In this document: piece by piece, positions 1 through 64,000 of the stretch | Position numbering within the stretch: position 1 is the stretch's first letter | How the letters are laid out: the number at the start of each line of letters is the position of its first letter | Source of the DNA: Caldisericales bacterium | GTDB taxonomy: Bacteria; Caldisericota; Caldisericia; JAAYUI01 | Reading direction: 5' to 3' | NCBI GenBank assembly: GCA_022707885.1 | Contig: JAKIZT010000007.1 | Coordinates: forward strand, 1-64,000 | DNA length: 64,000 nt | Program-made: the position numbers and the translations under genes | Notes under the pieces: model-generated | Database searches by the model: none | Told to the model about the DNA's origin: nothing | What the model saw: only the letters and a program-made list of their open reading frames with translations

Positions 1-2
1 AA

Positions 3-647
3 CTTGAAGTAATAGATTCTCATGCCACAGATATCGGTGGTTTCAAAGAAATAACCTTCTCCATCGAGGGCAAGGATGTATACCGCTACATGAAATATGA
101 AAGCGGAGTGCATAGAGTGCAAAGGGTTCCTGAAACTGAAGCTTCTGGAAGAATACACACCAGCACAATCACCGTAGCCGTTATGCAGGAAGCTGAAGAT
201 GTAGATGTCCAGATAAAATCAGAGGATTTAAGAATAGATGTCTACAGGTCATCGGGGCACGGAGGGCAATGCGTCCAGACAACTGATTCTGCAGTCAGGA
301 TAACCCACTTGCCAACAGGCATCGTGATGACTTGCCAGGATGAAAGATCTCAAACCCAAAACAAGGAAAGGGCCATGAAGGTCCTCAGGGCAAGGCTTTT
401 TGAACTGGAACAGGAAAAGCGCGAAAAGGAACAGGTCAATGCCAGGAGGGTCCAGATTGGTTCTGGAGATCGTGCAGAGAAGATCAGAACATACAACTTT
501 CCACAATGCCGGGTAACGGACCACCGCATCGGATTAACTATATATAGATTGCCCGACGTGATGATGGGCGACCTCGACCTTGTCATCAGTGAGCTGATAG
601 AGGCCGAGGAGAGGGCAAAACTTGAGCAACTCTCAAAAGCTCAATAG
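3..647 (+). CDS. prfA: Peptide chain release factor 1, 3' part
   Basis: C-terminal 214 residues of RF1, which reads UAA/UAG stop codons in the ribosome and triggers release of the finished protein. The frame is open from the first bases, so the gene begins before the window and the methionine at 90 is internal. The RF1-type stop-reading tripeptide PxT appears as PET (129-137), which separates RF1 from RF2. The catalytic GGQ is at 261-269 in the usual SGHGGQ context, followed by [10 protein letters not shown]. The 3' end overlaps prmC by 26 bases, the common prfA-prmC pairing in which PrmC methylates the GGQ glutamine. Identification is secure; only the 5' part is missing. Confidence 0.97.
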
Positions 648-1467
648 TACAATCAAGGAAATCGAAAAGATTCTTGAAGAGAGACGGCCCAATCCAAACT
701 GGGACGCGATAGAGATTGCAAGGCGTACGCTTGGGACCAGCAGACAGGAAATCATTCTGAATCTTGGTGCTATATTAATTTCAAACAATGATTCCGATAA
801 AATGATTGAAATTGCCACTAAGGTCTCAGCAGGTTTCCCACTTGAGTATGCTCTTGGTGTGACATCATTCCTTGGAATAGACATAAAAGTTACACCCGAC
901 GTTTTGATCCCAAGGCCAGACACAGAAACATTGGTGCTTGAAGTCGAGAAAATAATCGGCGGGAGATCTCTCAAGATTATAGATATCTGTACAGGTTCTG
1001 GCTGTATTGCCATAGCCATGAAAAAAAGAAATCCACAGTGTGAAGTAACTGCAACAGATATCTCACCAGATTGTTTGAAGATTGCAAAGGAAAACGCTGC
1101 ACTTAACGACGCTGATATAAACTTTTTCCAAGCCGACCTTACAAATAATATCAATGGGAAGTTCGACATTCTAATCTGCAACCCACCCTACATACCCACA
1201 AGGGAAATACCTCTTCTTGAGAAAGAAATATCCTATGAACCCATATGTGCACTCGATGGTGGAGAAGATGGTCTTCAATACTACAGAAGACTCTCTCCTG
1301 TTATTCCAGATATTCTATCAGAAGAAGGTTTTGTTATAATCGAAGTGGATTGCCCAAAAAACGAAACTGCCGAAAAACTTGAAAAAATTTTTGAAAATTG
1401 CTCTTTCTGTTTCGTGCCCGATATATCAGGTAACAAGAGGGCACTCAAACTATGGAGGAAAAAATGA
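622..1467 (+). CDS. prmC: Release factor glutamine methyltransferase PrmC (HemK)
   Basis: 281-residue SAM-dependent methyltransferase that N5-methylates the GGQ glutamine of release factors. The N-terminal helical domain is followed by the Rossmann fold with a [15 protein letters not shown]-binding loop and the substrate-binding NPPY motif ([11 protein letters not shown]). The length is normal for the family. The chosen start is TTG at 622, preceded by GAGGAG-like purines; it lies inside prfA, consistent with translational coupling. The gene is followed by trxB with an ATGA overlap. Confidence 0.95.
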
Positions 1468-2384
1468 AAGAATTTGATGTGGCAATTATAGGTGGTGGGC
1501 CCGCCGGTCTCGGTGCTGCAATATATTCAGGAAGAGCAATGCTGAAAACAGTGCTTTTTGACAAATTTGGCACTGGCGGCCAGCTCAATTCATACGAAAA
1601 AATAGCCAACTATCCAGGATTTTTTGAGGATACACCAACATACAAACTCTCCGAATCACTTCTTGCACATGCACAAAGATTTGGGACTGAAATCATCTAC
1701 GACGAAATAACCTCAATAAGCGATGATGGGGAATGGAAAATACTCAAAGGTTTTGCAGATTCGTATAGGGTTCATGCCTCAATAGTGGCAACGGGTGTGA
1801 GATATAAAAATCTTGGTGTTGAAGGTGAGGAGAGACTGAGGGGAAGGGGTGTATCATATTGTGCCACTTGCGATGGACCATTCTTTGTAGGCAAGAACAT
1901 CGTTGTGGTTGGTGGAGGAGATAGCGCCCTTCAAGAAGCCCAACACCTCACACAATTCGGCAGGGAAGTGACCATTATCCACAGAAGGGACGAATTCAGA
2001 GCATACCCCGATCTCAGGGAGATGGTGCAAAAGCACCCAAAAATAAAATGTCTCATGAACTCCACGGTGCAGTCCATCGAGGGAAAAGATTTTGTGGAAG
2101 GGATAATTGTAAAAAATGTTGTCACCGGAGAAGTGTCAAAAATGAAAACTGATGCAGTCTTCATTTTTGTTGGCCTCCAGCCAAATACCGAATTCCTTTC
2201 CGGATATGCGGATCTTGATGACTACGGATATGTAAAGACCAGAGAAGACATGTCAACATCAAAAAAGGGTGTCTTCGCGGCAGGAGACATCAGGGTCAAG
2301 GATGTAAGACAGGTAATAACGGCTGTCTCAGATGGTGCGATAGCCGCACAGAGTGCATGGAAATACATGAGCTGCAGAAAGTGA
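1464..2384 (+). CDS. trxB: Thioredoxin reductase (FAD/NADPH)
   Basis: 306-residue flavoprotein that passes electrons from NADPH to thioredoxin. It shows the N-terminal FAD motif GGGPAGLGAA, the redox-active CATC pair followed by DGPFF, a second GGGDSA nucleotide-binding motif, and a C-terminal GVFAAGDIR FAD motif. An ATG at 1452 is in frame, but GGAGGA (1453-1458) sits correctly for the ATG at 1464, which overlaps the prmC stop as ATGA; I use 1464. It may supply reductant to the stalk-thioredoxin proteins at 48.6-50.3 kb only indirectly, because those are exported. Confidence 0.95.
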   Translation: MKEFDVAIIGGGPAGLGAAIYSGRAMLKTVLFDKFGTGGQLNSYEKIANYPGFFEDTPTYKLSESLLAHAQRFGTEIIYDEITSISDDGEWKILKGFADSYRVHASIVATGVRYKNLGVEGEERLRGRGVSYCATCDGPFFVGKNIVVVGGGDSALQEAQHLTQFGREVTIIHRRDEFRAYPDLREMVQKHPKIKCLMNSTVQSIEGKDFVEGIIVKNVVTGEVSKMKTDAVFIFVGLQPNTEFLSGYADLDDYGYVKTREDMSTSKKGVFAAGDIRVKDVRQVITAVSDGAIAAQSAWKYMSCRK

Positions 2385-2392
2385 GGATTGCT

Positions 2393-3478
2393 ATGGACAC
2401 AAGGATTCATGATTTCAGGGAAGCAATGAAAGATCGCGGGATCGACGCTGCATTGTTTGTCAGCACAGAAACAAGGATCAACAAAAACGTTTTTTACCTT
2501 TCAGGATTTACTGGCGAGGATGGTTATCTGTTAGTCACCAGAGACAGTGTACAACTCTTTGTCGATGGGAGGTACCCAGAACAAGCTCACGAAGAAGCAA
2601 AGAAGGGTGTTGACGTCGCACTCGTTGAATACCCGATTTCAGATTTTCTTGTCAAAATGATACAGGACGGCTGTATTCAGTCTCTTGGCCTCGAAGAAAG
2701 TATTCTTTCGCACTCTTTTTACAAAATCATGTCAGAAAAGCTCCCCAAAACAGTTCTCAAATCTTCTGACGGCATGTGTGAAGCAATGAGGATCATCAAG
2801 AGCCAGGATGAAATTGAATTCATAAGGAATTCATGCAAAGTTGCCTGTGAGTCTTTCACCGAAACACTTGGCGTCGTCAAGGAAGGGGTCTCGGAAAGAG
2901 ATATTTGTGCAGAGCTTGAATACCAGATGAAAAGACGCGGTGCAAAAAAACCGAGTTTCGATATAATTGTCGCTTCTGGTTTCAGAGCCGCAATGGCTCA
3001 TGGCGTCGCATCAGACAAAAAGCTCAAAGCGGGCGAATTTGTTGTTTTCGACTGGGGATGCTTTGTAAACAACTATGCTTCGGACTTTACAAGAACACTC
3101 ATAGTTGGAGAACCAACGCCAAAACATATAGAAATCTACGACACTGTAAGGCGCGCCCAGGAAGCGGCAATGGGGAAATTTAAGCCAGGAACAAAAGCTT
3201 GCGACGCCGACAAAGTCGCAAGAGACATAATTTCAAATGCTGGATATGAAAATAATTTCAATCATTCTTTGGGGCACGGAGTTGGCCTGGACATTCACGA
3301 AAGGCCGGGTGCTTCGATGAGGACAGAAGACGAATTCAAGGCTGGCATGATATGCACTAATGAGCCTGGAATTTATATTGAAGGATGGGGTGGCGTCAGA
3401 ATAGAAGACACCGTCCTCATCAGCAACGAGGGCGGTGTCCCGCTTGCTAATCTGTCAAAAGACCTGATTATAGTTTAG
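2393..3478 (+). CDS. Xaa-Pro peptidase, M24 family
   Basis: 361-residue metallopeptidase related to aminopeptidase P/Xaa-Pro dipeptidase, which removes or cleaves next to proline. An N-terminal creatinase-like domain precedes the pita-bread catalytic domain. The dinuclear-metal ligands are visible: VFDWGC (Asp), SDFTRT (Asp), HSLGHGVGLDIHE (His), TNEPGIY (Glu) and RIEDT (Glu). The ATG at 2393 follows GTGAGG and gives an 8-base gap after trxB; a start at 2357 would overlap trxB. The stop codon overlaps, tail to tail, the stop of the ferredoxin on the other strand. Confidence 0.92.
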   Translation: MDTRIHDFREAMKDRGIDAALFVSTETRINKNVFYLSGFTGEDGYLLVTRDSVQLFVDGRYPEQAHEEAKKGVDVALVEYPISDFLVKMIQDGCIQSLGLEESILSHSFYKIMSEKLPKTVLKSSDGMCEAMRIIKSQDEIEFIRNSCKVACESFTETLGVVKEGVSERDICAELEYQMKRRGAKKPSFDIIVASGFRAAMAHGVASDKKLKAGEFVVFDWGCFVNNYASDFTRTLIVGEPTPKHIEIYDTVRRAQEAAMGKFKPGTKACDADKVARDIISNAGYENNFNHSLGHGVGLDIHERPGASMRTEDEFKAGMICTNEPGIYIEGWGGVRIEDTVLISNEGGVPLANLSKDLIIV

Positions 3479-3696
3479 AGCCTGTATACGGTGATGACGT
3501 TGTCCGGGCAAATGGTTGCACAGGACTTGCAGGCAATGCACTGGTCCATGTTAACACAGTAGGCTGGATGGTAGCCGTTCTGGTTAATGTTGTCGGAGAG
3601 CGCAAGTATGTGTGTCGGGCAAACCTCGATGCACAATCCGCATGCTTTGCACCTTTCATCAATGAAAACCACTTTTCCCTTTACAGCTGTTGCCAT
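3475..3696 (-). CDS. 2[4Fe-4S] ferredoxin, KorD/VorD-like
   Basis: 73-residue ferredoxin with two CxxCxxCxxxC clusters (CKACGLCIEVCP and CIACKSCATICP), each ligating one [4Fe-4S] centre. The short N-terminus (MATAVKGKVVF) resembles the delta subunit of 2-oxoacid:ferredoxin oxidoreductases. The start was chosen at 3696 because AAAGGAG lies just upstream; longer versions would run into the buk promoter. No oxidoreductase alpha, beta or gamma genes are adjacent, so it is either a free-standing electron carrier or a separated subunit. It is divergent from buk. Confidence 0.85.
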   Translation of the reverse strand: MATAVKGKVVFIDERCKACGLCIEVCPTHILALSDNINQNGYHPAYCVNMDQCIACKSCATICPDNVITVYRL

Positions 3697-3760
3697 TTCA
3701 ACTCCTTTCAACCACATGTTAGCTTGGGTAAGGTTGCATTTCAAGGACAGGGTGGCATCT

Positions 3761-3788
3761 TTGACATGACAAAACAAATATTTACAAT
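3761..3788 (+). promoter_or_regulatory. Sigma-70-type promoter for buk
   Basis: TTGACA at 3761-3766, a 16-base spacer and TACAAT at 3783-3788. Transcription would start near 3795, directly at the TGGAGG ribosome binding site (3795-3800) of the GTG start at 3806, giving a very short leader. The match is visual only. Confidence 0.5.
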
Positions 3789-3805
3789 ATATTCTGGAGG
3801 TACAA

Positions 3806-4918
3806 GTGAGCAATTCTTTTTACATTCTGGCGATTAATCCAGGCAGCACTTCCAACAAAATTGGCCTCTTCAAGGGCTGCGATAAAGTGTTTGAACTCAC
3901 TATCAGACACAGTAGAGAAGAACTTGCACCTTTCAAAGGGATCTGGGACCAATACGAATTCCGTTACAAAACAATAAGCGAAGAATTCAAAAAACACCCG
4001 GACACAGTTGATCACCTTGATGCAATCGTAGGGAGAGGCGGTCTTATCAAGCCCATTATCTCTGGTACTTACGAAGTAAATGAAGAAATGATGCAAGATG
4101 CTAAAAACAATTACCAGGGAGAGCACGCTTCAAATCTTGGCTGCGTACTGGCCCATGATCTTGCAAAAGAATATGGCTGCAAAGCATATATTGTTGACCC
4201 CACTTCAACATGTGAATTTCAGAGACTCTCTTTTTATTCCGGTCATCCACTCATTACCAGGCATGCTATCGCACACGCCCTCAATATTCACGCTATCGCC
4301 AGAAAAGCGAGCCAAGATCTTGGAATTCCTTATAACAAATCAAGATTCATCGTTGTCCATTGCGGCGGCGGGATAACAGTGGCTTCCGTCGTTGGCGGCA
4401 AGATGATCGACAACAACGACGCAACCTGCGAAGGACCATTTACACCCGAAAGATCGGGTAGCATGCCACTTATACCATTTACCAATTTATGCTTCTCTGG
4501 CAAATATACCCAGTCGCAAATCAAAAAAATGATAATGGGCGAAGGGGGCTTTGTCGCCTATCTTGGAACAAATTCGGCCGTCAAAGTTGAAGAAATGGCA
4601 AAATCTGGTGACGCAGCAGCACTTGAAGTCTATCAAGCAATGGTCTACCAGATAGCAAAGGATATTGGTTCACAAGCCACTGTTCAAAAAGGCAATTATG
4701 ATGCCATACTCATCACTGGCGGCCTTGCCTACTCAGATTATTTTATTGACAGCCTCTCGGAAAGAATAAGTTTTCTCGGCAAGATATTGAGGTATCCTGG
4801 CGAGGACGAGCTTGGAGCACTCGCTGGTGGTGTGTTAAGGATTCTGGAGGGCTCGGAGAAGGCCCTATCTTATCCACAATTTGGAGAAAGGCCACCTGAA
4901 TGGAAATTTGCCACCTAA
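3806..4918 (+). CDS. buk: Butyrate kinase
   Basis: 370-residue acyl kinase of the acetokinase/ASKHA fold that makes ATP from butyryl phosphate (or branched-chain acyl phosphates) and ADP. It has the N-terminal phosphate-1 loop NPGSTSNKIGLF, the central HCGGGITVAS segment, SGSMPLIPFTN, and the C-terminal ITGGLAYS adenosine loop. GTG start at 3806 with TGGAGG at 3795-3800. No phosphate butyryltransferase gene is adjacent; the next gene is a crotonase, overlapping by 19 bases. The context fits fermentative butyrate or branched-chain acid formation. Confidence 0.95.
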   Translation: MSNSFYILAINPGSTSNKIGLFKGCDKVFELTIRHSREELAPFKGIWDQYEFRYKTISEEFKKHPDTVDHLDAIVGRGGLIKPIISGTYEVNEEMMQDAKNNYQGEHASNLGCVLAHDLAKEYGCKAYIVDPTSTCEFQRLSFYSGHPLITRHAIAHALNIHAIARKASQDLGIPYNKSRFIVVHCGGGITVASVVGGKMIDNNDATCEGPFTPERSGSMPLIPFTNLCFSGKYTQSQIKKMIMGEGGFVAYLGTNSAVKVEEMAKSGDAAALEVYQAMVYQIAKDIGSQATVQKGNYDAILITGGLAYSDYFIDSLSERISFLGKILRYPGEDELGALAGGVLRILEGSEKALSYPQFGERPPEWKFAT

Positions 4919-5664
4919 AAAGGAAGCTTGAGGAGGGGGTCCTCACAATTGCCATTGACAGACCCGCACAATTAAACGCCCTGAATAAGGACGTTCTTGC
5001 GGAACTTGAGCAGGTAATTGATGAGGCAGAGAAAGATGCGTCCGTCAGGGCAATAATACTGACCGGCGAGGGGAAAGCTTTTGTGGCTGGGGCCGATATT
5101 TCAACCATGGTTGGAATGGACGAGGCACAAGCACTGGATTTTGCTAATTTTGGGCAAAAGGTTTTTGGCAAAATTGAGAACCTCTCAAAGATTGTCATTG
5201 CCGCAATCAACGGTTTTGCGCTTGGTGGAGGCTGCGAACTCGCAATGGCATGCGACATCAGGTATGCAAGCGAAAAAGCAAAACTGGGGCAGCCAGAGGT
5301 CAACCTTGGGGTGATCCCAGGTTTTGCAGGCACACAAAGATTACCAAGGCTTGTTGGACCTGGAAAGGCACTTGAACTACTTGTTACCGGTAATGTAATA
5401 GATGCCAACCAGGCCCTTCAGATAGGGCTTGTTGACAAGGTGCTGCCACCAGAGGGACTTATGGAAGAGGCAACAAACCTTGCAAAAACAATTGCAACTA
5501 AGTGTCCTGGGGCGGTATCACTCAACAAAAAAGCTCTCAAATCGGGACTCCCCAATTTCAACGAAAAGGAAGAAGCTTCACTTTTTGCCGAATGTTTCAA
5601 ATCAGGCAATGCCAAAAAAGGCATGGAAGCTTTCCTGAATAAGACCCAAGCGGACTGGAGCTGA
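4900..5664 (+). CDS. Enoyl-CoA hydratase/crotonase
   Basis: 254-residue crotonase-fold enzyme that hydrates crotonyl-CoA to 3-hydroxybutyryl-CoA, or runs the reverse in butyrate fermentation. Visible motifs are AFVAGADIS (first oxyanion-hole segment), NGFALGGGCELAMACD (second oxyanion-hole segment with the first catalytic Glu region) and PEVNLGVIPGFAGTQRLPR (second Glu). The length is typical. It is translationally coupled to buk, and an acyl-CoA dehydrogenase lies 19 kb away. Substrate specificity within the superfamily cannot be read from sequence. Confidence 0.9.
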   Translation: MEICHLKRKLEEGVLTIAIDRPAQLNALNKDVLAELEQVIDEAEKDASVRAIILTGEGKAFVAGADISTMVGMDEAQALDFANFGQKVFGKIENLSKIVIAAINGFALGGGCELAMACDIRYASEKAKLGQPEVNLGVIPGFAGTQRLPRLVGPGKALELLVTGNVIDANQALQIGLVDKVLPPEGLMEEATNLAKTIATKCPGAVSLNKKALKSGLPNFNEKEEASLFAECFKSGNAKKGMEAFLNKTQADWS

Positions 5665-5666
5665 CA

Positions 5667-6218
5667 GTGGAACTTCCAGCCAATCTCAGGGAAACGACAC
5701 TTGCGGAGCTTATCCAACTGATCGAGCTTCACAGCGCCTCGGGAAGGCTCCAGATAATAAAAACCGACACCGACGAAAGAGCCTCCATTTTCTTTACACA
5801 GGGGCAAGTTGTTCATGCGACAACCCCAAGGTGTCAGGGAGAAGATGCAATAATCGAACTCTTCTCTTGGGACAAAGGGAAAATATTATTTTCGGAAGCA
5901 TCTGCCATCCCACCAAGATCAATAAACCTTTCAAACACTGATATTATAATAAAAGGACTTGGTGAAGCGCAGGAAACTGCGGAATTCATGATAGGGCTTC
6001 CTCCAATGCCCACCGTATTAAGACTCAACACCAGCTCGATGAGTGGAGATAGTGGCGAAAAGATAACACTAGATATATCAGAATGGAACTTTTTAATACT
6101 AGTTGATGGCAGAAGAACTCTCCAGCAAATTTTTGATGAATGCAATCTTAGTCAAAGCCAGGCGGCAAAATTAATTGGAAGACTTCTTGAACAAAAGGTG
6201 GTTGTTCCCATAAGATGA
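5667..6218 (+). CDS. DUF4388 (PATAN-like) domain protein
   Basis: 183 residues. The N-terminal half (about 5-110) has the pattern of DUF4388 proteins: TTLAELIQLIELHSASGRLQI, then IFFTQGQVVHA and a GEDAIIELFSWDKGKILF segment. These domains occur in gliding, pilus and two-component regulators. The C-terminal half (about 125-183) looks like a small winged-helix (DGRRTLQQIFDECNLSQSQAAKLIGRLLEQ). GTG start immediately after the crotonase; the stop overlaps the next ATG. Function unknown; possibly a regulator or adaptor. Confidence 0.7.
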   Translation: MELPANLRETTLAELIQLIELHSASGRLQIIKTDTDERASIFFTQGQVVHATTPRCQGEDAIIELFSWDKGKILFSEASAIPPRSINLSNTDIIIKGLGEAQETAEFMIGLPPMPTVLRLNTSSMSGDSGEKITLDISEWNFLILVDGRRTLQQIFDECNLSQSQAAKLIGRLLEQKVVVPIR

Positions 6219-8584
6219 GATTTCTCTCAATCCTGTCAGCTATTGCAATTATTTCTGCCTCATCGTTTCCTGTGGGAATAATAGGCATTAGAGATGATGG
6301 TTCACATTTCAAATATCCAAAATCAGTGTTTGTTGATCCTGAATCAAAAAATATGTTCGTGGCGGACACTGGAAACAAAAGAATAGTGCTGTTAAAAAAC
6401 GATGATGGCACATTCATAATGGATTTTGGCAAAGAAAGATTGAAAAATCCAACAAAAGTGATCCAGGATAAAGGCTCAAGACTGCTAGTTTGCGATCCAG
6501 AAGCAAAAGCAATTCATCTTTTCGACAGAAAAGGGGCTTACCTTGCTGATTTCTCCGTAGGGAATGATCCTGTAACAGGTATCGTTGAACCAATATCATT
6601 GGCCTTTGACAAAAACGGAAGGTTTTTTGTGCTCGATCATGTGGCCTGCCAAATCAAGATATTTGAAAGCTCGGGCGAATTTCTGTTTTCAATGGGGTCC
6701 AAAGGTGATGGGGAAGGCCAATTTTTAGAACCTTCTGATGTTGCCATTGATACAGATGGAAATGTTTATGCAACTGATACAGGCAACAACAGGGTTGTGG
6801 TATTTGATAAAACCGGCAACTTCAAAATTTCTTTTGGCCAGGATGAGCTTTCCCATCCAACAGGAATAGCAATAAATTCCACCAGCGTATACGTCTCAAA
6901 TACTGGCAAACATGAAATCTCTGTTTTCTCAAAAAAAGATTTTATCTACAAGGGGAATTACGGGACAATCGGAGCTGGTAATCCCCAACTCAGATTCCCT
7001 ATGGGACTCTGTCTTGATTCTGACCAGAAACTCTGGATAGCAGATTCTGGCAACTGCAGGATTGTCCAGACCCAAAAACTGGAATTTATAAAATCCATCG
7101 GCACCGATGGTATAACGATTTCCCCAAAAGGTTTGGTTCTCAAAGATGGCATGATTTATGTCTCGGAGCCAGAAGCAAACTGCATCAATGTTTACGAAGC
7201 CCAGAGTGGGTCCTTTTCAAGATCGATAGGTCTTCAGGGAACAAGCCTTACGAGCTTAAATTCACCGCAATCATGCTGTATATCATCAAGAGATGATCTT
7301 ATAGTTGCAGACACAGGGAACCACAGAATACAGGTATACAGCCTGTCTGGGGAGCACCTTGTGAGTTTTGGTTCGCAAGGTTCTGGCATCGGCCAGTTCG
7401 AGTCACCAACATCCATAGCCTGCACAAAAAGTGGAAACATAATCGTGACCGACTCCGGCAATTCAAGGGTTTGTGTGCTTACACTTGGTGGTGCCTGGCA
7501 ATTTGACATCACAAAAGAACTAAAAAAACCTGTTGCGGTTGCAGAAGACATGATTGGCAACATCTGGGTGTGCGACCAGGAACTTGGCAAGGTACTGATA
7601 TTTGACCAGAAAGGGAACCAGGTAAACGAAATTCAGGGTTTCAACAGGCCAAGTGCAATTTTCTGCGATGCGATGGGAAGACTGTTTGTAACTGACGAAG
7701 AAACAGGCCTCATAAAAGTGTTTTCAACAACAGGGTACGAGCTTGCGGTAATAGGTGGGGAAGGCGGCCCAATGTCAGCCGCAAAACCACCTTTCTTGCC
7801 AGAGCAGCCTGGCAAATTCTTCAAGCCGCATGGGGTAACTGCTTCAGATGATTATGTTTATGTTTCAGATACCGGAAATTCCCGCATCCAAAAAATTCCT
7901 CTTGCGGCATTTGGCGGACTTCCAAAGCTCGGAACAGACAAGTCTGCTCTGGATTTTCCAAAGGTACCAAGGTCATCAAAACGTTCCCAAACACTAAAAA
8001 TAACCAATGACGGCGATGGATTAATCGAAGGAACAATTTCAGCCGACCAGCCATGGATAGTACTTGGGCAGGCAACATTTACCAGCGATACCGAGGTAAC
8101 AATAACACTCGACGGGACAAAGGCACCGGAGGGCCAAAGAGAAGGAACCATCACCATACAAAGCAACGGTGGCATAGCAAAAATCAAAGTCACTGGAAGA
8201 TTTTTTACCGGGCAGATCAAACGGCTTGAAATAAAGGTTGGCAGCAACACAGTTATCTCCAGCGGAAAAAAGATTTATGTCACACCGGCACCGCTAAAAG
8301 ATACAAAATACAACAAGGTTTATACTGCTTTCAGATTCATAGGTGAAGAACTCGGAGCAGATGTTATACTTTCCGGCAAAAAAATAATTTACATTCTAGA
8401 AGGCAGAACACTTCAATTAACAATAGGTTCCCAAAAAGCACAATTCCAGGGAAAAGAGATTGACATGGGTTCACCATGCTATATGTATGGCAAAGTACCA
8501 CTTGTACCGCTCAGATTTGTTGCCGAAACACTCGGTGCAACCTTGATGTCCGAAGGCAACAAAATAATTGTCGAATACCCATGA
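6215..8584 (+). CDS. Secreted NHL-repeat protein with BACON-like and stalk domains
   Basis: 789 residues. An N-terminal hydrophobic signal (about 1-24) is followed by about ten NHL beta-propeller repeats (recurring ADTGN(K/H/S)R(I/V) with downstream VF). Next comes an Ig-like BACON-type segment (about 595-665, SDQPWI-like and EGTITI patterns). The protein ends in a copper-amine-oxidase-N-like stalk domain (about 670-789, with VPLRFVAETLGA). The predicted location is outside the membrane. Start ATG overlaps the previous stop (ATGA); tagA follows in the same manner. Role is probably structural or ligand binding at the cell surface; no catalytic motif was seen. Confidence 0.85.
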   Translation: MRFLSILSAIAIISASSFPVGIIGIRDDGSHFKYPKSVFVDPESKNMFVADTGNKRIVLLKNDDGTFIMDFGKERLKNPTKVIQDKGSRLLVCDPEAKAIHLFDRKGAYLADFSVGNDPVTGIVEPISLAFDKNGRFFVLDHVACQIKIFESSGEFLFSMGSKGDGEGQFLEPSDVAIDTDGNVYATDTGNNRVVVFDKTGNFKISFGQDELSHPTGIAINSTSVYVSNTGKHEISVFSKKDFIYKGNYGTIGAGNPQLRFPMGLCLDSDQKLWIADSGNCRIVQTQKLEFIKSIGTDGITISPKGLVLKDGMIYVSEPEANCINVYEAQSGSFSRSIGLQGTSLTSLNSPQSCCISSRDDLIVADTGNHRIQVYSLSGEHLVSFGSQGSGIGQFESPTSIACTKSGNIIVTDSGNSRVCVLTLGGAWQFDITKELKKPVAVAEDMIGNIWVCDQELGKVLIFDQKGNQVNEIQGFNRPSAIFCDAMGRLFVTDEETGLIKVFSTTGYELAVIGGEGGPMSAAKPPFLPEQPGKFFKPHGVTASDDYVYVSDTGNSRIQKIPLAAFGGLPKLGTDKSALDFPKVPRSSKRSQTLKITNDGDGLIEGTISADQPWIVLGQATFTSDTEVTITLDGTKAPEGQREGTITIQSNGGIAKIKVTGRFFTGQIKRLEIKVGSNTVISSGKKIYVTPAPLKDTKYNKVYTAFRFIGEELGADVILSGKKIIYILEGRTLQLTIGSQKAQFQGKEIDMGSPCYMYGKVPLVPLRFVAETLGATLMSEGNKIIVEYP

Positions 8585-9303
8585 GCGAAACTGGCAATTT
8601 TATAAGGGGACTCAGATGGCACATCGGTGATCTTGATAGCGCCACAAGCAAAATTACAAACTTCCTGAATGACAAAAAGACCAATCATATAATCACGGCG
8701 AACATGGAGATACTCTCCATGGCTTTCAAAAGCAAAGAACTCAAGGAGTTGTGCGCCAATGCGGACATGCACATTCCGGATGGCATTGGTGCGGTAAAAT
8801 TGCTTAAGAAGCTTGGTTTTTCAAAAACAAAAAGAATCCCTGGCATAGAGCTCTGTCTTGAAGCACTCAAAAAAATGCCCGAAGGAACAAAAATTTACCT
8901 GTTTGGGGCAAGGGAAGGCATCGCCAGAAAAGCCCTTGAAAACCTTTCCCTCCAGTTTCTCCACCTAGTTTTTGTTGGTTCACACGAGGGATTTGGATAT
9001 GAAGATAGCAAACTGGTGAAAGAAATAAACAACTCCGGTGCACAAGTTCTCCTTGTCGCCCTTGGTGTCCCAAAACAGGAACTGTGGATAGCAAAAAACA
9101 AGGGGAAACTAAACGATGTGCGCGTTGCAATAGGGGTTGGCGGAAGCTTCGATGTTTGGGCCGGAGATGTAAACAGGGCTCCCAGATTTTTCCAGAAAAC
9201 AAACCTGGAATGGGCCTGGCGTATCTTTTCGCAACCTGCAAGACTCCCCAAATTTTTAATGACCATCGCAGGCTTTCTTCCAGTCTACCTGAGGGCAAAA
9301 TGA
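8581..9303 (+). CDS. tagA: WecG/TagA/CpsF glycosyltransferase
   Basis: 240-residue GT26 enzyme that transfers N-acetylmannosamine (or a related sugar) onto undecaprenyl-PP-GlcNAc in wall polymer synthesis. Visible motifs: HIITANMEI (Thr/Asn region), MHIPDGIGAV (Asp-containing motif), RIPGIEL, and GVPKQELWI followed by GVGGSFDVWAGDVNRAP. An in-frame start far upstream would lie inside the NHL gene; the ATG at 8581 overlaps its stop as ATGA. It forms a pair with csaB and works with the TagO and MnaA homologues at 20.6-22.7 kb. Confidence 0.93.
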   Translation: MSETGNFIRGLRWHIGDLDSATSKITNFLNDKKTNHIITANMEILSMAFKSKELKELCANADMHIPDGIGAVKLLKKLGFSKTKRIPGIELCLEALKKMPEGTKIYLFGAREGIARKALENLSLQFLHLVFVGSHEGFGYEDSKLVKEINNSGAQVLLVALGVPKQELWIAKNKGKLNDVRVAIGVGGSFDVWAGDVNRAPRFFQKTNLEWAWRIFSQPARLPKFLMTIAGFLPVYLRAK

Positions 9304-10367
9304 AAAAACTCACCCTCTGGGGTTATTATGGATTTGGAAACGTTGGCGATGAAGCACTTCTTGATGTTTGCCTGAGTCTCATGAAAGATGCCAAAGTTGA
9401 CCTTTTATGCGGGCCTGCGCCATCAGTCAGGGCTTCGGAAAAACTGTCCATTGTACCAAGGAGTCCGGAAAATCTTTACAAATCAATAAGATCTTCTGAT
9501 GGCTTTGTGCTCGGTGCCGGGGGTTTGATACATGAGAGAGCAAAACCACTCGGGACCTACTATCATCTCTTGGGGCCATTCATATCAAAGTATTCCAGGA
9601 AACCGTACTGCGCTATCGGCCAGCAAATCGGTCCTTTCCAGAGGAACCTTACAAAGATGCTTGCAAAAAAAGCCCTTGAAAGAGCAAGATTCATAACTGT
9701 TAGAGACAACGCTTCACAAGTCGAAGCAAGCTTTCTTGGCCTGAATACAACACTTTCTGCAGATCTGGCATTTCTCCTGAATCCCGAGGACCCGTCAGTT
9801 GAGGTCAAAAAAGCTATTGAATCAATGCCGAAACCAAGAATAATTTTTGCGCCAGCTTCATACATGGAGGAAACCCCTTCTCCAGAATTCTGTGCAAAAG
9901 TTCTTGGAAAGATCATCTCATTAACCGGTGGCTCCTTAATAATAATCCCATTTTTCCCAGGCAAAGATGACGAATTTGGCGAAAAAGCAGAATCATTGTT
10001 GCCTCCAGAAAAAGTTTTGAGGCTCAAAAGTCCTGTTGACTGGAGGGATGCTTTCGGGGCATTCAACCTGTGTGATTTCTCAGTACCCATGAGGCTCCAC
10101 TCTGTTATAGCATCCTCGTTGGCCTGCATTCCAGCTTTACCCATGCCATACTTTCAAAAGGTACGCTCCATATCTTCTGAAATAGGCTACAACACCATGA
10201 TTGAGAAGGACGACCCGAGCTGGGAGCAAAAATGCCTTTCTTTCCTCTCCTCAAGCCAAAATATATGCCAGCAAACAGCTCTTCTTGCAAAAGATATGAG
10301 GAATCGTGCCAAGGTAACCGCAAAATTAATGGAGGACTTCATTGGGGATCTGGAAAGAACTGCTTGA
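9300..10367 (+). CDS. csaB: Polysaccharide pyruvyl transferase CsaB
   Basis: 355-residue enzyme that adds a pyruvate ketal to wall polysaccharide, the modification recognised by SLH domains of S-layer proteins. The N-terminus has the family's GYYGFGNVGDEALL motif, then GAGGLIHER, GQQIGPF, and the C-terminal PMRLHSVI motif. The start ATG overlaps the tagA stop (ATGA), so the pair is co-translated. No SLH-domain protein is encoded in this window, but the gene predicts one elsewhere. Confidence 0.92.
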   Translation: MKKLTLWGYYGFGNVGDEALLDVCLSLMKDAKVDLLCGPAPSVRASEKLSIVPRSPENLYKSIRSSDGFVLGAGGLIHERAKPLGTYYHLLGPFISKYSRKPYCAIGQQIGPFQRNLTKMLAKKALERARFITVRDNASQVEASFLGLNTTLSADLAFLLNPEDPSVEVKKAIESMPKPRIIFAPASYMEETPSPEFCAKVLGKIISLTGGSLIIIPFFPGKDDEFGEKAESLLPPEKVLRLKSPVDWRDAFGAFNLCDFSVPMRLHSVIASSLACIPALPMPYFQKVRSISSEIGYNTMIEKDDPSWEQKCLSFLSSSQNICQQTALLAKDMRNRAKVTAKLMEDFIGDLERTA

Positions 10368-10977
10368 TTTTATATTCCCCCCATCATGTGTGCTGTGCGG
10401 GGAAAATGGAATCTATCCCCTGTGCCACAGTTGCATGGAAAAAATAGAAATAGATCCCATTTGTTCGACCAAAATGGGGGCGATGGTTACCAGTTTTTCA
10501 AAATATGAGGATACAACAAGGGTACTTCTGGCAAGGTTCAAATATGATTTTCAGGAACAGGTGGGGACAATCATTGCAGACCTCATGACTCCGTACCTGT
10601 CAACTCTCGCCCCAAGGACACTCGTCCCGGTGCCACTGCATTTCATCAAAATACGCCAGAGAGGATTTAACCAGTCTGCAATAATCGCAAAAAGACTTTC
10701 AAAAAATCTCGGCTGGAAATATGCCCCAAGGCTCATCATCAGGCAAAGGAACACAAAACCCCAGTTTGAACTCGATGATGAAGAGCGACTAACAAATGTA
10801 GAAAAAGCTTTTGCCAGATATCCTTTTGCCGCCATACAACCAGATAAGCCATACATGATTGTCGATGACATCGTCACCACCGGAGCAACACTGGCAAGTT
10901 GTGCAAAAACATTAAAAGAATCAGGTGCAACAAGGATTGAAGGGCTTACTTTTGCCAGGGCGAGGAATGTAAACTAG
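10342..10977 (+). CDS. comF: ComF family phosphoribosyltransferase-like protein
   Basis: 211 residues. It has an N-terminal zinc-finger-like CVLCG...CHSC pair followed by a type I phosphoribosyltransferase fold with the PRPP loop MIVDDIVTTGATLASC near the C-terminus. ComF proteins take part in DNA uptake in competent bacteria, though homologues exist in many others. TTG start at 10342 with GGAGGA at 10331-10336, overlapping csaB by 26 bases. No other competence gene is adjacent, so the role here is open. Confidence 0.88.
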   Translation: MGIWKELLDFIFPPSCVLCGENGIYPLCHSCMEKIEIDPICSTKMGAMVTSFSKYEDTTRVLLARFKYDFQEQVGTIIADLMTPYLSTLAPRTLVPVPLHFIKIRQRGFNQSAIIAKRLSKNLGWKYAPRLIIRQRNTKPQFELDDEERLTNVEKAFARYPFAAIQPDKPYMIVDDIVTTGATLASCAKTLKESGATRIEGLTFARARNVN

Positions 10978-11033
10978 CAACCATTGAAACGCGAGGAATT
11001 TGTGATAAATAAAACCGCCATGGAGGAAAAAAT

Positions 11034-11582
11034 ATGAAAAATTCATGGTTCGGTTTTTTGACTCATCTAAGAAGTCTTGTTACTGTATCGATTCTGACAG
11101 CTCTCGCAATTGCTTCAAAATTTGCAACATTCTTCATTGGAGCAACAAAATTCGATCCAGCCGGCCCTGCAGTAATAATGATCGCTGGCATGATGTACGG
11201 GCCAATCGCTGGCGCAATTGTTGGAGGTTTAGCTGATTTTCTCGGTTTCCTTGTATACAACTCTTCCGGATACGCATGGAACCCGGTGGTGACGGTTGGG
11301 AATATCTGTCTTGGTTTCTTTGCCGGCCTTTTTTATTGGGTTTTTAAATATTTCTCCAAGCCAAAACAGGCCGCGGCACTGCCAATAATAATATCAGCTT
11401 TTGCTGGAAGGCTTATAGGATTTTTTGTCATAACATGGGGTCTTATTGCAACATACAAAATGGATTTCTATGGAACGCTTATGACAAGACTTCCCTCGGA
11501 ACCATTTCTAATGATCTGGTATCTTGTGGTCACCCTGGCAATCATGCTTTGGGTAGAAAAAAATAAATGGAGTGAAGAATGA
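11034..11582 (+). CDS. ECF transporter S component, folate-type family
   Basis: 182-residue membrane protein with about five to six hydrophobic segments, the substrate-binding subunit of an energy-coupling-factor vitamin importer. The Ala-rich N-terminus (SILTALAIASKF), the GPIAGAIVGGLADFLGF segment and the C-terminal region match the folate-family S components (FolT-like). The EcfA/EcfT energising module is not in the window, as expected for group II ECF systems. SD GGAGGAAA lies just before ATG 11034. The stop overlaps the start of a small metal-binding protein. The vitamin transported is not certain. Confidence 0.82.
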   Translation: MKNSWFGFLTHLRSLVTVSILTALAIASKFATFFIGATKFDPAGPAVIMIAGMMYGPIAGAIVGGLADFLGFLVYNSSGYAWNPVVTVGNICLGFFAGLFYWVFKYFSKPKQAAALPIIISAFAGRLIGFFVITWGLIATYKMDFYGTLMTRLPSEPFLMIWYLVVTLAIMLWVEKNKWSEE

Positions 11583-11785
11583 CAGTAGACATCAGAAGCA
11601 AAAGCATAATGTGCAGTGGCTGTGCGCAGACCATCACCAAGGCCCTGATGGGTGTAATAGGGGTCAAGTCGGTTTCGGTTGATGTACCCAAAAAAACAGT
11701 CACCGTGGACTTTGACGAGAGAACAACCAGCGAGCTAGCGCTCAGGACTGTAATGATAGGCGCTGGTTATCCGCCAGACGCCTGA
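11579..11785 (+). CDS. Heavy-metal-associated (CopZ-like) small protein
   Basis: 68-residue ferredoxin-like HMA domain with the metal-binding MCSGC motif near residues 11-15 and the usual GVKSVSVD and later AGYPP pattern. Such proteins carry Cu(I) or a similar soft metal in the cytoplasm. It overlaps the ECF S-component by 4 bases (ATGA), an unusual partner: no copper ATPase is adjacent. It converges on mraY with only 7 bases between stops. Confidence 0.88.
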   Translation: MTVDIRSKSIMCSGCAQTITKALMGVIGVKSVSVDVPKKTVTVDFDERTTSELALRTVMIGAGYPPDA

Positions 11786-11792
11786 TCTGGGT

Positions 11793-12740
11793 CTAGTAAA
11801 GCAAGTAGAAGAGGCCGAGCATCAGCAAACCAAAAATTGCTGATGCCACCCAGAACACCACCACCACTTTAATCTCTTTCCAGCCGGAAAGTTCAAAGTG
11901 GTGGTGAATCGGACTCATCTTAAAAATTCTGACACCCTTCTTCAGCGGAGATATGTATTTTGTATATTTGAAATAACCCACCTGGATCATCGAGGAAAGC
12001 GCTTCTATGATGAATAAGCCTGCACCAACAGCAAAAAGCCAGATATGTCCTGAATAGATTGCCGAGACAACAAGTACTCCGCCAATTGCATTCGACCCAA
12101 AATTTCCCATCCATATTTTTGCGGGCTTTAAATTGACAAAGAGAAAACCCAGAAGGGCACCTGCAAGAGCAAGCGGAACAACTGTAGCTGTAGGCTGTGT
12201 CGCCCAGATGATAGGTGCAAGACATAAAAGGGTGATGGACGACGCGCCCGCTGCGAGGCCATCGAGACCATCTGCAAGATTGACCGCGTTGACCCCACCA
12301 ACCATGATAAACAGGTAGAATGCGAAATTGAGCCAATTTGGAGCTGATTGCCCAAAAGCACTTGGCAGGGTACCCCAGTTAAAAATGAGGAATGGCAAAG
12401 CAAAAATGACCTGGAGAATGACAGTCCATCTTCCGGAAAGACCATATGGCGAGTGACGAAAAACTTTGATGTAATCGTCTATAAAACCCACCAATCCATA
12501 AGCAAGCAAAGCATAGACTCCCCAGAAAACGTCTTTTGTTTTTACTGGCGAAATGATAACGGCAAGCAACGTGGCCAAAATAAAAATAAGGCCACCCATG
12601 GTTGGAGTCCCAGCTTTTGCATAATGGGTTTTTGGCCCCTCTTCTCTTACCTGCTGACCAGCTTTTAATTTACGCATAAGCCAGATGACTGGCCACGAAA
12701 AAACAAGCGAAAATATAAACGAGAAAACCAAAGATTCCAT
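11793..12740 (-). CDS. mraY: Phospho-MurNAc-pentapeptide transferase (MraY)
   Basis: 315-residue polytopic enzyme that makes lipid I from UDP-MurNAc-pentapeptide and undecaprenyl phosphate. Family motifs are present: AGTPTMGG, GFIDDYIKV, NAVNLADGLDGLAAG and SPIHHHFELSGW. One departure stands out: the cytoplasmic loop that normally reads MGDxGSLALGG reads MGNFGSNAIGG, so the third conserved aspartate is asparagine. Start set at 12740, just after GAGGTGAAA; eight residues upstream in frame lack an SD. It lies outside any dcw cluster. Confidence 0.92.
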   Translation of the reverse strand: MESLVFSFIFSLVFSWPVIWLMRKLKAGQQVREEGPKTHYAKAGTPTMGGLIFILATLLAVIISPVKTKDVFWGVYALLAYGLVGFIDDYIKVFRHSPYGLSGRWTVILQVIFALPFLIFNWGTLPSAFGQSAPNWLNFAFYLFIMVGGVNAVNLADGLDGLAAGASSITLLCLAPIIWATQPTATVVPLALAGALLGFLFVNLKPAKIWMGNFGSNAIGGVLVVSAIYSGHIWLFAVGAGLFIIEALSSMIQVGYFKYTKYISPLKKGVRIFKMSPIHHHFELSGWKEIKVVVVFWVASAIFGLLMLGLFYLLY

Positions 12741-12859
12741 TTTCACCTCACAAATACAAGGCATTATAACTTCCGGGTGTTTCGTGTAAAGTGAGGGTAA
12801 GTTTTGTTTTTACCCAAATAGTTTTAGATTAGATTTGTGTTTATATCACAGGAGGCAAC

Positions 12860-14281
12860 ATGAGCGAAGAAGAAAAAAAAGAAACGCTGGGTTCCAAGCT
12901 GTTCTATAAAACCAAAAACGTTTGGGAAACCACAGAGAACCACGCCGAGATCATGAATTTTGCAAAACCATACAAAACTTTCCTTGATAAGTGCAAGACC
13001 GAAAGGGAAGCTGTGGCATGGGCTGCAAAAAAGCTTGAGGATGCTGGTTTCAAAACACCTGGAAATGGAGACAAAATCTTCATGGTCAACAGGGGCAAGG
13101 CAGTCATCGCTGCAAGGCTTGGCAAGAAGCCAATCAAAGAAGGCTTCAACATCGTGGTTTCACACGTTGATGCACCAAGGCTGGATCTCAAACAGGTGCC
13201 ATTCTACGAAGATTCCGGGCACGCAATGCTCGACACCCACTACTATGGCGGAATAAAGAAATACCAGTGGGCCAACATACCCCTTGCCATGCACGGCAGG
13301 ATAATCAAAGCTGATGGTTCAAAGATTGATCTTGTCTGGGGTGAAAACGAGAATGAAGGATCTCTTCTGATTCCAGACATCCTTATCCACCTTGCACAAA
13401 AGCAGATGGAAGGGTCGGCCGCAAAAGCACTCACAGGCGAACAGATGAACGCCATCGCCGGAACGATCCCGATACCAGGCAAGGAGTACGAGAAAGAGTC
13501 AGACAAGGTAAAACTGAATGTTCTCAAAATCCTTAACGACAAATATGGCATCACGGAGGCAGATTTTGTCTCTGCAGAGATCGAGCTCGTCCCATCAGAA
13601 AACTGCAGGGAGATTGGCATAGACAACTCATGTATCATTGGCTACGGCCATGACGACAGGATATGCTCCTATTCAGCACTCCAGGCCCTTCTGGACATGA
13701 AGGAACAACCGGAGCGTACCGCAATTGCATACCTTGTTGACAAGGAAGAGATCGGTTCCGAAGGCACAACCGGAGCAATCACAAAATTCCTCGAATACTT
13801 TATCGAGAAGGTTGCCAGTTCATGTGACATAACAGAAATAATGCAGAATTCGTTCTGCATGTCAGGTGATGTAAATGCAGGGTATGATGTCAACTTCAAG
13901 GAAAATTTCGAAACAAAGAATGCCTCTTTCCTTGGCAAGGGTATAACCATAACAAAATTCACCGGCAGGGGTGGAAAAGGTGGAGCAAACGACGCATCGG
14001 CCGAATTCATGGGCGCAATAAGGAAGCTCCTCTCTGACAGCAATGTTGTCTTCCAGACCGCAGAACTCGGCGCCGTCGACATTGGTGGTGGTGGTACTGT
14101 TGCAATGTATTTTGCGGCAAGGGGAATAGACACAATTGATGCTGGTCCGGCAGTCCTTGGAATGCATGCACCAAAAGAAACCATAAGCAAGGCAGACCTT
14201 TTCAGCACCTATCAGGCATACAAGACCTTCCTCGACAAATTCGCCGGGGAATATGTAAAGATAGCCAAAAACACCAATTGA
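12860..14281 (+). CDS. M18 family aminopeptidase
   Basis: 473-residue zinc aminopeptidase of the aspartyl/M18 type, cytoplasmic, forming large oligomers that trim N-terminal residues. Metal-ligand motifs are visible: SHVDAPRLD, YGHDDRI, DKEEIGSEG, SGDVNAGYD and LGMHAPKE. The length matches the family. ATG at 12860 is preceded by CAGGAGGCA. It stands at the head of a short operon with dut and the following unknown gene, divergent from mraY. Confidence 0.93.
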   Translation: MSEEEKKETLGSKLFYKTKNVWETTENHAEIMNFAKPYKTFLDKCKTEREAVAWAAKKLEDAGFKTPGNGDKIFMVNRGKAVIAARLGKKPIKEGFNIVVSHVDAPRLDLKQVPFYEDSGHAMLDTHYYGGIKKYQWANIPLAMHGRIIKADGSKIDLVWGENENEGSLLIPDILIHLAQKQMEGSAAKALTGEQMNAIAGTIPIPGKEYEKESDKVKLNVLKILNDKYGITEADFVSAEIELVPSENCREIGIDNSCIIGYGHDDRICSYSALQALLDMKEQPERTAIAYLVDKEEIGSEGTTGAITKFLEYFIEKVASSCDITEIMQNSFCMSGDVNAGYDVNFKENFETKNASFLGKGITITKFTGRGGKGGANDASAEFMGAIRKLLSDSNVVFQTAELGAVDIGGGGTVAMYFAARGIDTIDAGPAVLGMHAPKETISKADLFSTYQAYKTFLDKFAGEYVKIAKNTN

Positions 14282-14700
14282 TGAAAATCAAAAAGCTCAG
14301 ACAGGATGCAATACTTCCCCAAAGAGCGCATGACACAGACGCAGGGCTCGACCTCACCACACCGGATGAGGTCGAGCTTTTGCCTTTAGAGAGAAAACTT
14401 GTCATGCTGGGATTTTCAATGTCCATCCCGGACGGAATGGTCGGCCTTGTTTGCCCGCGCTCCGGGCTTGCAGCCAAAAACGGCATAACCATATTGAACG
14501 CACCAGGCATAGTTGATTCGGGATACAGGGGCGAAGTTGGGGTCGTACTGATTAATCTTGGAAAAGACAAAATCGTGCTTCCAAAAGGCTCAAGGATTGC
14601 CCAGATGGTCATTGTATCATACAATAACACACAACCGGTGTGGGCCGAAAACCTTGATGAAACAGAGAGAGGGCAGGGCGGTTTCGGTTCAACTTCCTGA
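14281..14700 (+). CDS. dut: Deoxyuridine triphosphatase
   Basis: 139-residue trimeric dUTPase that turns dUTP into dUMP, keeping uracil out of DNA. All five motifs are recognisable: AHDTDAGLDL, PDGMVGLVCPRSG, SGLAAKNGI, NAPGIVDSGYRGE and the C-terminal RGQGGFGST. An in-frame TTG at 14278 is possible; I use the ATG at 14281, which overlaps the aminopeptidase stop by one base. Confidence 0.94.
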   Translation: MKIKKLRQDAILPQRAHDTDAGLDLTTPDEVELLPLERKLVMLGFSMSIPDGMVGLVCPRSGLAAKNGITILNAPGIVDSGYRGEVGVVLINLGKDKIVLPKGSRIAQMVIVSYNNTQPVWAENLDETERGQGGFGSTS

Positions 14701-14712
14701 GGAGGAAGCAAT

Positions 14713-15648
14713 TTGAACAACCAACACCTTGAATTGTTTGCCAAACTTGATGGAAATTTTCATGATTCATTCACAGAAGCGCTATCTGCAACACTAAACG
14801 CAAGTAAGATCAATATTAAAACAGGTTTTCTGGCTGGACTTACAGGTACCGCATTTGCCCCCGCATGTGATACTGAAGAAGATTGCACTGCATGGTGGAT
14901 GGAATCTGCCCATATCGATCATAGACTCGATTTTATCAAAGATACGATTGGTTTTAACTTAAAAACTTTGAAGCTTGGCAAAGGAATCTGGCCTATTCCT
15001 GAAAATTTGCCCGAAGAAGCGCTGCTTCATCTTTCCAGTGGAGGTATGGTTCTGCTGAAGTCCTGGCCAATCTGGCAAGTTGCTGCCAATGCCAATGGAA
15101 AAACAGAAAGAATAGTATTTGAAGGATTCGAGAAACTTGATTGGTGTGAAAATTGCTTCACAAATTGCTTCCTTGTTACAGGAAAAGCAAAATCTTTTAA
15201 TGAAAAACAGGCCACGCTTGAAGCCATAAAGCATGGCGCAAAACTGGCCACCGGGGATTTTTCAATTGACAAAACCTGTTGGGGGACAACCCTCTATGAT
15301 AAAGCGATCGAGAAGCTGGAAGAAGAGTATTTTTGCCCTTCTTGCAAAGAAGAGAGTATTGGTTGCGCATACAGAACATTCAGAAGAATAGAAGGAACAA
15401 TTTTTTACGGAAAATCTTTCACTAGTGAAGTAAAAAATCTTGGAATAGTAGAAAACCAAATTTCAAATGAGCTGGTAAACACTCTTGAAACTATGTCCAA
15501 GGTTACAGAAAAATTGACAAGCAAGGGTTTCAGGGAGAGATATGCTTCTGGCAGTTTTGCATCAGATTCAAAAATATCACTCCTGGAGTTGAAAAAAGGT
15601 CAGGAGAAAATTGGGGAATTATGGACAAAAGCTACTTTATCCATTTAA
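14713..15648 (+). CDS. Unrecognised 311-residue protein, possible C39/BtrH-like fold
   Basis: I do not recognise this gene with confidence. TTG start with GGAGGAAG just upstream, 12 bases after dut. The N-terminal half contains GLTGTAFAPACDTEEDCTA followed by WWME, faintly like the N-terminal part of BtrH/C39-type papain-fold proteins (a conserved Gly-Ala-Phe, Cys and Trp arrangement). Two Cys pairs (WCENCFTNC and CPSC) could bind metal or form disulfides. The C-terminal quarter is helical and charged. There is no signal peptide or membrane segment. It is likely the last gene of the aminopeptidase-dut operon. Confidence 0.5.
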   Translation: MNNQHLELFAKLDGNFHDSFTEALSATLNASKINIKTGFLAGLTGTAFAPACDTEEDCTAWWMESAHIDHRLDFIKDTIGFNLKTLKLGKGIWPIPENLPEEALLHLSSGGMVLLKSWPIWQVAANANGKTERIVFEGFEKLDWCENCFTNCFLVTGKAKSFNEKQATLEAIKHGAKLATGDFSIDKTCWGTTLYDKAIEKLEEEYFCPSCKEESIGCAYRTFRRIEGTIFYGKSFTSEVKNLGIVENQISNELVNTLETMSKVTEKLTSKGFRERYASGSFASDSKISLLELKKGQEKIGELWTKATLSI

Positions 15649-15674
15649 TTTCAGGGTGTATATATTTTAGCCCT

Positions 15675-15701
15675 TTGATTGTCATTTTTCTTTGCTAAAA
15701 T
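15675..15701 (+). promoter_or_regulatory. Promoter giving a leaderless ydjC-like mRNA
   Basis: TTGATT at 15675-15680, a 15-base spacer and TAAAAT at 15696-15701. The predicted start near 15708 is two bases before the ATG at 15710, and no ribosome binding site precedes that ATG. The 15-base spacer is short, so the match is moderate. Confidence 0.4.
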
Positions 15702-15709
15702 AGCCTGCA

Positions 15710-16573
15710 ATGAAAAGCGTCATGGTCACAGCCGATGATTTTGGATTTACAAAATCTGTTACAGACGGCATTTTAAAGGCGCATGATGAAGGAATCGTTA
15801 CCCATACAGGCCTGATGGTCAATATGCCAGATGCTCAAAGAGCGGTTGAGCTGGCAAAATTAAGACCTTCTCTTTCCGTAGGGCTTCATTTCAATATTAC
15901 TCAAGGCAGACCAATCTCAGATCCAGAGCTTGTACCAAGTTTGGTTTGTAAAAATGGCGAATTTAGAAAACTTTCTCCATGGTATCCACGAAATGCCAAT
16001 CCAAAAGACATCGAAACAGAACTCAAGGCCCAAGTTGAAAAATTCCTGTCATTTGGTTTTGATAAAATCCATATCGATGGCCACCATTATGTAACATTCA
16101 TACCAAATGTTCTGAAGACTGTCATTAAATTTTCAAAAGAATATCCAATAACATCAACAAGAATGATTGACCCAGGAATGATCAAGAAGGGCGTAAAGAG
16201 AAAAATTATTGGTTTTTCGATACTTTGCCTTGGGCCAAAATTTGTTTTTGGTCTTGGAAGATATATCAAATTTTGGTTGAAAAAACTTGAAGAAGCAGGG
16301 CTCGTTCATCCTGACGCTTTGGTTTCATGGGAGCTTTTTGGCGAATCCGATTGTGAGGCCTCGCTCATAAAAAGTCTTATAACCCTCGGTAATGGCATTA
16401 CAGAGATTTTTGGGCATCCAGGCATGGTTGATGAAGAACTCCTGAACATATCCACATATACTGATATAAGGGAAAGAGAGCTTGCAGCATTTACATCGGA
16501 AGAAGTAATGGATGTTCTGGAAGAATCTGATATAACATTAATAAACGCTTTCTGCTTGGGAGGCCATCTATGA
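15710..16573 (+). CDS. YdjC/ChbG-type carbohydrate deacetylase
   Basis: 287 residues with the hallmarks of the YdjC/HpnK family: the N-terminal TADDFGFTKSV metal-binding aspartates, VGLHFNIT, and KIHIDGHHYV histidines. Family members remove acetyl groups from diacetylchitobiose or other N-acetylated glycans. It is the first gene of an operon with pilM and plsY and overlaps pilM by 4 bases. No SD precedes the ATG. Substrate unknown. Confidence 0.88.
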   Translation: MKSVMVTADDFGFTKSVTDGILKAHDEGIVTHTGLMVNMPDAQRAVELAKLRPSLSVGLHFNITQGRPISDPELVPSLVCKNGEFRKLSPWYPRNANPKDIETELKAQVEKFLSFGFDKIHIDGHHYVTFIPNVLKTVIKFSKEYPITSTRMIDPGMIKKGVKRKIIGFSILCLGPKFVFGLGRYIKFWLKKLEEAGLVHPDALVSWELFGESDCEASLIKSLITLGNGITEIFGHPGMVDEELLNISTYTDIRERELAAFTSEEVMDVLEESDITLINAFCLGGHL

Positions 16574-17565
16574 AAATTGGGCCAATAGGAATCCATCTTG
16601 GTGACCAAAGAATAAAGATAGCCCAGGTCGCATCCGACAAAGACAGGATACAGGTGATTGAGATGGTGTCTCTGCCAACCCCGGAAGGTTCGATTGTTCA
16701 AGGTTTTGTGAAGGCACCAAGGGTAGCGGCAGATGCAATCATGAGAGCCATATCCGAATCAAAATTCAATGGGAGAAAGGCTGTAATAGCCCATCCAACT
16801 GAAATCCTCAGGGTCCATACGATGACGGTCCAGGACAGCGCAGAACTCGACAAAGCCATCTCTACAAAACTATCCCAGATGTCTTTTGAGCAACCAGAAG
16901 AACTCATTTTTGACTACAAAATCGCTGCAAGGGAAAATGGAAGGGTCAAGGCGATTGTCGCAATAACAAACAAAAAACATGTGCAAAAAATCCAGGAGCT
17001 GGCCACACAGTCAAAACTGACCCTCGGTGGGACTGACCTGGAAATGCTTTCAACATACAGGGTGGTTGCAGGAACATATAGAATACCTGATATACCAACC
17101 GTCATTGCAATGCTCTCAGACCAGAATGTCAAGCTGGCCCTTTTTTGCGAAAGGGTATTGTCATATGTAAAAACAACCGATCTTCAATCATCACAGGCCA
17201 AAAGCGACCCAAAGCAACTATCATCCGAGATTGGAAAGTTCCTTGGCGAATATAGAAAAACAAACCTTCTGGCAGGGGAACCGGTCATTTTTCTTGCCGG
17301 GCTGCCCGAGCCAAGCTTTGAAATTGAAAAAGCTCTCTGGGAAGAGCTTGACAGTAGAACAACGTCGGTGAGATGGTCGGAGGCTTTTTCGCTTTCACCA
17401 ACTTACAACAATTTTGGCGAACTAACCACCCGCTTTGGCGCCTTCTGCTGCGCGATTGGACTTTCACTCTCCGACATGCAACTTCCACAAAGTTTTAAAA
17501 GCCCCATCATTCCTGATGTGAGGCAACCCGGATACACTCCAGATCTTCTAAAATTCGAGGGCTGA
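16570..17565 (+). CDS. PilM-like actin-fold ATPase
   Basis: 331 residues similar in layout to type IV pilus assembly protein PilM, a cytoplasmic FtsA/actin-like protein linking the pilus motor to the inner membrane. N-terminal GIHLGDQRIKIAQV resembles the first phosphate loop; the middle shows a SHS2-like region with TKLSQMSFEQPEELIFDY. The usual partners PilN, PilO and PilQ are missing next to it; neighbours are a deacetylase and plsY. It could serve a pilus encoded elsewhere or a different membrane machine. Confidence 0.7.
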   Translation: MKIGPIGIHLGDQRIKIAQVASDKDRIQVIEMVSLPTPEGSIVQGFVKAPRVAADAIMRAISESKFNGRKAVIAHPTEILRVHTMTVQDSAELDKAISTKLSQMSFEQPEELIFDYKIAARENGRVKAIVAITNKKHVQKIQELATQSKLTLGGTDLEMLSTYRVVAGTYRIPDIPTVIAMLSDQNVKLALFCERVLSYVKTTDLQSSQAKSDPKQLSSEIGKFLGEYRKTNLLAGEPVIFLAGLPEPSFEIEKALWEELDSRTTSVRWSEAFSLSPTYNNFGELTTRFGAFCCAIGLSLSDMQLPQSFKSPIIPDVRQPGYTPDLLKFEG

Positions 17566-17566
17566 A

Positions 17567-18238
17567 ATGGATACATTTTTCCAGGCAAAAGAATTGCTTA
17601 TTTTTGCATTATTGATCGTTTTTCCATACATTATTGGCTCAATTCCATTCGGGCTCCTGATAGGTCTGGCTTTTGGAATCGATATAAGAGGCAAAGGTTC
17701 CGGAAACATAGGTGCAACAAATGTACAAAGAACCCTTGGGTGGTTCCCTGGCCTTGCTTCATGGATACTCGATACCGCAAAAGGCTTTTTCCCTGTTTAC
17801 CTGACCAGTTATATGCTTGAGAACAAACTTTTTGGGCAAGAACTCGCTGGGATCAGCACAGGGTGGCCAATCGCTCTTGTTGGACTAGCTGTGATTGCCG
17901 GTCATTGCTGGTCGGTCTTCCTGAAATTCAGGGGAGGCAAGGGGGTCTCGACAACACTGGGTGTTGTGATGGCCCTTGACTGGAGAATGGGAATCGCCTG
18001 CTTTATTTTATGGGCAATCATTGTCGCTTTGACAAGATATGTAAGTGTTGCATCAATGATAACAGCCATTTTGATGCCATTTGGTTTTATTTTTCTGGGG
18101 GCAGACCCGATTTTTTGGGTCCTCTGCTTTGCGATCGCAATCGCCATCGTCATTAAACACAAAGACAATATAAAAAGGCTGAGGGAAGGGACAGAAAACA
18201 AGTTTGGTTCTGGGAGGAACAGTGCTCATAAGAGTTGA
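17567..18238 (+). CDS. plsY: Acyl-phosphate:glycerol-3-phosphate acyltransferase PlsY
   Basis: 223-residue membrane enzyme that puts the first acyl chain on glycerol 3-phosphate in phospholipid synthesis. Signature motifs: GSIPFG (motif 1), GSGNIGATN (motif 2), and GHCWSVFLKFRGGKGVST (motif 3). About five to seven hydrophobic segments. ATG one base after the pilM stop; overlaps the Sua5-like gene by 17 bases. Confidence 0.95.
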   Translation: MDTFFQAKELLIFALLIVFPYIIGSIPFGLLIGLAFGIDIRGKGSGNIGATNVQRTLGWFPGLASWILDTAKGFFPVYLTSYMLENKLFGQELAGISTGWPIALVGLAVIAGHCWSVFLKFRGGKGVSTTLGVVMALDWRMGIACFILWAIIVALTRYVSVASMITAILMPFGFIFLGADPIFWVLCFAIAIAIVIKHKDNIKRLREGTENKFGSGRNSAHKS

Positions 18239-18875
18239 CCCGCAAAACCCGAAAGAATCCATGATAAAGGCCGCTTCAGGAATGGCCTCGATGGGCGAAT
18301 TGATAATTTTCCCAACCGACACAATTTATGGAATAGGGACATCCTCCTACTCGCAAGCTGGTGTAATGAGGCTTTTTGCCAGCAAGAAAAGGTCGCAGAC
18401 AAAACCACTCGGTGTTTTCATGTCTGGGATTGGCCAACTAGTTGAACATTGCGTCATTTCTGAAGCCCAGGAGCGTTTTTTGTCGTCAATCTGGCCCGGG
18501 CCTGTTACATGTGTGTTCCTGAGACAACCAAAAAGCAGGATGCTCACCACGCCGCTCAAAACACAACCACCGACTGTAGCAGTAAGGATACCAGACAATC
18601 TCGTATGCAAAATGCTCGTAGGGCTTCTTGGTCACCCCCTTCTTCAGACCTCTGTCAACATCTCGGGGCTCCCACACGGGTCACACAATGAGTTGCTTTA
18701 TTACTACGAGCGCTTTGCTGATGCGATGATCGATGGTGGGCCAGAGAAGGAGTCCCTGCCTTCCACAGTAATAAGTCTTGCTGGACCAGATGCAAAACTG
18801 GTGCGTGAAGGTTCTGTCTCGTGGGAATCATTGAAATCAAAACTTTTGGAATTCGGGATAGGGTCAGCAGACTAG
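18222..18875 (+). CDS. Sua5/YrdC threonylcarbamoyl-AMP synthase
   Basis: 217 residues with the YrdC fold: GELIIFPTDTIYGIG, KKRSQTKPLGVFM, WPGPVT, TVAVRIPD and QTSVNISGLPHG. It makes threonylcarbamoyl-AMP from Thr, bicarbonate and ATP for the t6A37 modification of ANN-reading tRNAs. The length is that of the short TsaC/YrdC form without the C-terminal Sua5 domain. GTG at 18222 with GGGAGGA just upstream is preferred; a TTG at 18204 is also in frame. Confidence 0.88.
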   Translation: MLIRVDPQNPKESMIKAASGMASMGELIIFPTDTIYGIGTSSYSQAGVMRLFASKKRSQTKPLGVFMSGIGQLVEHCVISEAQERFLSSIWPGPVTCVFLRQPKSRMLTTPLKTQPPTVAVRIPDNLVCKMLVGLLGHPLLQTSVNISGLPHGSHNELLYYYERFADAMIDGGPEKESLPSTVISLAGPDAKLVREGSVSWESLKSKLLEFGIGSAD

Positions 18876-18911
18876 CCTCTGGGAATTTCTTCAGCAACAC
18901 GCTTGCATGCC

Positions 18912-18939
18912 TTGCATATTGCGCTGACGGGACTATCAT
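18912..18939 (+). promoter_or_regulatory. Promoter giving a near-leaderless rpiB-glyA mRNA
   Basis: TTGCAT at 18912-18917, 16 bases, TATCAT at 18934-18939. The predicted start near 18946 is three bases before the rpiB ATG (18949); only T-rich sequence precedes that ATG, with no SD. Confidence 0.45.
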
Positions 18940-18948
18940 TTTTTTAGT

Positions 18949-19410
18949 ATGGAACACCCAATAATAGCTATCGGCAGTGACCATGCCGGCTGGCAGCTCA
19001 AGGAGTTATTAAAACCAATGTTGACCCAGTCAGGGTATCATGTAATCGACTGCGGTCCAAATTCCAAAGATTCCGTAGACTACCCAGATTATGCCCAGCT
19101 TGTTGGCCAAGAAGTAAGTATCGGCCATGCCGATCTTGGGATTCTGGTTTGCGGGACAGGAACAGGAATGGCTATAGCTGCCAATAAAATAAGGGGTATA
19201 AGGGCAGCCAATTGCACAAACACAACCCAGTCAAAGCTCTCCAGGGAGCACAATGATGCGAACATCCTCTGTTTGGGGTCAAGAATAGTCGGAGACGAGC
19301 TGGCAATCGACATAGTAAAATCATTCCTCCAGGCAACATTCCTTGGTGACAGGCATGCCAGGAGGGTAAACAAAATAAAATCACTGGAGGAACCAGATGA
19401 CAGAGCTTAA
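18949..19410 (+). CDS. rpiB: Ribose-5-phosphate isomerase B
   Basis: 153-residue RpiB/LacAB-type isomerase interconverting ribose 5-phosphate and ribulose 5-phosphate. Motifs: [11 protein letters not shown] at the N-terminus, VDYPDYA, the active-site [13 protein letters not shown] loop and [13 protein letters not shown]. It overlaps glyA by 14 bases, a pairing seen in several bacterial groups. The ATG lacks an SD. Confidence 0.95.
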
Positions 19411-20647
19411 CAAATTGGATCCGGATGTAGCAAAACATCTTGAATTGGAACTGAACAGGCAAAGAGAGAACATCGAACTCATTGCATCGGAAAATTTTGT
19501 TTCCAAGGCAGTACTTGAAGCACTGGGTTCGATTGCAACAAACAAATACGCTGAGGGATACCCGGGAAAAAGATATTATGGTGGTTGCGAATTCCTCGAT
19601 GTAGTGGAGCAGCTGGCCATCGACAGGGCAAAGGAACTCTTTGCGTCCGACATGGCAAATGTCCAGCCGCACTCCGGGGCCCAGGCAAATCTTTCCGCCT
19701 ATTTCTCCATACTCGAACCTGGCGACACAATCATGGGAATGAACCTTTCTCACGGAGGACACCTCACCCATGGCCATCCGCTTTCGATTTCAGGAAGGTA
19801 TTTCAAGGTAGTCCCATACGGAGTCAATGAATCCACAGAAACAATCGACTACGATGAAATGGAGAAGATTGCAAGTGAAGCAAAACCAAAGGTAATAGTT
19901 GCTGGTGCCTCAGCTTACCCACGCTTCATCGATTTTGAGAGGATTGCCAGGATTGCAAAATCAGTTGGTGCATACCTAATGGTCGACATGGCACACATCG
20001 CAGGCCTGGTGGCAACAAACCTTCATCCTTCACCAGTCCCACATGCTGACATTGTCACATCGACAACCCACAAGACCCTGAGGGGACCAAGAGGTGGGCT
20101 CATCGTTGCAAAAAAAGAACTTTCAAAGGAAATCAACAAGGCTGTGTTCCCGGGAATCCAGGGCGGACCGCTCATGCATGTCATTGCTGCAAAAGCCGTC
20201 TGCTTCAAGGAAGCTGCACAACCAGAATTCAAGACATATCAGGAACAAGTCCTCAAAAATGCGAAAGTATTGGCCAAATCACTCCAGGGAATGGGCCTGA
20301 GGATAGTTTCCGGCGGAACAGACAACCATCTGATGCTAGTTGATCTGAGAAGCAAGGGTATCTCTGGTGCCGAGGCCGAATCACTCATGGAATCCATCCA
20401 CATAACAATAAACAAGAATTCCATACCGTTTGATACCGCGCCACCTCTCAAGCCATCAGGCATCAGGCTTGGCACACCGGCTGTCACAACAAGAGGCATG
20501 AAGGAGCCAGAAATGGAGCAGATAGCAAACATCATCGGAAAGGTTCTGACACACAAGGATGATGCGAAAGTGATCGATCAGGCAAAAGTAGAAGTTTCCG
20601 AGCTGACCAAACGCTTCCCGCTCTATCAGGGGCTTTCTTACCTTTAA
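19397..20647 (+). CDS. glyA: Serine hydroxymethyltransferase
   Basis: 416-residue PLP enzyme converting serine and tetrahydrofolate to glycine and methylene-THF. Motifs: [21 protein letters not shown], the PLP-binding lysine in [14 protein letters not shown], and [20 protein letters not shown] precedes the ATG. It shares one base with the tagO start (TAATG). Confidence 0.97.
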
Positions 20648-21594
20648 TGTCCAAACCGTTGCTGGCTTTCCTCATATCGCTTGGGCTTGCGGTCATCTTG
20701 ACTCCGCTGGCAATGATATTCGGGAGGAAGGCTGGCATAACAGACAAAGTAGGGGATACAACCCCCAGTGGACAAACCAAGATAACAAAAAAGCCAACCG
20801 CCCGTACGGGCGGTTTGGCACTTATTTTTGCAATACTCTTGCCATTTCTGTTTCTAAATCTTCCATCATCAAAAGCCATAGGCATTACTGGTGGGGCAAT
20901 AATTATCTTCATAGTAATGCTGCTTGATGATATCTACGGGCTTGGCCCAATCCCAAAACTCCTTGGGCAACTGGCCGCAGCGACAGCAGCCATCCTGGGA
21001 GGCCTGAGGATTGTATACCTGACAAACATTTTTGGCCAAGGATGGCTCAATCTCGAATGGCTCTCGATACCACTCACCTATTTCTGGATACTGACTGTCA
21101 CAAACGCAATGAATTTTATTGACGGTCTAGACGGTCTGGCGGCCGGAATAACTGTAATTGCTACAATAGCATCAGCTTTCGCCTCAAGTTCAAGGGGGAT
21201 ATTCCCGCCAACAATCCTCCTCGCATCAATTGCCGGTGGAGCGCTTGGTTTTCTTCCTTTCAATTTCAAACCGGCAAAAATCTTTATGGGCGATTCTGGT
21301 GCACATCTTATAGGATTTCTTATAGCGACAGCCACCATCTGGGGAACATCAAAGGCTACATCTGCAGTTGTCATTGGCGTTGTAATACTCTGTCTCGGTA
21401 TTCCAATGTTTGATGTATTCTTTTCTGCCATAAGAAGGATGCTAAGTGGAAAGTCTCCGTTAAAAGGTGATATGGATAACATTCATTACATCCTTGTTAA
21501 AAAGGGTTGGAGTGAAACTTCTGTCGTCCTGGTTTTTTACCTTATCACGGCAATATTGTCTGCAATCGCACTCTCATTCACAGTTCTGAGGTGA
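20647..21594 (+). CDS. WecA/TagO-type undecaprenyl-phosphate GlcNAc-1-P transferase
   Basis: 315-residue polytopic MraY-family enzyme that starts wall polysaccharide synthesis by moving GlcNAc-1-P to undecaprenyl phosphate. It has ARTGGLAL, LLDDIYGLGP, NAMNFIDGLDGLAAGI and an intact KIFMGDSGAHLIGF loop, unlike the MraY at 11.8 kb where the same Asp is Asn. It is followed directly by MnaA/WecB and MurA, all using UDP-GlcNAc. Specificity is inferred from context. Confidence 0.9.
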   Translation: MSKPLLAFLISLGLAVILTPLAMIFGRKAGITDKVGDTTPSGQTKITKKPTARTGGLALIFAILLPFLFLNLPSSKAIGITGGAIIIFIVMLLDDIYGLGPIPKLLGQLAAATAAILGGLRIVYLTNIFGQGWLNLEWLSIPLTYFWILTVTNAMNFIDGLDGLAAGITVIATIASAFASSSRGIFPPTILLASIAGGALGFLPFNFKPAKIFMGDSGAHLIGFLIATATIWGTSKATSAVVIGVVILCLGIPMFDVFFSAIRRMLSGKSPLKGDMDNIHYILVKKGWSETSVVLVFYLITAILSAIALSFTVLR

Positions 21595-21601
21595 CACACA
21601 A

Positions 21602-22708
21602 ATGAAAGTCCTGACAATTTTTGGAACAAGACCAGAAGCCATCAAGATGGCCCCGCTGGTAAAATTGCTCAAAAATACCGATGGCTTTGAGGCCAAGGTA
21701 GTCGTTACTGCACAGCACAGGGAAATGCTAGATCAGGTGTTAAACCTGTTCGAGATAACACCTGACTATGACCTCAACATCATGAAAAAAACACAAAGCC
21801 TGACCGAGATAACAACCAAGGCCCTGATCGGTCTTGAGGAAATCCTTGGAAAAGAGCTACCTGATATGGTCCTTGTTCATGGTGACACAACAACAACATT
21901 TGTGGGTGCGCTCGCGGCCTTTTATCAAAGACCTTCCATTCCATGTGGACACGTTGAGGCCGGCCTTAGGAGCTATGACATACAGAATCCTTTCCCGGAG
22001 GAAGGCAACAGGCTTCTCACAGATCACATTTGTGGGCTTCACTTTGCACCAACAGAGCTTTCAAAACAGAACCTGGTGAGAGAAGGCATCCCGGAGAGCA
22101 CAATTTTTGTGACCGGCAATACAGTTGTCGACGCGTTGCAACAAATCAAAATAATGAGCAAAAACATGCCACTTCCATTTGAGATCAGGGAAGGGGAGAG
22201 GATCATAACAGTAACAATGCACAGGAGGGAAAGCTGGGGAAAGCCGCTGGAAAATGTCTGCATGGCAATCCTGAGGCTTGTAAGGGAATTTCCCGACGTG
22301 CACTTCGTTTTCCCATGGCACCCAAACCCAAAAGTCAGGGGTATAATTTCCCCAATCTTGTCAGGTGTTGAAAGAGTCAGCCTTGTTGAGCCGCTTGATT
22401 ACAAGGATTTCATAAATCTTATGGGCAAATCTTATCTCGTTATGTCTGATTCAGGCGGGATACAGGAAGAGGCTGCATCACTCGAAGTTCCAGTCCTTCT
22501 TCTAAGGTTTGTGACCGAGCGCCCCGAAGCGATATCATGTGGAATAGTCAAACTGGTCGGGACAAAAGAAGACGAGGTTTACAGCAATGCCTCGGAACTC
22601 CTCACTGACAAAGCCAAGAGGGCAAAAATGATACCGAGTTCAAATCCTTTTGGTGATGGTCATGCATGCGAGAGGATCAGGGATCATCTCATCACATATG
22701 GGAGGTGA
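21602..22708 (+). CDS. wecB: UDP-N-acetylglucosamine 2-epimerase
   Basis: 368-residue non-hydrolysing epimerase (WecB/MnaA) giving UDP-ManNAc, the donor that TagA uses. Motifs: FGTRPEAIKMAPL, TAQHREMLDQ, VHGDTTT, HVEAGLRS, PFPEEGNR, TVHR-like TMHRRESWGKPLENV and SDSGGIQEEA. It lies between tagO and murA; GTGACACACA precedes the ATG with only a weak SD. Confidence 0.95.
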   Translation: MKVLTIFGTRPEAIKMAPLVKLLKNTDGFEAKVVVTAQHREMLDQVLNLFEITPDYDLNIMKKTQSLTEITTKALIGLEEILGKELPDMVLVHGDTTTTFVGALAAFYQRPSIPCGHVEAGLRSYDIQNPFPEEGNRLLTDHICGLHFAPTELSKQNLVREGIPESTIFVTGNTVVDALQQIKIMSKNMPLPFEIREGERIITVTMHRRESWGKPLENVCMAILRLVREFPDVHFVFPWHPNPKVRGIISPILSGVERVSLVEPLDYKDFINLMGKSYLVMSDSGGIQEEAASLEVPVLLLRFVTERPEAISCGIVKLVGTKEDEVYSNASELLTDKAKRAKMIPSSNPFGDGHACERIRDHLITYGR

Positions 22709-22710
22709 CA

Positions 22711-24003
22711 GTGGAATCTTTTGTTGTAAAGGGTGGCAAAAAACTAAGCGGCAAGGTGCAGATCTCCGGTGCCAAAAACGCCGTAATGCCAATCATAACG
22801 GCATGCGCAATGGTCGGCGGAGAAGTCATCCTCCATAATGTACCTGATTCAATTGATCCCCTCACTTTGCTGGATGTGATGAAAAAACTGGGCATGAAAA
22901 TCAAGCAACTCTCACCCGGAACATGGTCCCTTTCATCAAATGGCGACCTGAAATCGGTTGTCGAGGGTGCTCAAACAGAGAAAATAAGAGGAAGTCAGAC
23001 CCTTTTGGGTGCCATACTGGCCAGAAAAGGCGAAGTGACCCTCCAGGCGCTCGGGGGATGCAGAATTGGCGCAAGGCCAATTGATCTCCATGTCAAGGGT
23101 TTGAAGGCTCTTGGCGCCGAAGTTGAGATGGTAAAGGGCTCTGTTTTCGCAAAGGTAAGCGGAAGACTTAAAGGAGCCAATATATTTCTTGACTTCCCCT
23201 CGGTTGGCGCAACAGAAAACATCTTGCTAGCGGCATCAACAGCCGAAGGACAAACAATAATAGAAAATGCCGCTGCAGAGCCAGAGATTGAAGATTTGGC
23301 AAAATTCCTCAGGCTTTGCGGTGCAAAAATATCAGGCGACGGAACAAAAACAATCCAGATTGAGGGTGTTGAATCACTGAAGGGTACCCACCATTCAATA
23401 ATACCGGACAGGATAGAAACCGGGACGTTTATGATCGGGGCGGTAATGGCCGGCGGAGATGTCCTCATCGAACAGGCACTACCATCAACTGTCGATTCCC
23501 TAATTTTCAAGCTACAGGAGGCAGGGGTAATCGTAAGAATCGAAAACCACACTTCGATAAGGATCAGAAACACTTCCAGACCAAAAGCCATAAACATAAA
23601 AACATTGCCATATCCAGGCTTTCCAACTGACTTACAACCACAAACAACCGCGATGTGCTCGATTGCTGACGGTGTTTCAGTGATTTCCGAATCAGTCTTT
23701 GAAAGCAGGTTCGGCGCAGTCCCCGAGCTTGTAAGGATGGGTGCTGAGATACAAGCAGAAGGTCATTCGGTCATTGTAAAAGGTGTTGAAAAACTCCAGG
23801 GGACCGAGGTGATTGCTCCCGATTTAAGGGGTGCCGTTGCACTTGTCCTGGCAGGACTCTGCGCAGAAGGAACAACAAAAGTTGTCGGAGCACACCACGC
23901 CGACAGGGGATATGAAAAGTTCGAGATGAAGCTAAAGGCTATCGGCGCCGATATAGAAAGGGGAGCCGAAAACCAAACCAATCAGCATTCGGAGGAACAA
24001 TGA
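22711..24003 (+). CDS. murA: UDP-N-acetylglucosamine enolpyruvyl transferase
   Basis: 430-residue MurA, which attaches enolpyruvate to UDP-GlcNAc in the first committed step of peptidoglycan synthesis. N-terminal SGAKNAVMPI and the catalytic cysteine in GGCRIGARPIDLH are present. The Cys means sensitivity to fosfomycin-type alkylation is expected, in contrast to Asp variants. GTG start at 22711 follows GGAGGTGA; a longer in-frame ORF would overlap wecB. Confidence 0.95.
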   Translation: MESFVVKGGKKLSGKVQISGAKNAVMPIITACAMVGGEVILHNVPDSIDPLTLLDVMKKLGMKIKQLSPGTWSLSSNGDLKSVVEGAQTEKIRGSQTLLGAILARKGEVTLQALGGCRIGARPIDLHVKGLKALGAEVEMVKGSVFAKVSGRLKGANIFLDFPSVGATENILLAASTAEGQTIIENAAAEPEIEDLAKFLRLCGAKISGDGTKTIQIEGVESLKGTHHSIIPDRIETGTFMIGAVMAGGDVLIEQALPSTVDSLIFKLQEAGVIVRIENHTSIRIRNTSRPKAINIKTLPYPGFPTDLQPQTTAMCSIADGVSVISESVFESRFGAVPELVRMGAEIQAEGHSVIVKGVEKLQGTEVIAPDLRGAVALVLAGLCAEGTTKVVGAHHADRGYEKFEMKLKAIGADIERGAENQTNQHSEEQ

Positions 24004-25217
24004 TAGATTTCGAGTACACTTCAGAGCAAAACATGGTGGCAAAGATGGTCAGGGAGCTTGCGGCAAGGGAATTTGCACCGCACATCAAAGAATGGGACGA
24101 GAAAGCAATTTTCGACCCAGGAACTTTACCAAAACTGGCCGGGCAAGGCATTTTAGGACTTTCCACTCCTGAAAAGTATGGTGGGGCAGGTTTTGATTAT
24201 GTTTCATTGGGACTTGCCTGCGAGGAACTGGAATATGTAGACACAGCGCTTCGCGTCATTCTTTCTGTGCACATCGGGCTGGTCACACTCCCAATACTCA
24301 CGTGGGGCAATGAAAAACAAAGAACAAAATATCTGCCTGATCTGGCCTCCGGAAAGAGGATAGGTGCATTTGGACTCACCGAACCAAATGCCGGTTCGGA
24401 TGTTGTTGCACTTGAAACAAAAGCCGAAAAGGACGGCGATGGTTGGCTTATTTCTGGCGAGAAGATGTGGATTTCTCTTGCAGACGTTGCTGACACCTTC
24501 CTAGTCTTTGCATGGACGGACCAGGACAAAAGAAAAAAGAGAGACCACTCTGGAATTTCAGCTTTTGTAATTGAAAGAGGAATGCCTGGAATTACAACTG
24601 CCTCAATTCACGGCAAACTCGGCGTCAGGGCCGGAAACACCGGTTCTATTTCGATGGACAGGGTCAAGGTTGGCCCGGAGCACGTCCTTGGCGAAGTTGG
24701 CGAAGGGTTCAAGATAGCAATGTTCTGCCTTGATCAGGGCAGATTCACCGTTGGCTGGGGTGCAACCGGTCTCGTTAAAGCATGCCTTGATGCTTCTGTT
24801 TCCTATGCCTTGTCCAGGGTCACTTTTGGAGTGCCAATCGGCCACCACCAATTGATAAAAGAGATGATCGGGAACATGAAGGTAAACTATGAGGCAAGCA
24901 GATTGCTTAACCTGCAGGCCGCATGGATGAAAAACAAGGGCCTGAGATGCACAAAAGAGACTGCCCAGGCAAAATGGTTTGCCTGCAATGCATCAGAAAA
25001 ATCAGCCTCTGATTGCGTCCAGATTCATGGCGCATACGGTTTCTCCAATGAGTTTCCGGCAGAAAGGTTCTACAGGAATGCAAAGGGTGCTGTTATCTAT
25101 GAAGGTGCAAGAGAAATCCAGGCACTCATGGCCGCAGACTATGCCCTCGGGTTCAGGACAGACAAACCGACCAGAAAATCGCTCCCACCACACCCATACC
25201 CAGAAAACTGGCAGTAA
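24000..25217 (+). CDS. Acyl-CoA dehydrogenase
   Basis: 405-residue FAD enzyme that oxidises acyl-CoA to 2-enoyl-CoA. Motifs: GAFGLTEPNAGSD, KMWISLADVAD (FAD site), RVTFGVPIGHHQ, QIHGAYGFSNEFPAERFYRNAK, and the catalytic Glu in VIYEGAREIQ. It could act on butyryl-CoA in the reductive direction with the crotonase and Buk, but no etfAB is present in the window. ATGA overlap with murA; a strong terminator follows. Confidence 0.92.
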   Translation: MIDFEYTSEQNMVAKMVRELAAREFAPHIKEWDEKAIFDPGTLPKLAGQGILGLSTPEKYGGAGFDYVSLGLACEELEYVDTALRVILSVHIGLVTLPILTWGNEKQRTKYLPDLASGKRIGAFGLTEPNAGSDVVALETKAEKDGDGWLISGEKMWISLADVADTFLVFAWTDQDKRKKRDHSGISAFVIERGMPGITTASIHGKLGVRAGNTGSISMDRVKVGPEHVLGEVGEGFKIAMFCLDQGRFTVGWGATGLVKACLDASVSYALSRVTFGVPIGHHQLIKEMIGNMKVNYEASRLLNLQAAWMKNKGLRCTKETAQAKWFACNASEKSASDCVQIHGAYGFSNEFPAERFYRNAKGAVIYEGAREIQALMAADYALGFRTDKPTRKSLPPHPYPENWQ

Positions 25218-25232
25218 AAATCAATAATACGG

Positions 25233-25275
25233 CCCCCGTTTCTTCACAAAATTCAGGGAAACGGGGGATTTTTTT
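25233..25275 (+). terminator. Rho-independent terminator after acyl-CoA dehydrogenase
   Basis: Ten-base stem CCCCCGTTTC (25233-25242) with GAAACGGGGG (25258-25267), a 15-base loop, then a T-rich tail to 25275. It closes the long tagO-wecB-murA-acd operon. Confidence 0.9.
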
Positions 25276-25394
25276 GAAAACCTTTTTTGTAAAACTTTTT
25301 TTCGAGATGCTCCGATAATCATCAAAATATTGTTATTTCAAAGAAAAAGGGCTCCAGTAATTCCAATTTGTGAATTCTATTAACAAGAAAGTAA

Positions 25395-25421
25395 TTGATT
25401 TCCAATTTTAAAGTATAAAAT
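25395..25421 (+). promoter_or_regulatory. Possible kdp promoter
   Basis: TTGATT at 25395-25400, 15 bases, TAAAAT at 25416-25421 (or TATAAA at 25414). This lies in the 239-base gap between acd and kdpA, in which I see no other gene, riboswitch or KdpE-like site. Confidence 0.4.
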
Positions 25422-25456
25422 CAGTTTCTTCGAATGACCATGCGAAGGAGATGAAA

Positions 25457-27154
25457 ATGATTGCTGGTGAATTGATGGTTGTTGCGCTCATCATTTTTGC
25501 AACAATAGCATGCGCCTACCCGTTTGGTATTTATATGGCCAAAGTTTTTGGTGGCGAAAAAACTTTTATGTCAAAAGTCATGAGGCCTGTAGAAAATTTC
25601 TTTTACAAATTTGCTGGTATCAAAGAAAATGATAAACAAAACTGGAAACAATATCTGAAATCTTTTGTTCTATTTTTTGGTTTGGGTTTTGTTATTCTTT
25701 TTGCAATTCTTTCCGTACAAAAATGGTTGCCAATGAATCCATCTGGTTTTGGCAACATTAGATGGGACACAGGCCTGAATATCGCAACATCATTTTGCAC
25801 AAACACAAATTGGCAATCTGTCAGTTTTGAGGCTTCCCTGACGCCGTTCTCACAAATGATAGGAATTGCAGTCCAGAATTTTGTTTCAGCCGCAGCCGGT
25901 CTTGCTGTCGGGGTTGCACTTGTCAGGGGATTCGCAAGAAAAAACACAGACAAAATTGGCAATTTTTGGGTGGACCTTACACGAGGCGTCCTCTATGTTC
26001 TTGTTCCAATATCACTTGTCGTGGCAATTTTTCTGGTCTGGCAAGGTGTTCCTCAAACATTGGGCAATACAATACAGGCAACAACCATTCAGGGGCAGTC
26101 TCAAACCATTATCACAGGCCCAGTTGCATCCCAGGTATCCATAAAAATGCTTGGAAGCAATGGTGGCGGATACTTCAATGCAAATGGAGCACACCCGTTC
26201 GAAAACCCAACACCACTCTCAAATGCGATACAAACCATGGCAATTCTCTTTATACCGATGTCACTTCTGTTCACATTCGGAAAAATGATTGGGGACATGA
26301 AAAAAGCCTGGTCGCTGTTTTTCGTTTGCATATTTCTCTTTGTAATTGGTCTTTCTATAACCATGTATGCAGAAATGTCCCCAAATCCAGTTTTAAGAAA
26401 TGCCGGCGTGGCCTCTGGCTTAAATATGGAAGGAAAAGAAATGCGCTTCGGAATTCCATCCTCAGCACTCTGGGGCCAATCCACAACGGTTGTATCAAAT
26501 GGCTCAGTTAATGGAATGCACGACAGTTTCATGCCATTGTCAGGGTTAGTGTATATCTTCAACATGATAACTGGTGAAGTGATTTTTGGTGGAGTAGGCG
26601 TAGGTCTTGCCAGTCTTCTTCTTTATTCCATCCTGGCAATGTTTATCGCTGGCCTGATGATTGGCAAAACCCCTGAATTGCTCCGCAAAAAACTTGGGGT
26701 CAATGAAATGGTGTGGGCATGTGTTGGTTTGCTGACTCCCTGCATCGTTGTTCTGATACTGACTGCAATAGGTTTTGTAACTCCAAGTGCATTATCAAGC
26801 CTGTCTGCCAAGGGTTCTCATGGTTTCTCGCAGCTCCTTTATGCCAACACATCAATGGTCGGCAACAACGGATCGGCCTTCGGCGGTCTTGCTGCCAATA
26901 CACCATTTTTCAATCTAACTGGCTCATTTGCAATGCTTTTTGGCAGGTTTGCAACAGTAGTTTCAGCAATTGCCGTTGCTGGTTCTCTTGCCAAAAAGAA
27001 CCAGTCTCCAGCGAACTCAACCCAAATTCCGATGACAAGTCCGGCATTTGTAGTGATGCTGCTTGCCGTGATAATAATCGTTGGCGCACTTACTTTCTTT
27101 CCGTCGCTTGCAATAGGACCACTCCTTGAGCACCTCAAGATGGCAGGAATGTGA
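25457..27154 (+). CDS. kdpA: K+-transporting ATPase subunit KdpA
   Basis: 565-residue potassium channel subunit of the KdpFABC pump, with about ten membrane spans and four selectivity-filter segments, for example [32 protein letters not shown] and [14 protein letters not shown]. The ATG at 25457 is preferred over 25451 because GAAGGAG directly abuts the earlier one. No separate kdpF ORF is obvious. First gene of kdpABCD; 8 bases before kdpB. Confidence 0.96.
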
Positions 27155-27162
27155 GGCAGAAA

Positions 27163-29193
27163 ATGGCAAAAAAGAGTCTATTTACTGGGGAAATTGTAAA
27201 AACAGCCATTTTGGGCTCATTTGTTCGGCTCAATCCTGCAAGTTTATGGCGCAATCCCGTCATGCTGATAGTTTTTGTAGTTTCATCGATAGTAACAGTA
27301 CAGATGTTTTACCTTGCAGTGACCGGGCAGTCATTCGGCTTTGAGCTCCAGATATCGATATGGCTATGGTTTACTGTGCTTTTTGCCAATTTTGCAGAGG
27401 CTCTGGCTGAAGGCAGGGGAAACGCACAGGCCCAAAGCCTGAGAACAAACAGAAGCAACACAATTGCAAACAAAATTGAACATGACGGCTCCATCAAGAC
27501 AGTTTCGGCAACAACACTCAAAAAAGATGACATAGTCATTGTTTCTGAGGGTGAGATCATCCCCTCTGATGGAGACATTGTCCATGGCGTAGCGCTGATT
27601 GATGAATCAGCAATAACAGGCGAATCTGCACCTGTGGTCAGGGAATCAGGTGGAGACAGATGCGGTGTCACAGGTGGTACCAGGGTACTTTCTGGGAAAC
27701 TGGAGATCAGGATAACAGCTGGCCAAGGTGAAACATTCATTGACCACATGATCTCGATGGTTGAGGGCGCCAAAAGGATGAAAACGCCAAATGAAATTGC
27801 CCTGGAAATACTGCTAATTGCACTTACATCAGTTTTCCTTTGCGTAACGGTGACCCTTCCAGTATTTTCAAATTTCTTTGGCACACAAATACCAGTCGTC
27901 ATTCTTGCCAGTCTGCTTGTCTGTTTGATGCCGACAACAATAGGTGGTTTGCTGCCTGCCATCGGAATAGCCGGTATGGACAGACTCCTCTCTAGAAATG
28001 TCATTGCTCTGTCTGGAAGAGCTGTAGAGGCATCCGGTGACGTTGATGTTGTTCTGTTAGACAAGACAGGCACAATAACACTTGGAAACAGGCAGGCTGT
28101 TGAATTGATACCGGTCGACGGTGTAGATGAGCGCCATCTTTTCAGATGCGCACTCCTTTCATCCCTTGCTGATGACACACCAGAGGGCAGATCAATTCTT
28201 TCTCTTTCAAAAGAAAAACTCGGGATCAAAGGCCGGGACATAAAAGCACCTGAGCTGGCAACATTTGTTCCATACACCGCTGAAAACAGGATGAGCGGCA
28301 TTGACGTTGAAGGAAGGAAAATAAGAAAAGGCGCCTTTGATGCCATCGAGCAATTTGTGCATTCTCTCGGCGGGAGCATACCAAACAAAGCAAGAATCGC
28401 TGTTGATTCAATAGCCAAAAATGGTGGAACTCCTCTAGTTGTTTCAGAAGGTCCTGATGTTATAGGCGTTGTAAACCTCAAAGACATTTTGAAGGAAAAC
28501 ATTGGCCACAGACTCAGCCAACTCAGAAAACTTGGTATTGTCTCTGTTATGATTACCGGTGATAACCCCCTTACAGCGGCGGCCATCGCTGCTGAAGCAG
28601 GTATTGACGACTTTATCGCCCAGGCAAGACCAGAAACAAAGCTTGCGTCAATAAAAAAATATCAGGAAGATGGCCATCTTGTGGCAATGATAGGTGATGG
28701 AACCAATGATGCTCCCGCACTTGCACAAGCGGATGTTGGTGTTGCAATGAACGCTGGCACGCAATCAGCAAGAGAGGCCGCCAACATGGTGGACCTCGAT
28801 AGTAATCCAAGCAAATTGCTGGACATTGTTGAGACTGGAAAACAGATACTCATAACAAGGGGTGCACTTACAACCTTTTCAATAGCGAATGATGTTGCAA
28901 AGTATTTCGCCATCATTCCTGCAATATTTGCTGCCACGTTCCCGGAACTTGGCATACTCAATATCATGCATCTTGCCACTCCACATTCGGCAATCCTGTC
29001 ATCTGTAATCTTCAATGCAATAATTATCCCCACTTTGATTCCACTGGCACTAAAAGGCATCTCCTACAAGGCGATGACTGCCCAAAAGATGCTCCTAGTA
29101 AACATTTTCGTCTTTGGTCTTGGAGGGTTGCTGCTTCCATTTGTAAGCATCAAACTCATTGACATGATTGTTGTTGCCCTCGGGCTCGTATGA
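27163..29193 (+). CDS. kdpB: K+-transporting ATPase ATP-binding subunit KdpB
   Basis: 676-residue P-type ATPase subunit. The phosphorylated Asp sits in [12 protein letters not shown] near residue 304; the actuator loop [12 protein letters not shown] and the hinge [18 protein letters not shown] are intact. ATG at 27163 follows GTGAGG and is preferred over the GTG at 27151. Standard size and order between kdpA and kdpC. Confidence 0.97.
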
Positions 29194-29201
29194 GGTGAAA
29201 A

Positions 29202-29768
29202 ATGGAATTAAAAAAAGGATTTTTAATACTTTTAGCGATGGTGGTCCTTACCGGGGTTGTTTACCCACTTGTTGTGACAGGAGTCGGCCAATTATTCTTT
29301 AATCATCAAGCAAATGGTAGCCTTATAACAGGGGATGGGAAGATAATAGGCTCTGAACTGGTTGCACAAAAATTTGAAGCACCACTCTACTTTGTTCCAC
29401 GCCCATCGGCCATCGATTATAATGCTGCAACATCTGGGGGAACAAATAATGGCCCAACCTCAGAGGCATTAAAATCAGAGGTGAGGCAAAACATAAGCAT
29501 GGCAAAAAAATTATTTGGCTTGAAAGAGAGCGACCAGGTCCCGGCTGATATGGTGACATCCAGCGGGTCCGGCCTGGATCCAGAGATATCATTCGATTCT
29601 GCAGTAATTCAAGCAAAATCTGTTGCAAATGCCCGCAAAATTGCTGAAACGGAAATTATAAAACTGGTTGAAGAACAAACAACGAAGGACTTAGTTTCGC
29701 CAAGGCGAGTAAACGTCTTGCTACTAAATCTGGAGCTTGACAGGTTGTTCCCGAAAGGAACAAAATAG
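29202..29768 (+). CDS. kdpC: K+-transporting ATPase subunit KdpC
   Basis: 188-residue single-span subunit that stabilises the pump and affects ATP affinity. An N-terminal transmembrane helix (about 7-26), then PLVVTGVGQLFF, GSELVAQKF, FVPRPSAIDYNAATSGGTN and a C-terminal NVLLLNLELDRL region match the family. SD GAGGTG is 8 bases upstream of the ATG. Confidence 0.95.
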   Translation: MELKKGFLILLAMVVLTGVVYPLVVTGVGQLFFNHQANGSLITGDGKIIGSELVAQKFEAPLYFVPRPSAIDYNAATSGGTNNGPTSEALKSEVRQNISMAKKLFGLKESDQVPADMVTSSGSGLDPEISFDSAVIQAKSVANARKIAETEIIKLVEEQTTKDLVSPRRVNVLLLNLELDRLFPKGTK

Positions 29769-29773
29769 CACTC

Positions 29774-31714
29774 ATGACAGACACCAGACCTGATCCTGAT
29801 GAGATTTTAAAAAAAATCCTCGAAAAAGAGAAAAACATCGAGCAGGAAAAGAAAAAAGGCAAACTGAAGGTTTTTCTTGGTCTTGCTGCAGGTGTTGGCA
29901 AAACCTACAGGATGCTCACGAGAGCACAGATGCTCAAAGAGTCAGGCATTGATGTCGTAATTGGTATCATAGAGACACATGGAAGAGCAGAAACCAAAAA
30001 TCTTGCTGAAGGCATAGAAACTCTCCCCAGAAAAGAGATTGAGTACGGCGGGATAAAACTAGAAGAGATGGATATTGATGCCATCATAAAAAGAAAACCC
30101 GAACTCGTCCTGGTGGATGAACTCGCACACACGAATGCACCTGGTTCGAGACACAACAAACGCTACCTGGATGTTGTGGAACTCCTGGAAAATGGGATTG
30201 ATGTTTACACCACACTGAATGTTCAACATATAGAATCTTTCAACGACATAGTTTTCCAGATCACAGGGGTAAGGGTCAAGGAAACGGTCCCTGATGAGGT
30301 ACTTGAGAGAGCACACCATCCGGATGGCATCGAAGTGGTCGATTTGCCACCTGAAGAGTTGATACAAAGACTTAAAGACGGCAAAGTCTATGTTCCAGAG
30401 AAATCCAAGCAAGCTATTGAAAGGTTCTTTAGAAAAGGCAACCTTCTTGCTCTTCGCGAAATGGCACTCAGATACACTGCCAGGCTAGTTGATGAAGACA
30501 TCAAAACGTACATGGAGCGACATGATATTGTCGGGCCATGGTCGGCTGCCCCCAGACTGCTGGTCTGTGTTTCACCAAGTCCAACGTCTGCCAGACTGAT
30601 AAGGCTTGCGAAGCAATTGGCTCCAGGCATTGATGCAGAATGGTATGCCATCCACGTTGAAGAGCGGAATGCTCCTGACCTTACAAGTGACGCTTCAGAA
30701 ACACTTGCATCAAACCTGGGGCTTGCTGAGAAACTGGGTGGGGAAGTTGTCACAACGGTTGGTTCAAATATAGCTGATGAAGTCATCCGGTTTGCAAGGG
30801 AAAAAAACATCATAATTATTTTGATTGGTTATGGTCCAAGACAAAAATTCAGCTTCAACAGAAAAAACCTGGTCAATGAGGTGGTCAGAAAATCAGGCAA
30901 TATCCATATTCTGGTTGTAACAGACAGTGAAGCAGCGCCTGTCAAATCAACTGTTGCCAACAAACTTACCTTTTCTTATAAACACACCTTTTATTCATTG
31001 TTAACACTATTTATGTATGCAACCATTTGTTTCTTCCTAAACAAGTGGTTAAACTATGCCAATATAGTAATGCTCATGACTTTGCCAGTCATTTTCTCGG
31101 CCATTGTCTGGGGGCGTGTTGCAGGGATCATCAATTCCATCGTAGGAATGGTATTGATTGATCTGTTTTTTATACCACCGCTATTTCAATTTACCATTGA
31201 AGACATTAACCTTCTCCCATCATTGCTGGTATACCTTGTGGTTGGATTGACAACATCATTCCTGGCCGAGATGATCAGATGGCAAGGCAAGATAGCTAGG
31301 CAACGCGAGATTTTCATTGAATCTCTATACAATTTAAGCCGGGAACTGCTTGTATTTACAAACCCAAAAGACATAACGAAAAAAGCAGTGTCTGAAATGG
31401 ACAGAGTTTTTGAGTGCAAAACAGCTTTCTTTGAAGGCATTGGTGATGATCTGACCGTTCTTTCAAAATCAGACGAGCTGGAAATCCATGATAAAGACAG
31501 GGTCATTGCCACATGGTCGCTTACACATGGTGAAAAAACCGGCAAATACACTGACACTCTCCCCCATGCCGAACTTACATTTGTCCCAATCAACATTGGA
31601 TCAAAAACAAAGTATGTTGCAGGATTCAAGTTCAATCAGAAATTGACGCCAGAACAGTCAAAACTCCTTGATTCATTTATAAACGTTATTGCCACTTCAC
31701 TTTCGATCTTTTAG
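29774..31714 (+). CDS. kdpD: KdpD sensor protein lacking the histidine-kinase domain
   Basis: 646 residues instead of about 890. The N-terminal KdpD domain has a Walker A GLAAGVGKT (36-44) and VDELAHTNAPGSRH. A USP-like domain starts near 257; four hydrophobic segments (about 408-510, DUF4118-like) follow, and a GAF-like region runs to the end. The HisKA and HATPase domains are absent, and the sequence after the stop holds no kinase in any frame before the oppositely oriented gene. No kdpE follows. Short KdpD forms are known in some bacteria, so this may be a natural sensor without kinase activity or one working through another partner. Confidence 0.9.
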   Translation: MTDTRPDPDEILKKILEKEKNIEQEKKKGKLKVFLGLAAGVGKTYRMLTRAQMLKESGIDVVIGIIETHGRAETKNLAEGIETLPRKEIEYGGIKLEEMDIDAIIKRKPELVLVDELAHTNAPGSRHNKRYLDVVELLENGIDVYTTLNVQHIESFNDIVFQITGVRVKETVPDEVLERAHHPDGIEVVDLPPEELIQRLKDGKVYVPEKSKQAIERFFRKGNLLALREMALRYTARLVDEDIKTYMERHDIVGPWSAAPRLLVCVSPSPTSARLIRLAKQLAPGIDAEWYAIHVEERNAPDLTSDASETLASNLGLAEKLGGEVVTTVGSNIADEVIRFAREKNIIIILIGYGPRQKFSFNRKNLVNEVVRKSGNIHILVVTDSEAAPVKSTVANKLTFSYKHTFYSLLTLFMYATICFFLNKWLNYANIVMLMTLPVIFSAIVWGRVAGIINSIVGMVLIDLFFIPPLFQFTIEDINLLPSLLVYLVVGLTTSFLAEMIRWQGKIARQREIFIESLYNLSRELLVFTNPKDITKKAVSEMDRVFECKTAFFEGIGDDLTVLSKSDELEIHDKDRVIATWSLTHGEKTGKYTDTLPHAELTFVPINIGSKTKYVAGFKFNQKLTPEQSKLLDSFINVIATSLSIF

Positions 31715-31789
31715 GATGTATTTATTTAATTGGACATTAAAAAATCAGATTATTTTCATAATTGGGAACAATTAATAAATGCTTATTCG

Positions 31790-33055
31790 TCACTCAAAAC
31801 CATAAAGGTATTTGTCATCGGCAACAAGCACCAGGTCTCTTGTGGACAATACAACCTTAGCGCCCTCGCCAAGATTATTTTCCTTTTTGCTGATCTGCCA
31901 TTTTTCGTCTCCGGTGATTGGGGAAATGGCAAAAATGTTGTCCTTGTCTTCCTGCCAGTATTCTCTCTGGTTTAACGGAAGGGCCTCATCAACAACATTC
32001 AATTTGTTTTCCAGCTTGACAACCGAGTCATTCTTGTAAAGGCAAAGCAAATAGTACAATCCACCTGCTTTGAATTCGAATGGAAAATCGGTTTTCCTGT
32101 CAAGGAACGATCCGGTAGTATTTTCAATTTTTGCTTGATATTCTTTTTCGACCAGCCCGCTTACTTGATTAATCCTTATTATTTTTGTGCTATTTTCAGT
32201 AACCACATACAATCTCTCCTGGTCGACTTCAAATGAAAAATAATCCTCTATATTCTTGAAAGCCAATTCTGATATTTTGAGGGTGTCGAGATTAATCCTG
32301 AATAGCTTGTGGCCTTCGTTATTGAAAGGAGAAGTCAACACCCACAAATATCTATCCGTATTAATAACGCCGCTTATCACCTGCCCGTCAAATGATAACA
32401 TCCACTTTGGAAGGCCAGACCAGCAATTGAGGCACAAAAGTGATCTGGAATTGATACTGACAAAGATGTTGTTTTTGTATCCAACATTGTACAGATGGGC
32501 TTCTTTTATTTTGTACTCCCAAAAAATTTCATTGCTATACAAGTCCCAATAGGCAAGATTTCCGTTTTCTCTGAACCCAAAAACATTTTCACGCGTATCA
32601 AAAATGATTCCCCCAAGCGTATTTGGTTTTTCGGATTTAGGAAGAAGCATCGTTTCTCCCTGTTCTGTTTCAACCACAAATGTCATTGGCAAATATTTTA
32701 TGCTTAACAATTTGTTTTCTGGGGAAAACATATCCCTTTTAGATGTGTTTTTTAGGTCTGATGTCATTCTCCTGTATGGTAATTCTCTCCAGAGAAAGAG
32801 GTCGTACTCCTTGTTGTCAGAAACTGACAATGGGACTGGGAAATCTTTAATGGGCGCCATTTTGAAATCTTTTGCCGGTATAAGCAGTGATTTGTCCTCA
32901 AAGTTGGCATCAGGGGTAATTATGTGCTTTTCAATGTTTTCTTTCATTTTATTCATTATCCCAAGAGGACCGTTTCCAGAGCACCCCAAGACTGCAATGG
33001 CCAGAAAAACCAGCAATAAAATGCATGAATATTTTTTCATATTGTCCTTCATCAT
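31790..33055 (-). CDS. Beta-propeller lipoprotein F (PQQ-like repeats)
   Basis: 421 residues. A signal ends in the lipobox VLGC (LAIAVLGCSG), so the mature protein is predicted to be lipid-anchored outside the membrane. The body has PQQ/quinoprotein-type blades, e.g. NIFVSINSRSLLCLNCWSGLPKW and NIFAISPITGDEKWQIS. Start at 33055 follows AGGAGGG; a longer frame exists. It is a paralogue of the proteins at 33.2 and 34.5 kb, sharing a post-signal motif (SLLIPAK...FPVP here, SLLVPTN...MPVP in the 34.5 kb protein). No catalytic residues recognised. It may be an immunity- or adhesion-type partner of the RHS system upstream, but that is inference. Confidence 0.75.
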   Translation of the reverse strand: MMKDNMKKYSCILLLVFLAIAVLGCSGNGPLGIMNKMKENIEKHIITPDANFEDKSLLIPAKDFKMAPIKDFPVPLSVSDNKEYDLFLWRELPYRRMTSDLKNTSKRDMFSPENKLLSIKYLPMTFVVETEQGETMLLPKSEKPNTLGGIIFDTRENVFGFRENGNLAYWDLYSNEIFWEYKIKEAHLYNVGYKNNIFVSINSRSLLCLNCWSGLPKWMLSFDGQVISGVINTDRYLWVLTSPFNNEGHKLFRINLDTLKISELAFKNIEDYFSFEVDQERLYVVTENSTKIIRINQVSGLVEKEYQAKIENTTGSFLDRKTDFPFEFKAGGLYYLLCLYKNDSVVKLENKLNVVDEALPLNQREYWQEDKDNIFAISPITGDEKWQISKKENNLGEGAKVVLSTRDLVLVADDKYLYGFE

Positions 33056-33218
33056 GTCAGCCCTCCTAATTCCCCTAATAAAAAATGATATCACAAAGCA
33101 AATCGAATACTGCTCAAAATCAATTCAAAGTTTTTTCCAACTACCCTGCTGGGGTTTTGGCAACACTATTATGCCACATTACAAATTGTCTGTACATGGT
33201 AACATAAACAAGAGCGCC

Positions 33219-34436
33219 TTACGGCCTGAAACCGTAGACAAACTTGTCATCCCGAAGGACAACGCCATACTCGTCAGACAACATGATTGTGTAATCTTCC
33301 CCGATTCCTTTTTTGTCGATTGACCATGTATGCTTGAAGGTGTATGGATCGACTCCAATGATCTTTTTCCCATCATCAAAATAATGGTCATTTTCAAGTG
33401 CGATTATTGGATCATTGATACTGGTCACCTTCCGAGATAAAAAATGGAAGACTTCTTGCCTGTCTTTTGTTTCAATGATTAGAATATCATCTGGACCACT
33501 TCCAGTAATATCATCAGTGCTGGAGATGATTCCTGACAAATCAGAAACCATCTTTTTTTCGAATGTTTCCTCATTGACAGCGTAGATCTTCAAATCATTG
33601 TCAATATAACAAAAAGAACCATTTATGAAGCCAAGGAGAAATATATCCTTGGATGCACATACTTCCACAACGATATTCTTGTCTGGATCATATGCGTAAA
33701 CATGCGTATAGGCAGCATATTCTCCATTACTAAAATCAAAATACCGCATCCACAGACACTTGCTGTTACCACCCAAACCTGACAATATTCCTCTGTAGTC
33801 CTGCTCGCATACTATCCCCCAGGCTGGAGTGCCATCGTCAAGGTTGATTTTCGTGATGTCATTTCCAAACTCCTCCTGGACAAAAAGCTGGTTGTTCCAG
33901 ATGAAAGTGTGTTGTTTGTCCAGTCCGAATTTCCACAACACTTTTCCATTTTCCTTGTTTTCCCACATCCCAAGATAGTTTTCCCCATCAACCCTCCCAA
34001 CGGCAATTTCTCTGCCTACATCAAAATAAAACCCCATTTCTCTTATCGAACCAGTTCTGCCATCTTTGGGTGACAAAAGATATTCGGCAGAACCTCTTGA
34101 ATAAACTGCCCAGCCTTGAGGTACTGATTTGACATACCCCCGAAAATCGCCACTAGATTTGTGCAGGTATTTCTGAATGTCGTCCCTCCAGAATTCTTTT
34201 AGTTCAACGCTTGATTCTATGTATGAGCTTTCCCAAAAATTGTACTGGGAGTTCTTTTTGTCCGCATTTGTATAGATAATTTTCTTAAATTGAAGGTCTG
34301 CTTCCGCCAGACCATTGGGGGTTATCGCATACGATTTGACATCTACAACATCTTTTCTTGTAAGGTCGATGCCGGAATAACAGCCAGGGGAAAATATCAT
34401 CAATAAAATTATCAATAAACAACTCAACTTTTTCAT
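33219..34436 (-). CDS. Beta-propeller lipoprotein E
   Basis: 405 residues. Signal peptide with lipobox SPGC (IFSPGCYSG), then PQQ-like blades such as LFVQEEFGNDITKINLDDGTP and a C-terminal VVLRDDKFVYGFRP that mirrors the ends of its paralogues (LVADDKYLYGFE, LVATRDEVIAFGPP). GGGAGGCAG precedes the ATG, 26 bases after the stop of protein D, so D and E probably form one transcript. A 163-base gap separates it from F. Function unknown. Confidence 0.72.
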   Translation of the reverse strand: MKKLSCLLIILLMIFSPGCYSGIDLTRKDVVDVKSYAITPNGLAEADLQFKKIIYTNADKKNSQYNFWESSYIESSVELKEFWRDDIQKYLHKSSGDFRGYVKSVPQGWAVYSRGSAEYLLSPKDGRTGSIREMGFYFDVGREIAVGRVDGENYLGMWENKENGKVLWKFGLDKQHTFIWNNQLFVQEEFGNDITKINLDDGTPAWGIVCEQDYRGILSGLGGNSKCLWMRYFDFSNGEYAAYTHVYAYDPDKNIVVEVCASKDIFLLGFINGSFCYIDNDLKIYAVNEETFEKKMVSDLSGIISSTDDITGSGPDDILIIETKDRQEVFHFLSRKVTSINDPIIALENDHYFDDGKKIIGVDPYTFKHTWSIDKKGIGEDYTIMLSDEYGVVLRDDKFVYGFRP

Positions 34437-34462
34437 GTCACTGCCTCCCTAAAATCTGCCAC

Positions 34463-35770
34463 TCAAGGTGGCCCAAAAGCGATTACTTCATCCCGTGTCG
34501 CAACAAGAACACCTCGCCAGTCGCACTCCAGAACATCGTATGATTCGCCTTTTTCCAGCCCAAGATCGGCTTTGTCAATCCACCAGTATTGTTCGCCGGT
34601 TTCAAAATTAATACCATATATTTTTTCTTTTGTAACGAGAAGACCATAATGATTCATCACTTTATTGCCCGTTCTTGTGTATAGATAGTTGTTTGTTGAC
34701 CCCTGGATTGGAATTGGGTTTTTGGGCTCCTTGAGGTTGAAAATAAAATTGCCATTTTTTGATTTTACGCTAAGAAAGGCCACATTTGGATCTTCTACCA
34801 ATTCCAGAACGCCACCTTTTATGTATTCATCAATTTTGAAAGTTTTGGATGGCACACAAGTTTCAAGGTCCATCTCTGTCAAAACTTTGCCTTCCTCCGA
34901 TATTGCATATAGCTTGCCATTATCAATAAAAAAGGTGCAATAATTTTTGACATCAACTCTCATTATTTCAAGCGTTTCAGGATTGATTCTATAAAGATAG
35001 TCCTGTCTTGGATCAAGCCACTCGTCCCCCTCGATAAAAACATATCTACTTATGCAAGCATAACGGCCAAAAAATAGGCCAGTTCTGTCCCTTTTAAGCT
35101 CCCAGCCCGGAATCCCAGTCCAGGCATTAACTTTCGTTAAAACAATATCCAAAGTACCCATATAATACACTGATTCATTCTTTGAAAAAATCCAGTTGTC
35201 CTTCTCGTTTAAGGACAAGCTCCAGATTTCTTCACCAGAATCAACATTTACAAACATTTTATGCTCTTTAGGTGTCAATAAGCCACGGTTCTCAACAAAT
35301 GCAATTTTGTTTTTTTCATCTAATATGTCATATCTGAACCTGGCTCCAATCTTCTTGCCAGTTGCAGGATCATAAAGACCAGAATCAGAGCCATTTTGTA
35401 TCTGCCATCCATCCTCAAAGTTGTCTGAAGTGACTCCATAGCCAGAAGCATGTTCTTTCTTGAGGTTATTGTTCTTGCTCCATATCTTCTTCAGCTGGCC
35501 TTTATAAAGAAGGGGTTTTGGCTCATAGGGTTCAAGCGGTGCGTTTCTTGGCTCGCCAATTTTTGTTGGGACTGGCATCTCCTCCAGTGGGACAAGCCTA
35601 ATGTTATTGGTTGGCACAAGAAGGGAGCCTTCTGGAAGGTTTGTAGCAGTTTTTATCTCATATTTTGGATGGTTTTTGTAGACTTCTTCTCTGGACGGCG
35701 AACAGCCTGCAAAGAAAATAAATAACAAAATGATTGCAGACAGTTTCCATATGATTTTTCTCCCAAACAT
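34463..35770 (-). CDS. Beta-propeller lipoprotein D
   Basis: 435 residues with lipobox FAGC (FIFFAGCSPS), the SLLVPTNNIRLVPLEEMPVP stretch also seen in F, and PQQ-like repeats (LTKVNAWTGIPGW, YLYRINPETLEI, YGINFETGEQYWW). GGAGGAG directly upstream of ATG. It has its own promoter (35801-35829). Paralogous to E and F; function unknown. Being lipid-anchored outside the cell, it would suit protection against, or presentation of, an extracellular protein. Confidence 0.72.
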   Translation of the reverse strand: MFGRKIIWKLSAIILLFIFFAGCSPSREEVYKNHPKYEIKTATNLPEGSLLVPTNNIRLVPLEEMPVPTKIGEPRNAPLEPYEPKPLLYKGQLKKIWSKNNNLKKEHASGYGVTSDNFEDGWQIQNGSDSGLYDPATGKKIGARFRYDILDEKNKIAFVENRGLLTPKEHKMFVNVDSGEEIWSLSLNEKDNWIFSKNESVYYMGTLDIVLTKVNAWTGIPGWELKRDRTGLFFGRYACISRYVFIEGDEWLDPRQDYLYRINPETLEIMRVDVKNYCTFFIDNGKLYAISEEGKVLTEMDLETCVPSKTFKIDEYIKGGVLELVEDPNVAFLSVKSKNGNFIFNLKEPKNPIPIQGSTNNYLYTRTGNKVMNHYGLLVTKEKIYGINFETGEQYWWIDKADLGLEKGESYDVLECDWRGVLVATRDEVIAFGPP

Positions 35771-35800
35771 ATCTCCTCCTGCAGATTTTAATTAATACCA

Positions 35801-35829
35801 ATCATAAGGATTTGACGAATTCAAATCAA
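35801..35829 (-). promoter_or_regulatory. Promoter for propeller lipoproteins D-E
   Basis: On the minus strand: TTGATT (35829-35824), 17 bases, TATGAT (35806-35801). The start would be near 35794, leaving a 24-base leader with GGAGGAG before the ATG at 35770. Confidence 0.5.
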
Positions 35830-35871
35830 TTGCATGATGCCACGAGAAGAACTTTTTATACCTCAAATTGG

Positions 35872-35894
35872 AAATAGAAACTACCTTTCTATTT
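35872..35894 (-). terminator. Weak AT-rich hairpin after propeller C
   Basis: Nine-base stem AAATAGAAA/TTTCTATTT with a 5-base loop, 23 bases downstream of the stop at 35917. There is no U tract, so it could slow or protect rather than terminate; a promoter for the next gene follows it. Confidence 0.3.
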
Positions 35895-35916
35895 GTAAAC
35901 CTAGTTTAATATCATA

Positions 35917-37134
35917 TCATTTTTGGCCATATTCCATCAGATAGTAGCAAGAAACAGTGTCATTGTTCTGGAAACATATCACACCATTTCTGTAGGATAC
36001 GCCGCCAATCTGGTTAGGTACCTGATAGCTCCAAACCTTACTTCCATCTTTAATGTCATAGGCGGTAATGTATGAGGCATCCTTGTAGGCCTCATAGACA
36101 ACAGGGTTCTTTTCGAAAGCGATGAAATCCATATCTTGTGATTCTTTTACATCTATGTCTTGCAAGACTTCACCATTGCTTGCTTTGAGGCACATCAATT
36201 TTGCATGATAACTTTTGTCATCCTCCTCCGAATCTCTCTGTATGTATGGTATGAATATCTTTCCTTCCTTGATTTGTTCTTTGTTTTCCATTTTAGCCCA
36301 GGCCAAAGCAAGTTTCTTCTCCCATATCACCTTATACTCGCCATTTTGAAGACCAGCAAAGACAATACCACTACCCTCGCTGTTTCGATAACTCAAGACG
36401 ATGTTGTCTTCCATAAAAAATGCATTGTTAATTGAATTGTTTACGTCCCAAGAAAGTGCGAACTCCCACATTGTTTTTCCAGTTATTTTGTCGATCATGA
36501 ATACAGAATCATTCCTTTTGTCTTTCTCTCCAAGGCACAAGGCATACTTGTCATTTTCGTCAGAGAACCTTAGTGAGTGTAAGCCATCAACACTGTACTT
36601 TTGGATAAGGGTTTGTGTTGCTGCCGTGACGTCAAATGTGAAGATGTTCTTGCCAATGCCTACCCACAACTTGTTGTAGCTTATCTCGATACCGTTATAT
36701 TGGTCATCTGGGCTTTCTTTGTATTGTTTCAGGTTGGCATAGGGATATTCGTATCCCATGTATTCTGATACATCCGTGTAGTAAATTTCGTCACCTTTTT
36801 GTATGTAAACATCATTTTCAAAGGTGGCAATATCATAAATGGTATCATTCAAGTTTGTTGGGTACCGCCAGTTCTCATTTCCATTATCGACATTGAGAGA
36901 GTAAAAAAGATGTAGGTACGGACAACAATATGGTCCAAGGTCTCTGTACAACAGTATGCTCGAATCCATGATGATTGGCCTGATATAGGTAGCATCAAGG
37001 TCCATATTTCTCTCCCAGAGCTTTACAATGCCTGGCATTTTTGCTTCGGTTTTAACAAGTGTATATGGAAAGATGTTGGCTAAAATGACCAGAACCACAA
37101 CAAGTATCTTTCTAATTTGTGTTTTTGCCCTCAC
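35917..37134 (-). CDS. Secreted beta-propeller protein C
   Basis: 405 residues. Predicted signal peptide (RKILVVVLVILANIF...) without a lipobox Cys. PQQ-like repeats follow (FYSLNVDNGNENWRY, FMIDKITGKTMWEFAL, YDIKDGSKVWSY). Unlike A and B it has no stalk domain at the end. GTG start at 37134 placed 7-8 bases after GAGGAGGT; an ATG at 37176 is in frame but lacks an SD. It follows a short footprint of RHS sequence (37219-37228), suggesting it once sat behind an RHS tip. Confidence 0.7.
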   Translation of the reverse strand: MRAKTQIRKILVVVLVILANIFPYTLVKTEAKMPGIVKLWERNMDLDATYIRPIIMDSSILLYRDLGPYCCPYLHLFYSLNVDNGNENWRYPTNLNDTIYDIATFENDVYIQKGDEIYYTDVSEYMGYEYPYANLKQYKESPDDQYNGIEISYNKLWVGIGKNIFTFDVTAATQTLIQKYSVDGLHSLRFSDENDKYALCLGEKDKRNDSVFMIDKITGKTMWEFALSWDVNNSINNAFFMEDNIVLSYRNSEGSGIVFAGLQNGEYKVIWEKKLALAWAKMENKEQIKEGKIFIPYIQRDSEEDDKSYHAKLMCLKASNGEVLQDIDVKESQDMDFIAFEKNPVVYEAYKDASYITAYDIKDGSKVWSYQVPNQIGGVSYRNGVICFQNNDTVSCYYLMEYGQK

Positions 37135-37218
37135 TGCTCTTACCTCCTCAATTCTCGATAAACACATTTTACGCACATCTACAGTTGCTGTCCATTTTTG
37201 TAATGGTAATCACCACCT

Positions 37219-37401
37219 GTGGGGAGGGTGGAATAGGGATTATGTAGCATTTATATTCATGGTTGGTATGTGACTATGATTGTTTTGGTCTCTGCAATCC
37301 ATTTGACGGTACAACCAAGGTTCTCAGCAAGGAAACGGAGGGGAACCATGGTTCTGCCATCTTTGATGATTGGGGTTATTTTGGGGTTTTTGGGGTCGAT
37401 C
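37219..37401. repeat. 183-bp repeat, copy 1 (stalk 3' end plus RHS footprint)
   Basis: Aligns without gaps to 40523-40705 (offset 3304) with seven mismatches that I counted. It covers the last 46 codons of propeller B's stalk domain, its stop, a short spacer and about 10 bases of the RHS-core repeat. Similarity stops abruptly at both ends. Confidence 0.9.
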
Positions 37402-38759
37402 ATTACAAAATCACCATTTGCGAAAGCTTTTGGGTTATTCTTCCAAAAAATAATCGATTTTTTACCAAGTTTTATATGAGTACTTGATTCCTCCTTATCA
37501 AAAACAATATTTCCTCCAAATGGTTCGCAAACAAATCTTGCCGGAATATAAGAAATATTGTTTAGTGCAATTACTTGAGTATCCATAATCCATTTTCCAA
37601 AATCAGTTTCATACTCATTTGAGTTTATTTTAAAATTGATATTGCTCGTTGATTTACTTATACAATTAATGTAACCGTTTCTTGTTACTAAGAACAATAA
37701 ACCATTGGAATAGCTTAAATTAGAAACAATGTCAGAACCAAAACATGTTTCATTAAACATTTTTCCTGTTTTTGAATCAATTTTAATAACACAATCCCCA
37801 CTTTGGATTAACAATGTTCCCCCAGCTAATAAATTCAATCCCAAGGAGTTTAATTTTACATCATTAAAAACCCAGAGCGATTTGCCATTTCTTATATCTA
37901 ATTTTTTAATACCCATTTTCGATTCACAATATAAATATATCCCATCCGAAACTATATCCCAGTATTTATCTTGAGATTGCCAAATCACTTCAGATGTGTT
38001 TAAATTTAAGCAGAGAATCGTATTATCTTTATTGGAGGCTATCAATTTATTAGAACAAGCCATTGATAGTGGTAAATACCTTTTAAACGACCATTTTAAC
38101 TTACCTGTTATCGCATCAAAACAATGTGTAGAATCGTCATCAAAAGAGCTAATTGCAATCAAATCATCGGATAATATCATGCTATCTGGATGATATTCCG
38201 TTTGGCGATTTATTTTTCCAAGGGGTATGTTTGTTTGCCAAACAATTTCACCATTTGATGGCGATAAACTGATTATACGACGTTTCAAGTCAATTCCATA
38301 TATAGAATTATTTGTGATATTAAAATACTCTATTCCAAGAGAAGTTTCCCATACAATTTTGCCGCTCACAAAATCAATGCAATAGAAAATATCCTCAGTA
38401 TTTGCATATACATAATTTTTAAATATTGAAACTCTTATAATTGACTTTGTTGTTTCAATTCTCCACAGGATATTACCATTATCAGATTTGATACATAGTA
38501 TGGAATATTTATTTTTAATAGCACTTTGATCAGCAATGATGATTTTATCATCACTTATCAGTACTTCATTATCAAATTGGTACTTTGGCAAAGCCTTCCA
38601 TCTTAGTGCTAACGAGTTCTTTTCTTCTCCATTTGTAGTAATGGATCTAAGATTTTGTGGATTACCACCATATGATGTCCAACCCTCATGTTCTTTTCCA
38701 TATGAAGAACACAAGGTCATCATAAATATACAAAATATAACAATTGCAAAGTTCTTCAT
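37257..38759 (-). CDS. Secreted beta-propeller/stalk protein B
   Basis: 500 residues. Signal peptide (MKNFAIVIFCIFMMTLCSSYG). Six or more PQQ-like blades follow, with the classic alternation NGNILWRIE, SGKIVWETS, NGEIVWQTN, TGKLKWSFK, TSEVIWQSQ, NGKSLWVFN. The C-terminal about 120 residues are copper-amine-oxidase-N-like stalk units, ending TMVPLRFLAENLGCTVKW. The last 46 codons are nearly identical to those of protein A, while the rest is diverged. GAGGTG before ATG; it starts 34 bases after the orphan RHS tip, mirroring the A arrangement. Confidence 0.82.
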   Translation of the reverse strand: MKNFAIVIFCIFMMTLCSSYGKEHEGWTSYGGNPQNLRSITTNGEEKNSLALRWKALPKYQFDNEVLISDDKIIIADQSAIKNKYSILCIKSDNGNILWRIETTKSIIRVSIFKNYVYANTEDIFYCIDFVSGKIVWETSLGIEYFNITNNSIYGIDLKRRIISLSPSNGEIVWQTNIPLGKINRQTEYHPDSMILSDDLIAISSFDDDSTHCFDAITGKLKWSFKRYLPLSMACSNKLIASNKDNTILCLNLNTSEVIWQSQDKYWDIVSDGIYLYCESKMGIKKLDIRNGKSLWVFNDVKLNSLGLNLLAGGTLLIQSGDCVIKIDSKTGKMFNETCFGSDIVSNLSYSNGLLFLVTRNGYINCISKSTSNINFKINSNEYETDFGKWIMDTQVIALNNISYIPARFVCEPFGGNIVFDKEESSTHIKLGKKSIIFWKNNPKAFANGDFVMIDPKNPKITPIIKDGRTMVPLRFLAENLGCTVKWIAETKTIIVTYQP

Positions 38760-38793
38760 AAGAGATCACCTCTTTTTTATAAGCTCCACTATT

Positions 38794-40554
38794 TTATTTG
38801 AGATTTTCAACATGGTTCCAATCTCGCATAAAAAAACTGTACCACCAACTACTTTTATCTATAGTTCCTCTGGCCCATATACCACTATCTTGATACACTT
38901 CGTATTGTCCACTTTCCCTTAGAACAATATAATTCCCATTATAGAAGATGCTACCTCCTCGTCCTTTATAACCATCAGGAGCAAGACCATCAGAAAATTG
39001 TATATCTGTATGTCTGAAATTAAAAGCATCTCTCCCAGTTTTCCCATCAAAAGTTGATACACTCCCAACAGGAATTTGTAATTTTATGCCATGACAATTT
39101 GAAATATTACCTTCTCTTTCTTTATCATATATTCCAGTTATACATGCATAAACAATAAGTCTTTCACCAGTGAAATTAACGGATGAGTAACCATCCGCGT
39201 AACTGTCCCACATACCATAAAATTCATCTGGCGATAAATTCCATTCATTATAAGTTTTAGCTGGATCATATTCTGTATTTGAAAAAGCTCCGCAACCTGG
39301 TGGGAAAAAGAATTTTGGCGTTGAACCCGATAATTGATAGCCAAGGACAGAAACTAAATAAAAACCTGTGCTTTCGTCAAATTTTAAGCCAAAAGCAGCC
39401 CACATCAAATTTGCAATATCTTCATCTGTTAAACCTTTATCTTTCAATGCTTTAATTTGATCTGCATTCAACATGCTGGGATCAAATGATGATGAGGAGT
39501 ATAAACCTCTCCTTACTAAATCAACGTCTGAACCAGCCATTTGTGGTTTTGCTGCTTCTCTCACCCAAAAATCTGAATAGTTGTTTCTTTGTTTTACAAG
39601 CTCATCCAACCATTTCATATGATCCGACATATCATCAACAGGCTCATTTTTCTTGACAGGTGGTGGATCAAACATAAATCCTAGGTTTTCGCTGTTACGT
39701 TCGAGGATGTCACCACCATCTTCAGTATCACCATTGGTACAAATAATACCGTTGATGTTTTTTTCTCCAACATCCTTGGCACCAATAAGCCTTGCATCTG
39801 GGTTGGAGTAGTCCAGGCTTGGTGGGTCAGACTGCTTGCCAGCATTCGCTATCCCATCTGCTGATCCTGGAGGGGGTGAGAAGGAGCTTGTTGCGGCAAT
39901 ATCAGAGAGTAGCTGTTGCTCAGGAAGGGAGGAGGTGGACATGGAGTTGATGGTGGAGATGGAGGTGGGGTTGGGCATGGCTGGTGAGCCTGTTCCCTGG
40001 AGGAGGGTGCCTGTCTGGGGGTTGTAGTAGCCTGAGGAGAAGTAGAGGCCAGTTTCTGTATCAAGGATGGTCTGTGATGCTCCCATGAAGGTGAAGGGGT
40101 TTGGTATGGAGTCAGGGTTGGTTTCTGAGGTGATGTTGCCAAGGGTATCATATGTGTAGGTGATCTTGGTGTCCTGGTTGGTATCTGTTACCTTAAGGGT
40201 ATTGCCATGTACATCATAGTGGTAGTAGTAGGTGGAGGTGGTTGTTGTCTGTGATTCTCCGGTTCCTGTGTGTCTTGTCCATTCAAAGGATATAGGCTGG
40301 CTGTTTGCTCCTATGTGGTATATGAGTTCCTGGTCCAGGAGGGTGGTGGAGGAGTCTCTCACTTTGTCCAGCTCTATTTCTGTTATTACTCCTCCTGCAT
40401 AGTGGTACTTGTATGTGGTCACATCTGTGTGTGGTGTACCATCTATTGTTATATGGGAGGTGTAGGTCTTTTTGAGTCTTCTTCCTGATGCATCATACTG
40501 GAAGGTAACCGTGTCATTGTTAGTGGGGAGGTTGGAATAGGGATTATGTAGCAT
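38794..40554 (-). CDS. Orphan RHS-tip cassette (displaced C-terminal end of an RHS protein)
   Basis: 586-codon frame. Residues about 7-217 copy the last 210 residues of the big RHS protein's core (631 bp, 3 mismatches), ending GLYFSSGYYNPQTGTLLQ and SLPEQQLLS. They are followed by a different 370-residue tip. The first codons (MLHNPYSN) come from the junction sequence; no SD precedes this ATG and there is no signal peptide, so it is probably not expressed unless recombined into the full-length gene. The tip's last about 150 residues are distantly similar to those of the main protein: HGIKL, FRHTD, GSIFYNGNYIVL. Confidence 0.8.
   Translation of the reverse strand: MLHNPYSNLPTNNDTVTFQYDASGRRLKKTYTSHITIDGTPHTDVTTYKYHYAGGVITEIELDKVRDSSTTLLDQELIYHIGANSQPISFEWTRHTGTGESQTTTTSTYYYHYDVHGNTLKVTDTNQDTKITYTYDTLGNITSETNPDSIPNPFTFMGASQTILDTETGLYFSSGYYNPQTGTLLQGTGSPAMPNPTSISTINSMSTSSLPEQQLLSDIAATSSFSPPPGSADGIANAGKQSDPPSLDYSNPDARLIGAKDVGEKNINGIICTNGDTEDGGDILERNSENLGFMFDPPPVKKNEPVDDMSDHMKWLDELVKQRNNYSDFWVREAAKPQMAGSDVDLVRRGLYSSSSFDPSMLNADQIKALKDKGLTDEDIANLMWAAFGLKFDESTGFYLVSVLGYQLSGSTPKFFFPPGCGAFSNTEYDPAKTYNEWNLSPDEFYGMWDSYADGYSSVNFTGERLIVYACITGIYDKEREGNISNCHGIKLQIPVGSVSTFDGKTGRDAFNFRHTDIQFSDGLAPDGYKGRGGSIFYNGNYIVLRESGQYEVYQDSGIWARGTIDKSSWWYSFFMRDWNHVENLK
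39905..40535. repeat. 631-bp RHS-core repeat, copy 2 (orphan)
   Basis: Direct repeat of 43253-43883 with constant offset 3348, no gaps and three mismatches on reading through. It encodes the end of the RHS core. The boundaries are sharp: different tip sequence on one side, stalk-gene junction on the other. Confidence 0.95.
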
Positions 40555-40705
40555 TTATATTCATGGTTGGTATGTGACTATGATTGTTTTGGTCTCTGCA
40601 ACCCATTTGACGGTACAGCCAAGGTTCTCGGCGAGGAAACGGAGGGGGACCATTGTTCTGCCATCTTTGATGATTGGGGTTATTTTGGGGTTTTTGGGGT
40701 CGATC
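40523..40705. repeat. 183-bp repeat, copy 2 (stalk 3' end and RHS junction)
   Basis: Matches 37219-37401. It contains the last 46 codons of propeller A, its stop, the spacer with the ATG of the orphan frame and the first 13 bases of the RHS repeat, thus bridging two cassettes. Confidence 0.9.
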
Positions 40706-42111
40706 TGGACTTTTTTTCCGTTGACAGTGGCGGTTGGGTTGTTGATTGTCATGCTAACAGTTTTTTTAACAAGCCCTGCCAACACATTTTTTGTCTTGCT
40801 GTTCCAGACTATGTAACCTCCCAGTGGCTCTACAAGGTACTTCGCTGGCAAATAGGTAATACCATTTATAATGGCTGGAGATGCATCAATTTCTTCTTCA
40901 CCCTTTTCAGTTTGAAGAATCTTCCTGTCAACTTGGAAAGAAATTACATCTGAGGCTTGGGAAAGAAATACCTCCAATTTTGTTTTATTGTTTTTCTCAT
41001 CATATTTCTCAATCACCACTGCCTGGTCGGAAATTGTTTTTGCGCCAGCATAATCATACTGCTGTTTATAATTGCTGTAGTCATATTTCCAGTACATCCT
41101 GTCCAGAAAGGGGTTGCCGTATGCGATGTATTCACCAAACATCCCAAAGAAACAGTCACCCTTAAAGTTGGGTTCCCAGCTGTCAACCCACTGATCAGGA
41201 GCAAACTTGTCAGTTGAAATGAATTTGCCAGTTTCAATATCAAAATACATCCTGGTGCGGATACGAGTGAAATACTTATTTCCCTCTTCAGGCAAGGAGC
41301 CAAAAAAGACAATATAATTGCCCCTAAAATCAAAAACATTGCTGTATTTATGGGTGTCTATATTCCAAATATATTTCCCGTTTTCAAGATTCGCACAAAC
41401 AAGCAGAGAGTCAATGGTATAAAAAAGTTTTCCTTTAAGAATTGCCTCTGGTGATGCTACACTGCCATACTCATCCTCCCATACTTTCTGCCTGGATTCA
41501 ATATCGTAGCAAGCTATCTTTGTTTTGTGCTTGTTAAAATCCCAATGGCTGATATACACCAGTTTGTTGCCATCCAGCAGACCATGTCCTCCAAAATTAT
41601 CGAGCTGGATTTCCCAGTTGATGCTGCCATCTTTCTTGCTGAAATTTATTACCTTTTTCTCGCAAGTCAGGATAAAAGTACCATCCCCCCTGTTATACAC
41701 CTCACCTATGTAATAGGTTGGGATTTCTTTTGTCCATATTTCATCGCCATTATTTGGATTTAAGCAGTAGAGTTTGTTGTGTACAGAAAACAAGAAACTT
41801 TCTTCATCCAGATATAATTGTGAATGGTTCTCGTATCCCTCGATCATTTTCTTCCACAATCTGTTTGTTGCCAGATTGATAACGCCAACTTCTATATTTT
41901 TTGAATTGGTCGAGAGGAAAGCGAGATTATTTTCGTTAAGAATGTATCTTATCGATCCAGCTCCTCCAGCTCCAAAAACCAGGTAGGATATTTCGTATTC
42001 ACCATTTTTACAAAATCTCTTGTCCGAGATGCCTGCAACAGATCTATATTCAAGAAGCACAAAAGAGCAAACAATCATCATGGACAAGAAAAGAGTTAGC
42101 ACCTTTCTCAT
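40561..42111 (-). CDS. Secreted beta-propeller/stalk protein A
   Basis: 516 residues. Signal peptide (MRKVLTLFLSMMIVCSFVLL...), PQQ-like blades (LYCLNPNNGDEIWTKEI, VINFSKKDGSINWEIQL, IACYDIESRQKVWEDE, VCANLENGKYIWNI), then two stalk-type units ending TMVPLRFLAENLGCTVKW. The start lies 21 bases downstream of the RHS stop, with AGGAGG between, so translation is coupled to the RHS gene, the position of an immunity gene in polymorphic toxin loci. The predicted location is extracytoplasmic. Whether it binds, folds, anchors or neutralises the RHS tip is unknown. Confidence 0.82.
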   Translation of the reverse strand: MRKVLTLFLSMMIVCSFVLLEYRSVAGISDKRFCKNGEYEISYLVFGAGGAGSIRYILNENNLAFLSTNSKNIEVGVINLATNRLWKKMIEGYENHSQLYLDEESFLFSVHNKLYCLNPNNGDEIWTKEIPTYYIGEVYNRGDGTFILTCEKKVINFSKKDGSINWEIQLDNFGGHGLLDGNKLVYISHWDFNKHKTKIACYDIESRQKVWEDEYGSVASPEAILKGKLFYTIDSLLVCANLENGKYIWNIDTHKYSNVFDFRGNYIVFFGSLPEEGNKYFTRIRTRMYFDIETGKFISTDKFAPDQWVDSWEPNFKGDCFFGMFGEYIAYGNPFLDRMYWKYDYSNYKQQYDYAGAKTISDQAVVIEKYDEKNNKTKLEVFLSQASDVISFQVDRKILQTEKGEEEIDASPAIINGITYLPAKYLVEPLGGYIVWNSKTKNVLAGLVKKTVSMTINNPTATVNGKKVQIDPKNPKITPIIKDGRTMVPLRFLAENLGCTVKWVAETKTIIVTYQP

Positions 42112-42132
42112 TTTTGGCCTCCTTTTCTTATA

Positions 42133-45100
42133 CTATGGGCACATGTACCAAGTTTTGCCTGTTCCTTCTATCTTTCTGTTGTATAGAAAAAACCAATTGT
42201 AGATTAATCCGCCTACTTCACATTTACAATGATCCACTAATTTTTTATTATTTTTATTAAAAACATCAAAGTATCCGTTTGAATATAAAACAACTTGATT
42301 ACCTGCTTCAAAAATAGATCTTTGATAAGCATATGAAGCGTTAATATCCCATGTACCATTCGGATTTACTCGATCAACATCGCAGTGCTTATAGGAAAAT
42401 TGATAATTACCAAATTTTCTAAGATCTGCAGCTCGCGTTTTGTTGACACCGTTACCTATCATAATTTTCACACCATGCGAAAAACCATCACCTGCACAAC
42501 CTACATCTAATATGACCATATTGGAGCCAGAAGTGTTTATTGATTTAACATATCCAGAACCAGGATCGCCTCTGTTGAAATATTCTTGCCACTCATCTTC
42601 CCACACATTAATGCCAGTGTAATTATCTCCTTGTTCAGTTTTGCGAATATTTTTACCATCATTCGATCCTCCCGAAGGCCAGAATATCTGGGCTCTCTGG
42701 TCACTAAGTTTGTAGCACATGACCTCAGCATGGTAGGTTGTTGTTTTTGTCTTGTCGTCATAAGTGCTGTAGACAGCAACAGCTGCAGCTTCAATGCAAT
42801 ATGTGACTTCTGTCCCCTCTGCTGTCTTGCAGGTGACAGAACCATCCTTCATGTCAAAGGTAATATCCGTACATCCTTCCTCTGTAAGGTCTTTTGTGAT
42901 TCTGTCCTTAACAGCAGCCTTTTCAACTCCATTCAGATCGTCCCATTCAGTATAGTCTCTTGGACGACCACTCATGATGTTGTTGTACTCACGCTCGGTT
43001 ATTTCGTTACCTGCATTGTCATAGTAATGTTTTATGATACCTGTGTAACCATTACCACCATCAGAACCACACCAATTGTTTGGGTCCCTCATTTCAATGC
43101 CTATCCATGGGTATGCCATTAGTGTCGGTGAGAGGCCATCTGTTATTGTTGCCTCAACTTCACTTGTTCTGGCATCAGTATCAGATCTGGCAAGTCCTTC
43201 TGACACCCCTGAGGATGGGGCATAGCTCTCAATCTGTGCATACGCCTGATGGGAGAGTAGCTGTTGCTCAGGAAGGGATGAGGTGGACATGGAGTTGATG
43301 GTGGAGATGGAGGAGGGGTTGGGCATGGCTGGTGAGCCTGTTCCCTGGAGGAGGGTGCCTGTCTGGGGGTTGTAGTAGCCTGAGGAGAAGTAGAGGCCAG
43401 TTTCTGTATCAAGGATGGTCTGTGATGCTCCCATGAAGGTGAAGGGGTTTGGTATGGAGTCAGGGTTGGTTTCTGAGGTGATGTTGCCAAGGGTATCATA
43501 TGTGTAGGTGATCTTGGTGTCCTGGTTGGTATCTGTTACCTTAAGGGTATTGCCATGTACATCATAGTGGTAGTAGTAGGTGGAGGTGGTTGTTGTCTGT
43601 GATTCTCCGGTTCCTGTGTGTCTTGTCCATTCAAAGGATATAGGCTGGCTGTTTGCTCCTATGTGGTATATGAGTTCCTGGTCCAGGAGGGTGGTGGAGG
43701 AGTCTCTCACTTTGTCCAGCTCTATTTCTGTTATTACTCCTCCTGCATAGTGGTACTTGTATGTGGTCACATCTGTGTGTGGTGTACCATCTATTGTTAT
43801 ATGGGAGGTGTAGGTCTTTTTGAGTCTTCTTCCTGATGCATCATACTGGAAGGTAACTGTGTCATTGTTAGTGGGGAGGTTGGCCTGCTTGAGCTGGTTC
43901 TCATATGTGTATTCATATGTGGTGACATAGTCCGGATCGACTGTGGGGGAGGAGGGGGAGAGCCAGATGTTCTTTCTGAGGAGGTCTTCCATCTGTTTGT
44001 TGTTTCTTGTGGCAATGTCCCAGGTGGCAGTGTCCATGTGTGAGGAGGGGAGGTATGGGGAGAGGTCATACGTCCTCAGTGAGGAGGGGGCATACCGGTG
44101 GGGGTAGTGGACCCTTGAGGATTCAAGCTTTTCTTTGGAGGGGAGGGAAGAGGGGGAGAGGACGAAGGGGGAGCCGGAGTAGTATTCCTTGCTGGTGCAG
44201 TTGCCGTTGTTGTCGTATGCAAAGAGTTCATAGGCGGTGGACTCGTAGTCAACCCTTGTGAGCCTGTCTGCGACATTGAAGGTGAAGTCGGTGTTGTCAG
44301 TTCCACCAATGTCTATATCTGTCCTGTTGCCCCTCTGGTCGTATGTGTACACGACATCATTCGTGGTGCCTGGCTTGTCAACGTTTGTGAGCCTGTTTAG
44401 TGCGTCGTATGTGTAGCTCCAGGTATCGGAGCCAACTTTTTCTGAGGTTATGTTGCCGTTGTTGTCAAATGTGTAGTCCAGGTCAAGAATTGATGTGTTG
44501 TCAGATTTCTTTACATCGATGTTTGTCATCCACCCGTTGGCATTGTACAGGTAATCGGCCAAAACACCTGTGGGGTAGTCCATGCCTGTGGCCCAGGAGT
44601 TGTCATTGTATGAGTATGAGGTGGTCTGGGAGGACCTGGTTGCCTGGGTCATTTTTCCTGCGGTGTCCCAGGTGTATGTGCGGGCATCACCCTCTGCGGT
44701 GAGCTGGGTTATCAGCCCCTCTGCATTATACTGGAACTGGTGCGTGAAGTCCCAAGGATCATCGGTTGATGTGAGTCTGCCAATGTCGTCGTATGTGAAT
44801 TCTGTTGTTCCCACTGAATCAACAAAGCTGGTCAACCTTGAGAGATCATCGTAATTGAAAGAGACCGTTGACGAATCTGGATACGAAATCTGCGTGAGTC
44901 TTGAAATGTCATCGTATGTATAACCGATTGTCTGGCTCTTCCTGTCGGTGGTGGAGGTGAGAAGCCCGTTGTCATTGTACGAGAACGTCGCATAGTGTGA
45001 AAGCTCGTCAGTGGCACGGGTGAGCCTGCCAACATCATCATACTGGAAGCCAACTGTTGGCGGTGTGGCCTGCGGAGGCTTCTTGAATTCAGTAATTCTT

Positions 45101-48100
45101 GAGTTGTCATCGTATGTATATTGATAAACATTTGATAGAGGGTCGGTGGCTTGGGTCATTCTGTAAATGGCATCATATTGATACTGCCAGTTGTTCCCCC
45201 TTCTGTCCCTCACCTGTGTGACATTACCCACGGCATCATAAGTAAATTGGGAATAATTGCCCGCAGCATCATAAGCTTTGGTGACTCTGTTCAACGCGTC
45301 ATACTCAAAATCGCAATGGTTGGTCATTGGGTCAGTAATTCTGGTCACCCTTCCTGCGTTATCGTATGTGTAGGACTGCGTTTTGCCATCAGAGTTCTCG
45401 GACGATGTCATAAGACCATCGGAGTTGTATGAGAATTCTTGGGCTGTAGTGCTTGGCCCATCAGCTTGAACAAGTTTGCCAGCATTGTCATAAGTCTTAG
45501 TCCATGACTGACTCAAAGCATTGGTCGTCTGCGTAAGTCTGTTTAGATCATCATAGGTGAAATTGGTTTCTTTCTGAAGGGCATTTGTAATCTTTGTCAG
45601 ATTGTCATTATTGTCATACTGCAATGATGTTGTTTTATTAAGAGGATTTGTGACCTGGGTGAGTCTGTCGTGCGTGTCGTACTGTAACGAGGTCGTCTTG
45701 TTCATTGGATTGGTTACAGAAGTGATGTTGGAATTGTTGTCATAAGCAACCGTTGTCGCTTCGTTTTCCGGATTTGCGACAGTTGTAACCCTGCCCAGAG
45801 TATCATATGTGTAGGATGTTCTCTTGTTCATTGGGTCCTCAACCCAATTAATTCTTCCGTCACTCCTTCTATTTATTTCAACCTCATGATTGAGGGCATT
45901 TTTGACCTTCACAAGTCTCGAGTTATTGTCATAAGTGTAGTAAATAGAGTGATTGAGAGGATCTTTTGCTTCAGTGAGATTGCCGGAGTTGTCATAATAA
46001 AAATTCCATGGATTGTTTAAAGGATCCGTAGCTGTTTTTAGTCTGCCACGATTATCGTAAATGTAGGTCCAGTCATTGCCATTGGGGTCTTCGTAGGAAG
46101 ACACCTTGCCAGTTGCAGAATTTGTATAATTCCATGTCTTTCCAGATGGACTCTGGACTGAATTCGGATAATTGTTGGAGTCATACGCTATACCCCAGGT
46201 TGAAGTACCTTGGCCATAAGGAGAAGTAACGCTTGTTAATTTGTTATTAGTATAGCCAAAGGCAACTTCCTGATTTAGGGGGTTGGTTATTTTTGTGAGC
46301 TTATTATTTGTGTATTCAAAAGAAGTATTCTTGTTTTTTGCGTCGGTATAAAGTGTTAACTGGTTGCTGGAGTTAAATGCAAAGCTTTGCGTCAATCCTT
46401 CAATATTCGTTGATGTTATGTTGCCATTTGAGTCATAAACAAGTGTTATAAGGTGACTTTTTGGATCTGTGATCTGGGTCACTTCTTTCATCGAATTTCT
46501 TTGGTATTCTGTGATCAAGGTGCCAGTTTGAATTTTTGAAATATACCCAGAGCTATCAAATGTGCACTCAGAAGTTTGTATATTTGGATCTGATATCTGT
46601 GTAACTGTATCACCTATCACATAGGATTTTTGCACTGTGCTATAGCTGTCTTTGGCACTGGTTATTTTCCCGTTAGTGTCATACTCAAATGTGTAAGATT
46701 GATTGTTTTCATTTGTTAACGATGTGAGTCTCCCCAAAAGATCATAAGCATACCCTATAAGCTTACTTTCCTGGTCTGTTCTTGTTACAAGCATATTTGA
46801 TCCATCATAGGTAAAACTAACAACTTTGGACTCTGGATCAGTTACATCAGTAAGCCTTCCCCACTGGTCATAAGTAAAAGTAAGATTTCTACTAGTTGCA
46901 TAATCAGTTACAGCTGATAGTTGGTCTTGATTCCATGAAATATCAATTCTTCCACCAAGACGGTTTGTCATTCTGAGAAGCTTGCCACCAGCACCACTAT
47001 TGTATTCGAAATAAAGTTTGTTATCGAATTTATCAAGAATGACATAATAATCAGCCCCAGAAATATTTTCTACTTGTAACTTTAGTCTTGAGAATTCAGG
47101 GGAATCCCATCCGCCAGAAGAAACATTTTTTGGAAATTCCAGATAACAGCCGTTTGAGGATCGATAAACACCATTGCCCGTCATTGAGTTTATTGTCATC
47201 TGTTGATGGTAGTTAGATGTCCAGCCGGGCCCCATGCCATAATTGACATTTGAGCATGAGTTATATGTTCGCACAAAAGACAATGACATTCCGCCGAAGA
47301 TTCCAAAACCAATGTCATATTGTGTAAGATATGTCGATCCGGTATAAGTGTTAACTGAAACGTTTCCGGCTCCATTCCCAAAACTCAAATCCGAGCCAGA
47401 CGGAGAACCACCTTCCTGATTTACAAATTCAATAACAAGTGCTGGTGCACTGCCACTTACGCTACAGTCGCTTTGGCCAGGTGCAGTTACTCTAAAACCA
47501 AAACCAACACAATCGTCTAAACCATAGAAATGATTTTTTACCATGTCCGTTACATCATATAACAATGGAACAGGCGGATTTACAGCAGGCCAGGTCAGAC
47601 CATTTCCAACTGCTTGCCCCCATGGCTGGCTTCCCCATGCCATTGTTGCTGATTCCCAACCAACTCCAACATCATATATTCCTATTCCAACAGCTGTTCC
47701 ACATGAATTGGAAATAAGTTGAGTATCAAACAAAAGATGTGCTGAGAGAATTTTTATCTTTCTTGAATAATCGATGTTGTATTTAATGTAAGTATTTGTC
47801 TCAACCACAAGTGGGGGTGTTACTATATTGGTGTTCTGAACACCAAAGTAGGAGGTCGGATAAACTGTTGTGGTCACAACCCCATTGCGGTTCTCTAAAG
47901 TTATATTATCAACAAGACCAGGATCTCCAGTTGGACAAACAAGATTTCTATTGGGTTGAATACTTGTTTCATCTCCAGATAGCGGTTTCTCTTGTGTCCC
48001 ATTCGAACCAAGAACCATTGAGAAAACTCCGTTTTTCTCCTGATATAATTTATACATCTTAGCGCCTGCTGGGGTAATATCAGTTTTTTCCTTTGGGAAT

Positions 48101-48267
48101 CTTGCCCTTTCTCCATCGACAGGTCTAGCTGATGGTGGAACACTCCGCTCGACCTGAGATGCTTTGGCAGTGCCCAGAAAAACAAAAATATTAGAAAATA
48201 GCGTAAAAGAAATAAAAACAACAATAAAAAATTTGAATTTCTTCCACATATTACCCATATTATTCAT
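42133..48267 (-). CDS. Secreted giant RHS/YD-repeat protein with variable C-terminal tip
   Basis: 2044 residues. Signal peptide (about 8-36, ending in TAKA). A DNRLRE-type carbohydrate-binding-like region at about 117-283 (ILSAHLLFDTQL... GWESATMAWGSQPW), as in WapA-like wall-associated proteins. A DUF6531-like start near 300, then dozens of YD repeats (YTYDxxGRLTxVTDP) that would form the hollow RHS shell. The core ends near 1672 with ETGLYFSSGYYNPQTG. The tip (about 1673-2044) is unrelated to known domains to my eye: Cys-rich, with HGVKI, YKHCD and SIFEAGNQVVL. Residues 1462-1672 are duplicated at 39905-40535. SD AGGTGAGGG abuts the ATG. Toxin function is inferred from architecture only. 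Confidence 0.92.
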   Translation of the reverse strand: MNNMGNMWKKFKFFIVVFISFTLFSNIFVFLGTAKASQVERSVPPSARPVDGERARFPKEKTDITPAGAKMYKLYQEKNGVFSMVLGSNGTQEKPLSGDETSIQPNRNLVCPTGDPGLVDNITLENRNGVVTTTVYPTSYFGVQNTNIVTPPLVVETNTYIKYNIDYSRKIKILSAHLLFDTQLISNSCGTAVGIGIYDVGVGWESATMAWGSQPWGQAVGNGLTWPAVNPPVPLLYDVTDMVKNHFYGLDDCVGFGFRVTAPGQSDCSVSGSAPALVIEFVNQEGGSPSGSDLSFGNGAGNVSVNTYTGSTYLTQYDIGFGIFGGMSLSFVRTYNSCSNVNYGMGPGWTSNYHQQMTINSMTGNGVYRSSNGCYLEFPKNVSSGGWDSPEFSRLKLQVENISGADYYVILDKFDNKLYFEYNSGAGGKLLRMTNRLGGRIDISWNQDQLSAVTDYATSRNLTFTYDQWGRLTDVTDPESKVVSFTYDGSNMLVTRTDQESKLIGYAYDLLGRLTSLTNENNQSYTFEYDTNGKITSAKDSYSTVQKSYVIGDTVTQISDPNIQTSECTFDSSGYISKIQTGTLITEYQRNSMKEVTQITDPKSHLITLVYDSNGNITSTNIEGLTQSFAFNSSNQLTLYTDAKNKNTSFEYTNNKLTKITNPLNQEVAFGYTNNKLTSVTSPYGQGTSTWGIAYDSNNYPNSVQSPSGKTWNYTNSATGKVSSYEDPNGNDWTYIYDNRGRLKTATDPLNNPWNFYYDNSGNLTEAKDPLNHSIYYTYDNNSRLVKVKNALNHEVEINRRSDGRINWVEDPMNKRTSYTYDTLGRVTTVANPENEATTVAYDNNSNITSVTNPMNKTTSLQYDTHDRLTQVTNPLNKTTSLQYDNNDNLTKITNALQKETNFTYDDLNRLTQTTNALSQSWTKTYDNAGKLVQADGPSTTAQEFSYNSDGLMTSSENSDGKTQSYTYDNAGRVTRITDPMTNHCDFEYDALNRVTKAYDAAGNYSQFTYDAVGNVTQVRDRRGNNWQYQYDAIYRMTQATDPLSNVYQYTYDDNSRITEFKKPPQATPPTVGFQYDDVGRLTRATDELSHYATFSYNDNGLLTSTTDRKSQTIGYTYDDISRLTQISYPDSSTVSFNYDDLSRLTSFVDSVGTTEFTYDDIGRLTSTDDPWDFTHQFQYNAEGLITQLTAEGDARTYTWDTAGKMTQATRSSQTTSYSYNDNSWATGMDYPTGVLADYLYNANGWMTNIDVKKSDNTSILDLDYTFDNNGNITSEKVGSDTWSYTYDALNRLTNVDKPGTTNDVVYTYDQRGNRTDIDIGGTDNTDFTFNVADRLTRVDYESTAYELFAYDNNGNCTSKEYYSGSPFVLSPSSLPSKEKLESSRVHYPHRYAPSSLRTYDLSPYLPSSHMDTATWDIATRNNKQMEDLLRKNIWLSPSSPTVDPDYVTTYEYTYENQLKQANLPTNNDTVTFQYDASGRRLKKTYTSHITIDGTPHTDVTTYKYHYAGGVITEIELDKVRDSSTTLLDQELIYHIGANSQPISFEWTRHTGTGESQTTTTSTYYYHYDVHGNTLKVTDTNQDTKITYTYDTLGNITSETNPDSIPNPFTFMGASQTILDTETGLYFSSGYYNPQTGTLLQGTGSPAMPNPSSISTINSMSTSSLPEQQLLSHQAYAQIESYAPSSGVSEGLARSDTDARTSEVEATITDGLSPTLMAYPWIGIEMRDPNNWCGSDGGNGYTGIIKHYYDNAGNEITEREYNNIMSGRPRDYTEWDDLNGVEKAAVKDRITKDLTEEGCTDITFDMKDGSVTCKTAEGTEVTYCIEAAAVAVYSTYDDKTKTTTYHAEVMCYKLSDQRAQIFWPSGGSNDGKNIRKTEQGDNYTGINVWEDEWQEYFNRGDPGSGYVKSINTSGSNMVILDVGCAGDGFSHGVKIMIGNGVNKTRAADLRKFGNYQFSYKHCDVDRVNPNGTWDINASYAYQRSIFEAGNQVVLYSNGYFDVFNKNNKKLVDHCKCEVGGLIYNWFFLYNRKIEGTGKTWYMCP
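43253..43883. repeat. 631-bp RHS-core repeat, copy 1 (in the full-length gene)
   Basis: Encodes the end of the RHS core, from LPTNND to SLPEQQLLS. Near-identical to 39905-40535 (3 mismatches). Recombination between the copies would delete 3348 bp and replace tip A and propeller A with tip B and propeller B. Confidence 0.95.
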
Positions 48268-48580
48268 CCCTCACCTCTTTTTAATTTTTAGTGTTTATAT
48301 CCCAATTGCTGATATGCGTAATAATATCAACAATCCCGTTTGTCAATAGCTCATATATGCTCTTTGTAAATCTCCGCACAAGGTAAGACAAAAATTTTCT
48401 ATGTTTAAAATTTAAAGAATAAGAACATAGCATAATATTTTGGTACAAAAAAGTAATGTTTCTTATTACGCTGAAATTTTTGTTTTTATTCGGTCGAAAC
48501 AATAAAAGATTCTTGGCAAACAACCAATTACAAATTTGCAAGGTTCAACTATTCCAAACTGAATTCGTATCTAATCAACT
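48268..48580. other. 313-bp intergenic region upstream of the RHS gene
   Basis: AT-rich sequence without a supported gene. It contains the RHS promoter (48318-48346) and the 3' flank of the stalk-thioredoxin gene. I see no clear terminator, RNA gene or mobile-element end in it. Confidence 0.6.
48318..48346 (-). promoter_or_regulatory. Promoter for the RHS operon
   Basis: On the minus strand: TTGACA (48346-48341), 17 bases, TATTAC (48323-48318). The start would fall near 48311, leaving a leader of about 44 bases with AGGTGAGGG before the ATG. Confidence 0.5.
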
Positions 48581-49471
48581 CTATCCTATCTCCTTTTTTA
48601 TTGCCTCCTCGGCATTTTTTGCAGTATCAGGGCTATAGCCGTCATGCTGAAAAACAATGACGCCGTCTTTGGAAACCAGCGACATGTTTGGGACATTGAG
48701 CCCACCCCATTTGTAATATGTCTCGGCAAGAGGATCAAGAAGGATTGTATATGTTACCTTCAGTTCATTCAAAAGCAGGTCGCGCTCGTCTTCAAGGAAG
48801 TCGGAATCGGTACAGATGCCAATCACAACGAGCCCTTTGTCTTTGTATGCATTATAGAGTTTTACAAGCTCTGGCATCTCTCTCCTGCATGGCACACATC
48901 TTGTTGACCAAAAATTGACCAAAACACATTTTGTAGATTTTTCAGCAAGTATTTCAGACAAGGTGACATTTTTCCCATTAATGTCAGGCAGGGTAAAATC
49001 GGTCGCCCTGGGTTTGAGAAGCTCCGGGTCAACTTCCATGTAAAGACTTTTGCCATCAATCTTTGTTATCGGAAGACCAAATTTGTCTTTTAATATTTCT
49101 GATGGCACAAGCATTCTCTCCCATTTAATAAAAGGAGTATTTAAAAGCTGTTTCTTTTCACCCATGTCTTTGTAGGTCTTGCTGCCAGCTGTTATCTCGA
49201 TATTTTTTCCCTGGCCCCTTATGATTGCAGTCTTTACAGTTGGCATCCAGCCAATTTTGTGGCCGGTTTTCTCGGCAACATACCGGAGAGGAAAGAAATA
49301 TTCCCCATCGACAAGGGTTGGCCCCACATCAAGCTTGTCCTTCTTGTCGCCAACCTCAACCACACGAAAATCCAGCCTCCACCAGATTAAAACTGGGGAA
49401 GATGCACCAAGAAATAGAAGGGCGCTAATTGCCAGAGCAAAGCTCTTGTACCATCTGCTCAAGTTTTGCAT
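48581..49471 (-). CDS. Stalk-domain/TlpA-like thioredoxin fusion 1
   Basis: 296 residues. An N-terminal hydrophobic signal or anchor, then a copper-amine-oxidase-N-like stalk domain (about 40-150; YFFPLRYVAEKTGHKIGW), then a TlpA/ResA-type thioredoxin domain (about 155-296) with WSTRCVPC as the active-site CxxC and GVIVF/NVPNMSLVSKDG after it. Predicted to act outside the membrane in disulfide reduction or cytochrome/cell-wall redox work. ATG at 49471 follows GAGGAGG, and the gene overlaps its tandem paralogue upstream by 47 bases. The cis-Pro region reads NVPNM. Confidence 0.85.
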   Translation of the reverse strand: MQNLSRWYKSFALAISALLFLGASSPVLIWWRLDFRVVEVGDKKDKLDVGPTLVDGEYFFPLRYVAEKTGHKIGWMPTVKTAIIRGQGKNIEITAGSKTYKDMGEKKQLLNTPFIKWERMLVPSEILKDKFGLPITKIDGKSLYMEVDPELLKPRATDFTLPDINGKNVTLSEILAEKSTKCVLVNFWSTRCVPCRREMPELVKLYNAYKDKGLVVIGICTDSDFLEDERDLLLNELKVTYTILLDPLAETYYKWGGLNVPNMSLVSKDGVIVFQHDGYSPDTAKNAEEAIKKEIG

Positions 49472-50342
49472 TGGCCTCCTCGGAGTAGTTTTCATTCCTC
49501 ATTACCACAAACTTGTTGCCCGGCACAACAAGCTGGAAGTTTGGGAAACCAGGCGACATCCAGGCATTGTATATTTCAGCTTTTTCATCAAGCAATGTTG
49601 GAAAAGTAACGCCAATCTCTTCCAGAAGCTCTCGCCTTGAGCCTTCATTGCCGGGGCCATCAGTCGAAATACTTAGCACCACAAGTCCCTTATCCTGATA
49701 TTTTTTGTAAAGGGTTTCCAGATGCGTAAGCTGTGTTTTGCAGTGTGTGCATGCCGTGTACCAAAACTCAACCAGTAGTGCTTTTGTGTTACCATCCGAA
49801 AGCACATTTGATAAAGTTATTGTTTTGCCATCTTCGCCATCTGCAGGAAGAGTAAAATCAATCCAACGATACTTTATCCTGTCCGGATCAACAGGGGAAT
49901 TCGCATCTTTTCCAGAAATAGTGAATGGGAGCCCCAAAATCTTAGCAAATGTCGAGTGATCAACGAGCAATCTTGAATTCTTAATTGTATACCTTGCTTT
50001 GATGCTTCCATCCAATGTTTTTGAGTCGGAGTAGATAACCGTAGCATCGTTAGAGTTTTTCTTCGTAGCAATGGAAATTTTGTATCCCTGACCATCAGCA
50101 ACCGCGGTTCTTGTTTGGTCATTCCAGGAAACATCCAGACCCAACCTGTCAGCAATAAATCTGAGCGGCAACAAAACCGTATTACTTTCAGCTACCGGTG
50201 CCACATCAAGCTTGTATCCCTTGTCGCATATTTTTGCCACAGTGGAACCAGCCCTGAAGCTTATAATGCAGTCATCAGCAAAGATATTTCCCACAAAAAT
50301 GATAGACATTATCAGAATAGCCGCCAGAAGTCTCTTTTTCAC
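49425..50342 (-). CDS. Stalk-domain/TlpA-like thioredoxin fusion 2
   Basis: 305 residues with the same architecture as the gene downstream: signal peptide (MKKRLLAAILIMSIIFVGNIFA), stalk domain (VLLPLRFIADRLGLDVSW), then a thioredoxin fold with WYTACTHC, i.e. a CTHC active site. It has GFPNF where the cis-proline is expected. The two proteins differ in CxxC dipeptide (TH versus VP), suggesting different redox potentials or partners. Probably co-transcribed; divergent from the Nif3-like gene. Confidence 0.85.
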   Translation of the reverse strand: MKKRLLAAILIMSIIFVGNIFADDCIISFRAGSTVAKICDKGYKLDVAPVAESNTVLLPLRFIADRLGLDVSWNDQTRTAVADGQGYKISIATKKNSNDATVIYSDSKTLDGSIKARYTIKNSRLLVDHSTFAKILGLPFTISGKDANSPVDPDRIKYRWIDFTLPADGEDGKTITLSNVLSDGNTKALLVEFWYTACTHCKTQLTHLETLYKKYQDKGLVVLSISTDGPGNEGSRRELLEEIGVTFPTLLDEKAEIYNAWMSPGFPNFQLVVPGNKFVVMRNENYSEEANAKLEQMVQELCSGN

Positions 50343-50408
50343 TATTTTTACTCCTTGCTATCTTTATACCTTCTATAAAAATAGAGTCAAGCCAAATAAA
50401 ACCTGTAT

Positions 50409-50437
50409 TTGACAAAGCGAATGCAACCAAATAAAAT
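50409..50437 (+). promoter_or_regulatory. Promoter for the Nif3-like/ABC operon
   Basis: TTGACA at 50409-50414, 17 bases, TAAAAT at 50432-50437; predicted start near 50444, 38 bases before the GTG at 50482. One of the best consensus matches in the window. Confidence 0.6.
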
Positions 50438-50481
50438 AATCCAGTAATGCCAAACACGAAACATGAAAAGGATTCTAACTA

Positions 50482-51249
50482 GTGGGCATCTTACCAGGCC
50501 AGATTGCAAAGTGGCTTAACGAGGCTCTTGTGGTCTCACAAGCAGCCAATGACTCGTCGGTCAATGGATTGCAAGTGGATGCATTAGAACCAGTGACAAA
50601 GCTTGGTTTTGCTGTAGATGCATGCATGGATGCTTTTACCGAGGCCAAAGATCAGGGTTGCCAGATGTTGCTCTGCCACCATGGATTGTACTGGAAGGGT
50701 GATGATCAGAGGGCAATAGGTCTCATGGGAAACAGAATTTCCTACCTGGTTAAAAATGGTATTTCCCTCTGGGCATGCCATCTTCCATTAGATATGCACC
50801 CGGAATATGGAAATAATGCTGGTCTTGCAACAACCCTGCAAATAAAAAACAGGAAACCTTTTGGTTTTTACCATGACCTTGCAATTGGCTTCTACGGAGA
50901 AGTTGAAGCTAATCCGACATGCAGTGAATTGGTGCAGAGGTTAAACAAGGATATTCCGGAATGCAAACCCTGGGTCTGGAGTTTTGGTAAAAAAAGTTGT
51001 AAAAATATCGGGGTGGTTTCGGGTGGCGGTTCGTACGCCATTGAGGAAGCTGCCAGGCTCGGACTTGATTGTCTTGTAACAGGAGAGGTTTTCCACCAAG
51101 ATTATCATACAGCAAAAGAGCTTGGAGTGAACGTTATTGTTGCTGGCCACTGGGCAACTGAAACCGTAGGAATTCTTTCGGTTGGCAAAGCTGCAGCTAC
51201 ATTCTTTGGGCTTGAATCGGTTTTCATTAACAAACCCACAGGTCTATAG
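50482..51249 (+). CDS. Nif3-like dinuclear metal-centre protein (DUF34/YbgI)
   Basis: 255 residues with the conserved metal ligands of the family: LCHHGLYWK, ACHLPLDMHPEYGNN, and the C-terminal VTGEVFHQDYH and AGHWATE. Forms hexameric rings with two metals per subunit. A GTP cyclohydrolase I-like or metal-related role has been proposed, but function remains unsettled. GTG start; AAAAGG is 11 bases upstream. First gene of an operon with the ABC genes. Confidence 0.9.
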   Translation: MGILPGQIAKWLNEALVVSQAANDSSVNGLQVDALEPVTKLGFAVDACMDAFTEAKDQGCQMLLCHHGLYWKGDDQRAIGLMGNRISYLVKNGISLWACHLPLDMHPEYGNNAGLATTLQIKNRKPFGFYHDLAIGFYGEVEANPTCSELVQRLNKDIPECKPWVWSFGKKSCKNIGVVSGGGSYAIEEAARLGLDCLVTGEVFHQDYHTAKELGVNVIVAGHWATETVGILSVGKAAATFFGLESVFINKPTGL

Positions 51250-51257
51250 GGGGCACG

Positions 51258-52208
51258 ATGGAAGCTATTATTAAAGCAAAAAACCTTACAAAGTCTTTTG
51301 GAGGAACAGTCGTTCTGGAGAACCTTAACTTTGAAATCGCAGAAGGCGAAAGTTTCGGTTTTCTGGGACCTTCAAAATCGGGCAAGACGACACTGATTGA
51401 GATACTTGCCGGCCTCACGAGGCCAACCTCTGGCGAAATATGGGTTGGTGGGGTCAATATGGGGCAATATCCAAACAAAGCCAGAAAGATAGTATCTTTG
51501 GTGCCACAAACCCTTGCACTCTACCAGGATTTCTCAGCGCATGAAAACATGAGGTTTTTTGGGAATTTTATAAATATAAAAAACAAGAAACTGAAAGAAA
51601 TCTCTCTCGAGGCCCTGGATTTATTTGATCTCACGCATGAGGCTCACATCCCAATAGAGCAATTACCTTACTCATACGCAAAGAGGCTCTCCATTGCCGT
51701 AGCAATGCTTTCTGATCCCAGGATCATCCTTCTGGAATCTCCTACTGAAGGCCTCGATGATAGGTCAGCAAGAATAATAACTGATGGATTAAATCTTCTT
51801 TCCAACAGAGGAAAAACAATAATCATAGCAACATCCTACACCAGAGAAATAGCAACAGTGTGTAGAAAAGTTGGAATAATCAACAGAGGCAGTTTGCTTG
51901 CCCTGGATTATCTTGAAAACATCCTGAGCTGCTTTGGCGAACAGAACCAGATCGAGCTCGAAGCAGAAGGCCTCGAAAACATCCCGCTCGACATCATAAG
52001 AAAACAGCTCTTCTGCTCGATTCCAATTGAGAGTATTGATAAATTTGGTTCGACACTCCTGATAAAACTCGAGAGCACCACAGAGGTCCTTTCAATAATC
52101 CTCGAGGCACTTAGCGATTCAGGCATTCCAGTGAAAAACATCAGACTTGCCGAAGGAAGCCTTGAAAACGTTTTCTACAAGCTCGCAGGACGCGAGCTTC
52201 GCGATTAG
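51258..52208 (+). CDS. ABC-2-type ATPase with degenerate catalytic motifs
   Basis: 316 residues, laid out like drug/lipid exporter ATPases, with the family C-terminus LENVFYKLAGRELRD. Walker A reads GPSKSGKT (37-44) and the Q-loop Gln is present (VPQ, 84). The signature expected as LSGGM reads LPYSYAKRL; Walker B, expected DE, reads ES (160-161, ILLESPTEGLD); and the switch His is Ser (ATSY, 193). ATP hydrolysis is therefore doubtful. It is followed by a shortened permease. May be a decaying transporter or a nucleotide-binding regulator. Confidence 0.85.
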   Translation: MEAIIKAKNLTKSFGGTVVLENLNFEIAEGESFGFLGPSKSGKTTLIEILAGLTRPTSGEIWVGGVNMGQYPNKARKIVSLVPQTLALYQDFSAHENMRFFGNFINIKNKKLKEISLEALDLFDLTHEAHIPIEQLPYSYAKRLSIAVAMLSDPRIILLESPTEGLDDRSARIITDGLNLLSNRGKTIIIATSYTREIATVCRKVGIINRGSLLALDYLENILSCFGEQNQIELEAEGLENIPLDIIRKQLFCSIPIESIDKFGSTLLIKLESTTEVLSIILEALSDSGIPVKNIRLAEGSLENVFYKLAGRELRD

Positions 52209-52217
52209 GGGGGCAAA

Positions 52218-52784
52218 ATGGGTAAAAACGCTCTGACAAACTGGCTTGTTGTAACTTCAAAAGACTTTAAAACCCTATTTAAAAATAAGAATGTTCTCCT
52301 CATCTATTCAGCGGTATGTCTAGCCCTCGTTATGTTGGCCATATTGATAAGATTTTACCTGTATCCAAACGCATTTATGTATATCGATGTCAACAGCTTC
52401 CTCCCGATGGTTCCCAATTACATGCTCTATTTTGTTATTTTCACTTCGTCACTCTATCTCATGAACCAAGGCAGTGTTTCTTTTACCGACGAGCATGTTC
52501 ATGGGACTTCCGATAGACTCAAGATGTTGGGTGTTTCTTCTGCATCTTTCATTGCCGGCAAGCTCTTTTTCTTTTATCTTACATCCATAATCCAGGTGTT
52601 AATCTTCAATGCAGTGTGTCTCCTTGGATTCTGGGTAACAGAGGGCGCAATTGCAATGAATTTGTTTGATCCCATCTCCAACTTTTTCATATACCTATTG
52701 CTCTGGCCTCTTGGAATGGTACTTGTTGCAGGTTTGTTCTATGCTCTTGTATCAAACATAAAAAATGCCACAGCCGCAAGGTGA
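52218..52784 (+). CDS. ABC-2-type permease, C-terminally truncated
   Basis: 188 residues where full ABC-2 permeases usually have about 245-380. There are four hydrophobic segments (about 28-50, 67-87, 109-137 and 153-180) and SFTDEHVHGTSDRLKMLGVS, typical of the loop before the third span. The expected last two spans are missing: the frame stops at ATAAR just before the pspC start. With the degenerate ATPase upstream this looks like a decaying pair. SD GGGGGGCAAA precedes the ATG. Confidence 0.75.
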   Translation: MGKNALTNWLVVTSKDFKTLFKNKNVLLIYSAVCLALVMLAILIRFYLYPNAFMYIDVNSFLPMVPNYMLYFVIFTSSLYLMNQGSVSFTDEHVHGTSDRLKMLGVSSASFIAGKLFFFYLTSIIQVLIFNAVCLLGFWVTEGAIAMNLFDPISNFFIYLLLWPLGMVLVAGLFYALVSNIKNATAAR

Positions 52785-52788
52785 TCAT

Positions 52789-53193
52789 ATGAAAAAACTT
52801 TATCGCTCAAGGAAAGAAAGGGTGATTGGTGGCGTTTGTGGTGGTATTGGGGTTTATTTTGGCATAGACCCGACTTTGACAAGGATAATCTGGGTTGCAG
52901 CCACACTTTTAGGCGGAGCTGGCATAATAGCATATATCGTTGCCTGGATCGTCATACCAGAGGAACCTGAAATTGAAGGAGCAGAGGTAGCATCCACTGA
53001 GATAAAAAATTATAAACCCAACACAATAAAGCTGGAACTGATTATTGGTGGTTCCATCCTTGCCATTGGGATAATGTTGCTCCTCTCAAATTTTGGCCTA
53101 TTTGAATGGGGTTGGATACACAGGATCTTCTGGCCTGCATTGATAATCTTCGTCGGTATACTAATTATCTCTGCCGTTTCAAAAAAGAAATAA
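52789..53193 (+). CDS. PspC-domain membrane protein
   Basis: 134 residues. N-terminal PspC domain (KKLYRSRKERVIGGVCGGIGVYFGIDPT) with a membrane span, then a DUF5668-like pair of C-terminal hydrophobic segments (LIIGGSILAIGIMLLLS and IFWPALIIFVGILII). PspC proteins relate to envelope-stress responses. ATG at 52789 preceded by AAGGTGAT. Converges with mgsA 12 bases away. Confidence 0.87.
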   Translation: MKKLYRSRKERVIGGVCGGIGVYFGIDPTLTRIIWVAATLLGGAGIIAYIVAWIVIPEEPEIEGAEVASTEIKNYKPNTIKLELIIGGSILAIGIMLLLSNFGLFEWGWIHRIFWPALIIFVGILIISAVSKKK

Positions 53194-53205
53194 ACAATTT
53201 ACAAC

Positions 53206-53655
53206 CTATTTCTTGCGCAATTCAGAGGAGTAATCGGGTTCTACCTTTTCATACTCACTATCGATCAGCATTGAAGAGAAAATAAAATCAGCTGTAGATC
53301 TATTGCACGCTGTTGGTATGTTTTTCAGCACTGCAATCCTGAGAAGGGCCTTTACATCAGGATCATGTGGCTGGGCGGCAAGCGGGTCCCAGAAGAATAT
53401 CAAAAGATCAATATCTCCATCAACTATTTTGGCGCCGATCTGCTGGTCACCACCCAAAGGACCGGAGTTAAAACAATGAACCTCGAGACCAAGCTTTTCC
53501 TGGACCATGCGACCTGTAGTGCCTGTTCCAAACAGCTTGTGCTTGGACAATTTGGCCCTATTCTGGCTAGCCCAGTCAAGCAAGGCCTGCTTTTGGTTGT
53601 CGTGTGCCACAAGTGCAATCTTTTTCGTAGTTTCAAGCTTTTTTTTCCTATCCAT
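53206..53655 (-). CDS. mgsA: Methylglyoxal synthase
   Basis: 149-residue enzyme that turns dihydroxyacetone phosphate into methylglyoxal and phosphate, a glycolytic bypass used under phosphate limitation. Motifs: ALVAHDNQKQ (catalytic-region Asp), GTGTTGRM (phosphate site), SGPLGGDQQIGA, FFWDPLAAQPHDPDVKALLR and NIPTACNRSTADF. Its presence alongside anaerobic genes fits sugar fermentation. Confidence 0.95.
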   Translation of the reverse strand: MDRKKKLETTKKIALVAHDNQKQALLDWASQNRAKLSKHKLFGTGTTGRMVQEKLGLEVHCFNSGPLGGDQQIGAKIVDGDIDLLIFFWDPLAAQPHDPDVKALLRIAVLKNIPTACNRSTADFIFSSMLIDSEYEKVEPDYSSELRKK

Positions 53656-53674
53656 AAATTCCTCTCATGTCTAA

Positions 53675-54790
53675 TTACTGCCCTAACATTGTACCTTCAG
53701 CCTCATTTAGAAAATCAGGGTAATCATCTAGCCAGTATGCTTTTGGATTCCTTTTGCATATAATCGTTTTGCCATTACGGTCTAGGTCAACAGCCATATG
53801 ATACTGAAAAACTATTTTCTCATCATCTATACCTGAAACCATGACTTTCCCAAATCTACTTGAAATAATAAACCTAGCTCTTTTTGCAAGGCCAGAAAGT
53901 CCTTTTCTCGATTCAGTAAATATCCTATAGGATTCCTCCAGCGGCAAAGCAAAAGGCTTATTTCCAATTGTTGGCCTGCACTGAAAAACATAATAAGGAA
54001 CAATGCCTAAGTTTGTTAACTTCCTAAAAAGATCATTTAATGCTTCTGGTCTATCATTGATACCCTTCAAGACAGGGGTTTGGCAACATAGAATCGCACC
54101 CAGATTCCTTAATTTTTCAATCACTTCCAATGAATATGGAGTAAGTTCCTTGGGATGATTGAAATGAAGAATAAAATAGAGCCTTTTTGAAGATTTTGAG
54201 AATTTATTAACTACACTGAAAAAATCATCATCAGCGAGAAGTTTAATGGGGTTAAATGCTACCAATTTGGTTCCAATTCTTATACTTTCAACATGAGGAA
54301 TCTTTGAGAGATTTTCCAGAATCTCATTCAACTTTTTTGTTGGCAGCAAAAGTGGCTCTCCGCCTGTCAACAATACATTATCAATTTCTTTGTGACCCAG
54401 AATGTACTTATAATGATGATCAAAGTTCCAATCTATTTCCTTGTTATCCTTCATGAAAATTCTTTTCCTGAAACAAAACCTGCAGAAAGAACCGCAAAAA
54501 TTATTCACAAGCATTAAAGCTGTTGGGGGATATTTGTGTTGCAAACCAGGCTGTTTTGTGAAGGTTGATTCTTGCGATGGATCAATAAATCCCCATTCTT
54601 CAAGTTCATCTTTTTGAGGAATGATTATTTTCCTGATTGGATCATTAGGATCATTCCAATCGATGAGAGAAAGATAGTATTCATTCGTCCTAAATCCAAA
54701 TTTGTTGGCTGCATCTCTCCCCTCTTCAAAAATACCCCTTGGGATACCAGGAACTGCGTCAAATTTTATATAGTATTTTGGTAGTTTCAT
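53675..54790 (-). CDS. KamA-family radical SAM protein
   Basis: 371 residues. Radical SAM cluster CxxxCxxC is C99, C103, C106 (CGSFCRFCFRKR), with GGEPLL following; the upstream TALMLVNNFC and overall order match lysine 2,3-aminomutase relatives. It is shorter than classic KamA (about 416) and has no paired kamD/kamE or epm genes nearby. It may be an aminomutase of other substrate range or a protein-modifying enzyme. The tRNA-Ala gene is immediately upstream on the same strand. Confidence 0.8.
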   Translation of the reverse strand: MKLPKYYIKFDAVPGIPRGIFEEGRDAANKFGFRTNEYYLSLIDWNDPNDPIRKIIIPQKDELEEWGFIDPSQESTFTKQPGLQHKYPPTALMLVNNFCGSFCRFCFRKRIFMKDNKEIDWNFDHHYKYILGHKEIDNVLLTGGEPLLLPTKKLNEILENLSKIPHVESIRIGTKLVAFNPIKLLADDDFFSVVNKFSKSSKRLYFILHFNHPKELTPYSLEVIEKLRNLGAILCCQTPVLKGINDRPEALNDLFRKLTNLGIVPYYVFQCRPTIGNKPFALPLEESYRIFTESRKGLSGLAKRARFIISSRFGKVMVSGIDDEKIVFQYHMAVDLDRNGKTIICKRNPKAYWLDDYPDFLNEAEGTMLGQ

Positions 54791-54876
54791 TTTTTCTACT
54801 CCTCTTTTAGTAAATTGGATGATAGCTACTGATCTTTAGTCATCAGAATTAGAAGGTGAGTGGATCAATTAAGTTA

Positions 54877-54952
54877 TGGTGGAGCAGAGGAGATTCGAAC
54901 TCCCGGCCTCATCCTTGCGAAGGATGCGCTCTGCCAGCTGAGCCACTGCCCC
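54877..54952 (-). tRNA. tRNA-Ala (anticodon CGC)
   Basis: Complete 76-base cloverleaf including an encoded CCA (54877-54879 on the minus strand). The acceptor 5' arm GGGGCAG pairs with CTGCTCC, the D-arm is GCTCAGCTGGCAGAGC, the anticodon loop TTCGCAA is held by CATCC/GGATG, and the T-arm contains GTTCGAAT. It decodes GCG. A promoter-like pair (TTGAAT, 17 bases, TAAACT; 54964-54992) lies upstream on the same strand. Confidence 0.95.
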
Positions 54953-54963
54953 ACTTATACACC

Positions 54964-54992
54964 AGTTTAAGCAATAGCTTGGATTGATTCAA
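54964..54992 (-). promoter_or_regulatory. Possible tRNA-Ala promoter
   Basis: Minus strand TTGAAT (54992-54987), 17 bases, TAAACT (54969-54964). It would start transcription a few bases before the tRNA 5' end at 54952. Confidence 0.4.
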
Positions 54993-55008
54993 CAAACACT
55001 TAAAAAGC

Positions 55009-55037
55009 TTGATTGAGGAACGGCAAGGCAATAAAAT
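55009..55037 (+). promoter_or_regulatory. Promoter for the carboxypeptidase-regulatory-like lipoprotein
   Basis: TTGATT at 55009-55014, 17 bases, TAAAAT at 55032-55037. The predicted start near 55044 coincides with the GGAGGT ribosome binding site, giving a leader of about 10 bases, as at buk. Confidence 0.55.
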
Positions 55038-55053
55038 TTGTATGGAGGTACGT

Positions 55054-56181
55054 ATGAGAAGAACATCTGCTTTTGTTGTTTCAATCCTGATGATAGTCGC
55101 TCTTTCATCATGTGGTGTTTCGCAGGGAATCAAAGGAAAGGTGACCGATAAAATATATGGCGATCCAGTGAATGTGGTCACAGTAACACTGCAAAATCTC
55201 GATGATATGACATTGCAACCAATCACGACCACAGTAAATGAAAAGGGCGAATATGAGGTTTCAGTTGATCCACCTGGAAGATATAGGGTCGAGATTGAAG
55301 ACAAGAGAAGTAACTTCCAATACGTAAGGTTTGTACGTGCAGTAAAAATAGAGCAAGGCAAAGTTGAACAATTCGATGTGCAGGTGGATCCTGTTATTAA
55401 AACCTACATCCACGGTCAAATCCTTGCCAAAGACACGGGGAAACCGATTGAGGGCGCCAAGATCAAACTCGACTCCGAAGAGGCAACAACCGGAAAAGAC
55501 GGAAAATATATATTCAAATACACCAAGCCAGGCCCAAGGGTTGTAACAATAGAAGCCAAAGGTTACGCCATCTACAAACAAAGCTATAACCTTTCACAGG
55601 GTGAAACTATGGAAGATTTTAAAATTTCACCATCGGCCATGGCCGACAAACCAATAATCAAAAACATCACAGACCTGTTGTCATATCAGGTTGAAGTAGT
55701 AGTTGGACCAAACAATGAGACTGTGTCTTCATCAACCAAAATGGTTGTAAACCACTTGCCATTTGGTTTGAAAGTCACAAGCAAAAACGGCACAGGGTTG
55801 TTCTACGTGACTGATTCATATACCAAAAAAGGCGACAAGTTTGAGAAAGTTTCAGAAGAGCAATTCAAGATTTTTAGAAATGAATACGACTCTTTCAATT
55901 CTCTTTATAACAAAGTGGCCCAACGCCTTTCCAGTGGAAAAGACGTCAGCACCGACAAAGAACCGGACGTAATTGGCGAATTTAATGCCATCCGCAACAC
56001 CTTCAAATTTGAGGATTCAGGCAAAGAATACAACACAACAATGTGGATTGTTTACGAAGGGCCATTCCTTGGGCTTCCTGCAAAGATCATACTCGAAAGG
56101 CAGGGAGAGTATATTGAATTTAATTTCTCGCTATTCAACGCAATTGAAAACTCAATAAACAAAGATTTGGGAAATCCTTGA
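55054..56181 (+). CDS. Lipoprotein with CarboxypepD_reg-like domains
   Basis: 375 residues. Signal with lipobox LSSC (IVALSSCGVS), then two beta-sandwich carboxypeptidase-regulatory-like units (about 27-105 and 123-195; VTDKIYGDPVNVVTVTL and AKDTGKPIEGAKIKLDSE). The C-terminal half (about 205-375) is not recognised. Predicted surface lipoprotein; substrate or partner unknown. ATG at 55054 follows GGAGGT; the longer frame from 55009 overlaps the promoter. A bidirectional terminator follows. Confidence 0.75.
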   Translation: MRRTSAFVVSILMIVALSSCGVSQGIKGKVTDKIYGDPVNVVTVTLQNLDDMTLQPITTTVNEKGEYEVSVDPPGRYRVEIEDKRSNFQYVRFVRAVKIEQGKVEQFDVQVDPVIKTYIHGQILAKDTGKPIEGAKIKLDSEEATTGKDGKYIFKYTKPGPRVVTIEAKGYAIYKQSYNLSQGETMEDFKISPSAMADKPIIKNITDLLSYQVEVVVGPNNETVSSSTKMVVNHLPFGLKVTSKNGTGLFYVTDSYTKKGDKFEKVSEEQFKIFRNEYDSFNSLYNKVAQRLSSGKDVSTDKEPDVIGEFNAIRNTFKFEDSGKEYNTTMWIVYEGPFLGLPAKIILERQGEYIEFNFSLFNAIENSINKDLGNP

Positions 56182-56213
56182 TTAGTCTGTAATTATTATC
56201 ATAAACAAATAAT

Positions 56214-56247
56214 AAAAAAACCGGACAACAGTCGTCCGGTTTTTTTA
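56214..56247. terminator. Bidirectional terminator
   Basis: Stem CCGGAC (56221-56226)/GTCCGG (56234-56239), flanked by A7 on the left and T7 on the right, so it can end both the + lipoprotein gene and the - lspA gene. Confidence 0.88.
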
Positions 56248-56262
56248 TTTTCTACGTTTGTT

Positions 56263-56724
56263 TCAGCTGCTTTTTTGTGGCGTTAGAAACATAAATATCC
56301 CAAGCGTTATTGCGCCGCAAACAATGCCAATGTCAGCCACATTGAAAACAGGGAAGTTTATCACTCTAAAATCAATAAAATCAACAACAAAACCTCTTAC
56401 AAATCTGTCAAGGAGATTTCCAATCGCACCACCCAAGATGGCACCAATCGCAAAACGGGCGATCTTTGTTGTTGCCACTTTCGGTGTCAGCACAACAATC
56501 AAGATGACAACAACGATCGCAAGGATTGCAAAAATCATGTTTCCTCCCTGCGCAAGCCCCCATATAGTTCCAGTATTATGAGTATTGGTGATATGCAAAA
56601 ACCCATCAATGATCGGAATCGAGGCACCATATGATAAATTGTGGACAACAATTATTTTGGTAATTTGGTCGCAAATAAGAAAAACCGCGAAACCAATGGC
56701 CTCAACAAGTGGAAAACGCTTCAT
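56263..56724 (-). CDS. lspA: Lipoprotein signal peptidase II
   Basis: 153-residue four-span aspartic protease that cuts prolipoproteins before the lipobox Cys. Catalytic aspartates lie in GNLLDRFVRGFVVDFI and FNVADIGI; the N-terminal DQITK and THNTG motifs are intact. AGGAGG precedes the ATG. It would process the five lipoproteins predicted in this window. Confidence 0.95.
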   Translation of the reverse strand: MKRFPLVEAIGFAVFLICDQITKIIVVHNLSYGASIPIIDGFLHITNTHNTGTIWGLAQGGNMIFAILAIVVVILIVVLTPKVATTKIARFAIGAILGGAIGNLLDRFVRGFVVDFIDFRVINFPVFNVADIGIVCGAITLGIFMFLTPQKSS

Positions 56725-56765
56725 TCAACCTCCTGCTGTAGAAAGAGTATCTGTCTGGTTTCCAA

Positions 56766-56798
56766 AAATATGTGCCCGGCAAAAAACCGCCGGGCACA
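56766..56798 (-). terminator. Terminator after divIVA
   Basis: Perfect 10-base stem TGTGCCCGGC (56771-56780)/GCCGGGCACA (56789-56798) with an 8-base loop; on the minus strand a short T-rich run follows. It ends the opp-divIVA transcript. Confidence 0.75.
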
Positions 56799-56839
56799 AT
56801 AAACTTTAAATGTTAGCTATCAAAATAACCGAACAGAAA

Positions 56840-57331
56840 TCAGCAGTTGTCCTGATCTTGTGGCGGTTGTTCTTCTTCCTTATCCTTGACCGAGATTTTG
56901 CCTACAAGTGAACTGTCCATATTGTCAAGCAAGTTTAGGAATGTGGTCAAATAAGCTCTGAATTCTCCCTTAAATTCAAGGTAGGCATTCTTTATGACCC
57001 TGACACTCTGCTTGGACTCATTGGTAACAACTTCAGCTTTGCTCTTGGCATCAGCCAAAATGAGTTCGGATTCTCTGCGTGCTGAATCCTTCAGCTCATC
57101 GGCCGTTTTTTGGGCAAGCGTAAGGGCCTGCTGGAGTTGAGTGCCTGTTGCTCTGTATCTCGAGACTTCTTCAGTGAGCTTCGAAAGTTTTTCCTGCAAC
57201 TCCTTGTTTTCCCTGTAAAGCTGGGAAAAGTCTTTTTCAACTTCGGCAAGGAATTCATGTACTTCCTGCTTGTTGTAGCCAGAAACGGCCGACTTGAACG
57301 TCTTATGTTGTATATCAAGAGGTACTAGCAT
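56840..57331 (-). CDS. DivIVA-domain protein
   Basis: 163 residues. N-terminal DivIVA/Wag31-type segment (PLDIQHKTFKSAVSGYNKQEVHEFLAEVEKDF), followed by a long coiled coil (about 35-120) and a short acidic tail. Such proteins mark curved membrane or the septum and recruit division or growth partners, mainly in Gram-positive and related lineages. It is 55 bases downstream of the oppC-like gene, perhaps by operon read-through. A terminator follows. Confidence 0.88.
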   Translation of the reverse strand: MLVPLDIQHKTFKSAVSGYNKQEVHEFLAEVEKDFSQLYRENKELQEKLSKLTEEVSRYRATGTQLQQALTLAQKTADELKDSARRESELILADAKSKAEVVTNESKQSVRVIKNAYLEFKGEFRAYLTTFLNLLDNMDSSLVGKISVKDKEEEQPPQDQDNC

Positions 57332-57386
57332 TTTGGCCTCCTCATTCTTTCAAGAAATTTAACCTGTGATGACAGTTCTGTCAAGC

Positions 57387-58721
57387 CTAGATTTTCAGCT
57401 TTGGGTCAAGTGCATCACGCAACCCATCGCCCAGGAAGTTGAAAGCAAGTACAACAAGCGCAATTACAATGCCCGGCATCAACCATACATGCGGTGCATC
57501 GAGGGCATGTTGAAACCCCTCATTTATCATAGTCCCCCAACTTGGAGTTGGTGGTCTTATACCTATTCCAAGAAAAGATAATCCCGCTTCAGACATTATC
57601 GCACTGGCAATGCCAAGCGACGTATAAACAACTATTGGGGCGATAATATTTGGCATTATATGGTTTGTTATGATTCTGAGGTTTGAGCAGCCTATCGCCC
57701 TTGCACCCTCAACAAACTCCGTGTTCTTAAGTGAAATGACCTGCCCTCTGACAATTCTGGCAATTGTTGGCCATCCCACCAAACCAAGTGCAATAAAGAT
57801 CGTCGTAATGTCTCTGTTCTCAAATATCGACATGACGGCTATAGCAAAAAGAAGGCCAGGAAAAGCAAACATGATGTCAGTAAAACGCATGATAAAATTG
57901 TCAAGCCATCCACCAAAAAAACCTGCCATTGCGCCAAGAGGAATACCGATTACCAAGCAGATGAGCTCTACTATTATGCCAACATAAAGTGATATCCTGG
58001 CGCCATGGACAAGCCTCTGAGCAATATCTCTACCAGCATTGTCCGTACCGAGTAGAGGCTTTGGCATTTTGCCAATCTCTTCTTCAGTTGGAGAAAGGTC
58101 TGCAAATCCTTCTTTATGAAGCCTCAATTGTCCAGATTTCTTGTCTCTGACTAAAAAAGCTGGCCCCTCATCCACCCAGTCAACAGCTACAAGGTTCCCC
58201 TCAATGACTTCCTTTGAAGGCACAAGAAGGTTGGAGAGTGTGGCAAATCTGTATTTGTACTTCATTACAACCACAGACTTCCGGCTTCTGAATGTTGAAA
58301 TGGTTGTAGATTCACCAACAACCTTGTCCCCTGGTGATAAAATATTGTCATTTTGTGGAACAAACTTGTTTGTTCCATCTTTTGTCATGACCTCAAGAGC
58401 TGAACCTGTCTTATCAAACTCCACTTTTATTTTTTCACCGACTCCAGTGTCAATCATGAGCGCTAGAGTTTTTTGGTCTGATGGGCCAACGGTATACAAA
58501 TACTCATTTTGTGGCACTTTTTCTTTTGATCTGGCCACATAAAGCTCCTTGAGTGGAGGAGTGAGAGCCGCATCAAGGTTCATTTGGTTTGGGTTTGGAG
58601 CCATTAAATCAGCAAAAATCGAAACGAGAACAAGCAAAAAGATTATACAAAAACCGATCAGGGCAAGTTTGTGCCTGAATAGTCTTTTGAATGTTGCAGA
58701 AATAAAAGTGTCATTTTTCAT
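57387..58721 (-). CDS. Oligopeptide ABC permease, OppC-type, with large insertion
   Basis: 444 residues, about 140 more than ordinary DppC/OppC. The first span (about 18-40) and the usual GTDNAGRDIAQRLVHGARISL (from about 203) are separated by a roughly 150-residue hydrophilic, beta-rich segment instead of about 40 residues. The topology of the family places this segment outside the membrane. The EAA-type loop ARAIGCSNLRIITNHIMPN is intact. ATG overlaps the oppB stop by 4 bases. Confidence 0.9.
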   Translation of the reverse strand: MKNDTFISATFKRLFRHKLALIGFCIIFLLVLVSIFADLMAPNPNQMNLDAALTPPLKELYVARSKEKVPQNEYLYTVGPSDQKTLALMIDTGVGEKIKVEFDKTGSALEVMTKDGTNKFVPQNDNILSPGDKVVGESTTISTFRSRKSVVVMKYKYRFATLSNLLVPSKEVIEGNLVAVDWVDEGPAFLVRDKKSGQLRLHKEGFADLSPTEEEIGKMPKPLLGTDNAGRDIAQRLVHGARISLYVGIIVELICLVIGIPLGAMAGFFGGWLDNFIMRFTDIMFAFPGLLFAIAVMSIFENRDITTIFIALGLVGWPTIARIVRGQVISLKNTEFVEGARAIGCSNLRIITNHIMPNIIAPIVVYTSLGIASAIMSEAGLSFLGIGIRPPTPSWGTMINEGFQHALDAPHVWLMPGIVIALVVLAFNFLGDGLRDALDPKLKI

Positions 58722-59650
58722 TCAAGCTTGATCCTTGGGTCTATGAAAATGTAGGATATATCAACTATCAAGTTGACAATTACAAAAATAATGGCGATGA
58801 AGAAAACAAGCCCCATTACAACCGGTAAGTCTCTCTGTTCGATGGCACTGATGGTTGCAGAACCTATTCCTGGCCAGTTGAATACCCTTTCGGTTATTAT
58901 TGCCCCAGCCATAAGAGAAGCAAAATTATTCCCAATAACTGTTACAACTGGTATAAAAGCATTTTTGAAAGCATGTTTTAAAACAACACTCTTTTCTTTT
59001 ATTCCCTTTGCTCTCGCAGTCCTTATGTAGTCAGACCCCATAACTTCTAATAGAGATGATCTTGTCATCCTGCTTATGATAGCCATAGGTATGGTGCCAA
59101 GGGTTATTGCAGGCAGAAGCATATAAATCAATTGGCCATCCCCATAGCCGGTACCTGGAACTATATGGAGGAAAGACACAAAAATTAAGAGCAGTATCAA
59201 TCCCAATACAAAAACAGGCATGGAGATGCCAACAAGTGCCATTACCATAAAAGTATTGTCGACAAGGGAATATTGCTTTGTTGCAGAAACAATGCCAGCT
59301 GGAAGCCCAACAATGATGGCGAAAACCATTGCTGCAACAGTGAGAGTGAGCGTGGCTGGAAATCTGTCCAGTATTATTTTTGTGACCGGTTCACCAGTCC
59401 TGATTGATGTCCCGAGGTCACCCTGGACAGCTTTTCCAATGTATCGGAAATATCTTATATACCAGGGAAGGTCCATACCAAGCTCATGTTCAATCTTTTG
59501 CTGGAGCTCTGGGTTTGGATGTTGCCCAAGGGCAAGCCTTACGGGGTCCCCTGGAACAACAAGAAAAATCAAAAATGTGAAAAAAGTCACTCCAATAAAA
59601 ACTGGTATTAAATAAAGGATTCTTTTGAGTGCATATTGAATCATTTGCAC
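58718..59650 (-). CDS. Oligopeptide ABC permease, OppB/DppB-type
   Basis: 310-residue permease with N-terminal FIGVTFFTFLIFLVVPGDPVR, six predicted spans and the cytoplasmic coupling loop YIRTARAKGIKEKSVVLKHAFKN. Pairs with the OppC-type protein downstream. Separated from the binding-protein gene by a strong hairpin (59669-59700). Confidence 0.93.
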   Translation of the reverse strand: MQMIQYALKRILYLIPVFIGVTFFTFLIFLVVPGDPVRLALGQHPNPELQQKIEHELGMDLPWYIRYFRYIGKAVQGDLGTSIRTGEPVTKIILDRFPATLTLTVAAMVFAIIVGLPAGIVSATKQYSLVDNTFMVMALVGISMPVFVLGLILLLIFVSFLHIVPGTGYGDGQLIYMLLPAITLGTIPMAIISRMTRSSLLEVMGSDYIRTARAKGIKEKSVVLKHAFKNAFIPVVTVIGNNFASLMAGAIITERVFNWPGIGSATISAIEQRDLPVVMGLVFFIAIIFVIVNLIVDISYIFIDPRIKLE

Positions 59651-59668
59651 ACTCCTTGGCTCAACAAT

Positions 59669-59700
59669 TCAATGGGGCGGGTTAAACCCCGCCCCATTGA
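59669..59700 (-). promoter_or_regulatory. Intercistronic hairpin between binding protein and permease genes
   Basis: Perfect 13-base GC-rich stem (TCAATGGGGCGGG with CCCGCCCCATTGA), 6-base loop, no T-run. It sits where many binding-protein operons carry a stem-loop that stabilises or partly uncouples the upstream transcript, so the binding protein can be made in excess. Confidence 0.65.
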
Positions 59701-59720
59701 AACAATAATTGAGCTTGTTG

Positions 59721-61418
59721 TCACTTTGATCCGATCTTCACTGTATTGTACATCATCGGGCCCATTGCGTTGCGGAAATAACCAGTCACATTGGGTTTGA
59801 CAAGCGTCCAGCTGTTCTGGAATACTATTGGCATCCAGCAAGCATCTTCCATGGCAATCTTTTCTGCTTCCGCATAAAGCCCCATACGTTTTTCGCTGTC
59901 TTTTTCTTTCTTCGCATCCCTGACCAATTTGTCAAAATTGGGGTTGCTGTAGAAAGCACCACCACCCTTTGGTCCTGCATTGGATGAATCAAGAAGAACC
60001 CAAAGGAAATTATCTGGATCGGGGTAATCTGCAACCCAACCAAGCCTGAACATTGGGAAAGCACCATCATCTATCCTTTTGAGGTATGTTGCCCACTCCA
60101 CTGATTCAAGCTGGAGGTCTATTCCAAGATTGCCCTTTATTTGTTCCTGGATAAATTCAGCAATATTCTTGTGGGTAACATTTCCCTGATTGAAAGCAAA
60201 AACCACCTTTGAAGGTACTTTCGCTCCTTCTTTTATAGCTTCCTCCAGGAGTTGTTTTGCCTTTGTTGGGTCATATGGATAGGCATCTGTAAGACTTTTG
60301 TAATTTGGCATAGATGGTGGGATGATGCCTGTTGCGAGGGTATGTCTACCCTTGAATATTTTGTCCACAATGTCTTGGCGATTGACAGCCATATTAAAAG
60401 CCTGACGAATTTTTTTATTGGTAAATGGTTCAAGTTTGTTCTGGAAACCAATGTAGTAGATGGCAAGATCTTTTACCTGGGATATCTCCGTTGAGAGTTG
60501 CGGATCATTTTTTACCCTCTCAAAATCAGCATCCGGGATTGGATAAAGAACATCAATATTCCCAGCCTGATATTCCTGCATTCTGATTGTGTCATCTTTT
60601 ATGACTGGGAAAACAAGCGTCTCAACCATTACCTTCTGACCCCAATAATTGTCGTTTGGTATCAGAACAACCTTCTGGTCCTTTTTCCACTCTTGAAGTT
60701 TAAAAGGTCCGGTTCCCGCAGACTCATAGGAATGCCAGAGGCCTTTTTTTAGCTGGCTCTCTGTCTTTTCTGGCTCTTTTCCTTCTTTTGCTGGTACTTC
60801 AGTTTTCTCTTCTGCAGCTTCATTGTTATCGTAGGACTCAATAATCTTCCTGTTGACAATATAAGCTGCACTGTAAGTCATTTTGTGAAGGAAAATGGGT
60901 GAATACTCTGTAAGTCTTACTTCAACTGTTTTGTCATCTTTTACAACAATACCTGCGACTTCCTGGGCTTTACCAGCGGTGAAATCAAGTGCACCGGCAA
61001 CTTCATCAAATATCCAGGTGCGCTCTGATTTTGTGGCCGGATTGAGCACTCTTTCAAATGACCATTTGACATCATTTGCAGTTACCGGGTCGCCAGTTGC
61101 AAACTTGACGTCCCTGAGATGGAATGTGTAGAGTGTTCCATCTGGAGAAACATCCCAGGATGAAGCCAGGGAAGCCACGATGTTCAGCTCTTTATCATAA
61201 GCAACAAGACCTTCATACATCTGTTTTGTTACTTCATGTGATGTGGTGTCGGTGACTCTTGCTGGATCAAGTGTTGGTGCATCCTGACCAATCGCGACCC
61301 TAAGGGTACCTGATCTCGTTTGTTCAGTTGGAGTTCCATCATCTGTGCTTGTACCACAACCGGCAAATGCCATAAGTGCAACAACAAACAGCGCTACGAT
61401 AGAAGAAAATCTTTTCAC
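59721..61418 (-). CDS. Oligopeptide/dipeptide-binding lipoprotein (SBP family 5)
   Basis: 565 residues. Lipobox FAGC (LMAFAGCGTS) and the family-5 signature (TLDPARVTDTTSHEVTKQMYEGLV; VKWSFERVLNPATKS). A low-complexity charged stretch around residues 205-230 (AAEEKTEVPAKEGKEPEKTE) is extra. It captures peptides for the Opp permeases. The binding specificity is not readable. The gene is placed after oppF and before the second permease pair. Confidence 0.93.
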   Translation of the reverse strand: MKRFSSIVALFVVALMAFAGCGTSTDDGTPTEQTRSGTLRVAIGQDAPTLDPARVTDTTSHEVTKQMYEGLVAYDKELNIVASLASSWDVSPDGTLYTFHLRDVKFATGDPVTANDVKWSFERVLNPATKSERTWIFDEVAGALDFTAGKAQEVAGIVVKDDKTVEVRLTEYSPIFLHKMTYSAAYIVNRKIIESYDNNEAAEEKTEVPAKEGKEPEKTESQLKKGLWHSYESAGTGPFKLQEWKKDQKVVLIPNDNYWGQKVMVETLVFPVIKDDTIRMQEYQAGNIDVLYPIPDADFERVKNDPQLSTEISQVKDLAIYYIGFQNKLEPFTNKKIRQAFNMAVNRQDIVDKIFKGRHTLATGIIPPSMPNYKSLTDAYPYDPTKAKQLLEEAIKEGAKVPSKVVFAFNQGNVTHKNIAEFIQEQIKGNLGIDLQLESVEWATYLKRIDDGAFPMFRLGWVADYPDPDNFLWVLLDSSNAGPKGGGAFYSNPNFDKLVRDAKKEKDSEKRMGLYAEAEKIAMEDACWMPIVFQNSWTLVKPNVTGYFRNAMGPMMYNTVKIGSK

Positions 61419-61440
61419 AGGCTTCCTCCTTCACTACTTC

Positions 61441-62427
61441 TTAGTCTCTGACATACGGACAGGCAGTAAAGTGCCCGTTGCCAATGTCCACCAGTTCATA
61501 GTCACCCTGCTCACACGGGAATTTGTTCTGTGCATAATATTTGCACCTTGTGTGGAAACGGCAGCCGCTTGGAGGATTGATTGGTGATGGTATATCTCCT
61601 TCAAGAAGACTTCTTTCCTTGCGTTTTTCTGGATCTGGCACTGGGACTGCCTCAAGAAGAGCTTTGGTATAAGGATGAAGCGGATGTTTGAATAACTCCT
61701 CTCCGGAAGCGAGTTCCACTATCTTTCCAAGATACATGACAGCGATTCTGTCTGACATGTGTCTTACAACTGCCATGTCATGAGCAACAAAAAGATATGT
61801 GAGCTTGAACTTGGATTGTAGCTCCTGAAGGAGGTTGATTACCTGCGACTGGATTGAAACATCAAGTGCTGAGACTGGTTCATCACAAACTATGAATTTT
61901 GGCTGAAGGATGAGTGCCCTGGCAATACCAATACGTTGCCTCTGGCCACCAGAAAACTCGTGTGGATAACGGTGCAGATATTCTGGTCTGAGACCTACTG
62001 TTTCCATTATCTCCATTACTTGCTCTTCCCTTTCTTTGCGAGAAGCAAGATTGTGGACAACAAGAGGTTCTCCAATAATTTCACCAACAGGAAGTCTTGG
62101 GTTGAGCGATCCGTAAGGATCCTGGAAGATGATCTGCATTTTACGTCTCATCCTCCTCATTTTCTCACCTTTCATGCCAAGAATATCTTCGTCTTCAAAT
62201 AATACTGATCCAGTCGTTGGTTTGTTAAGCCTGAGTATGGCTTTTCCGGTTGTAGTTTTTCCCGAGCCAGACTCACCAACTAGCGAGAGTGTTTCTCCGT
62301 CCATAATATCGAAAGTAACACCATCAACGGCCTTAACATAACCGACTGTTCTACCCAAGAGTCCACCAGTTATCGGGAAATGCTTCTTAAGTCCTTTGAC
62401 TTCAAGAAGGGGCTTTAGGTTGTTCAT
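61441..62427 (-). CDS. Oligopeptide ABC ATPase, OppF-type
   Basis: 328 residues. Walker [10 protein letters not shown], signature [15 protein letters not shown], Walker [13 protein letters not shown], switch His in VAHDMAVV, and the C-terminal Cys-rich tail ([10 protein letters not shown]...FPC...CPY) that carries a [4Fe-4S] or metal site in this subfamily. Fully active motifs, unlike the ATPase at 51.3 kb. Confidence 0.95.
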
Positions 62428-62428
62428 A

Positions 62429-63529
62429 TCAATTGCCTCCTTCGGTTATTCTATGCCAACATCTTATCTGCCTTCCATCCGCCATTTTTTCGAGCGGTGG
62501 TTCCTGCTCCTTGCAAACAGATGTTGCCTTAAAACATCTTGGATGGAATTTGCAACCTACCGGGAGATTATATGGATTTGGTACCATACCCTCGATTGTT
62601 GGAAGTTTCTGGTCCGTTTTTGGCTGATCAACCCTTGGTATTGAATGGAGAAGTCCCCATGTGTATGGGTGCATTGGCTGCCTGAATATCTGGGCTGCTG
62701 TTCCATATTCCACAATTTTTCCAGCATACATAACCAAAATATTGTCTGCCATTTCAGCAACCACTGCGAGGTTGTGAGTAACAAGAACTGTTGCCATACC
62801 AAATCTGCGCTTCAAATCTTTCATAAGCTCGAGGATTTGTGCTTGAATGGTTACATCAAGAGCGGTTGTTGCCTCATCTGCAATGAGTATTTCCGGATTA
62901 CAAGCCATTGCCATGGCTATCATGACACGCTGGCGCATTCCTCCAGACATTTCATGTGGGAAGTTGAAGACTCTTTTTTCTGGATCAGGTATGCCAACAA
63001 GCCTGATTAATTCAACAGAACGTTGCCAAGCTGGTGTTTCAACTTTCAGTCTTGAAAGGCGTTTTTTTGTTTCCCTTGGGAATCCGGTGAAAACCCACTT
63101 CCAGAAGAGTCCCCAGGAAACCAGTCTGTAACCCCAATCCCATCCTCTAAGACCCTGATGTAGAGTGAGTGACTCAGCAATCTGGTCGCCAACCTGGTAA
63201 ACTGGGTTCAATGAGGTCATTGGTTCCTGGAAAATCATGGAGATGGCGGCACCTCTAAGTGACCTCATTTTGAGTAGCGGGACTTTGAGAAGGTTTTCAT
63301 CGTGGAAATGTATTTCTCCTGAAACTATTTTTCCTGGTGGCTCCTGAATAAGTCTCATTACTGAGAGCATTGTCTGCGATTTGCCACAACCAGACTCACC
63401 GACGATCCCAAGTGTTTCACCCTTATGTAGTTGAAAACTTACATCGTCGACAGCTGCAACAACACCGTCTGAGGTGTAAAAATATGTCTTTAGATTTTTT
63501 ATATCCAGAATTACTTCAGTAGATGTCAT
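62429..63529 (-). CDS. Oligopeptide ABC ATPase, OppD-type
   Basis: 366 residues. Walker [10 protein letters not shown], signature [15 protein letters not shown], Walker [13 protein letters not shown] (Ala in place of the usual Pro) and switch His VTHNLAVV; C-terminal GCKFHPRC motif. Residues about 130-170 contain an insertion rich in Trp/Gly ([20 protein letters not shown]) not usual for OppD. ATG at 63529 follows GAGGTGGGAA; a GTG at 63541 is in frame but overlaps the upstream stop. Confidence 0.93.
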
Positions 63530-63537
63530 TTCCCACC

Positions 63538-64000
63538 TCACACCTTAAGTCTCGGGTCAAGAGCATCCCTGAGACCGTCTCCGATAAAGTTGACCGCCAA
63601 AACTGTAAGGAAGATAAGGAAGCCAGAGAAGACTGCCGGCCATGGCTGATCAAGTATATATTTATTGGCTTCATCAAGCATTCCTCCCCATGTTGGGGTA
63701 AGGATTTTGTTAACGCCAAGCCCAAGGAAGGAAAGCGTTGACTCAGTAAGAATGACTCCTCCGATGCTAAATGTTATACCAACAATTATTGGCGCAAGAG
63801 AGTTGGGGAGTAAGTGTTTGAACATTATTCTCATCGGGCTGGCACCAATAGCTCTTGCAGCTTCAGTAAACTCCTGGTTGCGAAGTGAAAGGAACATTCC
63901 TCTGGTCATTCTGGCAACTCCGGTCCAGCCGAAAGCTGCAAGAATAATTATAATTCCAATAGCACTTCCACCACCCATAAATCTTGAGAGAACCATGTAG
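63538..64000 (-). CDS. Oligopeptide ABC permease, OppC-type, 3' part
   Basis: C-terminal 153 residues of a second OppC/DppC-type permease; the 5' end lies beyond the window edge. The coupling loop FTEAARAIGASPMRIMFKHLLPN and the C-terminal FIGDGLRDALDPRLKV are family hallmarks. With OppD, OppF, the binding protein, OppB and OppC' it gives the order C-D-F-A-B-C'. Confidence 0.92.
   Translation of the reverse strand, partial: YMVLSRFMGGGSAIGIIIILAAFGWTGVARMTRGMFLSLRNQEFTEAARAIGASPMRIMFKHLLPNSLAPIIVGITFSIGGVILTESTLSFLGLGVNKILTPTWGGMLDEANKYILDQPWPAVFSGFLIFLTVLAVNFIGDGLRDALDPRLKV

Follow-up and report, generated by a model that had tools for sequence, protein, structure and literature searches.

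Displaced tip cassettes and candidate exported β-propeller antidotes at an RHS-repeat locus in Caldisericia

Genes and repeats of the locus

The window, the whole stretch of 64,000 nucleotides analysed here, is contig C76 of a Caldisericia MAG of 1.94 Mb in 88 contigs, from a digester. We compared it with three congeners (G001, G002, G003) and a family relative (G004), the relatives being Caldisericia MAGs as well. On the minus strand of the window an RHS gene is followed by prop1, an orphan core-tip ORF, prop2 and then p3, p4, p5 and p6; the last four (37176-31790) are extra exported propeller genes without tips that belong to the same array. The features are:

42133..48267, minus: full-length secreted RHS/YD-repeat protein of 2044 residues, with hydrophobic N-terminal signal, DUF6531, RHS repeats, core end and tip 1
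43253..43883, minus: R1, main copy; end of the RHS core and putative 5′ homology arm
42133..43254, minus: tip 1 (type I), 373 residues, without Pfam or PHROGs family
40561..42111, minus: prop1, exported PQQ-type β-propeller with C-terminal Cu_amine_oxidN1 (stalk) domain and a strong Shine-Dalgarno sequence; candidate immunity protein for tip 1
40523..40705, minus: R2, 3′ end of prop1 plus junction; putative 3′ homology arm
38794..40554, minus: displaced orphan ORF, RHS core fragment plus tip 2, without signal peptide
39905..40535, minus: R1, orphan copy
38794..39906, minus: tip 2 (type I), 370 residues, with a mosaic linker at its start
37257..38759, minus: prop2, exported PQQ-type propeller with stalk domain; candidate immunity protein for tip 2
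37219..37401, minus: R2, second copy, 3′ end of prop2 plus a 38-bp scar
35917..37176, minus: p3, exported weak PQQ propeller, tipless orphan partner; ortholog in G001 (dN/dS 0.26)
34463..35770, minus: p4, lipoprotein propeller, orphan partner; orthologs in G001 and G003 (dN/dS 0.36 against G003)
33219..34436, minus: p5, lipoprotein-like orphan partner; ortholog in G001 (dN/dS 0.16), absent from G003
31790..33094, minus: p6, lipoprotein orphan partner, the most distal of the array; orthologs in G001 and G003 (dN/dS 0.09-0.11)

The RHS gene encodes a large secreted protein with a YD/RHS-repeat array, matching PF05593 in 18 stretches (E 8e-105) as well as TIGR01643. It lacks the tip-marking motif PxxxxDPxGL, and its score with the RHS_core equivalog NF041261 (185.7 bits) is far below the cut-off of 2000; we therefore term it RHS-like rather than a canonical Rhs protein of the E. 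coli type. Near-matches to the motif (PIGYKDPSGF, PVSFGDPSGF) occur in the sister loci described below. The switch from core to tip is abrupt in G000-G003, where core ends are 94-99% identical and tips are divergent.

Two direct repeats had been claimed from the sequence alone, one of 631 bp at the end of the RHS core and one of 183 bp at the 3′ end of the stalk domain, and our alignments reproduce both exactly. R1 (43253-43883 and 39905-40535) aligns without gaps over its full length with 3 mismatches (99.5% identity) at an offset of 3348, and R2 (37219-37401 and 40523-40705) has 7 mismatches at an offset of 3304. No further direct repeat of at least 40 bp was found between positions 34000 and 52000. 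The 13 bp at 40523-40535 belong to both R1 and R2, which thus form a single junction. Since 3348 equals 3 x 1116, both R1 copies have the same frame relative to their tips. The distal R2 copy extends 38 bp beyond the stop codon of prop2 and includes 13 bp of RHS core, so that a third core fragment was probably once present downstream of prop2. The R1 copies are closer to each other than to those of the congeners (94.0-94.7%), which points to a recent duplication or conversion. The cassette anatomy proposed earlier, with conserved core, variable tip, variable propeller and conserved 3′ end, is right.

The tips had been described as different. They are indeed divergent, but not unrelated, as their C-terminal parts are homologous (26% identity, E 5e-6). 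The first 72 residues of tip 2 form a mosaic linker, 76% identical to the start of the type II tip of G001. Searches of Pfam, PHROGs and PDB sequences matched no toxin family for either tip of the window, and a plasmid search with tip 1 gave no match. AlphaFold2 yielded no confident fold for type I tips (three sequences, pLDDT 34); the type II model is confident only at residues 33-170, and Foldseek found nothing at E <= 0.001 for it in PDB and a viral library. A C-terminal fold common to both types was considered and rejected, the hhalign match between them being restricted to the N-terminal linker.

Shine-Dalgarno sequences precede prop1 (AAGGAGG) and prop2 (AAGAGGTGA), whereas none precedes the ATG of the orphan ORF at 40554, which thus lacks translation initiation signals in the manner of orphan tips. 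As it also has no signal peptide, the displaced copy of tip 2 is probably silent.

The last 134 residues of prop1 and prop2 are 54% identical, and the identity of their propeller bodies is far lower. A PDB sequence search with prop2 retrieved only tetrathionate hydrolase and BamB-type chains and no known inhibitor, with no sequence relation to Tsi1 or PliI found. The propellers of p3-p6 are weaker and these proteins are mostly lipoproteins; p4 is related to partners from the sister loci.

Arrays at the same site and at sister loci

The three congeners have flanks 89-91% identical to those of the window and hence carry the same chromosomal site. What lies next to the core varies there, both in tips and in sets of partners:

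Window: kdp genes, p6, p5, p4, p3, prop2-tip2-core, prop1-tip1-RHS
G001: kdp genes, tipless stalk partner, p6, another propeller, p5, p4, p3, type II partner, type II tip
G002: flank, stalk partner, type II tip (a single cassette adjoining the flank)
G003: kdp genes, p6, another propeller, p4 hybrid, a different tip

The contigs of all three congeners break off within R1, and their tips may be main or orphan. The partner of the G002 tip is 91% identical to the outermost gene of the G001 array (L052 8351-9412), which has no tip; the same gene thus follows a tip in one genome and stands without one in the other. Further, G001 has a 63-bp RHS-core scar (98% identity) between a partner and p3. We read the gene order at this site as a succession in which the oldest cassettes would lie at the flank and the newest beside the RHS core.

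In G004, a single contig (C16) carries a complete RHS gene, with type I tip and propeller, together with a second core-tip unit of type II that has a stalk partner. It also holds truncated core pieces and, in inverted orientation, a stretch of a propeller, another type II core-tip unit and a stalk partner. Core fragment, tip and own partner stand here behind a full-length gene, as in orphan modules. The sequence-only reading had suggested looking in other strains for different tip and propeller pairs, and both the congeners' site and the G004 array carry such pairs. A search of further genome contigs returned only the same four Caldisericia MAGs and one distant RHS.

At the sister RHS loci, contig C8 of G000 and contig C20 of G002 share a block made up of about 620 bp of core end, tip X and lipoprotein X, which aligns ungapped over 2687 bp at 93.6% identity. 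In G002 the full RHS gene ends in this block, whereas in G000 it is a displaced orphan, on a contig that also holds a core with tip Y at its end; behind both arrays lies the same acetyltransferase gene. The orphan of one genome is therefore the main tip of a relative in the case of tip X, while tip 2 itself was not seen as a main tip in the relatives compared. The lipoprotein behind the tip on contig C9 of G003 has a counterpart of 81% identity in the C8 array of G000 (L057 1034-2413), where it is tipless and lies at the distal end. The lipoproteins of that array have only a 3′ arm in common (58-187 bp at 76-95%), in parallel to R2 of prop1 and prop2. What these alignments show to have been displaced between species is the sister-locus cassette and the partner genes, as distinct from tip 1 and tip 2. 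Related membrane-anchored genes are also lined up behind the tip of a third RHS locus of G000, on contig C2.

The displaced genes are under purifying selection. The G002 partner and its tipless copy in G001 have a dN/dS of 0.18, main and orphan tip X 0.08 and lipoprotein X 0.24, so that orphan partners and orphan tip X together range from 0.08 to 0.36, compared with 0.01-0.08 for flank genes. The orphans are kept functional, and some of the constraint may predate their displacement.

The sister-locus tips resemble Caldisericia SLT domains (hhalign 93.7% with E 1.8e-7, against 0.14% for the best of 30 shuffles), a match that became convincing with an alignment of ten sequences, the three sister tips alone having given 5%. 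Such lysozyme-like tips lie behind RHS cores in G000, G002, G003 and the f5 family. Wherever the sequence is readable, the next gene encodes a lipoprotein or a membrane-anchored protein, in several cases a recognisable propeller (PQQ_2, SBBP, DUF5050); in L105 a transposase-like gene interrupts the neighbourhood. A relation of the window's type I tips to lysozyme-like tips was not detected (hhalign 0.2%), and SLT (PF01464) had no match in the window's own genome.

Tip-partner pairing and the reading of the array

The partner is the next gene after the tip, with a gap of -31 to +49 bp in 19 tips, and an N-terminal hydrophobic segment predicts export for all 23 of 23 partner-type proteins. By BLAST, type I comprises tip 1, tip 2 and G004-A, and type II the tips of G001 and G002 together with G004-B and G004-C. 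Type I tips pair with a propeller plus stalk (3/3) and type II tips with a propeller-less stalk (4/4), although these typed pairs are few and phylogenetically related, their counts therefore not being independent, and several of the stalk matches fall below the Pfam cut-off. Lysozyme-like tips pair with anchored lipoprotein or propeller genes. Matches to PQQ_2, SBBP or DUF5050 are found in many partners, but not in those of type II. The co-variation of tips and propellers, which had been proposed as a test, thus holds at the level of classes in nearly every typable pair, the exception being G003, where an odd tip is followed by the p4 hybrid.

In a non-systematic look at RHS genes of more distant bacteria, the genes behind them were often small and had no obvious export signal.

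We interpret the locus, with a probability of roughly three in four, as an RHS/YD-repeat polymorphic-toxin locus with an array of displaced cassettes, each of a tip and a candidate exported antidote, that arose by C-terminal displacement. The secreted RHS protein, probably a weapon against other bacteria, would display an effector tip at its C-terminus, and the gene behind each tip would encode an exported β-propeller (Sec or lipoprotein) whose most likely role is to neutralise this tip on the outer side of the cytoplasmic membrane. The lysozyme-like tips of the sister loci match such an extracytoplasmic antidote. New cassettes of tip and partner would join the RHS core by recombination in R1 as the 5′ arm and R2 as the 3′ arm, pushing the earlier cassette downstream, where its tip would become a silent orphan and later be lost while the partner gene is retained as spare immunity. 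Recombination between the R1 copies would remove 3348 bp, joining tip 2 in frame to the RHS gene; recombination between the R2 copies would delete 3304 bp and discard the orphan. The second copy had been taken for a replacement cassette. It looks rather like an older, displaced and probably silent one, although recombination through R1 would still load it in frame.

The propeller could instead be a co-secreted structural or adhesive partner, tip and propeller-stalk protein forming a variable surface complex (an adhesin or kin-recognition pair) for which the array serves as a store of antigenic variation. Stalk-domain and propeller proteins are very common in the window's genome, with 98 matches to prop2, and must have other roles there, and type I and II tips lack a toxin signature. 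Long runs of tipless partners under purifying selection nevertheless fit spare immunity better, and at the sister loci a gene in this position stands behind lysozyme-like tips, so that we consider a surface complex improbable.

Still less probable is a plain segmental duplication of the RHS end and propeller followed by divergence, without exchange or displacement. The repetition of both ends at similar offsets (3348, 3304) would be expected from it, as would the homology of tip 1 with tip 2 and of prop1 with prop2. The core ends, however, have stayed 99.5% identical, closer than congener orthologs (94%), while the tips (~26%) and the propeller bodies (far below 54%) have diverged beyond any ortholog pair. 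Near-identical R1 copies next to such divergent tips and propellers argue for cassettes that were imported or converted rather than simply duplicated. An assembly artefact, in which variants of one locus from two strains were joined in the MAG, might be suspected from its 88 contigs and the breaks of congener contigs inside R1, but is quite unlikely given arrays of the same geometry in the independent genome G004 and on contig C8 of G000, gene-precise junctions and synteny that continues in the flanking genes.

The displacement of toxin-immunity cassettes is by this reading extended to an under-studied phylum, with unusually clear snapshots between species: a main tip here is an orphan there, and antidotes are kept without their tips. 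It further suggests that exported β-propellers may serve as tunable antidotes, which would tie a large class of unexplained secreted PQQ-like and stalk proteins of these genomes to bacterial competition. More tentatively, the β-propeller might be a general, rapidly diversified scaffold of extracytoplasmic immunity in Caldisericia, each RHS tip having an exported propeller of its own, with or without a stalk domain. The conserved end of the propeller gene would be maintained as a dedicated 3′ arm, tip and antidote would be exchanged jointly as a two-arm cassette, and the type I and type II tips of the window would be new families of envelope-targeting toxins; we hold this broader proposal to be possible, somewhat short of an even chance.

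Relation to known toxin-immunity systems

Displacement as such is already known from Rhs/CDI orphans and immunity arrays. Orphan rhs-CT/rhsI and cdiA-CT/cdiI modules have no translation start, and the orphan of one strain can be the main tip of another (PMC3150448). The locus described here resembles them in having a core fragment, a tip and a downstream gene behind a full-length gene; it differs in its large exported propeller or stalk partners, in the conserved 3′ end of these partners, which would act as a second homology arm, and in the missing canonical PxxxxDPxGL of the window's RHS protein. In the type VI secretion system (T6SS) of Vibrio cholerae, arrays of immunity genes result from sequential displacement of effectors (PMC5361080). 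There, as here, tipless immunity genes are retained in a stack behind the current effector-immunity pair, but our locus has an RHS tip instead of a VgrG/T6SS effector and propeller partners, and no T6SS is implicated.

Propeller-like proteins that are exported and inhibit peptidoglycan hydrolases include Tsi1 (PMC3391265) as well as PliI-Ah and X-Tfi XAC2610 (PMC10933484). The sister loci, with lysozyme/SLT-like tips, likewise pair an extracytoplasmic propeller-like fold with a putative cell-wall hydrolase. No sequence similarity to these inhibitors was found. The propellers here are of the PQQ, SBBP or DUF5050 type and often bear a stalk domain; for the type I tips of the window no relation to lysozyme or SLT was detected.

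RHS-repeat polymorphic toxins are described as Sec-exported proteins with a variable C-terminal tip, in some cases directed at the cell wall, and a linked downstream gene (PMC3482391), and the window likewise has a Sec-exported RHS protein, a variable tip and a linked downstream gene. In the parts of that paper drawn on here, propellers figure as components of toxin proteins or export systems and not as the linked immunity gene. A literature search pairing Caldisericota with Rhs found no paper.

The combination of two repeats with an exchanged propeller gene had been put forward as unlike anything recognised. With the propeller best read as the immunity partner of the tip, the locus belongs to a known kind of orphan toxin-immunity module; what is new is the phylum, the exported propeller and stalk partners, and the second homology arm inside the partner gene, which would make of tip and antidote a two-arm cassette.

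Rearranged cassettes in related genomes

In the family relative G004, the cassette array on contig C16 (L054) is partly inverted (10576-15245), and short truncated core pieces lie at the edge of the inverted stretch, as if recombination had taken place between oppositely oriented core copies. The G003 ortholog of p4, the tipless lipoprotein propeller gene of the window, is a hybrid partner gene (L053 16053-17375), in which another signal peptide has been joined to the rest of the protein at the lipobox. The tip ahead of this hybrid gene is of an odd type and contains a hydrophobic stretch.

Flanks of the RHS array

25220-31789, stretch holding kdp genes, with KdpD at 29774-31714
48581-50342 (-), two exported tandem proteins, fusions of a redoxin/thioredoxin-like domain with a Cu_amine_oxidN1 (stalk) domain at the N-terminus

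Comparison of the congeners found the kdp stretch in G001 and G003 and showed it to be absent from G002, where the RHS array directly adjoins the homolog of window position 25217 (L051 15815-15866). The tandem pair is located immediately upstream of the RHS gene.

Further RHS loci and relatives of prop2

G000:C2 (L063) 415-4586, third RHS locus of the genome containing the window (G000), tip followed by copies of a membrane-anchored partner gene

The tip of this third locus is possibly lysozyme-like. Its partner gene is present in one full and two partial copies, separated by runs of N that represent either an assembly gap or masking. At G008:C43 (L105), a lysozyme-like RHS tip (1279-2421) has a transposase-like gene close behind it (1-889), in the place expected for the partner gene. 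When prop2, the PQQ-type propeller and stalk-domain gene of the window, was compared to the whole G000 genome, 98 matches were obtained, mostly to stalk-domain (Cu_amine_oxidN1) or PQQ-propeller proteins; these constitute a large family.

Follow-up and report, generated by a model that had tools for sequence, protein, structure and literature searches.

The window, a stretch of 64,000 nucleotides from a Caldisericales bacterium, carries on its minus strand a full-length RHS gene (42133 to 48267) whose 2044-amino-acid product has an N-terminal export signal, a DUF6531 domain, 18 RHS_repeat stretches and a variable C-terminal tip. Pfam recognized the 18 repeat stretches with an E value of 1.5e-108, together with DUF6531, and the hydrophobic N-terminal signal identifies the product as an exported protein with RHS repeats. 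The tip of this protein, designated tip A (42133 to 43252), was assigned to type 1 and has no recognised fold. Further along the same strand lies an orphan RHS fragment (38794 to 40554) that lacks an export signal of its own and carries a second type 1 tip, tip B (38794 to 39904), with 27% identity to tip A. Several more orphan tip cassettes were found in G004, G000 C8 and G020.

Each of the two tips is followed by a gene for a beta-propeller protein on the same strand. Propeller A (40561 to 42111) starts 21 nt past the RHS stop at 42133, and the gap contains AGGAGG (42118 to 42123), a ribosome-binding site 6 nt ahead of the ATG. Propeller B (37257 to 38759) starts 34 nt past the orphan tip and has a plausible ribosome site, GAGGTGA. 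A first-pass annotation had placed both starts at these positions, and the coordinates hold; its upper boundary for the feature, 43252, coincides exactly with the point where a conserved RHS arm (43253 to 43883) begins. It had also described both products as secreted, PQQ-like propellers with a stalk, which agrees with the hydrophobic export signal (signal peptide) at the start of each and with the Pfam matches to PQQ_2 and Cu_amine_oxidN1 (PF07833) in propeller A (E values of 1.8e-11 and 2.8e-28) and propeller B (5.4e-17 and 2.6e-26). The Cu_amine_oxidN1 domain forms the C-terminal stalk, residues 406-512 of propeller A (40576 to 40896) and 392-496 of propeller B (37272 to 37586), and the PQQ_2 repeats are of a generic type. 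Neither protein has a lipobox, i.e. they are not lipoproteins, and their retention at the surface would hang on a putative anchor role of the stalk. Because the stalk swamps searches with the full-length proteins, the propeller part was searched by itself. Curated immunity and defence families gave no match for propellers A and B, only propeller, stalk and sub-cut-off BamB-like matches being returned, and the best records of a plasmid search with propeller A were matched through the stalk domain only.

The two cassettes are flanked by near-identical sequences although the tips and propeller parts between them differ strongly. The 3' end of the RHS core (43253 to 43883, minus strand) forms a 5' arm of 631 bp that is 99.5% identical to its copy in the orphan cassette (39905 to 40535, minus strand), and the end of the stalk, with 38 bp past the stop, forms a 3' arm of 183 bp (40523 to 40705, minus strand) that is 96.2% identical to its copy at 37219 to 37401 on the same strand. 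The RHS proteins fit the polymorphic pattern of a constant core followed by a variable tip, with 99.5% identity in the core arm versus 27% in the tips, and different RHS tips were found in sister species. The propellers had been proposed to diverge in step with the tips, and this was borne out: the propeller parts of A and B are 24% identical, compared to 81% identity in the final portion of the stalk. No toxin fold was detected in tips A and B with Pfam, PDB profile searches or curated family profiles. Neither tip type 1 nor tip type 2 gave anything useful when its profile was searched against the PDB, AlphaFold modelling of tip A yielded an unusable structure (pLDDT 36), and PADLOC gave no matches.

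Across uncultured bacteria of the class Caldisericia, the gene after the RHS tip encodes an exported or anchored protein, often a lipoprotein propeller, in 28 of 29 cassettes. Of these 29 next genes, 27 encode a strong hydrophobic export segment at the N-terminus, versus 72 of the 156 other genes compared (Fisher P value, 9e-7), the latter being a background drawn from the sequence flanking the loci, which contains related arrays and is therefore biased towards them. In the 28th case (G008 C43) an insertion sequence splits a gene for a lipoprotein propeller, and the 29th, in G009, has no export signal; the G009 gene contains the sole PQQ_2 match of its whole genome and begins 4 nt past the RHS gene. 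In intact cassettes the partner lies immediately downstream, the gap ranging from -4 to about 120 nt once later start codons are allowed for. The propeller families represented among the partners are PQQ_2, DUF5050 and SBBP, and roughly half of the 29 have no propeller match in Pfam that reaches significance. Most cassettes other than those of propellers A and B have a stalk-less partner, either a lipoprotein or a membrane protein.

Within the RHS family of the window, the type of tip corresponds to the type of partner. Type 1 tips (A and B in the window, and one genome, G004) are followed by a PQQ propeller with a stalk, and type 2 tips (G001, G002 and, twice, G004) by members of a non-propeller family with a stalk. 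The stalk is the only part common to the two partner families, whose N-terminal modules differ. The propeller is thus not the sole solution, to judge from these sequences, with type 2 tips pairing with another N-terminal module on the same stalk. In the lysozyme-like cassettes of family f5, tip similarity did not predict partner similarity (Mantel-type test; Spearman 0.11, P = 0.20), and two very similar tips had unrelated partners. The same type of test on the full set gave a P value of 0.022, but that result is confounded by lineage and was not counted in favour of co-divergence.

Four further propeller-like genes (C to F, 31790 to 37176), absent from the first-pass annotation, form an array without tips after propeller B, all on the minus strand. 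Propeller C (35917 to 37176) is exported and has neither a stalk nor a tip, and its G001 orthologue shows a localized hypervariable patch; propeller C is a candidate retained partner. Propeller D (34463 to 35770) is a lipoprotein (FFAGC) with a hypervariable middle. Gene E (33219 to 34436) has a lipoprotein signal (FSPGC) and only a trace PQQ_2 match (E value, 0.081), and propeller F (31790 to 33094), a lipoprotein (AVLGC), is conserved in three species; neither is accompanied by a tip.

Orthologues of partner genes are kept without a tip in three cases. Propeller D lies directly after a tip in the sister species G003 and is tip-less in G000, as in the window, and in G001. The gene for a 353-amino-acid type 2 partner stands behind a tip in G002 and has a tip-less counterpart in G001, with 91% identity, and the lipoprotein next to the G003 C9 tip recurs without a tip in G000, with 83% identity. 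Genes that stand next to a tip in one species and survive tip-less in a sister species behave as displaced immunity genes do, an analogy that favours immunity as the role of the partner.

Further indications of what such tips may do came from sister RHS loci. The sister tips share one invariant glutamate (17 of 17) in addition to GLMQ and YNG motifs. PF01464 matched 4 of the 17, with a best E value of 0.0012, and the whole-genome matches were under the gathering cut-off. A profile of the sister tips aligned with a true SLT domain at an hhalign E value of 5.5e-4, and a PDB search with them found a lysozyme-like chitinase (E value, 0.19); a larger lysozyme-like profile (A9) retrieved no lysozyme-like PDB chains. 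Many of the sister tips look like lytic transglycosylases (SLT, GH23), a resemblance that at the sequence level is weak for most of them taken singly. No Omp85 was found in seven genomes, and the cell wall of these bacteria is therefore probably exposed.

The protein in the propeller slot is probably the cognate extracytoplasmic immunity protein of a polymorphic RHS module in which tip and partner are swapped together and old partners are retained. The first-pass annotation had raised extracytoplasmic immunity as one possibility. The position of the gene, the export or anchoring of its product, the tip-less copies, the type match within the RHS family of the window and the lysozyme-like sister tips speak for this assignment. 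Against it speak the absence of a toxin fold in tips A and B, the failure of tip similarity to predict partner similarity in family f5, the missing export signal of the G009 partner, the lack of a lipobox in propellers A and B, the abundance of propellers and stalks in these genomes, the many partners that Pfam does not recognise as propellers, and the weakness of the lysozyme-like assignment for most sister tips.

We infer toxicity, binding, neutralisation and a recombination history for the module along the following lines. A Sec-exported RHS protein would display its variable C-terminal tip, which would act on neighbour cells outside the cytoplasmic membrane, and the next gene would encode the cognate exported partner. 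In the sister loci, the resemblance of the tips to lytic transglycosylases makes peptidoglycan the likely target. A lipid anchor, a membrane helix or perhaps the stalk domain would keep the partner at the cell surface, where it would bind and block the matching tip. The beta-propeller may serve as the variable recognition module, and the constant part may be the stalk or, in partners of the lipoprotein family, the final blade of the propeller. The constant parts may double as DNA exchange arms, and with one arm in the RHS 3' end and the other in the partner 3' end, tip and partner would be exchangeable together. When a tip is replaced the old partner may stay behind, which would yield arrays such as C to F. 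A broader proposal, which we regard as evenly poised, is that the beta-propeller (PQQ, DUF5050 or SBBP) serves Caldisericia as a general and evolvable scaffold for antidotes, displayed on the outside of a cell with a single membrane, that tip and propeller are exchanged as a unit between two homology arms, and that discarded propellers form an antidote library.

Other roles for the partner account less well for the tip-less retained copies. It might be a dedicated secretion or folding chaperone or maturation factor, which would bind the tip on its way out and prevent its activity up to the point of delivery. The strict order of tip then partner, the short gaps and the match of types would all be expected of a chaperone, and chaperones likewise co-vary with their cargo. 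However, a chaperone without cargo would leave the tip-less orthologues in arrays, found in three separate cases, unexplained, and the partners come from several propeller families unrelated to one another and have their anchorage on the outside of the membrane; we consider this role unlikely. A surface anchor or docking platform, with its stalk attached to the wall and its propeller to the tip so that the released RHS-tip protein is kept on the producer's wall, would suit the constant stalk with its exchangeable N-terminal module (propeller or type 2) and the lack of a lipobox in propellers A and B. It appears quite unlikely, as a tether would be expected on the constant RHS core rather than the variable tip and would have no need of tip-less retention, and the lipoproteins or membrane proteins that fill the slot in most other cassettes lack the stalk.

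Also improbable, and to a marked degree, is that tip and propeller are co-receptors or adhesins that jointly recognise a surface partner, with RHS serving adhesion or kin recognition and not as a toxin. Tips A and B and the type 2 tips indeed bear no toxin signature, and these genomes commonly encode propellers and stalk domains as surface modules. However, lysozyme-like sister tips occur within the same genus, and the tip-less partner arrays resemble immunity arrays (PMC5361080). PQQ propellers are so abundant in the genus that a single adjacency by itself means little, and with 127 PQQ_2 segments and dozens of stalk proteins in the genome of the window, some such genes could adjoin RHS genes by coincidence. 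Chance adjacency was nevertheless rejected as very improbable, barring assembly artefacts in many independent genomes, given an exported protein of one of several families in the same slot in 28 of 29 cassettes, the single genome-wide PQQ_2 match of G009 right behind its RHS gene, and the correspondence of tip and partner types together with the paired exchange arms.

If the partner is confirmed as an immunity protein, a function as outside-facing antidotes could be assigned to the abundant and poorly understood genes for secreted propellers and stalks, and an immunity gene that carries its own exchange arm would make coupled swapping of toxin and antidote directly testable. The arrangement is similar to that of Salmonella rhs, in which main and orphan loci have a core segment of 522 bp in common with 95% identity (PMC3967940): in both, a full-length rhs gene with its tip and downstream gene is followed by an orphan tip that likewise has a gene behind it, and the two share a near-identical core segment (here 631 bp). 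However, the downstream proteins here are exported beta-propellers with a stalk, a second arm lies in the 3' end of the partner gene, and the host has no detectable Omp85. In Vibrio type VI secretion, new effector-immunity modules displace old toxins and the old immunity genes stay as arrays (PMC5361080). Arrays of presumably leftover partners are likewise seen here, with RHS proteins that have Sec-type signals and array genes that encode propeller lipoproteins. The tandem paralogues with conserved blocks also recall the type VII immunity genes for EsaG and TipC, in which conserved blocks (for tipC, at the 5' and 3' ends) let the variable middles recombine (PMC9484751), although the toxins, secretion system and folds differ.

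Beta-propellers were not found among immunity proteins in a 2012 survey of polymorphic toxins (PMC3482391). The only precedent that we found for a propeller as an immunity-protein fold is Tsi1, a periplasmic immunity protein against the amidase Tse1 with a three-sheet partial propeller resembling DPP IV propellers (PMC3391265). The likeness lies in an extracytoplasmic protein with a (partial) propeller fold that acts, here presumably, against a peptidoglycan hydrolase; the proteins described here are PQQ-type, DUF5050 or SBBP propellers that are often lipidated or fused to a stalk. BamB, of the PQQ_2 family, has a similar propeller fold, and the model of propeller A had BamB chains as its nearest counterparts in the PDB. 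Identity with BamB was rejected, however: propellers A and B score 32 and 53 bits, far under the cut-off of 285, the seven genomes have no Omp85/BamA, and the propellers in the window are fused to a stalk.

The 2,044-amino-acid RHS protein (42133-48267, minus strand), which has an N-terminal export signal, a DUF6531 domain, 18 RHS_repeat stretches, and a C-terminal variable tip (tip A), is followed on the same strand by propeller A (40561-42111), 21 nt past the end of the RHS gene and preceded by AGGAGG. Next come an orphan RHS fragment (38794-40554) bearing tip B; propeller B (37257-38759), 34 nt past that fragment; and a tip-less tandem of four propeller-like genes, C to F (31790-37176; C at 35917-37176), all on the minus strand. 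Both spacings are as the first-pass annotation described them, and its description of A and B as PQQ-like propellers with a stalk was borne out by Pfam matches to PQQ_2 repeats and a C-terminal PF07833 domain. Lipoprotein signals can be read in the sequences of D, E, and F; PQQ_2 matched D (1.2e-4) and F (1.1e-3) weakly, and E gave no more than a trace match (0.081). The C-F tandem adjoins a kdp-like operon, and its site holds another gene set in two relatives (G001 and G003), making it a species-variable hot spot beside kdpD. In two genes upstream of the RHS gene (48581-50342), the stalk domain (PF07833) is fused to a thioredoxin-like/AhpC-TSA domain.

The two cassettes have near-identical arms: 631 bp at the RHS 3' end (99.5% identity), an arm that ends at 43252, the boundary drawn in the first-pass annotation, and 183 bp at the partner end (96.2%), running from the last part of the stalk to 38 bp past the stop. 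Tips A and B are 27% identical and the propeller parts of A and B 24%, in keeping with the earlier proposal that the two diverged in step. A second RHS family in the same genome (contig C8) independently follows the two-arm plan, with an RHS-end arm of 165 bp (98%) and a partner-end arm of 187 bp (92%); its tip-adjacent lipoprotein partners are 27% identical over most of their length and 97% across the last 59 residues. Arms bracketing both cassettes, in two RHS families, suggest that tip and partner may be exchanged together. The main/orphan layout is the same as that of Salmonella rhs, with 522 bp at 95% there (PMC3967940). Tip B (type 1) and a type-2 tip in a relative have a common pre-tip stretch, GAKDVGEKNINGIICTNG (window 39676-39945 and L075 10258-11385), and the tips are thus mosaics.

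A survey across Caldisericia took in 11 genomes and 29 RHS tips whose downstream gene could be seen. The next same-strand gene started with a strong hydrophobic export segment in 27 cases, compared to 72 of 156 other flank genes (Fisher p 9e-7), a background that itself includes related arrays. At the 28th tip (G008 C43; L148 1343-3661), an insertion sequence lies within the lipoprotein propeller gene directly after the tip, with the signal peptide right behind the tip and the propeller past the insertion. The 29th partner (G009; L086 350-1492), 4 nt after the RHS stop, is a propeller without an export signal and the sole PQQ_2 match in its genome; it may therefore be a cytoplasmic partner. 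PQQ_2, SBBP, or DUF5050 repeats, the last of these also a propeller family, were found in about half of the 29 partners, and the other half or so had no Pfam match. Three genomes belonging to the genus (L079, L082, and L083) have a second RHS gene, adjacent and divergent to a cas3-like helicase gene, with a cse1-like gene also beside it in L083. A possibly mis-binned contig labelled Bacteroidota (L096) has an RHS gene 44% related to that of the window.

The propeller partner is probably an extracytoplasmic immunity protein of the RHS tip. Within the window's RHS family, type-1 tips (A, B, and one in G004) are followed by a PQQ propeller with a stalk, and type-2 tips (G001, G002, and twice in G004) by a different N-terminal module with a stalk; profile comparison found the stalk alone in common. 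Partners are also kept without tips: D is behind a tip in G003 and tip-less in the window and G001, a 353-amino-acid type-2 partner is behind a tip in G002 and tip-less in G001 (91% identity), and the lipoprotein behind the G003 C9 tip is tip-less in the window's genome (83%). It is possible that the partner is instead a chaperone, a tether, or a co-receptor, but each of these roles accounts less well for partners kept without tips. Comparable arrays in Vibrio have been explained by displaced effectors with their immunity genes kept (PMC5361080). Anchoring by the stalk is putative. Against the immunity reading, tip similarity did not predict partner similarity among f5 lysozyme-like cassettes (p 0.20), and a pair of closely similar tips in G012 is followed by partners unrelated to each other.

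Between species, array orthologues C, D, E, and X mostly keep 80 to 97% identity, apart from one local patch where it drops to 23 to 53%; the copies of propeller X in two species (L075 3733-4881 and L076 6685-7836) are nearly the same outside a patch down to 23%. These patches, reminiscent of the variable regions seen in tandem immunity genes (PMC9484751), suggest that a binding face has undergone local exchange or diversifying selection. The single precedent identified is Tsi1, a partial propeller that acts in the periplasm as the antidote to an amidase of peptidoglycan (PMC3391265); a literature search whose coverage took in few subscription papers returned no other propeller immunity protein. 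We file the window cassettes as polymorphic RHS toxin-immunity modules of a new form, with putatively toxic tips.

No fold was assigned to tips A and B, which might not be toxins. In an alignment of 17 sister-locus tips, a single Glu is invariant and is accompanied by GLMQ and YNG motifs, a lytic transglycosylase signature. PF01464 matched 4 of the 17 (best E 0.0012), and the sister-tip profile aligned with a true SLT domain at E 5.5e-4. The only PF01464 matches in the G008 genome are two RHS tips, both under the gathering cut-off. Lysozyme-like chitinases came up at E 0.19 when the first six sister tips were searched against the PDB, but not with a larger profile. With moderate confidence, the sister tips appear lysozyme-like. 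Omp85 was found in none of seven genomes of the class by a search that recovers it in E. coli and Thermotoga, and the cell wall is therefore probably directly exposed. An exposed wall would call for an antidote outside the membrane, matching the predicted location of the partners.

The AlphaFold model of propeller A was of middling confidence (pLDDT 56), with beta strands in a run and a better-modelled stalk. BamB chains were its nearest PDB matches; a true BamB was ruled out, as scores were far under family cut-offs and no Omp85 was found. The 1.9-Mb genome of the window has 127 PQQ_2 segments, compared to one in G009, and the propeller expansion in this lineage is very large and lineage-specific. 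The genome that holds the window is a 1.94-Mb MAG, and four comparison relatives are from the same genus or family. The nearest named relatives are Caldisericia/Caldisericales MAGs, two with isolate names containing 'SlDig', which we read as sludge digester.
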